Source of the DNA: a virus | IMG/VR virus record: IMGVR_UViG_3300043540_000120 | Span: 1-27,308 of that record | Reading direction: 5' to 3' (one strand) | DNA length: 27,308 nucleotides | Shown: in pieces, positions 1-27,308 of the stretch | Layout: each line of letters begins with the position of its first letter | Position numbering within the stretch: position 1 is the first letter of the stretch | Made by a program: the position numbers and the translations under genes | Notes under the pieces: model-generated | What the model was told of the DNA's origin: nothing | Database searches by the model: none | The model's input: the letters and a program-made list of their open reading frames with translations, nothing else

Positions 1-2
1 CC

Positions 3-191
3 AGAGAACAGCTACACGATATGGGCGTGCGTTCAGAGGAAAGTTTCAAGATGTTATTGTCGGGCCGCGCCCTCCCCGTCAAGAAGCGAGAACAGTTGGG
101 AGGCCGCACGCTCGTATACCTTGACCACCCGACCGATCCAGCGCGCGACATCCATCTATGGGTGTACGAGGAATATTGTGAGACAGTATGA
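3..191 (+). CDS. C-terminal part of unknown protein, cut by window edge
   Basis: An open frame runs from the left edge to the TGA at 189-191 and shares the ATGA junction with the next gene. About 62 residues are visible. An internal ATG at 21 has no Shine-Dalgarno sequence in front of it and the frame is open upstream, so the true start is probably outside the window. The visible part has a basic stretch (ALPVKKREQLGGR) and ends in an aromatic, acidic tail (LWVYEEYCETV). I recognise no family. The tight junction with the following gene is the main evidence that it is real. Confidence 0.55.
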   Translation, partial: REQLHDMGVRSEESFKMLLSGRALPVKKREQLGGRTLVYLDHPTDPARDIHLWVYEEYCETV

Positions 192-403
192 ACAAGAAGC
201 CTGACGCTGACACAACAGCCGATTGCGACAGCACGCAGAATATTGTTGCGCTAGATCCTGGAACATCTGATCGCACGCTGTATCCATGGGAAATCGCTGA
301 ATATAAGCGACAGAAGGTCGATGAAACGATCAAGGCGGAGAAACCTGAAATGAATAGGGCCGAACGCCGGCGGCTCGCAAAAAAGCTAAGGAGAGAACCA
401 TGA
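188..403 (+). CDS. Small hypothetical phage protein (71 aa)
   Basis: The gene starts at the ATG of an ATGA overlap with the preceding gene and ends in an ATGA overlap with the next, which suggests translational coupling. The N-terminal half is acidic and polar. The C-terminal third is strongly basic and probably helical (MNRAERRRLAKKLRREP), a pattern often seen in small phage nucleic-acid-binding or virion proteins. No catalytic motif or membrane segment is visible. Function unknown. Confidence 0.6.
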   Translation: MNKKPDADTTADCDSTQNIVALDPGTSDRTLYPWEIAEYKRQKVDETIKAEKPEMNRAERRRLAKKLRREP

Positions 404-771
404 ACCTTGAGGATTTCGACACGTTCGACGTTAAGGGAGATGTTGACTGGAATATCGAGCACGATAAGGACACGTTCCTGACGATGTTTGGTGGTGCAGT
501 CGCGGAGGAAGTTAAGAAGTGTACGATCAGGCACAAGCTGGAAACCAGGCCACATACGTTCAAGGATGGTAGCGAGGCCGACATCTGCAAACGACTCACA
601 ATTGTGATCGACTTTAACGACGCCATTGTTCAGCCGCACTCGAACTTCGAGTCAGATTTCGGAAGTCGATGCGTGGAGGCGCTTGAGGAGAATATCAATG
701 GACTGATGGAAAATTCAGACCCAGAGGACGGTCCTGAATCCGAAGAAGATGACGACGAAGGATATTTTTAG
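400..771 (+). CDS. Hypothetical acidic protein (123 aa)
   Basis: The ATG at 400 follows AAGGAGAG at a proper distance and overlaps the upstream stop. The stop TAG at 769-771 supplies the first base of the next GTG start, so the three genes are tightly coupled. The protein is acidic throughout and ends in a low-complexity Glu/Asp tail (SEEDDDEGYF) of the kind seen in DNA-mimic or chaperone-binding proteins. That likeness is only compositional. Two isolated cysteines do not form a cluster. No family recognised. Confidence 0.62.
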   Translation: MNLEDFDTFDVKGDVDWNIEHDKDTFLTMFGGAVAEEVKKCTIRHKLETRPHTFKDGSEADICKRLTIVIDFNDAIVQPHSNFESDFGSRCVEALEENINGLMENSDPEDGPESEEDDDEGYF

Positions 772-1295
772 TGGAGATTGAGGTAGCGCGCTGCACGGGC
801 AACTGTTGCAACGACTTCACTTTGCCGTTCTCTCCGGCTGAACTTGAGCGATGGAAACGGCGTGTGGAGCGTGGGCAAAAAACAATCGTCCACGAGGGCA
901 TGGATCGTTCCCGTCACTCGGCCCACCAGCGCCCGAAGGACATGGCTTACGACGTTGAGATAGCAGAGTTTAAAAAACTGTTCGACATGCTCATCTTCAA
1001 GCGCACCGATCATCAGGCGGTCAACTCGGCTGATCGAAAGGCCAGCTCTAAGACCAAAGACAAAGGCGGATGGGCGTACCCACACAAAGGTTTTCGTTTC
1101 CATCACTACACCTGTAAGCACTTTGATTCTGTAAACAAATTGTGCCGTAACTACGAGAACCGTCCCAATATGTGTCGCAGTTACCCAGACGGCGGAGAAT
1201 GCAATTACCGTGGATGCACGCGTCGATGTGAATCAAAACCAATAAATGCCGAAAAGATGCTCAAGGACGAAAAACTTGAGGAGGCAATATTATGA
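771..1295 (+). CDS. YkgJ-like (UPF0153) metal-binding cysteine-cluster protein
   Basis: A GTG start at 771 overlaps the previous stop by one base. Of 174 residues, nine are cysteines. The arrangement matches the YkgJ/UPF0153 family: an N-terminal C-x3-CC (C8, C12, C13) followed by DFTLPFSPAELERW, then a second cluster C115, C125 and RPNMCRSYP (C135), with three more cysteines (C144, C149, C153) before a charged tail. Family members are thought to bind zinc or an Fe-S cluster; their reaction is not established. The middle (about 40-110) is basic and lengthens the usual spacing between the cysteine groups. The gene overlaps the downstream papain-fold gene by ATGA, so the two are probably co-translated. 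Family assignment is fairly safe; a role in the phage is not. Confidence 0.72.
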   Translation: MEIEVARCTGNCCNDFTLPFSPAELERWKRRVERGQKTIVHEGMDRSRHSAHQRPKDMAYDVEIAEFKKLFDMLIFKRTDHQAVNSADRKASSKTKDKGGWAYPHKGFRFHHYTCKHFDSVNKLCRNYENRPNMCRSYPDGGECNYRGCTRRCESKPINAEKMLKDEKLEEAIL

Positions 1296-1882
1296 TGGCA
1301 AGCGTGATTGCATGGTTCCGTGAGCGGATCTTAAGATCAATGTACCCGATACTGAAATGGTTGTCGGAAATTTACCCAGAGCGGTTAGTTAACGCTGATT
1401 TCGTTAAAGAGGTGCTGAGTAAAATCCAGCCAGGTGATGTGCTGGTCACTCGCGAGAACATGGTGATGACAAACTTCTTTATCCCCGGCTTTTGGACACA
1501 CGCGCTGATCTACGTGGGCGATGGAATGATCGTTGAGGCGACCGGCATCGGCGTTCACACGACACCGCTTGAGAAGCTCCTGTACTCGAAGGACCATGTG
1601 GCCGTACTCAGGCCCAAGTTCGCAGATGCGGTCCAATGCGCGCTGGCTGTGAACGAAGCCAAGAGCCTTGAGGGCGATCCATACGATTATGATTTCACCG
1701 GCGACAACCGCGCCTTTTACTGCGCTGAGGTAATCTGGTACGCATACGACCAGGCAATGAAACCAGCGCCGTCACCGTTCACCAAACGAATCACGTGGGG
1801 TGTTCAGACGGTTACTCCGCAGGACTTTTATCAAGCTACGGATAAGTTTGATTTGATTGCGAAGTTTGGTGGTCCACAATGA
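1292..1882 (+). CDS. Permuted NlpC/P60 (YiiX/YebB-like) papain-fold protein
   Basis: The start is ATG 1292, 7 nt after a GAGGAGG ribosome site; ATG 1295 is also in frame. The 196-residue protein has an N-terminal hydrophobic/amphipathic stretch (1-27), then IQPGDVLV, FWTHALIYVGDGMIVEA (H70, E82) and, more than 60 residues later, FYCAEVIWYAYD (C144). His before Cys is the order of the permuted papain-fold amidases of the YiiX/YebB type. Relatives hydrolyse amide or ester bonds in peptidoglycan or lipids. A lysis, entry or envelope-modifying role is plausible but unproven. There is no signal peptidase site, though the N-terminus could associate with membrane. It is coupled to the YkgJ-like gene upstream. 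Confidence 0.75.
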   Translation: MMASVIAWFRERILRSMYPILKWLSEIYPERLVNADFVKEVLSKIQPGDVLVTRENMVMTNFFIPGFWTHALIYVGDGMIVEATGIGVHTTPLEKLLYSKDHVAVLRPKFADAVQCALAVNEAKSLEGDPYDYDFTGDNRAFYCAEVIWYAYDQAMKPAPSPFTKRITWGVQTVTPQDFYQATDKFDLIAKFGGPQ

Positions 1883-1886
1883 AAGA

Positions 1887-2093
1887 ATGGGTCTTGGTGG
1901 ATACTACCAGTGCAGGGAGTGTTACGCCCGGCGTGACCGGATGACCGCACCGCAGAAACTCAAGGACGGTGATCGTGTAATTGACCGCTTTGAAGTTGTC
2001 TACGAATGTGGTTCGCGTATGATAATCCATCGTGACAAATGCAACTGGAAGATGGTTGGATTTGAAAAAAAATGCACACCCACAGGAGGATGA
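1887..2093 (+). CDS. Small zinc-ribbon-like hypothetical protein (68 aa)
   Basis: The frame is open from 1857, but that part lies inside the upstream gene. ATG 1887, just after the upstream stop (1880-1882), is the most economical start, with only a weak GAAAG in front. TTG 1857 and GTG 1869 are alternatives. It encodes 68 residues with YQCRECYARRD (C9, C12) and later single cysteines at about 41, 52 and 63, a spacing that could form one zinc site. No family recognised. Its stop lies 3 bp before the next ATG and overlaps that gene's ribosome site. Confidence 0.5.
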   Translation: MGLGGYYQCRECYARRDRMTAPQKLKDGDRVIDRFEVVYECGSRMIIHRDKCNWKMVGFEKKCTPTGG

Positions 2094-2096
2094 GCG

Positions 2097-2636
2097 ATGA
2101 GAGAAGTCGACGGAACCAAAGGTTACACACTGAAAAATACGCGCGAGGTTCAGGAGAAGGTGATTGAAAAATACCTCAACTTCAAGCTGACCGAAGAGGA
2201 CTTCGCTGACAAAGGCAAGGAAGCCGGCAAAATCAGCGGTGAGTTGAACAAACTCGAAGCCGAATTCGACCGCATCAAGAAAGAGTGGAAAGAAAAGATC
2301 GAGGAGCAAGAGGCGGCACTGTCACTTATTCACTCTACCATCCGTCGCGGCGACGAAGACCGCAAAGTGATTTGCGTGGAGCAGAAGGATTTCGCCAAGT
2401 ACGTCGTCAACTACGTGTTCAACGGCGAGATCATGCACTCGCGTCCGATGGAAATGAGCGAGCGGCAAATGGAGTTGGTCACGGACATCAAAACCGTCGA
2501 GAAGGCCAACGAAAAAGCGACGATGCAGGAGCACCTGCGCGTGGCGAGCGATCCGAAGGCCCAAGAGGTCAAGGACGTGATGCGCGAGGAAACCAATAAA
2601 AAAACCAAACAAGATATGTCGAACCGTGGTCACTAG
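2097..2636 (+). CDS. Coiled-coil hypothetical protein (179 aa)
   Basis: The ATG lies 6 nt after ACAGGAGGA. The protein is highly charged and helical. Residues about 45-75 (ELNKLEAEFDRIKKEWKEK and on) form a coiled-coil-like segment. A short hydrophobic part follows around YVVNYVFNGEIMH, then another charged helix and a Lys-rich tail. The layout (one long coiled coil, no catalytic motif) recalls small phage DNA-end or single-strand-binding partners, but the match is structural only and I do not assign a function. The last 11 bases overlap the lipoprotein gene. Confidence 0.65.
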   Translation: MREVDGTKGYTLKNTREVQEKVIEKYLNFKLTEEDFADKGKEAGKISGELNKLEAEFDRIKKEWKEKIEEQEAALSLIHSTIRRGDEDRKVICVEQKDFAKYVVNYVFNGEIMHSRPMEMSERQMELVTDIKTVEKANEKATMQEHLRVASDPKAQEVKDVMREETNKKTKQDMSNRGH

Positions 2637-2847
2637 GTTGACTGCGATAATTTGTTTACTGACGCTGGGGTTGGCGTGTTCATTCACGCCGCCCAAGCCG
2701 TTGCCAGAGCTGTGCTACAGCGACGCCAGTGGAAAACTTATTTGCCCTGATGAGAAGTGCGTGAAGGAGTTGGATGGGACGACGACGTGCTATCCGAAGA
2801 AACCTCACGACAAAATCCGCACGAAGGGCACTTCTTCCAACCCCTGA
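2626..2847 (+). CDS. Small Cys-rich lipoprotein, possible Rz1-like spanin
   Basis: Starting at GTG 2626, which overlaps the upstream gene (TTG 2638 is an alternative), the 73-residue product has a short basic N-terminus, a hydrophobic core and a lipobox-like end, LLTLGLAC-SF with C18 as the lipidated residue. The mature part begins with a proline-rich FTPPKPLPE and has four more cysteines (LCYS, LICPDEKC, TTCYP) that could form disulfides. Proline-rich outer-membrane lipoproteins of this size are typical of Rz1 spanins, but no Rz partner is visible next door, so another envelope role is possible. The 3' 110 bases are overlapped on the opposite strand by a zinc-ribbon mini-gene. Confidence 0.6.
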   Translation: MVTRLTAIICLLTLGLACSFTPPKPLPELCYSDASGKLICPDEKCVKELDGTTTCYPKKPHDKIRTKGTSSNP

Positions 2848-2899
2848 GTTTCGGGTGATCGAGCAAGTAGCTCATGCAAATCGGACAGATTTGATACAC
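2738..2899 (-). CDS. Minus-strand zinc-ribbon mini-protein 1 (53 aa)
   Basis: Reading the minus strand from GTG (2899-2897) to TAA (2740-2738) gives 53 residues beginning MYQICPICMSYLLDH. Cysteines sit at 5, 8, 24, 27 and 30, as ICPIC and KKCPSCGFC. This is the CxxC...CxxCxxC plan of a zinc ribbon. The stretch from Ile4 to Cys30 is 15/27 identical to the product of 3297-3449 (minus), with conservative changes elsewhere. Matching Cys, Pro and His codons differ at synonymous positions (TGC/TGT, CCT/CCG, CAC/CAT), as expected of selected protein-coding sequence. The tail after residue 33 is Ser/Thr/His-rich and antisense to the lipoprotein gene. There is no good Shine-Dalgarno; an AT-rich palindrome cluster lies 7 nt upstream. 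Function unknown; divergent from the HNH gene at 2969. Confidence 0.6.
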   Translation of the reverse strand: MYQICPICMSYLLDHPKLRGWKKCPSCGFCREVSSDSTSSSHPTPSRTSHQGK

Positions 2900-2905
2900 C
2901 CAACT

Positions 2906-2928
2906 ATTTTACCAAGTAAAATTTTACT
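2906..2928. promoter_or_regulatory. Nested AT-rich inverted repeats, candidate operator/promoter
   Basis: The 69-bp divergent gap between the minus-strand ribbon gene and HNH gene 1 contains ATTTTAC-CAA-GTAAAAT (2906-2922) and the perfect 14-bp palindrome AGTAAAATTTTACT (2915-2928). These give three alternating copies of one heptamer. This arrangement fits a dimeric repressor site or back-to-back -10 elements. No protein known to bind it is identified. Confidence 0.45.
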
Positions 2929-2968
2929 AGCGACTAAAGTTTAGGCCCAGACTCGCCGTTAGTCAGGC

Positions 2969-3313
2969 ATGGGCATCGTCAGTCACATCAAAGACCGCGT
3001 TCAAGGTAAAGTCCCCGCCGGCGCCAGGCGGAGTGGAAAGTGGCCGAAGGTAAGAGCAGACCACTTGGCCAAGCATCCGACCTGTGCGCTGTGCGGCGGC
3101 AATAGGAAGATTGAAGTCCATCACATCAAACCATTTCACTTGCATCCGGCGCTAGAGCTGGAGCCGACAAACCTCATCACGCTGTGCGAGAGCGGAGCCA
3201 ACGGCATCAATTGTCACCTTGCGTTTGGCCATCTCGGTAGCTTCAAGTCAGTGAATTCCGAAGTGGTCGCCGACAGCTCCCACATGGGAAACAAGATCAA
3301 GAACCGCCCTTGA
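2969..3313 (+). CDS. HNH endonuclease
   Basis: The 114-residue product has a classical HNH core: CALCGG (C39, C42), IEVHHIKPFHLHP (H51, H52), an Asn-Leu pair in EPTNLITLCE (C73), then NCHLAFGH (C82, H83, H88). The two CxxC/C-C pairs would hold a structural zinc and the His/Asn/His residues a catalytic metal. The N-terminus is basic and may contact DNA. Stand-alone HNH nucleases of this type include terminase-associated packaging nucleases (HK97 gp74-like) and free-standing mobile nucleases; context here does not decide. ATG 2969 has only a weak AGG upstream. The gene is followed by a hairpin terminator and flanked on both sides by paralogous minus-strand ribbon genes. Confidence 0.85.
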   Translation: MGIVSHIKDRVQGKVPAGARRSGKWPKVRADHLAKHPTCALCGGNRKIEVHHIKPFHLHPALELEPTNLITLCESGANGINCHLAFGHLGSFKSVNSEVVADSSHMGNKIKNRP

Positions 3314-3449
3314 CTAGGACTCTTATCCTAGTATTCTTTTCCACGATGTAACTTACGCAGTAAGCACAAGTCGGACACTTCTTCATCGCCTTGATGGTGC
3401 GATGATCGAGCATGTAGGCCATGCAGCGCGGACAGATTGGTGGTTTCAT
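3297..3449 (-). CDS. Minus-strand zinc-ribbon mini-protein 2 (50 aa)
   Basis: From ATG (3449-3447) to TGA (3299-3297) on the minus strand the product is 50 residues beginning MKPPICPRCMAYMLDH. Cysteines 6 and 9 (CPRC) and 25, 28 and 31 (CPTCAYC) follow the same plan as the ribbon protein at 2738-2899, and both keep Leu-Asp-His before the spacer and KKCP after it. The C-terminal tail is short, beta-like and basic (NTRIRVLVKGGS). A close AGGA precedes the ATG. The gene overlaps the last 17 bases of HNH gene 1 and its terminator in antisense, and is divergent from HNH gene 2 with a 44-bp gap. Role unknown; candidates are a nuclease partner, an antidote or a small transcription factor. Confidence 0.65.
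   Translation of the reverse strand: MKPPICPRCMAYMLDHRTIKAMKKCPTCAYCVSYIVEKNTRIRVLVKGGS
3313..3340 (+). terminator. Probable intrinsic terminator after HNH gene 1
   Basis: ACTAGGA (3313-3319), loop CTCTTA, TCCTAGT (3326-3332), followed by ATTCTTTT. The 7-bp stem begins on the last base of the HNH stop codon. The stem is AT-rich and the U tract interrupted, so termination may be partial. The same DNA codes for the tail of the minus-strand ribbon protein. Confidence 0.55.
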
Positions 3450-3462
3450 GGTCCTATTTGAC

Positions 3463-3498
3463 TCCATAACCCAATTATTGTAACAGTCCAGTTATGGA
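3463..3498 (+). promoter_or_regulatory. Inverted repeat spanning the start codon of HNH gene 2
   Basis: TCCATAAC (3463-3470) is the exact inverse complement of GTTATGGA (3491-3498), separated by 20 nt. The right arm contains the ATG start (3494-3496). In RNA the stem would bury the start codon; in DNA it could be a dimeric operator in the divergent gap between ribbon gene 2 and the nuclease. No other ribosome site is evident. Confidence 0.4.
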
Positions 3499-3937
3499 TT
3501 TTTGTCACACTTGTTCAGAAATTTTCCGCTATCGGACTTGGCACTCGATCAAACAGCGATGCTCACAAGGGTATGCGAAGCTGCGCATGACCGAGAAAGA
3601 CTTCAATCAGTGGTGGGACAGTCAGTACGACGCGATGAAGGCGCTGTACGACCGCGACCAGAAACCGAGCGTGGACCGCATCAATCCCGATGGACCATAC
3701 TCCCTCGACAACATTCAGGTGCGAGAACGATGGGACAATGTGCGCGAATCGCGCCGACGACCAAAGCGCCCGGTGATCGGCGTCAATGTGCGCACGAAAA
3801 AGCAGAAAAGATTTGCAAGCGTGACCGAAGCCGCTAATTTCGTTGATGGGCACAAAAGCAATATCGTCGCAGCGTGTGGCAAAGAGAACAAGACGGCGCA
3901 CGGCTGGCGTTGGCAATACCAGGGGAGAGATCGGTGA
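3494..3937 (+). CDS. HNH-type homing endonuclease with C-terminal NUMOD1-like domain
   Basis: The 147-residue product fits the phage homing-nuclease pattern: RYRTWHSIKQRC (about 12-23), an acidic/aromatic spacer with DFNQWWDSQYDAM, then KPSVDRINPDGPYSLDNIQV (about 58-77), the degenerate HNH core in which the D-R-I...N residues are characteristic. Residues 92-142 (RPVIGVNVRTKKQKRF, SVTEAANFV, NIVAACGKENKTAHGWRW) match the NUMOD1/IENR1 DNA-binding repeat of intron and free-standing homing nucleases. An extra CHTC lies at residues 4-7. It probably cuts a specific site in competing phage DNA and promotes its own spread. The start codon lies inside an inverted repeat, and the stop overlaps the next gene's GTG. 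Confidence 0.8.
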   Translation: MDFCHTCSEIFRYRTWHSIKQRCSQGYAKLRMTEKDFNQWWDSQYDAMKALYDRDQKPSVDRINPDGPYSLDNIQVRERWDNVRESRRRPKRPVIGVNVRTKKQKRFASVTEAANFVDGHKSNIVAACGKENKTAHGWRWQYQGRDR

Positions 3938-4428
3938 AATTGTCGTTTACAGTCCTTCGGTTTGACCACAAAGACGCAATGGGTGAGGTGATAGTCGCCG
4001 ATGGATGTGAGGTGCCGGCGCACGCGAGCGTGACGAAGGACTTCAAGCACGGCTACCAGAACCGGCTCGGGCCGGCATTCCTAACGAAGCATCCTGACCG
4101 AATTGTAGCCGAGTGGGAGTGGCCGGGCGGAGACAAGCTCCCCTGCATCGCGCTTTACCCAGCGGTGTCCGGCGTGATCCTGGAGGCCGACAAAGTGGGT
4201 GAAACGCGCTACATCCGAAAGTGCAAGATCCGCGAAATCGGACTATCACCTGCTCCAAATCAAGACAGTGAAATCCTAAGCATCCAGGAACAAAATCCAA
4301 GTGTACCTATCCACTGGGAAAAGGGCGTGACTAGACTCATAAAGAAGGCGCTCGGCGCCGATGAGTCTGTAGAACACGTTGATTCGCAATCCCATGCGAG
4401 TCCTCCTCCCCCGGTGGGTAGTGACTGA
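3934..4428 (+). CDS. Hypothetical phage protein (164 aa)
   Basis: The frame is open from 3874, but GTG 3934 is preceded by an excellent AGGGGAGAG and overlaps the upstream TGA, so translation should begin there with MKLSFTVLRF. The first 100 residues alternate beta-like segments (DAMGEVIVADGCEVP, IVAEWEWPGGDK, IALYPAVSGVILEADKVG, YIRKCKIREIGLSP), suggesting a small beta domain. The rest is polar and ends in a Pro/Ser tail (SHASPPPPVGSD). No catalytic motif is recognised. The N-terminus superficially recalls phage protease-like beta folds, but the true prohead protease is elsewhere. A hairpin with a T run spans its stop codon. Confidence 0.65.
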   Translation: MKLSFTVLRFDHKDAMGEVIVADGCEVPAHASVTKDFKHGYQNRLGPAFLTKHPDRIVAEWEWPGGDKLPCIALYPAVSGVILEADKVGETRYIRKCKIREIGLSPAPNQDSEILSIQEQNPSVPIHWEKGVTRLIKKALGADESVEHVDSQSHASPPPPVGSD

Positions 4429-4451
4429 ATGATCTGCCGGGGGATCTTTTT
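4407..4451 (+). terminator. GC-rich hairpin plus T run abutting the next start codon
   Basis: TCCCCCGG (4407-4414) pairs with CCGGGGGA (4437-4444) across a 22-nt loop, followed by TC and TTTTT (4447-4451), with ATG 4452 immediately next. It has the form of an intrinsic terminator. The right arm GGGGGA is also the only ribosome-site candidate for the gene at 4452, so the hairpin could instead control translation. Confidence 0.5.
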
Positions 4452-4703
4452 ATGAACGTGAAGCCAATCGAAGAATTTGAAAAGGACCTGCTCGACCGCT
4501 TCAGTGAGGAATGCGGCAGAGTCGACGAAAACACCAGGCGCGAGCCGACAGCCGAAGAAATGTTTTTCATTCGTGAACTGGCGATGCTAAACCATTTCGT
4601 TCAGCACGCGATGATGGGAGTGTCGAATCGGCTGGATGAGATCAACCAGCGGGTTCAAATGGCAATCGAAGAAGTTAAATTTCCAAACAGGGGTATTCAA
4701 TGA
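4452..4703 (+). CDS. Small hypothetical helical protein (83 aa)
   Basis: ATG 4452 follows GGGGGATCTTTTT, the right arm of a hairpin. The protein is acidic, entirely helix-forming and without cysteine clusters or membrane segments. Amphipathic helices occur at FEKDLLDRFSEECG and FVQHAMMGVSNRLDEINQRV. It ends in an ATGA overlap with the endolysin gene, which suggests co-translation with the lysis gene. It is too polar to be a holin as drawn. Function unknown. Confidence 0.6.
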   Translation: MNVKPIEEFEKDLLDRFSEECGRVDENTRREPTAEEMFFIRELAMLNHFVQHAMMGVSNRLDEINQRVQMAIEEVKFPNRGIQ

Positions 4704-5218
4704 AAATGACGACACGGGCATCTGCGATTCAGCGGTACGGCATGATCGACCTTGGGCACCAAGTGTGGCCAGGCCAGAGCAAATGGCTTGGCCTGCTAGA
4801 AGTGCCGCCCGAATTGCGCGGTAATTGGCTCGTTCTCGGATTGCAGGGGAGTTTGGTGAAGCACATCAACTGCAACGTCGACATGCACTTGCCTCTGCTC
4901 AACGCGCTCAAGGCGCTCGCATCGCTCGGCCTCACGAAGGAGTTGAAGACGTTCGATGGATGTTTCAACATCCGCGCGGTGCGCGGTTCGGCGTCGGTGT
5001 CCGCACACGCTTACGGCCTGGCAATCGACATCAATGCGTTCGAGAACAAACTAGGGAGCGCGGAGTCGAAGTTGTCGCCAGCGTTCGTTAAATGTTTCAC
5101 AGACCAAGGTTTTGACTGGGGTGGAAATTTCCACAGCCGCAAAGATCCGATGCACTTCAGTTATTGCTGGGAAGGCTCGCCGTCGCAAGAAAACGCTCCG
5201 CACCTGATTTATCCGTAA
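4700..5218 (+). CDS. Endolysin, M15-family peptidoglycan peptidase
   Basis: The 172-residue protein carries the M15 (VanY/L-Ala-D-Glu peptidase) zinc motif SAHAYGLAIDIN (101-112), giving ligands H103 and D110, and the second motif KDPMHF with H152. D149 is the likely partner of the metal-bound water. Size and layout match phage M15 endolysins that cut peptide cross-bridges of peptidoglycan. There is no signal peptide, so it would need a holin or similar. The N-terminal 60 residues (LGHQVWPGQSKWLG and on) may form a small extra domain. ATG 4700 overlaps the upstream stop; ATG 4706 is also possible. Confidence 0.88.
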   Translation: MKMTTRASAIQRYGMIDLGHQVWPGQSKWLGLLEVPPELRGNWLVLGLQGSLVKHINCNVDMHLPLLNALKALASLGLTKELKTFDGCFNIRAVRGSASVSAHAYGLAIDINAFENKLGSAESKLSPAFVKCFTDQGFDWGGNFHSRKDPMHFSYCWEGSPSQENAPHLIYP

Positions 5219-5232
5219 GGTAAAATGGGAGC

Positions 5233-5523
5233 ATGAGAGAAGCAGCGTCGCCCGCCAAAATCAAACGAGTCCTAGAGAATATGCCGCAAGCCGGCCTTGT
5301 CGATTTGTTTACACACTTCGTCAGGCTGTGTTCTCGCAAAAAAGTTTTCGGGAATCGTCCGCTGTGGGAAATCGTTCGGACGCTGGAGGCCCAGATGCAG
5401 GGCACTTACAAACCAGCGCCGAACCAAAGTCCAATGCCTCGCGCCCGATCTGGCAATGGCACCGTCGCCGCGACTCAGGCGGCCAAAGAAATCGCTAAAA
5501 ATGTGACGCCCGAGGACCGATAG
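5233..5523 (+). CDS. Hypothetical basic protein (96 aa)
   Basis: ATG 5233 lies 14 bp after the endolysin stop. GTAAAAT at 5220-5226 looks like a -10 box and would start RNA close to the ATG. The GGGAG before the ATG is too close to be an ideal ribosome site. The N-terminal half is a compact helical region (VLENMPQAGLVDLFTHFVRLCSRK would be helical). The C-terminal half is Pro/Ala/Thr-rich and disordered. No family recognised; not clearly a holin, since the hydrophobic part is too short and interrupted. Confidence 0.6.
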   Translation: MREAASPAKIKRVLENMPQAGLVDLFTHFVRLCSRKKVFGNRPLWEIVRTLEAQMQGTYKPAPNQSPMPRARSGNGTVAATQAAKEIAKNVTPEDR

Positions 5524-5528
5524 ATACT

Positions 5529-5604
5529 TGTGGGCGCGCGATAGCCGGCGAATCTCCGCACTTTGGCGGCGCCGCTTGGGTCCTGACTCAAGGCGCCCAC
5601 ACCA
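5529..5604 (+). ncRNA. Candidate structured RNA, three-way junction ending ACCA
   Basis: Most of the 155-bp gene-free gap before the packaging genes folds. P1 is 9 bp: TGTGGGCGC (5529-5537) with GCGCCCACA (5593-5601). P2 is CGGCG (5546-5550) with CGCCG (5570-5574), continued after a 5-nt bulge by CCGC (5556-5559) with GCGG (5566-5569). P3 is CTTGGGTC (5575-5582) with GACTCAAG (5585-5592), with one G-U pair. P3 stacks directly on P1, and the 3' end reads A-CCA, like a tRNA acceptor end. There is no T-loop or usable anticodon arm, so it is not a normal tRNA. No T run follows, so it is not a simple terminator. It could be a processed RNA, a leader or a packaging element. Confidence 0.35.
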
Positions 5605-5678
5605 TTTAGCTTGCCTGTTCATACGCTTTATGAAAAAGTTTTATGTGTTCGGCGTGTTAGGAGAAAGAGCAGGCGAGA

Positions 5679-6344
5679 GTGGTCGATAAATCCCTTAAAA
5701 TCCATTTTGAACTTGACCTGTCGAAGGACTCTGATCGTCAGTTAATCGAAATCATTACGCGCGTAAAAGCACTGCAAGCACAGGGTTTAGAGCCAAGCAT
5801 TGTCGGTGCGGCGACGGAAACGGCAGATCCTCAAATGCCGAGCGTGAATGAAGTGCGCCGCGCCGGTGTCGCGATGACAGAAGCGGCTAACGAGTTGGCC
5901 GAAGCGATCCCTGACGGCGGCGAACGCAAGAAACTGAACACGAAGGAGCGCGCGGCGGTCGCTGCAAGGGCGCGCTGGGCACGTGACAAAGCCAGAAAAG
6001 AAGGAAAGCCGCTACCGCTCACCGCCAAGGAATTAAAAAAAAAAGAACATAGCTCCACTGACGCGTTAGACTACTCGCAGGCCGAGCAACAATCATTTGA
6101 GCAGTTTCCACAAGTTGATGGCATTGATTTCAGCCAAATGTCTCTTCAACATCGACACGATTCCGTATTGTCAGCATTGATGAATGAATCTAGCCATTTG
6201 CCCTATCCAGATGGGCGTGAAATCATGGCCGGAACATGGGAGCGCGGCGAAGAGGCTGCGCTCGACTCCGAATTTGAAAACCCATTAGACGACGACTTCG
6301 TAAGGAGGGTGCATGAGCAAGCTGACAGATTCGACCAAGAATGA
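5679..6344 (+). CDS. Hypothetical protein upstream of terminase (221 aa)
   Basis: GTG 5679 follows AGGAGA (somewhat distant) and AGGCGAGA. The N-terminus (LKIHFELDLSKDSDRQLIEIITRV) looks like a beta-strand plus helix. The centre (about 85-125) is strongly basic, with KLNTKERAAVAARARWARDK, a form common in DNA-binding helices. The C-terminal half is acidic and helical. Its position ahead of the large terminase makes a small-terminase role thinkable, but no helix-turn-helix is evident and three small genes intervene. An A10 run (6035-6044) within AAG/AAA codons could promote slippage. Its 3' end overlaps the next gene by 32 bp. Confidence 0.65.
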   Translation: MVDKSLKIHFELDLSKDSDRQLIEIITRVKALQAQGLEPSIVGAATETADPQMPSVNEVRRAGVAMTEAANELAEAIPDGGERKKLNTKERAAVAARARWARDKARKEGKPLPLTAKELKKKEHSSTDALDYSQAEQQSFEQFPQVDGIDFSQMSLQHRHDSVLSALMNESSHLPYPDGREIMAGTWERGEEAALDSEFENPLDDDFVRRVHEQADRFDQE

Positions 6345-6471
6345 CAAAAAAAAGCCGGAAAAAAAGTTTGAAAAAGCACAGCCGGAAAAGCACGAGACGT
6401 ACAACGGAAAACGCGACGGCGAAAGCCTCACGAAAGTTTATCAACCACCGACACCTGATCTGAATAAGTGA
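6313..6471 (+). CDS. Small Lys-rich hypothetical protein (52 aa)
   Basis: ATG 6313 follows TAAGGAGGG at ideal spacing, the best ribosome site in this stretch, and the frame runs to TGA 6469-6471. The product (MSKLTDSTKNDKKKPEKKF and on) is very hydrophilic, Lys/Glu-rich and probably disordered, ending in a short Pro segment (VYQPPTPDLNK). It overlaps the previous gene by 32 bp in another frame. It has two long A runs (6346-6353 and 6359-6365). Unknown function. Confidence 0.6.
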   Translation: MSKLTDSTKNDKKKPEKKFEKAQPEKHETYNGKRDGESLTKVYQPPTPDLNK

Positions 6472-6472
6472 C

Positions 6473-6625
6473 GTGGGCGAGATTGTTAACGTGAAGTTTC
6501 GGATCGTTGAACCGATACGCGGTGGTCCGCAACAACCACGCAAACCGAGAAGAGATTTTTTTTATTGGATATTAGTCGCCGCCGTAATCGCATTTTTGAT
6601 GTATGCGTGCGCGAAGGCAAGTTAG
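6473..6625 (+). CDS. Small single-pass membrane protein (50 aa)
   Basis: The frame from GTG 6473, directly after the previous stop, to TAG 6625 encodes 50 residues. GTG 6491, preceded by GGCGAGA, is the alternative start and gives 44 residues. The first 28 residues are basic (RGGPQQPRKPRRD), followed by a clear transmembrane helix FFYWILVAAVIAFLMYA and a short tail. The positive-inside rule predicts N-in, C-out. Tiny membrane proteins like this can be holin-like or anchor host-takeover factors. The endolysin lies about 1.3 kb upstream, so a holin role is only a guess. Confidence 0.5.
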   Translation: MGEIVNVKFRIVEPIRGGPQQPRKPRRDFFYWILVAAVIAFLMYACAKAS

Positions 6626-6634
6626 GAGGGAGAA

Positions 6635-6874
6635 TTGGCTCGTCACGGATATGGACGGACAATCGTCGACACATTCATAGTTATCCCACAGAGATCCGCT
6701 ACCTGTCAGGAGTGCGGGACGACCTATCACGGGCCGAAAGAAATGGTTACGTGCAAGGGCTGTGGGGAAAAACTCAACACGAACGACGTGCGCTGCAATA
6801 AGAAAGTGCCAATTGGCGTGCAGGTCGTGACCACACTGCGAAGAAAATCCGCAGGGCGCGAGAATGGATCGTAA
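6635..6874 (+). CDS. Zinc-ribbon hypothetical protein (79 aa)
   Basis: TTG 6635 is the likely start because TTAGGAGGGAGAA precedes it at correct spacing. Residues 24-43 contain CQEC and, after a 12-residue loop, CKGC (C24, C27, C40, C43), a standard four-Cys zinc ribbon, with one more cysteine at 54. The C-terminus is basic. Such proteins in phages may bind DNA or partner with packaging or transcription enzymes. The 3' end overlaps the terminase gene by 11 bp, implying coupled translation with it. Confidence 0.65.
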   Translation: MARHGYGRTIVDTFIVIPQRSATCQECGTTYHGPKEMVTCKGCGEKLNTNDVRCNKKVPIGVQVVTTLRRKSAGRENGS

Positions 6875-8627
6875 GGATTTTTATGAACAACAATATTTGT
6901 TTAGCCTTACGGTTCTCGACAGAGCACTGGATAAATTTCCGCGCCTAAAATATGCCGTCGTCCACCACGTGAACATCCGTGGTGAGCAGATGCGCTTTGA
7001 CGATAAGCCGTACCTAGTTGAAATCTACAAGGACACTGCGCCTGAAATCGTACTCCAGTCGTCGGTGCAAACTGGTAAATCTGAATTTCTGATCGTGAGC
7101 GCACACTCCTGGGCCGAGCGCGGACTCCAAGTGCTGTACGTGCTGCCGACGATTGAATTGAGAAACCTGTTCGTCGCCAACCGGGTCGACAAACTATACG
7201 AGAACACCACCCATTACAAAATGCAGCTCGTGAAATCGACCGGGACCTCCAATTCTCGCGGTCTCAAGCACTTCGGCTCAATGGGTGGTGCGATCTTCTT
7301 CGCCGGCTCAAACTCAGCCGGCACATTCATCGAAAAACCGATTGATCTGGTGATCGGCGATGAAACGGACAGGTTCGACCAGGGGAACTACGAGAAGGCC
7401 GATGACCGGATGACCGCGAGTCCGTGGAAGATGAAGTACGAGGCGTCCAACCCCACGGTTGACAAATACGGCATCAACCTACGATACCGCCAGAGCGATC
7501 AGCGCGAATGGTTTGTTAAATGCAAGTCGTGCAATTACTGGCAGCCTCTCGATTGGTTCAAGAACGTGGTCCGACAAACGGATGACGACACGTGGCTGTT
7601 GATCGACGAAGACTGGCACATGGGATCGGACCAGGACATCAGATGCTTCTGCATCCGATGCGGAGCCAAGCTCGATAGGTACGACACGAAGGGGTGCTGG
7701 GTTCCAAAGCATCCAAACATCAAAAAGACACATGGCTATCACATCCACCAGCTTCTCTCGTCATACGTCCGCATGGATGGAATGTGGCTAAAATTCCAGC
7801 TTGCCCTCCACGACGACACCAAGATGCAGGTGTTTTACAATTCCATGCTTGGGCTCCCGTTCGCCGGCAAAGGATCGAAGCTCACAGACGAACTGCTGAA
7901 CTCCTGCAAACAGCCGTATCTGATGCCCAGCCGCGCGGAAAACTGTTTTATGGGCGTTGACGTGGGTAAGGTTCTGCACGTCGTGGTGAGGCAGCTAGTG
8001 CCCGGTGGACGCATGAGACTGGTCTACGCCGGCACCGTCCGCGACTTCGAGGACCTGGACTATCTGTTCGCCCGGTTCGACATCCTTGGGTACGTTATTG
8101 ACGCAATGCCGGAAACGCGAAAGGCGACCGAGTACGCGAAGAAGCACACCGGGCGCGGCGCGATTTGCCGTTACCACAACGGGCTCGACGAGATGCGCGA
8201 GGGACAAACCGAGGACGGGTGCAAGGTCCTCACCGTTGATCGTACACAGATCATGGACCGCGTGATGAAGTGGTTTTTGGAAAAGCGGCACATCATTCCC
8301 CAGAATGCCCAAAGCCTCGACCGTGGCGACTATTACGATATGCTCAAAACCCCGACGCGGATCTTGGATGACGAGAAAAAAGTTTACAACTGGATGGGCG
8401 ATCCTGACCACTACTATCACGCCGAAGTGTACTGTCTGCTTGCGTACTTAGCACGAGGAGACATGAGCGTGATAGCAGTAAATCCAAACGAGCCAATGCA
8501 AAAAAAGGTGCCCAACAAATTCGAGGATGCGATTCAATTTCCACCAGGAACCCCGCAAGACATTATCGACCATTATCGAAGGATCTATGAAGCAACAAAA
8601 GCATCGCGTAAGATAGAGGAAGAATGA
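6864..8627 (+). CDS. terL: Terminase large subunit, GpA-like
   Basis: The 587-residue protein shows a packaging ATPase followed by a nuclease. The Walker A-like QSSVQTGKSEF is at about 65-75 and Walker B DLVIGDETD at 161-169. A Cys-rich insert follows: CKSC (220, 223) and CFCIRC (261-266). Next come HGYHIHQLLSSYV and FYNSMLGLPF, which are typical of the lambda GpA family. The RNase H-like nuclease follows, with GVDVGK (D366), VIDAMPETR (D413) and a late DHYYHAEVYCLLAY segment. The enzyme cuts concatemeric DNA and drives it through the portal. The gene overlaps the zinc-ribbon gene upstream, and the portal gene follows 18 bp downstream. Confidence 0.93.
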   Translation: MDRKDFYEQQYLFSLTVLDRALDKFPRLKYAVVHHVNIRGEQMRFDDKPYLVEIYKDTAPEIVLQSSVQTGKSEFLIVSAHSWAERGLQVLYVLPTIELRNLFVANRVDKLYENTTHYKMQLVKSTGTSNSRGLKHFGSMGGAIFFAGSNSAGTFIEKPIDLVIGDETDRFDQGNYEKADDRMTASPWKMKYEASNPTVDKYGINLRYRQSDQREWFVKCKSCNYWQPLDWFKNVVRQTDDDTWLLIDEDWHMGSDQDIRCFCIRCGAKLDRYDTKGCWVPKHPNIKKTHGYHIHQLLSSYVRMDGMWLKFQLALHDDTKMQVFYNSMLGLPFAGKGSKLTDELLNSCKQPYLMPSRAENCFMGVDVGKVLHVVVRQLVPGGRMRLVYAGTVRDFEDLDYLFARFDILGYVIDAMPETRKATEYAKKHTGRGAICRYHNGLDEMREGQTEDGCKVLTVDRTQIMDRVMKWFLEKRHIIPQNAQSLDRGDYYDMLKTPTRILDDEKKVYNWMGDPDHYYHAEVYCLLAYLARGDMSVIAVNPNEPMQKKVPNKFEDAIQFPPGTPQDIIDHYRRIYEATKASRKIEEE

Positions 8628-8645
8628 ATTTAGCAGGTGTAAGCA

Positions 8646-10409
8646 ATGCCAACTGAGAACGAAAACAGCAAGCTACCGACGCCGCAGCAAGCAGAGGCGC
8701 AGCGCGAGGCCAAGATCAAAGCCTCCATAGGCTTCGACGATGTTCTGCGCTACCTGGCGCTTGGAATTACGCCGACTGCTCCGCGATTGCCAGAACAGGC
8801 AATGCGATATGGTTCTATGTTTGGCGGATACCCGAAGGGCTACACGAACAAACTCGGCGCCAAGGGGACGATCAGCTACTACGTGCTTAGACAGCTCGCC
8901 ACGCGCTCACCGCTTTTGTCGGCAATCGTCGCCCGCCGAACATTCCAAACCACTAGACATGCGCGCATCGCCTCGAAGTCCAAGAAAACCGAGGTTGGGT
9001 TGAACGTCGTCCACAGGCGCCAGCACGACAAAGATTTCAAGGTTCCCGAGGCTTTCAAAAACCTGTGCCGCGAAGCCGAGCAGATGATGATGAAGCCGTG
9101 GAGGGTGTTTTGGGATGAAGGACGAGTCTTCAAAGACGTTGAGCCGAACCTCGCTGGATTTATTTCCAAGGTCACTGAGGATCTTCTGGTTATCAACCGC
9201 CCGTGCGTGGAGTTGGGATTGGACCCCCTGCGCATACCGCGCGCGTTCGGCGCAATAGATGGCGCTAATGTTATTCCGACATTTGCCGCCCTCAAATATC
9301 TGACCTCGATCAACCGGGACATTCCGAAAGGCTGGGAGGAGTCATACCAGCAATACCGCCGCATCATGCAGCAGATGTCGGAAAAATATAAACTCGACCT
9401 TGACGAGCGCACTGAGTACATCTACCTGCTGTCGGGCCGCCCGGTCGCTGGGTTCCGATCCGACGAGATCGTGATTGGTTCGCAGTTTCCTGTGAGTGAT
9501 GTTCGTCACGCCGGCTATCCGCCGTCACTGACTGAGCGCGCACTCTTTATTATCCTGGCTGAAATTTTGGCGATGACCTCCAACTCCCGCTACTTCGAGT
9601 TTGGCTCGATGGCAGAGGTGCTGGTCACGATTAAAGGAAACGTCCAAGACAAGCACGTGAAGGATCTGGAGTCGGTCCTCAAGGGCAATATGTCTGGCGT
9701 TCAAGGGATGTACCGCGTGCCGTTGATTGCCACCCCTGGAGGCAAGGACGACATTGAAGTGGTGCCGATCAAACAGAACCACAAGGATATGCTGTTTGAC
9801 GTTTACATCCAGAAGTTGACCAACCTCGCGTGCGCCGTGTTTTCGATGCACCCGAGCGAGATCAACGAGGCTCCGCGCGCCGGCGACAACTCCGGCGGAT
9901 TGAATCAGGCAAACCAAACCAAGCAGATCAACATGGCCCAAGAACAGGGCCTTGAGTCGACGCTGGAGCATCTGAAGACTTCGATCTTCGATCCGATCCT
10001 TGAGCGTATCGACCCAGATTTGGTGATCGAATGGGACTATGGTCAAAACGAACAAGAACAAATTACTGTCACCCAGCTTTATGGTCCGATCACGACCGTG
10101 AATGAGCGTCGGCAGATGATGGGGCTTGATCCAATATCGGAGGAGTTAGGTGGAGAGGTCATCGACAACCAGTTCATTCAAGCGCGAAACCAGCTTCAGC
10201 AACAGCAAGAGGCAGCCCAGGCTCAAGGAGGGCAAGGTGGGCAAGCTGGGGGACCTGCTCCAGCCACATCTAAAGGAAATCCTGGGGGCGAAGGAACAGG
10301 GGAGCCTCCAATCGAAGAAGACGAGGACGAAGGAAAGCCAGACTATGAAAACGAATCAGTCGACGACAGGCTCGCAAGACTTGCCTCCAAGTCGGGAAAA
10401 AAGAAATAA
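8646..10409 (+). CDS. Portal protein
   Basis: The 587-residue protein follows TerL directly, as portals do, and has portal features. An N-terminal helical part contains YYVLRQLATRSPLLSAIVARR. The core has VTEDLLVINRPCVEL and RIPRAFGAIDGANVIP. The clip/stem region has RSDEIVIGSQFPVSDVRHAGYP and a helix with TERALFIILAEILAMTS. The segment LTNLACAVFSMHPSEINE followed by a Gly/Asn loop is characteristic. The C-terminus (from about 520) is Gln/Gly/Pro-rich, then acidic, with a basic end (SKSGKKK), and is the part overlapped by the cold-shock gene. It forms the dodecameric DNA gate at one capsid vertex. ATG 8646 has only a modest ribosome site (AGCAGGTG). Confidence 0.88.
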   Translation: MPTENENSKLPTPQQAEAQREAKIKASIGFDDVLRYLALGITPTAPRLPEQAMRYGSMFGGYPKGYTNKLGAKGTISYYVLRQLATRSPLLSAIVARRTFQTTRHARIASKSKKTEVGLNVVHRRQHDKDFKVPEAFKNLCREAEQMMMKPWRVFWDEGRVFKDVEPNLAGFISKVTEDLLVINRPCVELGLDPLRIPRAFGAIDGANVIPTFAALKYLTSINRDIPKGWEESYQQYRRIMQQMSEKYKLDLDERTEYIYLLSGRPVAGFRSDEIVIGSQFPVSDVRHAGYPPSLTERALFIILAEILAMTSNSRYFEFGSMAEVLVTIKGNVQDKHVKDLESVLKGNMSGVQGMYRVPLIATPGGKDDIEVVPIKQNHKDMLFDVYIQKLTNLACAVFSMHPSEINEAPRAGDNSGGLNQANQTKQINMAQEQGLESTLEHLKTSIFDPILERIDPDLVIEWDYGQNEQEQITVTQLYGPITTVNERRQMMGLDPISEELGGEVIDNQFIQARNQLQQQQEAAQAQGGQGGQAGGPAPATSKGNPGGEGTGEPPIEEDEDEGKPDYENESVDDRLARLASKSGKKK

Positions 10410-10653
10410 GGGCACTGTCATTTGGTTCAACTCCCAAAAGGGGTACGGCTTCATCAAGCCGGAAGATCCGACAGTGAATGGCGGCAAGGACCTGTTCGTT
10501 CATTTCCATTATCTCGTGCAGCGCGGGTTCAAAACGCTCAAGCAGCACGACATCGTAGAATTCACGGTTGGCAACAATAAAGGCGGACCATGCGCATCCG
10601 ATGTGAAAGTGCTCCAGCGAGCCGAGGAGTCCACAGAAGAGGCGACTCCGTGA
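10345..10653 (+). CDS. Cold-shock-domain nucleic-acid-binding protein
   Basis: ATG 10345 is the only sensible start; AAGGAAAG lies about 10 nt upstream. The 102-residue product has a 22-residue polar lead, then a cold-shock domain: GTVIWFNSQKGYGFIKPED with RNP1 KGYGFIK (32-38), RNP2-type DLFVHF (49-54), and GFKTLKQHDIVEFTV followed by GPCASDVKVL. Such domains bind single-stranded RNA or DNA and can act as RNA chaperones or antiterminators. The gene overlaps the portal gene by 65 bp in a different frame and is followed by a GTGA overlap. A cold-shock protein inside a phage head operon is uncommon. It may regulate translation of the operon or travel in the virion. Confidence 0.85.
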   Translation: MKTNQSTTGSQDLPPSREKRNKGTVIWFNSQKGYGFIKPEDPTVNGGKDLFVHFHYLVQRGFKTLKQHDIVEFTVGNNKGGPCASDVKVLQRAEESTEEATP

Positions 10654-11165
10654 ACACTGTTGCCGCCAAACAAAAATTAATGGTCGCGATGCGAAAGCCA
10701 AAGAAGAAATTCGCCAACGCTCGTCAGAAACATCATTACGTGGAGGCGGCCAGGCACTATCATTCGTACCGAGAAGCAACTACAAATGGTGACGAGATGA
10801 AGGCTGACGATCATATCGACGCGTTCAAGCTGCACGCCAAACACGGCAAGCTGAATGAGTTTCATCGAGATCAACTGCAACACGACGCAAAACATTTCGG
10901 TCACGCTAAAACCCGCTTCTACACACCATTTAAGCCAAAAAAGAACAAGAAAATGGTGATTAAGGCGTTAAGTCGCAAGCAGAAGGCCGAGCGCCACGCT
11001 ATGTTTCAAAAGCAAATGAACGCCGGGATTAAGTCTGGCGAACGAATGCGCGCGGCTATGGCCGCCGGCAAAACGGGACAGGTAAAGCGGCAGAAAAAAC
11101 GATTGCAGTGGCACGTGAATAGGGCGAAGAGGCACGCTTCAAAAATCGGAATAAAATTAAAATAA
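10650..11165 (+). CDS. Basic His-rich helical protein (171 aa)
   Basis: GTG 10650 overlaps the upstream TGA and has GAAGAGGC in front; ATG 10680 is a later alternative. The protein is very rich in Lys, Arg and His. Residues about 25-80 form helical pairs with repeated His (KHHYVEAARHYHSYREA, ADDHIDAFKLHAKHG, FHRDQLQHDAKHFGH), resembling the genes at 11180 and 12080. A second part begins KKMVIKALSRKQKAERH, containing the hydrophobic-Lys-Ala motif seen at the N-termini of neighbours, and the end is Arg/Lys-rich. It is probably a virion or DNA-associated protein. No named family. Confidence 0.65.
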   Translation: MNTVAAKQKLMVAMRKPKKKFANARQKHHYVEAARHYHSYREATTNGDEMKADDHIDAFKLHAKHGKLNEFHRDQLQHDAKHFGHAKTRFYTPFKPKKNKKMVIKALSRKQKAERHAMFQKQMNAGIKSGERMRAAMAAGKTGQVKRQKKRLQWHVNRAKRHASKIGIKLK

Positions 11166-11179
11166 ATATGGAGCAAACC

Positions 11180-11608
11180 ATGAGTAAAAGTTTACTTTTA
11201 ATAAAGGCCAAGATGCCCAGACAGGGTAAATCAAAGCCTTCCATCAAGCCAGAGGCGATGCACTTCGTTCACCACATGGGGTTGGCGTTGCATCATGCAA
11301 CGAAGGCCAATCAGCCGCGCATGAAGTATTCGCCAGATCAAAAGAAGAAACACCTCAATTTATTTAGTCAGCACGAGGCGGAATCACATAAGCACGTCGC
11401 AGCTACCGGGCACGCAAACCACAGCAGCGCGATGTCTGAGCATAAAGATGCGATCAGGCACTATGCAAAAGGCTTCAACAGGTACAGTCCTAAAAAAATG
11501 GTTCACTACGATCCCAAGAAAAGCCCGCGCGAGTACGCATACGGTAAACCGACACAGGCCAAGCTGAAGAAGCGCGCCCACTTGAAGGTCGTGAAGGGGA
11601 TTAAATGA
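11180..11608 (+). CDS. Basic His-rich helical protein (142 aa)
   Basis: ATG 11168 is in frame, but GGAG at 11170-11173 sits 6 nt before ATG 11180, so 11180 is preferred. The product begins MSKSLLLIKAKMPRQ, one of the clearest examples of the motif shared in this operon. Residues 25-95 are His-rich helices (AMHFVHHMGLALHHATKA, KKKHLNLFSQHEAESHKH, ATGHANHSSAMSEHKDAIRH), a pattern shared with its neighbours at 10650 and 12080. The C-terminus is basic. It could bind metal or DNA. The stop overlaps the next ATG. Confidence 0.68.
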   Translation: MSKSLLLIKAKMPRQGKSKPSIKPEAMHFVHHMGLALHHATKANQPRMKYSPDQKKKHLNLFSQHEAESHKHVAATGHANHSSAMSEHKDAIRHYAKGFNRYSPKKMVHYDPKKSPREYAYGKPTQAKLKKRAHLKVVKGIK

Positions 11609-12042
11609 TAGGTAATTTTCGCATCGTCAGTGGCTCTACCGCTCCGTGGCTTGAGGCACTCATCACAAAGGATGGCCTCGTGCCGCTCTACACCCAGGCG
11701 GCGTCCTACAACTGCGAAGACCAGCAAACCGATCCGAATATGCTCGATCTGACGACGTGCACGCTGGTTCAATTTCAAATGTTCAAATGCGGTCGCACCC
11801 CGGTCGAGGTCGCACTCCAAGGTGTTGCAGAGAAGGTGCAGTCGACCGTTACCGAAGGCGCTGGGTCCGACACTGAGGTGACAAAGATCACCGATCTGGC
11901 GAAGGTTCGATATAAGTGGCACCCCGACGACACATCTGAGCCCGATCTATATTATGGTCGATTTGTTTTGACGTTTGAGGACGGTTCGATTTTGAAGTGG
12001 CCATATCAGCTTGAAAGTTTAGCGATAGACGTGGTGCCGTGA
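11605..12042 (+). CDS. Beta-rich hypothetical head/tail protein (145 aa)
   Basis: ATG 11605 overlaps the upstream stop, with AAGGGGA in front. Unlike its basic neighbours it is acidic and mostly beta: RIVSGSTAPWLEALI, VQFQMFKC, VRYKWHPDDT, LYYGRFVLTFEDGSILKWP and SLAIDVVP. The closing pattern (a chain aromatic-G-x-aromatic, then F-x-D-G, then P and a final strand) resembles the Ig-like BppU N-terminal fold and other phage connector domains. A structural head-tail or decoration role is plausible. No catalytic residues seen. Confidence 0.65.
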   Translation: MIGNFRIVSGSTAPWLEALITKDGLVPLYTQAASYNCEDQQTDPNMLDLTTCTLVQFQMFKCGRTPVEVALQGVAEKVQSTVTEGAGSDTEVTKITDLAKVRYKWHPDDTSEPDLYYGRFVLTFEDGSILKWPYQLESLAIDVVP

Positions 12043-12079
12043 TGTGGTGACGTGATGTCGAATAATCGGAGGTGAAGGT

Positions 12080-12310
12080 ATGAAGTCGAAGATCGTTGTC
12101 AAAGGACCAAGCTCAAAAGCGTACAAGATGGGCCTTAGACATCAAAAGATAGCAGCGGATCACGAAGAGGGTGGTCGCCAAAAAATGGCTGAGAAGCATC
12201 GACAAATCGCCATCAAGCACTTCAGTAAGGTCAATCCGAAGTTTTTCTTGCGGGCTAAATTTGGCAACAAAATGTTTCCCTCGTATAAGGTCAAAAAAAA
12301 GCGGAGTTAG
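12080..12310 (+). CDS. Small basic His-rich protein (76 aa)
   Basis: ATG 12080 follows a strong GGAGGTGAAGGT. The sequence begins MKSKIVVKGPSSKAYKMG, a variant of the operon's N-terminal motif, and continues with His-rich helices (LRHQKIAADHEEGGRQKM, AEKHRQIAIKHFSKVNP) in the same helix-turn-helix plan as the proteins at 10650 and 11180. It looks like a one-repeat version of that group. The C-terminus is Lys/Phe-rich. Probably a capsid-associated basic protein; function unknown. Confidence 0.65.
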   Translation: MKSKIVVKGPSSKAYKMGLRHQKIAADHEEGGRQKMAEKHRQIAIKHFSKVNPKFFLRAKFGNKMFPSYKVKKKRS

Positions 12311-12311
12311 T

Positions 12312-12614
12312 ATGTTAGATTGGCTTGCAAAGGCAAAAAAAGTGGAAAAGCGAGTCGACCAAATCGAGGACGACGAGAACAACTCAATCCAGGGATCGTA
12401 CACCGATCACCACCGGAGCCCATACCAGCGCCGGATGGAATTGGAGCCGATGCACGGAGATGAGTTGGAGCAGTTCAATCGCGCGTGCGACAAACTAGGC
12501 AAGAAGTACGACACCGAGAGCCTCAAGGACATCATCGAGTACGGAATGGATGACGGATGGTTCAAGGTCGACAAGAACGGGATGCTCCGCGTGAACATGG
12601 AGTTGCCAGAATGA
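12312..12614 (+). CDS. Hypothetical helical protein (100 aa)
   Basis: The frame is open further upstream, but ATG 12312 lies just after the previous stop with GGAG at 12303-12306, so it is chosen. The product begins MLDWLAKAKKVEKRVDQIED, again with a hydrophobic-KAK motif, then a charged helix, a His/Arg/Pro linker (DHHRSPYQRR) and an acidic helical C-terminal domain (EQFNRACDKLGKKYDTES, DIIEYGMDDGWFKV). The end overlaps the helicase start by ATGA, implying co-translation. It may be a small partner of the helicase-like protein. Confidence 0.62.
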   Translation: MLDWLAKAKKVEKRVDQIEDDENNSIQGSYTDHHRSPYQRRMELEPMHGDELEQFNRACDKLGKKYDTESLKDIIEYGMDDGWFKVDKNGMLRVNMELPE

Positions 12615-15600
12615 GATTGGTTGTAAAAGCGAAGGCGCTTGAAAAAATTCGTCACTACGAGCCGGTTGTCTTCGTGGGCCGCGATTTTATCATCAAGTCA
12701 CGAACGGTTAAGGCCCATTACCGCCGGCTCCCGAATGGAAAGACCATTTACATTGGCCAGCACACCGACAAACGAAACGCCGCCAAGAGAAACTCTGAGA
12801 AGTTCAAAAACAAAGTCGTGTACGCCGACGAGAAGGAAACTCATTTCGTCAATCACAAGGGCGAAATAAAAAAATACCCACACCAAAAATTCAACGAGCT
12901 ATCTCAGGACGACATTCACGCTCAGTTGAATCGCGGGATGCCGGTAGACCAGGGTTTGGCTCAAAAAGTGTTTATGACCGAGAACGGCATAACCGACATG
13001 AACGATTACCTCGACGCGCTCATTGGCGACGAGAAGAACAAAGCCGATGCGCTCGGTAAAAAACCTGAATTCACAAACCGTCCAGATGCAATGAAGTGGC
13101 TCCAAAAAAACAAAATCAAGGCCACGCTCAAGGACCTCCAGCAGACCTATGGTGAAGTGACGACGCCGGCAAAGGCCGCAACGAAGATGGTCAATGGACG
13201 ATCTCGGCTTGCGGAGCATTTCCAGGACGCCGAGGAAAACGAGGGCTTGCCAGAGGAGCATCGTACAATTGCCCACATGGCCAATCGGCACGCAGAAAAG
13301 GCAATCGAGTCACAAGAAGCTGAGATGGCCAGCATTGAGGCCGCCAAACGCGCGACGCCCGACGACTGCCCAGAGATCCAATCAATGTCATCCAAGCTGC
13401 AATTTTTCGGACACCAGGCTCAGTCGCTCGCACAACTCAATATGCTCAAGAAAGCCATTGTCGACGTGGACATGGGCGGCGGAAAAGGTTTGATTCTTCC
13501 GGCTGACGCGATGGCCCTCATGAGCCAGGGAAAGGTCAAGAAGCCGCTGATCGTCGTTCCGGGCGCCACGCTGGAGCAGAATGCTGCGAAAACGCTGGAG
13601 TACACCGAGGGAAAGATGAACGTCTTTCTCATCAGCAATCAGGTGATGAACGAACAGTTCGACCGTGACCCAGAGAAGCTACAGGAGGCGATTCAAAAGG
13701 CTCCTCCGAATACGATCTTCATGGCCTCTTACGACATATTTGCATACCAGGATCGCCGCAATCAGGATGAAAACGAACCAGAAGAGGACCGTTTCGAGCG
13801 GGCCGAGGCGATGGGCGGCGCCGGCTTCGACTACATCGCGCTGGATGAGTCGCACAACATAAAGAATGTGCAATCAAAGCGGTTCAAGGCGATGCAGCAC
13901 ATGACGCACATCCAATATAAGCGCGTAGCGTCTGGAACATTCCTGTCGAACAATCCGAAGGATGTGCTCGGACAAATGCTGTTTCTTCATCCGCACATGA
14001 GCATTTCGGAAAATGACTTCGAGAAGAAGTATGGGCGCGAGGAGTCAGCGAAGGGCATCAAGTGGGACCGCAATAAGCTGAAACAATTGCGCAGCGACCT
14101 CCAGAACCTCGGAATGATTTCGCTACGCCGCTCGGCGTGGATTCACCTGTTGCCAAAGCGTGAAGAGAAACTGTCGGTCGTCAAGCTCGACAAAATGCAC
14201 GAGCGTGTTCACGAAGGCGTTTTGAATGAAGTGATGGACGAATTGGAAAAGGAAATGAGAAAGGACGCTCGTTTGCGCCGGCTTTTGGAGTCGGATGACG
14301 AGATCGACGGTGACGAGGAGTTACCACCCAGCGTCCTTGGTCCGTTGAATCTACTCCAGGCAATCACCGATCACCCGCATGAGTTGGCCGTCCAAATGAA
14401 AGAGGCCCTGGCCGACGTGAAGGAAATGCGCGCAAAGCACAAAGCCGGCGAACTGGACGACGAAGAGTACGCGGAAATGGAACAAATGCGCATAGCACTT
14501 TCCCGCCTGAGCCCAATGGTGAGAAAGGCCGTGCAGTCGCTTGAGGGAGTTGTGAGCCCGAAGGCACACGACGTGTACGACAAGATCGAGGAGCATTTTA
14601 AGGATAAGAAGAACGGCAAATTCATGGTGTTCGTGCAGCGGAAGAATTCCGCCAACCACATAATCAACAATATGCCGGAGAAGTGGAAAAAACACGCGAT
14701 GTACTTCGACGCCTCAAAAATGAACGATCTGCCGTCGTTCACTCAAGATCCAAATGGTCCGAAGATCCTCGTGGCCGTCGATGCGTCGATCAAAGAGGGC
14801 ATGAATATGCAAATCGCAAATGCCCAGTACCGCTACGACCACCACTATTCTCCAGGTAACCAGGAGCAGGGATATGCACGCATTTGGCGATTTGGACAAG
14901 ATAAACCTGCTAAGATCCATCTTGGCATTGTCGATGGTGGTATTGACGTTACAAAGTACGCTCGACTCATCAGCAAGCTCCACACAAACCAGATGGTCAT
15001 TTCGGATATGGAAGACGATGACACTTTCGAGGCATACAAACTTTCCCTCGACAACATTCGCAATCATCGCGGTGCTAATATTCTTAGTGACTACACTGAT
15101 ATGAACCAAAAGATCCTCGATTTCCAACACGAGGAAAACAAAACTCTACAAAAAAAGTTTGGTTCAAAAGGATTCAAGAGGTCGTCGCCGAAACAAATCG
15201 GCGGCAAGGACGCGAAGCAGATGCACGGCATCGGTCCTTATATGAGCGACATCAATTACGAGAAAACGCCAATGCCGAGCGACTCGGAGTTGAACGATCT
15301 TCTTGGCCATTTCCGTGATGCGCACCGAAAGTTGGGACACCCTGAGCGTGTATTCGACACCGGCATCCAGGACGAATACCTGCCAGAGATCATCAAAATT
15401 TATTACCGAAACAAAGCGCGCGGCGGCGGCAAAGAATTGCTCGATCACACAATTGAACAATACGATTCTGAGCTTGAACACAAACTGACCGACCGCGAGC
15501 GCAAGTTGATCGAAACGACTCTGAAGCCGATGCTGGAGGGTAAGCGCCACACTCCGCACGAGTCCGTGAAGGCCAAAGATGCATTCGAGTATTGGCGCCA

Positions 15601-15925
15601 GCACTTGAAGCTGCCTAAAAACAAAGAGGCAGAGAAGGCCGCTATTGAGGACATTGGATTGCTATCCAATTGGGTAAAGAAGAATAAGGTCGACCTCGAA
15701 AACCTTGGCCAGGACAGTCGTGGTTCCGAGCGCGGCATCGAGAACCACAAGGAACTGGAAAAATTTTGGGACCAGCACGAGAAAAAATTCGGCGTCGCGA
15801 TGAGCAACAAACACAAAAAGCTCGTGAACAACGTGGTCGGAATGCTCCAAGAAGTGAGCGGAGGATGGCCCAAGATCAAACATCAATATGAGGATACGTT
15901 TGGCCTTGAAGATGGCGAGGAATAG
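12611..15925 (+). CDS. SNF2-type helicase-like ATPase (1104 aa), candidate virion protein
   Basis: Start ATG 12611 in an ATGA overlap gives MRLVVKAKALEKI, the operon's N-terminal motif. Residues 30-52 (SRTVKAHYRRLPNGKTIYIG) resemble a basic motif seen in phage structural proteins. The ATPase core follows: DVDMGGGKGLI (286-296, Walker A with Gly where Thr/Ser is normal), KKPLIVVPGATLEQN, FDYIALDESHNIKN (motif II DESH, 412-415) and RVASGTFLSNNP. The second RecA lobe has KFMVFVQRKNSANHII, ASIKEGMNMQIA and YSPGNQEQGYARIWRFGQDKP (motifs V and VI). The last 250 residues are helical and unknown. No methylase domain is present. Its place among head genes recalls the capsid-packaged, anti-restriction DarB of P1, but that is analogy. 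Confidence 0.85.
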   Translation: MRLVVKAKALEKIRHYEPVVFVGRDFIIKSRTVKAHYRRLPNGKTIYIGQHTDKRNAAKRNSEKFKNKVVYADEKETHFVNHKGEIKKYPHQKFNELSQDDIHAQLNRGMPVDQGLAQKVFMTENGITDMNDYLDALIGDEKNKADALGKKPEFTNRPDAMKWLQKNKIKATLKDLQQTYGEVTTPAKAATKMVNGRSRLAEHFQDAEENEGLPEEHRTIAHMANRHAEKAIESQEAEMASIEAAKRATPDDCPEIQSMSSKLQFFGHQAQSLAQLNMLKKAIVDVDMGGGKGLILPADAMALMSQGKVKKPLIVVPGATLEQNAAKTLEYTEGKMNVFLISNQVMNEQFDRDPEKLQEAIQKAPPNTIFMASYDIFAYQDRRNQDENEPEEDRFERAEAMGGAGFDYIALDESHNIKNVQSKRFKAMQHMTHIQYKRVASGTFLSNNPKDVLGQMLFLHPHMSISENDFEKKYGREESAKGIKWDRNKLKQLRSDLQNLGMISLRRSAWIHLLPKREEKLSVVKLDKMHERVHEGVLNEVMDELEKEMRKDARLRRLLESDDEIDGDEELPPSVLGPLNLLQAITDHPHELAVQMKEALADVKEMRAKHKAGELDDEEYAEMEQMRIALSRLSPMVRKAVQSLEGVVSPKAHDVYDKIEEHFKDKKNGKFMVFVQRKNSANHIINNMPEKWKKHAMYFDASKMNDLPSFTQDPNGPKILVAVDASIKEGMNMQIANAQYRYDHHYSPGNQEQGYARIWRFGQDKPAKIHLGIVDGGIDVTKYARLISKLHTNQMVISDMEDDDTFEAYKLSLDNIRNHRGANILSDYTDMNQKILDFQHEENKTLQKKFGSKGFKRSSPKQIGGKDAKQMHGIGPYMSDINYEKTPMPSDSELNDLLGHFRDAHRKLGHPERVFDTGIQDEYLPEIIKIYYRNKARGGGKELLDHTIEQYDSELEHKLTDRERKLIETTLKPMLEGKRHTPHESVKAKDAFEYWRQHLKLPKNKEAEKAAIEDIGLLSNWVKKNKVDLENLGQDSRGSERGIENHKELEKFWDQHEKKFGVAMSNKHKKLVNNVVGMLQEVSGGWPKIKHQYEDTFGLEDGEE

Positions 15926-15927
15926 GC

Positions 15928-17001
15928 GTGAGAAAAAGTTTGCTGAAACCGCTGACTGTAGCCGAAATGAAGGAGACAGGCGGATTAAAAATTACAAAAA
16001 TTGGCGTAAAGCGGCGGCAGAAGGTCGCTCACTTACTTGCCAGCGCACACAAAACAGGTCGAAGCACCGTCGAGAGCGTGACGGCTCATCTGAAGAGGGA
16101 ATTCGGGACGAAGCGAAATTGGGAGCGCGTGGCGATAACGGAACTGACCGAGGCCAAGGGAATAGCAAGTCTGGACGTAATCCAGCGGGTGTTCGGCTCC
16201 GACGCGAGAGTATTTCGGTTACACGGTCCCTCGTGCTGCGAAAAATGCAGGAGCTTATTCGGAAGTACAAAAAACCCGAAGATTTGGAGAGCGAGCCAGA
16301 TCCCGGCGAAGATAAGGGGAGCGGTTCATCCTAACTGCGTGTGTGGACCGTGGCAGTGTGTAGACAAGCCGGACCTCACGAAGGCCGCCGATCCAATGTC
16401 AGACCTGCCAATGGGGCTCGTGCGCAAGGAATACGATCCTCACATCAAACATCCGGTCGCCATCATCTCCACCGGAAACGGATACTGGACGCGGATGGAT
16501 TCTCCAACTGGGCGCGCAATCGTGCAGACCATTGCGATGCTGGTGCCGGCGGCTAAGCTGCGCGAGTCTTTGGGGTTCACGGTTTTTGTTCACGGCCCGA
16601 TCAAAACGCGGCACAACAAAGTCGAACTGTACGATCTGCGACGGCTATCAGGCGCCAGGTTTTACCCGATGGACCTCGGCACCGACGACGACCAGACCTT
16701 GCGAGTGAAGGGCATGAGCCAGGCCAAGGATCTGAACGAATACCTCACTCACCTGAAAACCGTGATGCCACACATAGCCACGATGCCGGAATACTGGGAG
16801 AATGGACAAAGCATCCGTTGGCTCCCGGATTTTTTTGGTTTCAAAACGCTGACGGATTGGCTGATCGTGGTACCTGGGAAAGTGGATGAGAAAAATAAGA
16901 TCAAGAACGTGATCTTATCGCTCCACGGACAGAAAAAGGCAATCAGGCGAACGACTTACGAGCAGCTTGAGGGAGCGGAGTTGAGAAAATGCTCATATTG
17001 A
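15928..17001 (+). CDS. MuF-like minor head (head morphogenesis) protein
   Basis: GTG 15928 lies 3 bp after the helicase stop, with GAGGA upstream. Of 357 residues, the first 145 match the MuF/SPP1 gp7 head-morphogenesis signature. They contain NWERVAITELTEAKGIASLD, then VFRLHGPSCCEKCRSLFG (C103, C104, C107) and a distal AVHPNCVCGPW (H134, C137, C139). The paired Cys and HPNC elements are the family's metal-like cluster. These proteins sit inside the capsid near the portal and may be ejected with DNA. The remaining 210 residues (TGNGYWTRMDSPTGRAIVQT and on, RHNKVELYDLRRLSGA, WLPDFFGFKTLTDWLIVV) form an extra domain I cannot name, possibly an effector or toxin domain as in some MuF fusions. It overlaps the next gene by 13 bp. 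Confidence 0.78.
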   Translation: MRKSLLKPLTVAEMKETGGLKITKIGVKRRQKVAHLLASAHKTGRSTVESVTAHLKREFGTKRNWERVAITELTEAKGIASLDVIQRVFGSDARVFRLHGPSCCEKCRSLFGSTKNPKIWRASQIPAKIRGAVHPNCVCGPWQCVDKPDLTKAADPMSDLPMGLVRKEYDPHIKHPVAIISTGNGYWTRMDSPTGRAIVQTIAMLVPAAKLRESLGFTVFVHGPIKTRHNKVELYDLRRLSGARFYPMDLGTDDDQTLRVKGMSQAKDLNEYLTHLKTVMPHIATMPEYWENGQSIRWLPDFFGFKTLTDWLIVVPGKVDEKNKIKNVILSLHGQKKAIRRTTYEQLEGAELRKCSY

Positions 17002-18218
17002 AATCGAAAAACTTTTTAGTTGGAACGCGCCGCAAGCGCAAGAGCGGATGGTGGTTGAAGGACCGCCCGAAGCATTGGCAGCTCCTCAGACAGCACGTCA
17101 CGCGCCAGTACCGCTCCGCCGGCGTTCATCCAAACCATCCTCACGCCAAGGCCATGTATTCAGCGGCCTCTCGGCTGATCCGGCATTTCGCAAACTCACG
17201 CACCGGATTCTCAGAGGACATGGCCAGCGTGGTCCTCGACAACCACTTCGGGCATCTGAAGGACTCCATGCGCCGTTATGGCCTTTGGAAAAATCACACA
17301 ATCAGCGCCGTGAAGAAGTACCTAAAGGAAATGGGCGCGGTTTACGGCGAGGGTGCCGCGCGCAACGCCTCGGAAATTTCCAAGCACATAGCTGAGTGGC
17401 AAGAAAAGGTGAGCGCCGCTGCGCTGGAAAACAAATCGCAAGTGGAGATGGATGATTTTGTTGCACGACAATTTGCATCACACAAAAAGAAAATTGCGCA
17501 TTTGATCTTCGCCGCTCGTCAATTTGTTGGCGTTGACACTCCTCTGAGTCAAACTCCCGACACCGGATTTAAGGGTTTCTGCAAAGCGATCATCACGAAA
17601 TTTTACGAACATGGGCCGGCTGGAGTTTCGCAGGAGCAGTTGAAGGTTTGGGAGAAGGCGTTTGAAACTGTGTTCAAAAATGCACGAGATCACCAGGTAA
17701 ATCGACTGATTCCGTTGGCAAAGTCGCTCACACAGGCGGAGCGTGAGCCGTACTGGAGAGAGCATCCAAAATGGTTTGTTTACTGCTGCACGCGGCTTGC
17801 GATTAAAAACGACGGGCTTGTGGATCTGGCCGCCGTGTCCAGTTATATGAAAAATTCGATGAAGTACCATGGTTCAAAAAATCCTCCGTCACCGACATAC
17901 GATCAGACTGAAGAAACGATACTGAGCCAAATTCGCCTCGGGATGCTTCGCCCGTCAAAGGCTAAGGTTCAGAAGGAGCGGATGTACCCGACAAAAATCG
18001 AGTCGATCCGCACACTGTATCTGAAGAAAAAGCGTATGAAGAAATCGCTCGTGTGGTCCGGCAAAGGTGATTCTGGCGATTCGTCCGATTACGGTGCGCC
18101 CAGGTCGGCGTCGATGTCGGTCACGAAGGATGAAGGCAAATCGAAGATGCGCCGGCGCTGGCGTCGACTGCTCGAACGGCGCCCGGACCTCAAGGAAAAA
18201 TACGGAGAGAAATCGTGA
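16989..18218 (+). CDS. Large basic hypothetical protein (409 aa)
   Basis: ATG 16989 lies within the 3' end of the MuF-like gene, after TTGAGGGAGCGGAG. The protein starts MLILKSKNFLVGTRRKRK, with the operon motif, and is helical and basic throughout. There is a His-rich part (about 30-60), long helices in the centre (FVARQFASHKKKIAHLIFAA, EQLKVWEKAFETVFKNARD) and a Cys pair in YCCTRLAIK. The C-terminus is Arg-rich (KMRRRWRRLLERRPDLKEK). No catalytic motif recognised. Size, basicity and position suggest an internal head or ejection protein. It ends in an ATGA-type overlap with the next gene. Confidence 0.65.
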   Translation: MLILKSKNFLVGTRRKRKSGWWLKDRPKHWQLLRQHVTRQYRSAGVHPNHPHAKAMYSAASRLIRHFANSRTGFSEDMASVVLDNHFGHLKDSMRRYGLWKNHTISAVKKYLKEMGAVYGEGAARNASEISKHIAEWQEKVSAAALENKSQVEMDDFVARQFASHKKKIAHLIFAARQFVGVDTPLSQTPDTGFKGFCKAIITKFYEHGPAGVSQEQLKVWEKAFETVFKNARDHQVNRLIPLAKSLTQAEREPYWREHPKWFVYCCTRLAIKNDGLVDLAAVSSYMKNSMKYHGSKNPPSPTYDQTEETILSQIRLGMLRPSKAKVQKERMYPTKIESIRTLYLKKKRMKKSLVWSGKGDSGDSSDYGAPRSASMSVTKDEGKSKMRRRWRRLLERRPDLKEKYGEKS

Positions 18219-18571
18219 AGTTAATGCTCAAGGCGAAAAAGAATGTAAAGCGCAAGAAGATTTGCATGGACCGCGATGAATTGATCCGCGAGCACAAGAA
18301 TCTCGTGGCCGTACTCCGCTCGCCGAGCCACGCCGACGACAAAGTTGAGGCGAAGAAACAGAACAAAGAATTGCACGAGTACATTGGCAAATCTTTCAAG
18401 GGAAACGCCTACATAGGTCCGATGAGCGTTGCCGACATTACACTGGCAAGTTGGAACGAATTCTTCCGCGAAGGCGGCTCACTCAACCAGCCGACGTTTC
18501 TTCAGAACGACAAATTGAAGGACATCGAGCGCCGATATGTCCGCCTCGCGCGCCTTCACAAGCCACTCTGA
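18215..18571 (+). CDS. Hypothetical head-operon protein (118 aa)
   Basis: GTGA overlap: start GTG 18215 with a good GGAGAG in front. It begins MKLMLKAKKNVKRKK, one of the best copies of the shared N-terminal motif. Next comes a helical hairpin, MDRDELIREHKNLVAVLRS and KKQNKELHEYIG, of a kind found in small phage head-region proteins of unknown role. The last 50 residues form a second small domain (IGPMSVADITLASWNEFFRE). It is the last gene before a promoter-like gap and the protease gene. Confidence 0.68.
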   Translation: MKLMLKAKKNVKRKKICMDRDELIREHKNLVAVLRSPSHADDKVEAKKQNKELHEYIGKSFKGNAYIGPMSVADITLASWNEFFREGGSLNQPTFLQNDKLKDIERRYVRLARLHKPL

Positions 18572-18617
18572 GTGTGCGTACACAAAAAAGTTTTTTCAAA
18601 ATCTCTACAGATGCCTA

Positions 18618-18647
18618 TTGAATTGTTTCGGGATTCCTCCGTAAAAT
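18618..18647 (+). promoter_or_regulatory. Candidate sigma70-type promoter before the capsid genes
   Basis: Within the 89-bp gap 18572-18660, TTGAAT (18618-18623) and TAAAAT (18642-18647) are spaced 18 bp, near the sigma70 consensus. Upstream in the gap are a 4-bp hairpin GTGT/ACAC (18572-18583) and the palindrome A6-G-T6 (18584-18596), which may form a weak terminator. A promoter here would allow separate high expression of protease, scaffold and capsid. A start about 7 nt after TAAAAT would leave only a very short leader before ATG 18661. Confidence 0.4.
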
Positions 18648-18660
18648 AAGAGGCAAGCGG

Positions 18661-19443
18661 ATGCTACTCGATAGCATAAGAGGTCGAATGGACGGGCAAT
18701 TCATAATCAAGAGTGACGGCACTTTTCGTGCGTACATGGGGGATGTGATCCTCAAGGCGCAGAAAGTTGGCGACACTGAGGGTTGGCATTTCAACGCGAT
18801 TGCTTCCACCGGCGACAAAGACCGCGAGAATGAAACCCTGCTCCAAAAGGGTTTGAATTTTGAGCCGTTCGCCGATTCTGGCGAGTTCAACTGGAATCAC
18901 ATTCCCCACGCAATGATCGGTGTCCCGGTCGGAAAAAAGGCGTGGTTCGAGAAGGGCCACTGGTGCTGCGAAGGAATGATTATCGCAGATATGCCGGTCG
19001 CTCCCGGCTACACCACCAATCAAATCGTCACCCAGCACAACCAGCTTCGCAAATCCGGTTTCCCTCGCGGACTCTGTACGTCCGTTGAAGGGAAAGTGCG
19101 CGAACGCTCGGACGACGGGAAATATGTCATCAAGGCGGACATCTACAATATCGCGCTTACGTTTCGCCCGGTGAACCCGAACTGCACTCTTTCAATGCTC
19201 GCGAAGTCGATGGATAAACAGGCTGAGTTGTCCGTCGACAATGAATTCTACAAAGCACTCAGCGTGAGCGATGCCGCCCCGTTCGCGAAAGAGGATCTTG
19301 AGGGCGGATCAAAAAACAGCATGGGCCTCGAAGGAAAACTCGTGAAGCACCTTTGCAGAAAAGGTTATTCCGAGGGCGCGGCCAAAGCTCATGTTGCCCG
19401 ATTTATGAAAAAGAAATTCTTGGGCGTAGGGTCCAAGAGATAA
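18661..19443 (+). CDS. Prohead (capsid maturation) protease
   Basis: The 260-residue protein sits immediately before scaffold and capsid genes. Its core fits phage prohead serine proteases: GWHFNAIASTGDKDREN (about 41-57), GEFNWNHIPHAMIGVPVG with likely catalytic H80, then FPRGLCTSVEGKV with likely catalytic S141, and YVIKADIYNIALTFRPVNP closing the fold. It would cleave scaffold and targeting peptides inside the prohead. Residues 24-34 (AYMGDVILKAQ) contain a motif resembling the N-terminal tags of upstream proteins. The C-terminal 50 residues are basic and may be an autocleaved targeting tail. ATG 18661 follows GAGG at 7 nt; ATG 18688 is an alternative. Confidence 0.82.
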   Translation: MLLDSIRGRMDGQFIIKSDGTFRAYMGDVILKAQKVGDTEGWHFNAIASTGDKDRENETLLQKGLNFEPFADSGEFNWNHIPHAMIGVPVGKKAWFEKGHWCCEGMIIADMPVAPGYTTNQIVTQHNQLRKSGFPRGLCTSVEGKVRERSDDGKYVIKADIYNIALTFRPVNPNCTLSMLAKSMDKQAELSVDNEFYKALSVSDAAPFAKEDLEGGSKNSMGLEGKLVKHLCRKGYSEGAAKAHVARFMKKKFLGVGSKR

Positions 19444-19462
19444 ACGAACGAGGAGGCTCGCA

Positions 19463-20389
19463 ATGGATGAGAATGACGACATCCTTGAGAAGGCCACTCA
19501 GGAACTTGAAGAGTCTATGGTAGAGGAAGAGGCGCAAGCCGAAACCGCCAAAGGCGAACAGGATCTTGGGAAGGCAATCATCAAGGCCGTCAGAAACGCC
19601 GCTGCCCCCTTCTTGAGCAAAGCGCAGACCTCAGACCTCTCCGCCGAGAAGGACCGCCGTGGTTCTCTCACCGAGAGCAACAAGGACCCTGCGACCACGC
19701 CCAAGAGCAGCAGCAGCGGATATCCCGATTCGACAAGGTACGAAGCCCGCAAGGGTGAAGACCTCGACGATGACGGAGATGAGGACGGAGATGAGGACGA
19801 AGACGATAAAAAGTCGAAACGTCACAAGAAGGGCAAAAAGGCTAACCCCTTTATGTCCAAGATGAAGAAAATGAAAAAAGGCCACGAAGATGAAGAGGAC
19901 AGCGACGACACCGACGTTGAAGGTGACGACGAAATGTTCGACGCAACTGAAGTGGTCGCCGAGTTGGGCGAGAACGTCGCCGAAATCAACAAATCCGTTG
20001 ATCGACTCGAAGAAGGAATGGCCGTGTTTGGTGAGCTTCTCGGCGAAATGGCCGATCCTCGCCGCGACAAGTTGCTGGTCAACTTGGCGAAAGCCGTCAC
20101 TCACATCATCAGCGAACAGAAAGAGATGAAAAAATCTCTCTCTGGCGTCAATGATTTGATGAAGGCCGTCAGCACGATGCCGGGTGTGCCGAAGATTGCC
20201 GGCCTTCAAATGATCGCCAATAAGACCGATTTGGCGAAAGGTGAAGGCGATGTGGAAGACAGAGGCGAATTGTCTCAAGAGAACAAGGATCGTTTGTTTG
20301 CCGCCGCAGTCGCTCGGAAAATTTCAACCAAAGAGATGTCGAAAGCCATGCAAACACATGACCTTTCGATTCTCGAACGGGTCAAGTAA
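19463..20389 (+). CDS. Scaffold-like head core protein
   Basis: ATG 19463 follows a strong GAGGAGG. The 308-residue protein lies between protease and capsid genes, the normal place for scaffold. It is highly charged. The N-terminus is acidic and helical. The middle (about 100-155) alternates Asp/Glu runs (DLDDDGDEDGDEDEDD) with Lys runs (KKSKRHKKGKKANPF, KMKKMKKG). The region from about 165 to 240 is coiled-coil-like (VAELGENVAEINKSVDRLEE). No enzyme motif. Scaffold proteins assemble the prohead and are then removed, often by the protease encoded upstream. Confidence 0.72.
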   Translation: MDENDDILEKATQELEESMVEEEAQAETAKGEQDLGKAIIKAVRNAAAPFLSKAQTSDLSAEKDRRGSLTESNKDPATTPKSSSSGYPDSTRYEARKGEDLDDDGDEDGDEDEDDKKSKRHKKGKKANPFMSKMKKMKKGHEDEEDSDDTDVEGDDEMFDATEVVAELGENVAEINKSVDRLEEGMAVFGELLGEMADPRRDKLLVNLAKAVTHIISEQKEMKKSLSGVNDLMKAVSTMPGVPKIAGLQMIANKTDLAKGEGDVEDRGELSQENKDRLFAAAVARKISTKEMSKAMQTHDLSILERVK

Positions 20390-20400
20390 GGATGGGATGA

Positions 20401-21996
20401 ATGTTTACATCAACAAATTCCCTGGATCAGCAGATACTTGACATGGTGAGAAAAGCTCTTTCGGTTGACGCCGCGACCGGCACCAGCATCGCGCCGTTCA
20501 TCAAAGAGGACCTGGAAGGCGAAGCGTATGTACAATTGTACAGCGACACCGATCCCGCCCAAATGGCTCTCTTGAAAGACTTGCCTCGCCAGCCTGCACA
20601 GCAGGTCAACCACGAATTCACTCTGGTGGATCGTTACGGAAACCATCGCGCTAAGGCATCCTTCTCCGCGAATGGTCTGCCCCCGCAAGCAAACTTCGAG
20701 GGCTCCCGTAAGTTCGTTCAACTCAAGCTGTACGGTAAAACGTCAGCGGTCCAAGGGTTGACCGTCCTCCAGAACACCGTTCGTGCGCTGGGTCAGCCCG
20801 ACGTGGCCTCGTCTAACGACATGGCCGTGAAACTCCTGCTGCAATATCAGATCAACGCTGATTTGTACCAGGCCGACACTCGCTCGACACTCGACGCCAA
20901 TATCTTCAAAGGGTGCTGGCAGCTCATCGACGAGTTGACGAAGAGTCCTGCTGCGGTCACGCCGTTCAGCAATAGCGACATCTTCATCGACTTGCGCGGC
21001 GAGCCGCTCTTGCCCGATGGAGCCAAGGGTATTCGTTCCCAGGCAGTCGGTTTTACCAAACGAAATGGCGCCCTCCGCCGGATCTACATGGCGCCCGAGG
21101 TCCTTGAGAACATCGAGGACAACCTAGATCCAGCCGCTCGCTTCATGTTGCCGCCGCAAGGCTCCAACGCGAAGATGATTATCGGTAACAACGTGGACGG
21201 AATGCGCGTCCAAGGTCAGATCGTGTACTTCCGTCGCGATTCGGCCTTGTCTTCGTTCGTTCGTTCCGGTGGACCGAATCTCGACCTGATTCCCGGAGCG
21301 CCAGCAGCGTTCGCGTTCGGTGGATCTGGCGCGGGCACCATCACCCAACCCGCAGTGAACAACTCGGGCGTGGGCCAGTTCCTCACAAGTGAGGGATTGC
21401 GACTGACAGGCATCGTCTACATCGTGACCGCTGTGAACAGCGTCGGTGAAGCGATTGCCAGCAACGTGTCCAACTCGGTCAACGCCTCCAACGGCAAGAC
21501 GATTGAATTCACGATCACTCCTCGTGGTGACGAGCTTTCTTTCCGCATCTACCGTGGGTACGTTTCCGACACGGCTCAGGCCGACACGTTCAAGGCCCCG
21601 ATTGTTCTCGATCCCGAATTCATTTTCGAGATCCCGAACGGCGTGGCGCTGGGCAATACGACGCCGATCACGGTTGTCGATGCCAACCTCTACATCCCCG
21701 GCACTAGCTGGGCTTGGGGTTCAGACATCTGGTCGCAGAACGCCGCCGCCTTGGACCGTGGCGACGCTCCGACCTCTTTGGCCAACGAGTACGTTGAAGG
21801 AAAGTCCGCTGCGGCGATTGCCCAGTTGACCGGCCTCTTCGAGTTCGACCTGGCTAAATTGGGATGGCTGTATTCCAACAAACTGTTCGCACACGTCTTG
21901 GCACCGCAAGTGCCGCGCCCGTGGGTGAACGTGGTTTGGATGAACGTCGGAGGCATCCGTCGTAAGAAAGCCCTCCTTGATCGAGCCCTGAGCTAA
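20401..21996 (+). CDS. Major capsid protein
   Basis: The 531-residue protein follows protease and scaffold and is followed by the strongest terminator in the window, as expected for the most abundant product. The N-terminal part (MFTSTNSLDQQILDMVRKAL) is helical and may be the cleaved tag. HK97-like elements follow: a long strand/loop region with FVQLKLYGKTSAVQGLTVL, a helix rich in Ala/Gln with NDMAVKLLLQYQINADLYQA, and IYMAPEVLENIEDNL. Residues about 338-430 (IVYIVTAVNSVGEAIASNV and FRIYRGYVSD) look like an inserted Ig/FN3-type domain, which may form a surface decoration. The last 90 residues return to the capsid fold (FEFDLAKLGWLYSNKLFAHV). No named family can be fixed without a structure search. 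Confidence 0.85.
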   Translation: MFTSTNSLDQQILDMVRKALSVDAATGTSIAPFIKEDLEGEAYVQLYSDTDPAQMALLKDLPRQPAQQVNHEFTLVDRYGNHRAKASFSANGLPPQANFEGSRKFVQLKLYGKTSAVQGLTVLQNTVRALGQPDVASSNDMAVKLLLQYQINADLYQADTRSTLDANIFKGCWQLIDELTKSPAAVTPFSNSDIFIDLRGEPLLPDGAKGIRSQAVGFTKRNGALRRIYMAPEVLENIEDNLDPAARFMLPPQGSNAKMIIGNNVDGMRVQGQIVYFRRDSALSSFVRSGGPNLDLIPGAPAAFAFGGSGAGTITQPAVNNSGVGQFLTSEGLRLTGIVYIVTAVNSVGEAIASNVSNSVNASNGKTIEFTITPRGDELSFRIYRGYVSDTAQADTFKAPIVLDPEFIFEIPNGVALGNTTPITVVDANLYIPGTSWAWGSDIWSQNAAALDRGDAPTSLANEYVEGKSAAAIAQLTGLFEFDLAKLGWLYSNKLFAHVLAPQVPRPWVNVVWMNVGGIRRKKALLDRALS

Positions 21997-22022
21997 GGGT
22001 GATTGATTAAGCGAGTCAGAAG

Positions 22023-22050
22023 AGGGGTCAGGCAACTGGCCCCTTTTTTT
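22023..22050 (+). terminator. Strong intrinsic terminator after the capsid gene
   Basis: AGGGGTCAG (22023-22031) pairs with CTGGCCCCT (22036-22044) around a GCAA (GNRA-type) tetraloop, with one G-U pair, and runs into seven T residues. It lies 27 bp after the capsid stop and should end the main head transcript. Confidence 0.92.
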
Positions 22051-22107
22051 ATTGTACGACTACTCGTAAAATGTAAGCATAAATTGTCAGCGAGACAGGA
22101 GGACAGA

Positions 22108-22653
22108 ATGCAGCTTTGGAAAATGGATAGCCTGGGGATTTCAAGCGAGGACTTCATCAACCGCGATTCCCAGAACGCTCCGAACGCCTTTTACGGATCA
22201 CTTTGGAGATTCAAGCACGACCGAACCGGAACACAGATTGATCCCAAGCAACAGCCCACGGGCAAGAACGAAGGTCCACAGCCTTCAACCAGCGAGCAGC
22301 TCACCCCGCAAGGATTTTTGAAACAGGCCGCCCAGACCGAAGTCGCCGATCATCAACGCCGCCGCCAGCGCCCACTGGACAATCATCTCGTTGATGAGGC
22401 CCGCCGGCTTGGCGAACCGATTTCCGAGGCCGACACCGGCTACACTGAAGCGCATAATGAAGCCCAAGAGCATGGTAACAATGTGCAAGCCGCAAACCAT
22501 GCTATCGTTCACAACGATGCCAAATTCACAGAAGCATCGCTTATGGGCATGAGCAAAGACCAACTCGGCGACATCGCCGCAGCGGTCGGCGTCGTGAACG
22601 TCGAATTGCCGAAGAAAAAGTTGGTTGAGGCGATCCTCGTAAAACAGGGCTAA
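22108..22653 (+). CDS. Head accessory protein with SAP/HeH-like C-terminus (181 aa)
   Basis: The frame extends upstream through the terminator, but AGGAGGACAGA ATG 22108 is an excellent start. The product begins MQLWKMDSLGISSEDFIN, is polar, Gln/Pro-rich and probably extended in the middle (about 40-70), then helical and His/Asn-rich (HNEAQEHGNNVQAANHAIVH). Residues about 145-180 (MGMSKDQLGDIAAAVGVV and PKKKLVEAILVKQG) form a helix-extended loop-helix like SAP/HeH/Rho-N motifs, which bind DNA or act as small docking domains. It lies between two terminators, so it may have its own promoter (GTAAAAT at 22066). Probably a head completion or decoration protein. Confidence 0.65.
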   Translation: MQLWKMDSLGISSEDFINRDSQNAPNAFYGSLWRFKHDRTGTQIDPKQQPTGKNEGPQPSTSEQLTPQGFLKQAAQTEVADHQRRRQRPLDNHLVDEARRLGEPISEADTGYTEAHNEAQEHGNNVQAANHAIVHNDAKFTEASLMGMSKDQLGDIAAAVGVVNVELPKKKLVEAILVKQG

Positions 22654-22682
22654 AAAGATCGTCAGAACTGGACGATAAATAG

Positions 22683-22721
22683 GGCGTGGTGTTCTTCGTG
22701 AATGCCATGCCTTTTTGTTTT
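22683..22721 (+). terminator. Intrinsic terminator after the SAP-like gene
   Basis: GGCGTGG (22683-22689) pairs with CCATGCC (22705-22711), with one G-U pair; TTC/GAA can pair inside the loop. It is followed by TTTTTGTTTT. The rest of the 105-bp gap holds a 6-bp ATCGTC/GACGAT hairpin (about 22658-22676, no T run) and TACAAT (22736-22741 region), a possible -10 box for the next gene. Confidence 0.7.
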
Positions 22722-22758
22722 GGAGTACAATTTAGGAAGCAGGTAAGCAGGAGAAACT

Positions 22759-23196
22759 ATGCTCTGTGCCTTGATTCAAAATAATGCTGTTTGCGGTATC
22801 GTCGATCTTGACGACACAACCATGTACCGCATTGGCAATCTTTTTGAAGCGATAGTTGACATCTCCGCGATTACTCCACAGCCGCAGATCGGATGGGCGT
22901 TCAGTAATGGTCAAATTTCCAACACCGCACCGTCAATGAAGATCACTCGCCTGGCGATGAACAACCGATTTCAAGTGGCGGAACTTCTCGCCATAATGGC
23001 GTACACAAACAGCAATCCAACGAGCATGGTAGCCGTTCTCATGCAGAGACTTCAGTTAGCGACGTACATTGACTTAAACCGCTCAGATACTCAGGCTGGA
23101 GTAGAATATTTGGTTTCCCAAGGACTTTTAACATCTGACAGGGCGACGGCAATTCTCACTACTCCGCCATCGTCTGACGAAGCGTACATCGGATAG
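22759..23196 (+). CDS. Hypothetical tail-accessory-like protein (145 aa)
   Basis: ATG 22759 follows GCAGGAGAAACT. The N-terminus (MLCALIQNNAVCGIVDLDD, then ISAITPQPQIGWAFSNGQI) matches the general pattern of small phage tail or baseplate accessory proteins that start with a short beta domain and carry P-Q-I-G-W before a variable C-terminus. The C-terminal half is helical (FQVAELLAIMAYTNSNPTSM, MQRLQLATYIDLNRSDTQ). The DNA is visibly AT-richer than the head operon. The next gene follows 11 bp later. Function inferred only from pattern and place. Confidence 0.6.
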   Translation: MLCALIQNNAVCGIVDLDDTTMYRIGNLFEAIVDISAITPQPQIGWAFSNGQISNTAPSMKITRLAMNNRFQVAELLAIMAYTNSNPTSMVAVLMQRLQLATYIDLNRSDTQAGVEYLVSQGLLTSDRATAILTTPPSSDEAYIG

Positions 23197-23207
23197 GAGA
23201 CAACGAC

Positions 23208-25115
23208 ATGAGCAAGGCGCTGGCACTCAACTTACAAAAAAGCCTGACGTTTGCATACGACCAAGCGAAGACAACTTTGCAGGGACGAGTTGGCTTGCGC
23301 ACAATCACCGATGGGAACGGTCCAAAGTCAGTTCTAGGTGTTCAGCCAATAATCAACATGGATGTGTTTGACGATACCGGAGCCGGCCCAGGATCTATGA
23401 TTGCCGTTACTCCCAACAATCGAGCTTTTGTCGGAAAGAGCAACACACTAGAAGTTTTCATCATATCGCTCTATCAGTTGACCACCGCAAATGGAGTAAC
23501 TACAGCCTCTTGGGTTGGCGATTTGAAATTGAATTTTGGAAACCTGGCAAACACCTTCACGATGAAGGGCCTATTCATTGACGATTCTAATCCAGCGTCG
23601 ATGACGATAGTTTGGGCCGGGACTCACAACACGGCCCAAAATGGCGGCCTCTTTGCTTGCTGGGGTGTGAATGTAACTGATTTCTACGTTGCGGCCCCTC
23701 AGACTTTTCCAGTGGCGTCGGCGGCAAACCAAACAAAAGCTACTTACATGCTGTCAGATGCCGCCACTCAGGCCACTCACACAATGACGGTAGCAGATGG
23801 TGTTGGGGTAAACGTGGCCACTCATCATGCTTACGTTCTCAATGGAGCCGCCGCCAGTCCTAGTATTTTCAAATACGATTTGTCGGCACCTCCAAGTGTT
23901 GTGCCAGGAGCAAATGGCTACACAAATTCTTTGTTTCTACTGAAGACCGCAACTCTGCCGGCGCTTACGGGAACAGTTCTTCTTCAAAATTGCGTTCAAG
24001 TTATAACCCCATTCGGTCAACCTGGAGCGGCATCCTCTCTAAATGGAAACACCTGTCTTTCGTTCATAACGACAACTCAGATTTATGCATGTAAAACATC
24101 TGACATCACAAGCGGAGCTTCTTCCATTCCAAGTCTAGTTAGTGCTGACAATGCCGCCGGTACAGATTACGTCACGGCGAACCTTTCTTATGGTCAGTTC
24201 AATCAGGAGGTTGGCAAATGGATTGCAATTACAGTAAATGGAAATTGTTTAATAAAGCAGTTAGTCAATCTTGATCCAAACGCCAAGTATTTTGGAGTAT
24301 TCAACAATATAAGAACTGAATCTGGTGGATCACTGACTCCTGAATTTGGAGCCATTACGAACGCCTGTCTTGCTTGCGGTAATGGATGGGCCATCATGTC
24401 AAATTCAAGCACTGGGCAGCGCGGCCTTCTTGCTCTTGACGTTATGTCTGACGAGAATTCGATTGATTCAAATGGAGAGAGGTACGCCTCGATCATAAGC
24501 CCAGTGATTTCAGGTAACTTCACGCAGGGCGTTCATCTGGCTCTTTTGAAGCAACTAGCCAAGAGAAGTGTTTATCCGACCATCCAATACCGAACATCAA
24601 ATTTCAATGTCGGACCAGGAGTTGGATTCGATGCAACGTGGACTACAGCTCCTAAAGATGGAGACCTATCGGCACTTGTGAACGCGACTCAAGTTCAATT
24701 CAGAATTTTGGCTTCTTCTGTTGGAACAACGAACAGCAACACTTCTCAGATTCAAGAAGCGTTTTTTATTTACAGCGATGCGACTCAGATTTCATCAAAC
24801 TGGGAAGGGTCAGTTGATAACACCAGCCAGTCTTCAGCCTCACCGATGTACGTGGCATTCCGTCAACGCGCGGCCTATTCGCCATTGCCGACGAAGTTTG
24901 TTATCAAAGGGGTAGATGACAGCGGAAACGTGATTTACACATTCGACACCGTGGCAAATCCAAGCGTGTTCTCGCAGAGCGCCAACAACGGTGGAAGTTG
25001 GGCAGCGTGGACAAATATGGGATCATTCCCTAACGTCGCCGGCACGACCGAACTGAGAGTGCTAGTAGCCTCACCATCGGGAACTAGACTCACGTGGAGC
25101 ATCCAAGAGGTATGA
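23208..25115 (+). CDS. Large beta-rich structural protein, probable tail or fibre component (635 aa)
   Basis: ATG 23208 follows GGAGACAACGAC. The product is Ser/Thr/Asn/Gly-rich with few charged residues and many short beta segments (SMIAVTPNNRAFVG, NTLEVFIISLYQL, FTMKGLFIDDSNPASMTIVW, GLFACWGVNVTDFYV), resembling a beta-propeller or beta-solenoid surface protein. The final 140 residues (YVAFRQRAAYSPLPTKFVIKG, YTFDTV, ELRVLVASPSGTRLTWSIQEV) look like a separate jelly-roll domain. No signal peptide or catalytic motif. Codon use and base composition differ from the head genes, suggesting a variable, possibly exchanged host-interaction gene. Exact role unknown; head fibre and tail protein are both possible. 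Confidence 0.68.
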   Translation: MSKALALNLQKSLTFAYDQAKTTLQGRVGLRTITDGNGPKSVLGVQPIINMDVFDDTGAGPGSMIAVTPNNRAFVGKSNTLEVFIISLYQLTTANGVTTASWVGDLKLNFGNLANTFTMKGLFIDDSNPASMTIVWAGTHNTAQNGGLFACWGVNVTDFYVAAPQTFPVASAANQTKATYMLSDAATQATHTMTVADGVGVNVATHHAYVLNGAAASPSIFKYDLSAPPSVVPGANGYTNSLFLLKTATLPALTGTVLLQNCVQVITPFGQPGAASSLNGNTCLSFITTTQIYACKTSDITSGASSIPSLVSADNAAGTDYVTANLSYGQFNQEVGKWIAITVNGNCLIKQLVNLDPNAKYFGVFNNIRTESGGSLTPEFGAITNACLACGNGWAIMSNSSTGQRGLLALDVMSDENSIDSNGERYASIISPVISGNFTQGVHLALLKQLAKRSVYPTIQYRTSNFNVGPGVGFDATWTTAPKDGDLSALVNATQVQFRILASSVGTTNSNTSQIQEAFFIYSDATQISSNWEGSVDNTSQSSASPMYVAFRQRAAYSPLPTKFVIKGVDDSGNVIYTFDTVANPSVFSQSANNGGSWAAWTNMGSFPNVAGTTELRVLVASPSGTRLTWSIQEV

Positions 25116-25118
25116 TGA

Positions 25119-27212
25119 ATGCCTAACCCAAGCACTTATTTTGCAGGAAACTTCAGCATCTTGGCTCCGCAGGCGTGCCTGCTCGATACGACTCCTCCAA
25201 CATTTGCGGGTATTACAGGTCTTGTCCATCAAGACGACGGGAGTCTCTTGGCATCGTGGGGTGCTGCAAGCGATGCGAACCCTCCAATTCGCTATGCGAT
25301 TTACGTTTCTCAAGACAGCAATCCACCGACTCATTTTAGTCCTAGCAATTTCTTGTGCTATGTGAAATCGACTTCGTTTCGTGTTTTTCAATTGCCCAAT
25401 GGAACAGTTTTCCAGCGTGGTCAGACTTACTACGTCGGCGTGCGAGCCGAGGACTCTCAAGGAAACATTGAAACCAATTTGGTCGTGCTGAATGACGTTG
25501 CAAATCCGTTAAATGCACCACTTCAGCTTGGCGACATACCAGAAATAGCAAAACAAGTTTGGAACAGACTTCGCTCGCTCAGTACGGTTCCTGGCTCGTT
25601 CGGAGAGTCCCTCCAGGGAGTTGTAACGGCGGCGCGCGCGAACCTTCTCGACAATTTGTCGAGGCTCGACGTGCTCGTGAGCAGTCGTGGCTCCTCATCG
25701 CAATCGGACACGATAATCGCCTACGTCGACCAGCTTGAGATCCGCCTGACTGCTGGCAGGGCGTCAAATCTGGACAACTTGGACGCGGCGATCACCACTA
25801 GGGCGGCGTCTGCGGATGTTGCGTCTGTGCCGGCGGCTGTCGCATCACTTGTGCCGGCGGCTGTTTGGGATGTGGCTCAGGCTTCTCACGTTGCCTCCGG
25901 TTCTACTGGGGCCAAACTCAACTCGCTTGGCGGCCCGGTTGACGTTTCTTCAATTGCCGCCGCCGTTTGGAATGAAGCCAAGACTAGCCACACGACTACT
26001 GGCACATTCGGAGCACTTCTTGACCAGGCGATCAGTTCGCGGTCCTCAGACGCCGATATGCAAGCTATAAAGGGCTCTGGCTTCGTTGCAACCGATTCAC
26101 TGCACGATCTTAAGGCCAAGGTAAATTTGCTGCCCACGAGCGCCGGAGACGCGACGTTGGCGAACCAGAACACTATCATTTCACAGTTGGCGGCCAAGGC
26201 TTCGCAAGCCAGCATTACGACGCTTCAGAACAGCGTGAACGCGATCCCAATAAATCCTCTGCTCACGACCGATGCCAGACTGAATCGACTTGATGTGAAC
26301 GTATCTACCAGGCTTGCCGACACTGATTTCCAGGTCATCAAGGGTGCCGGGTTCAACGCCTCTACGGATACTCTGGAGGCAATCCGCGACGCTGTTGCGG
26401 CCTCTGTGGATCTGACTCCAGTCACTCAGTCACTCAGCGACATAAAAGGCGCCGGATTTGCTACGGGCACAGACAGTCTTTCGGCATTGCGTCCAAAAGT
26501 GGATGCGGCGAAGTCTTCTGCTGATGCCGCCGCCTCGATTGCGCTTGATGCCAAAAATGCGGCACTTGGAGCGGCCACTCAGGCTCAGGCATCTACGATC
26601 ATCGCCGGCGTCGCGGCTATTCCGACAAATCCTGTGCTCACAAACGACGTTCGTATAACCAGACTCGATGCCAATATCAGTTCGCGCGCGGCGGCGACCG
26701 ATCTCGCGGCGGCTATGGGTGGGACATTCAATCCAGCGACCGATTCACTTGAGAAAATTGTCGACCTCATCAATTCAAAAACCTACAGTAACGCGACTCT
26801 GGCGAACCAAGTCGCGATCCTCAACGCCATCGCCGGCACTGCACTTGAGTCGACTGCACAGAGCATCCTGACTCGCGTCACGAGCATTCCTACAAACCCC
26901 GCGCTCACGACCGACGTTCGATTCAACAATTTGGATGCAGCGGTTTCTTCTCGCGCATCGGACACGGATATGCAGGCCGTAAAAGGCGCTGGATTTACAA
27001 CTTCAGATGACAGTTTGGCGGCGCTAAAGGATGCCATTGTGGCGGCTGATCTTGATTTGTCGCCAGTGCTCACTCAACTTTCGCAAATCAAGGGCGCTGG
27101 ATTTAGTTCTGGTCAGGATGACCTCCACATACTCAACAACACCGCCATCAATGAGAGAGCGCAAATTTACAGCGCGGTTCAGGGCGTACTGAGCACTGGA
27201 GAGGGGTTCTGA
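25119..27212 (+). CDS. FN3-containing repeat fibre protein (697 aa)
   Basis: ATG 25119 lies 3 bp after the preceding stop. Residues about 24-125 form a fibronectin type III domain (DTTPPTFAGITGLV, LASWGAASDANPPIRYAIYV, YYVGVRAEDSQGNIETN). The rest is built of Ala/Ser/Asp-rich repeats: AAVW(D/N)-x-A-x2-SH-x4-G-(S/T) units near 247-300, and units containing LDa-x2-SSR and IKGAGF...DSL at about 375-426, 500-551 and 589-640, with coiled-coil Ala-rich spacers. Such repeats are common in phage neck, tail or head fibres that form trimeric shafts. The C-terminus (INERAQIYSAVQGVLS) is short, so a receptor-binding tip may be encoded downstream. Confidence 0.75.
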   Translation: MPNPSTYFAGNFSILAPQACLLDTTPPTFAGITGLVHQDDGSLLASWGAASDANPPIRYAIYVSQDSNPPTHFSPSNFLCYVKSTSFRVFQLPNGTVFQRGQTYYVGVRAEDSQGNIETNLVVLNDVANPLNAPLQLGDIPEIAKQVWNRLRSLSTVPGSFGESLQGVVTAARANLLDNLSRLDVLVSSRGSSSQSDTIIAYVDQLEIRLTAGRASNLDNLDAAITTRAASADVASVPAAVASLVPAAVWDVAQASHVASGSTGAKLNSLGGPVDVSSIAAAVWNEAKTSHTTTGTFGALLDQAISSRSSDADMQAIKGSGFVATDSLHDLKAKVNLLPTSAGDATLANQNTIISQLAAKASQASITTLQNSVNAIPINPLLTTDARLNRLDVNVSTRLADTDFQVIKGAGFNASTDTLEAIRDAVAASVDLTPVTQSLSDIKGAGFATGTDSLSALRPKVDAAKSSADAAASIALDAKNAALGAATQAQASTIIAGVAAIPTNPVLTNDVRITRLDANISSRAAATDLAAAMGGTFNPATDSLEKIVDLINSKTYSNATLANQVAILNAIAGTALESTAQSILTRVTSIPTNPALTTDVRFNNLDAAVSSRASDTDMQAVKGAGFTTSDDSLAALKDAIVAADLDLSPVLTQLSQIKGAGFSSGQDDLHILNNTAINERAQIYSAVQGVLSTGEGF
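26241..27038 (+). repeat. Coding repeats in the fibre gene
   Basis: Three longer units (26241-26396, 26616-26771, 26883-27038) encode IP(I/T)NP-x-LT-x-D-(A/V)-R, then LD-x3-S-(T/S)-R, then D-x5-G-x2-F, then a (T/D)-(D)-(T/S)-L helix. Shorter copies of IKGAGF/DSL occur at about 26437-26500 and 27085-27130. Protein similarity exceeds DNA similarity, so the repeats are old rather than recent tandem duplications. The spacing is irregular (about 375 and 267 bp). Confidence 0.75.
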
Positions 27213-27308
27213 TGACTGGGACAAGAACAGAAACACTTGTAAATGAAGCCTGTTTAATAGGATTTCGGCATTTTTATAACGGCATCCTGTCCGATGCTTA
27301 CCAGATGT
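27212..27308 (+). CDS. Start of unknown gene, cut by window edge
   Basis: ATG 27212 shares its A with the fibre stop (TGATG) and follows GGAGAGGGG. The 32 visible residues (MTGTRTETLVNEACLIGFRH and on) are open to the window end. The order suggests another fibre-associated or tail-side gene. Nothing more can be said. Confidence 0.6.
   Translation, partial: MTGTRTETLVNEACLIGFRHFYNGILSDAYQM

Follow-up and report, generated by a model that had tools for sequence, protein, structure and literature searches.

Two short minus-strand genes in a tailed-phage segment encode members of what appears to be a small, undescribed family of zinc-ribbon proteins, absent from the reference libraries searched. 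In other phages, genes of this family would be lysis-cassette components, lying just 5' of the gene for an M15_3 peptidoglycan peptidase or, in a single instance, fused to it, so that an undescribed zinc-ribbon family would be added to phage lysis cassettes. An accessory role in lysis is, tentatively, the most likely function of the two proteins.

Layout of the phage segment

The DNA analysed, referred to here as the window, is a 27,308-base IMG/VR virus record in which almost every gene lies on the plus strand. It encodes the terminase large subunit (6864-8627, PHROG_675) and, by profile match, a portal (8646-10409) and a major head protein (20401-21996). No close relative was found among cultured phages, the best terminase identity being about 25%, and an Rfam search of the window gave no match. 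Near the window start, a plus-strand gene (771-1295) encodes a protein with a CxxCxxCC-type metal-chelating domain (PF03692, E 1.5e-6). The head-gene region contains, in an unusual place, a plus-strand gene (12557-15925) for a 1122-aa SNF2-like helicase resembling DISARM DrmD (NCBIfam E 2e-7, far under the family cut-off). The plus-strand gene at 25119-27212 encodes a long repetitive protein, probably a tail fibre, with degenerate internal repeats whose antisense frames look like paralogous ORFs in the open-frame pair comparison.

Two zinc-ribbon genes on the minus strand

Copy 1 (2738-2899, minus strand) starts with GTG and encodes 53 aa, whereas copy 2 (3297-3467, minus strand) starts with ATG at 3467 and encodes 56 aa. 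Both were assigned from the ORF list and from homologues, and copy 2 also from the identity of its core. The sequence-only reading had given copy 2 as 3449-3297 with 50 residues; this frame exists, an internal ATG at 3449 allowing an alternative 50-aa product, but the first start lies 18 nt earlier. Both proteins follow the pattern C-x2-C-x6-H-x8-C-x2-C-x2-C and share the core ICPxCMxYxLDH(x6)KKCPxCxxC, with 15/27 identical residues. This common zinc-ribbon plan, proposed beforehand, is confirmed by a local alignment score of 107, whereas none of 20,000 shuffles scored above 56 (extreme-value p about 1e-10). Of the 392 open frames of 40-400 codons that the window contains, no other pair scores as high. 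At the DNA level the zinc core is underlain by a 66-nt direct repeat with 73% identity. In copy 1 the core is conserved at 2887-2810, while the C-terminal 23 residues are not.

The copies differ at 6, 9 and 12 nucleotides at codon positions 1, 2 and 3, respectively, and five Cys, Pro and His codons differ solely at third positions, in agreement with the earlier proposal that such differences reflect selection on the protein. The dN between the copies is about 0.26-0.28 and dS is saturated (undefined by NG86, 3.3 by ML), and the estimated dN/dS is well below 1, although imprecise on 27 codons. Plus-strand reading frames across the repeat either have stops or show dN > dS. Judged by this comparison, no plus-strand frame accounts for the substitution pattern, and a conserved plus-strand element, raised earlier as a possible cause of the similarity, is not borne out. 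On the sequence evidence it is close to certain that both frames are real genes, and their selection at the protein level as zinc-ribbon genes is supported.

Searches with the copies against Pfam, PHROGs and NCBIfam gave nothing above a curated cut-off or with an E below 0.001, the best scores being those of sub-threshold zinc-finger models in these libraries. Ten of the longest other minus-strand frames have no PHROG match, which agrees with the description of the copies as the only clear minus-strand genes in the window, though the copies match no library either.

Neighbouring genes

Both copies are located between a gene for a C92 papain-like (YiiX/NlpC-type) hydrolase (1292-1882, plus strand; PF05708, E 1.2e-20), a possible cell-wall enzyme upstream, and a gene for an M15_4-type endolysin (4700-5218, plus strand; PF13539, E 1e-15; PHROG_2649 endolysin, E 7e-10). 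Neither copy adjoins an endolysin in the window, the nearest clear one being the M15_4 enzyme, 1.2 kb from copy 2 and on the opposite strand. M15_3, the partner type of the family elsewhere, was not found in the window.

Each copy diverges from an endonuclease gene. For copy 1 this is an HNH endonuclease gene (2969-3313, plus strand; PF01844, 23.4 bits, above cut-off; PHROG_589, E 6e-12), with 69 bp separating the start codons. Copy 2 diverges from an HNH/endonuclease VII-like homing-type gene (3494-3937, plus strand; PHROG_1035 endonuclease VII, E 1e-6; PHROG_20162 HNH, E 3e-6), with 26 bp between the start codons. The two endonucleases match different PHROG families. A consensus scan placed a terminator-like hairpin, ACTAGGACTCTTATCCTAGT + ATTCTTTT (3313-3340, plus strand), directly past the HNH stop and inside the non-conserved 3' end of copy 2, where it would act as a putative terminator.

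The sequence-only reading had described the two genes as hidden by antisense overlap, which is overstated. Copy 2 is essentially intergenic, overlapping the plus-strand ORF 2969-3313 by 17 nt only, with the remainder in a plus-strand gap. Copy 1 shares 110 nt of its 3' part with a short plus-strand ORF of 73 aa (2626-2847); only 38 nt of these (2810-2847) belong to the zinc core, and the coding status of this ORF is unproven. Its ribosome-binding score is weak, and it has no match in Pfam, PHROG or NCBIfam. By eye, its product shows a hydrophobic N-terminus followed by a Cys and a Pro-rich stretch, and is possibly a spanin-like lipoprotein. Minus-strand mini-genes such as the two copies are likely to be skipped by gene callers.

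Promoter-like sequences and start codons

An extended -10-like box precedes each copy on the minus strand, namely TGGTAAAATAGTTGGG (2899-2914) for copy 1 and TGTTACAATAATTGGG (3470-3485) for copy 2. The two motifs are 13/16 identical and have the sequence TGnTAnAATAnTTGGG in common. The -10 box of copy 1 (2906-2914) ends 6 nt before the GTG, and that of copy 2 (3477-3485) ends 9 nt before the ATG at 3467. The motif was derived from these same two sites, which makes its shared form post hoc; a fairer statistic is the count of the extended -10 pattern TGNTANAAT (TGnTAnAAT), which occurs at three sites in the window on both strands, two of them preceding the two copies. A standard -35/-10 promoter scan listed neither site, and both are seen only by an extended -10 reading.

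The Shine-Dalgarno sequences at the first start codons are poor (-2.8 and -3.1 kcal/mol), while most plus-strand genes have good ones (often -6 to -12). Transcription usually starts 6-8 nt past the -10 box, which would place the 5' ends of the mRNAs on the first start codon or only a few bases from it. Both copies thus combine an extended -10 box 6-9 nt upstream with the lack of a strong Shine-Dalgarno sequence, as expected for leaderless-type genes, and this suggests that each may have its own promoter and a near-leaderless mRNA. Two further sequence features are possible operators: a short inverted repeat (CCATAAC...GTTATGG, 3464-3497), the arms of which hold the start codons of copy 2 (3467, minus strand) and of the plus-strand gene at 3494, and a perfect 14-nt palindrome, AGTAAAATTTTACT, upstream of copy 1.

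Homologues in other phages

Neither copy, nor the terminase, gave a match when used as a single query sequence against viral contigs. A pair alignment of the two copies was needed as a query and recovered the records L003 and L004, after which a four-row alignment added L008, L009, L010 and L011. The DNA pattern CxxC-x6-H-x4-GWKxCxxC added L019, and a DNA pattern of fixed spacing that required Tyr, Asp and AAR gave no match. The homologues comprise seven records, six of them distinct (L010 and L011 are the same locally), all of which are uncultured phage contigs. Every homologue is an open frame with no internal stops and with the conserved cysteines, as the sequence-only reading would predict for genuine genes. 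The CxxC, L, H, K, C and C positions are invariant in 8/8 aligned sequences from seven phage contigs, including the window, as are both CxxC pairs, and most members contain a basic GWKKCP segment. Third positions are the most divergent in all 15 pairs formed by the six members of equal spacing. As free proteins, family members are 31-82 aa long. The pattern match L016 and the genome match L012 were rejected since no such gene is present in frame, and L005 was rejected as a generic zinc-ribbon protein.

Within the core, copy 1 shares 18/26 residues with both L003 and L004, and copy 2 shares 17/26 with L003, compared to 14/26 between the two copies. Each copy is thus nearer to L003 than to the other copy, meaning that the duplication is old or that the copies were acquired separately. 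By these identities they are not a recent local duplication, and their designation as paralogues is correct in that the genes are related, but they do not form a simple pair.

No true family member was found in cultured phages, in plasmids or in one genome for each of 84,980 prokaryote species (a single match was rejected), although members may be missed at such a length and search sensitivity. As to a shared phage backbone, the PHROG_675 terminase is absent from six homologue records, a distant portal match occurs in the L004 phage only (27%), and the window plus-strand proteins gave no match to the homologue loci.

Gene context of the homologues

In L004, L008 and L010/L011, the zinc ribbon lies directly 5' of an M15_3 peptidase gene and overlaps that gene. 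In L009, zinc ribbon and M15_3-type peptidase form one in-frame fusion protein of 182 aa (5998-6543). An internal Met is found at the boundary of this fusion, at the aligned position where the stand-alone enzymes of L004 and L008 begin, and the gene could, by its sequence, yield both fused and separate forms. Each of the five M15_3-bearing records has a single M15_3 match, which adjoins the zinc ribbon or is fused to it. The four M15_3 linkages are perhaps one inherited association and not independent events. In L003, the zinc ribbon comes after the gene of a small membrane protein and is one gene upstream of a PHROG_7 lysozyme (E 1e-56), whereas in L019 it closes a tail-gene operon with no lysis gene seen beside it. 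A GIY-YIG-like gene, recognised by eye, follows the endolysin in L008.

Placement on the minus strand is not a property of the family, as the genes of the other phages are co-directional with their late-gene neighbours, except in L009, where the zinc ribbon is read with the fused peptidase. Duplication and the reversed strand are seen only in the window. Related M15 enzymes of the cultured or complete phages examined (HTVC010P, B40-8, MW202573 and DSL-LC04) have no family member beside them, and the partnership between zinc ribbon and M15 is therefore strong within the set found, yet optional.

Predicted structure

AlphaFold2 models residues 1-30 of copy 1 with a pLDDT of about 90 in a zinc-ribbon-like shape, while the tail is uncertain. 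One predicted zinc would be held by the two CxxC knuckles, with the conserved His and the third Cys as possible extra ligands. The nearest solved folds are zinc ribbons of the RPB9, TFIIB and PriA type, all with weak scores (Foldseek E 0.12; VIA Z 3.9 with an rmsd of 8.3 over 42, and for another RPB9 chain Z 3.6 with an rmsd of 2.3 over 37). The model tentatively supports a zinc ribbon and points to no function. For the L009 fusion, the peptidase was modelled but the zinc ribbon was not (pLDDT 38-53), and this model is uninformative on the packing of the two.

Possible function

The repeated adjacency and the one fusion to an endolysin favour a lysis accessory as the role of the family. The zinc ribbon would work with the endolysin, either as a factor in timing or as a detachable module for binding or holding. 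In the window phage, the gene occurs twice and would have departed from the endolysin operon, and the copies would be expressed as near-leaderless mRNAs from their own extended -10 promoters on the opposite strand. Each copy would form a divergent unit with an HNH-type endonuclease, which may have helped to move it there. A lysis accessory expressed in this manner is the most likely of the readings considered, and is put forward tentatively: the window copies have no adjacent endolysin, the L019 member has no adjacent lysis gene, and zinc ribbons of such a shape are commonest in nucleic-acid machinery.

The fold makes a nucleic-acid-binding regulator the main rival, albeit a rather unlikely one. 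In this reading the proteins would attach to DNA, RNA or RNA polymerase and tune late or lysis genes, with the antisense-strand promoters providing separate timing and the adjacency to endolysins elsewhere reflecting co-regulation. The RNA-polymerase-subunit and TFIIB zinc ribbons among the nearest solved folds, the basic GWKKCP segment of most members and the position of the copies outside the plus-strand operon with their own extended -10 boxes are consistent with such a role. However, no named regulator in Pfam, PHROGs or NCBIfam is resembled, the fold matches have low scores (Z below 4, Foldseek E above 0.1), sharing a zinc-ribbon fold is uninformative on function, and the fusion to an M15 peptidase better suits a lysis partner.

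It is less probable still that the zinc ribbon is a passenger, or moron, serving as cargo or helper of the divergent HNH-type endonuclease and kept by mobility instead of a role in lysis. The short distances between the divergent start codons of both pairs, the different PHROG families of the two endonucleases, the remaining locus having no genes in common with the homologue loci, and the GIY-YIG-like gene in L008 all agree with this explanation. On the other hand, the loci of L003, L004, L009 and L019 showed no evident HNH-type gene next to the zinc ribbon, and three of the four have a lysis gene in a neighbouring or almost neighbouring position. A more elaborate scheme, in which a detached endolysin domain gave rise to twin counter-transcribed leaderless zinc ribbons, each with a homing endonuclease in a divergent promoter unit, and in which this mobile cassette would supply the late operon with antisense RNA and with a lysis regulator that is timed separately, is decidedly improbable. 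Lastly, chance frames, with the similarity arising from a repeated DNA element or plus-strand constraint, might be suspected from the 66-nt repeat and the non-conserved C-terminal tails, but are refuted by the intact-frame homologues in unrelated phages and disfavoured by the third-position-biased substitutions and the stops in several other frames, which leaves this explanation hardly credible.

Under the lysis-accessory reading, a small lysis-linked gene can quit its operon and survive on the minus strand, in units that probably have promoters of their own. In addition, the fusion to the M15 peptidase provides a directly testable hypothesis on the partner of the zinc ribbon.

Comparison with known systems

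The open-licence literature searched contained no account of a zinc ribbon within a lysis cassette. The top viral fold match is A0A6J5KVT7, an unannotated and uncharacterised protein of 81 aa from an uncultured Caudovirales phage in BFVD (probability 1.00, E-value 0.066), which is 38% identical over 34 columns and similar in length to the L008 member. In phage DSL-LC04, a small gene three genes upstream of the M15A endolysin and near the holin encodes a 'Zinc ribbon domain-containing protein' (WJZ48122.1). This protein was rejected as a family member, being without the Y-x-L-x-H and GWKKCP signature, and only its location is analogous. The zinc ribbons of RPB9/RPC11, the TFIIB N-terminus and PriA have two CxxC knuckles on a short beta hairpin, as is predicted for the phage family; however, these are domains of transcription or replication machines, whereas the phage family occurs as a free protein, and no sequence or fold score between them is significant.

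A parallel in organisation is offered by T1-like phages (Drexlerviridae) such as KanT1, which have a stand-alone SH3 gene beside the lysis module that is fused to endolysins elsewhere and is occasionally HNH-linked (PMC13164509). The SH3 protein and the zinc ribbon are both small stand-alone domains that neighbour a lysis cassette, are fused to endolysins in other phages and would serve as optional accessories, a likeness of organisation. They differ in that the phage family has a zinc ribbon and not an SH3 fold, and the window has two copies, reversed and apart from the endolysin. If the role in lysis is true, phage lysis would gain a kind of accessory that is based on a zinc knuckle, as opposed to a membrane or SH3 domain.
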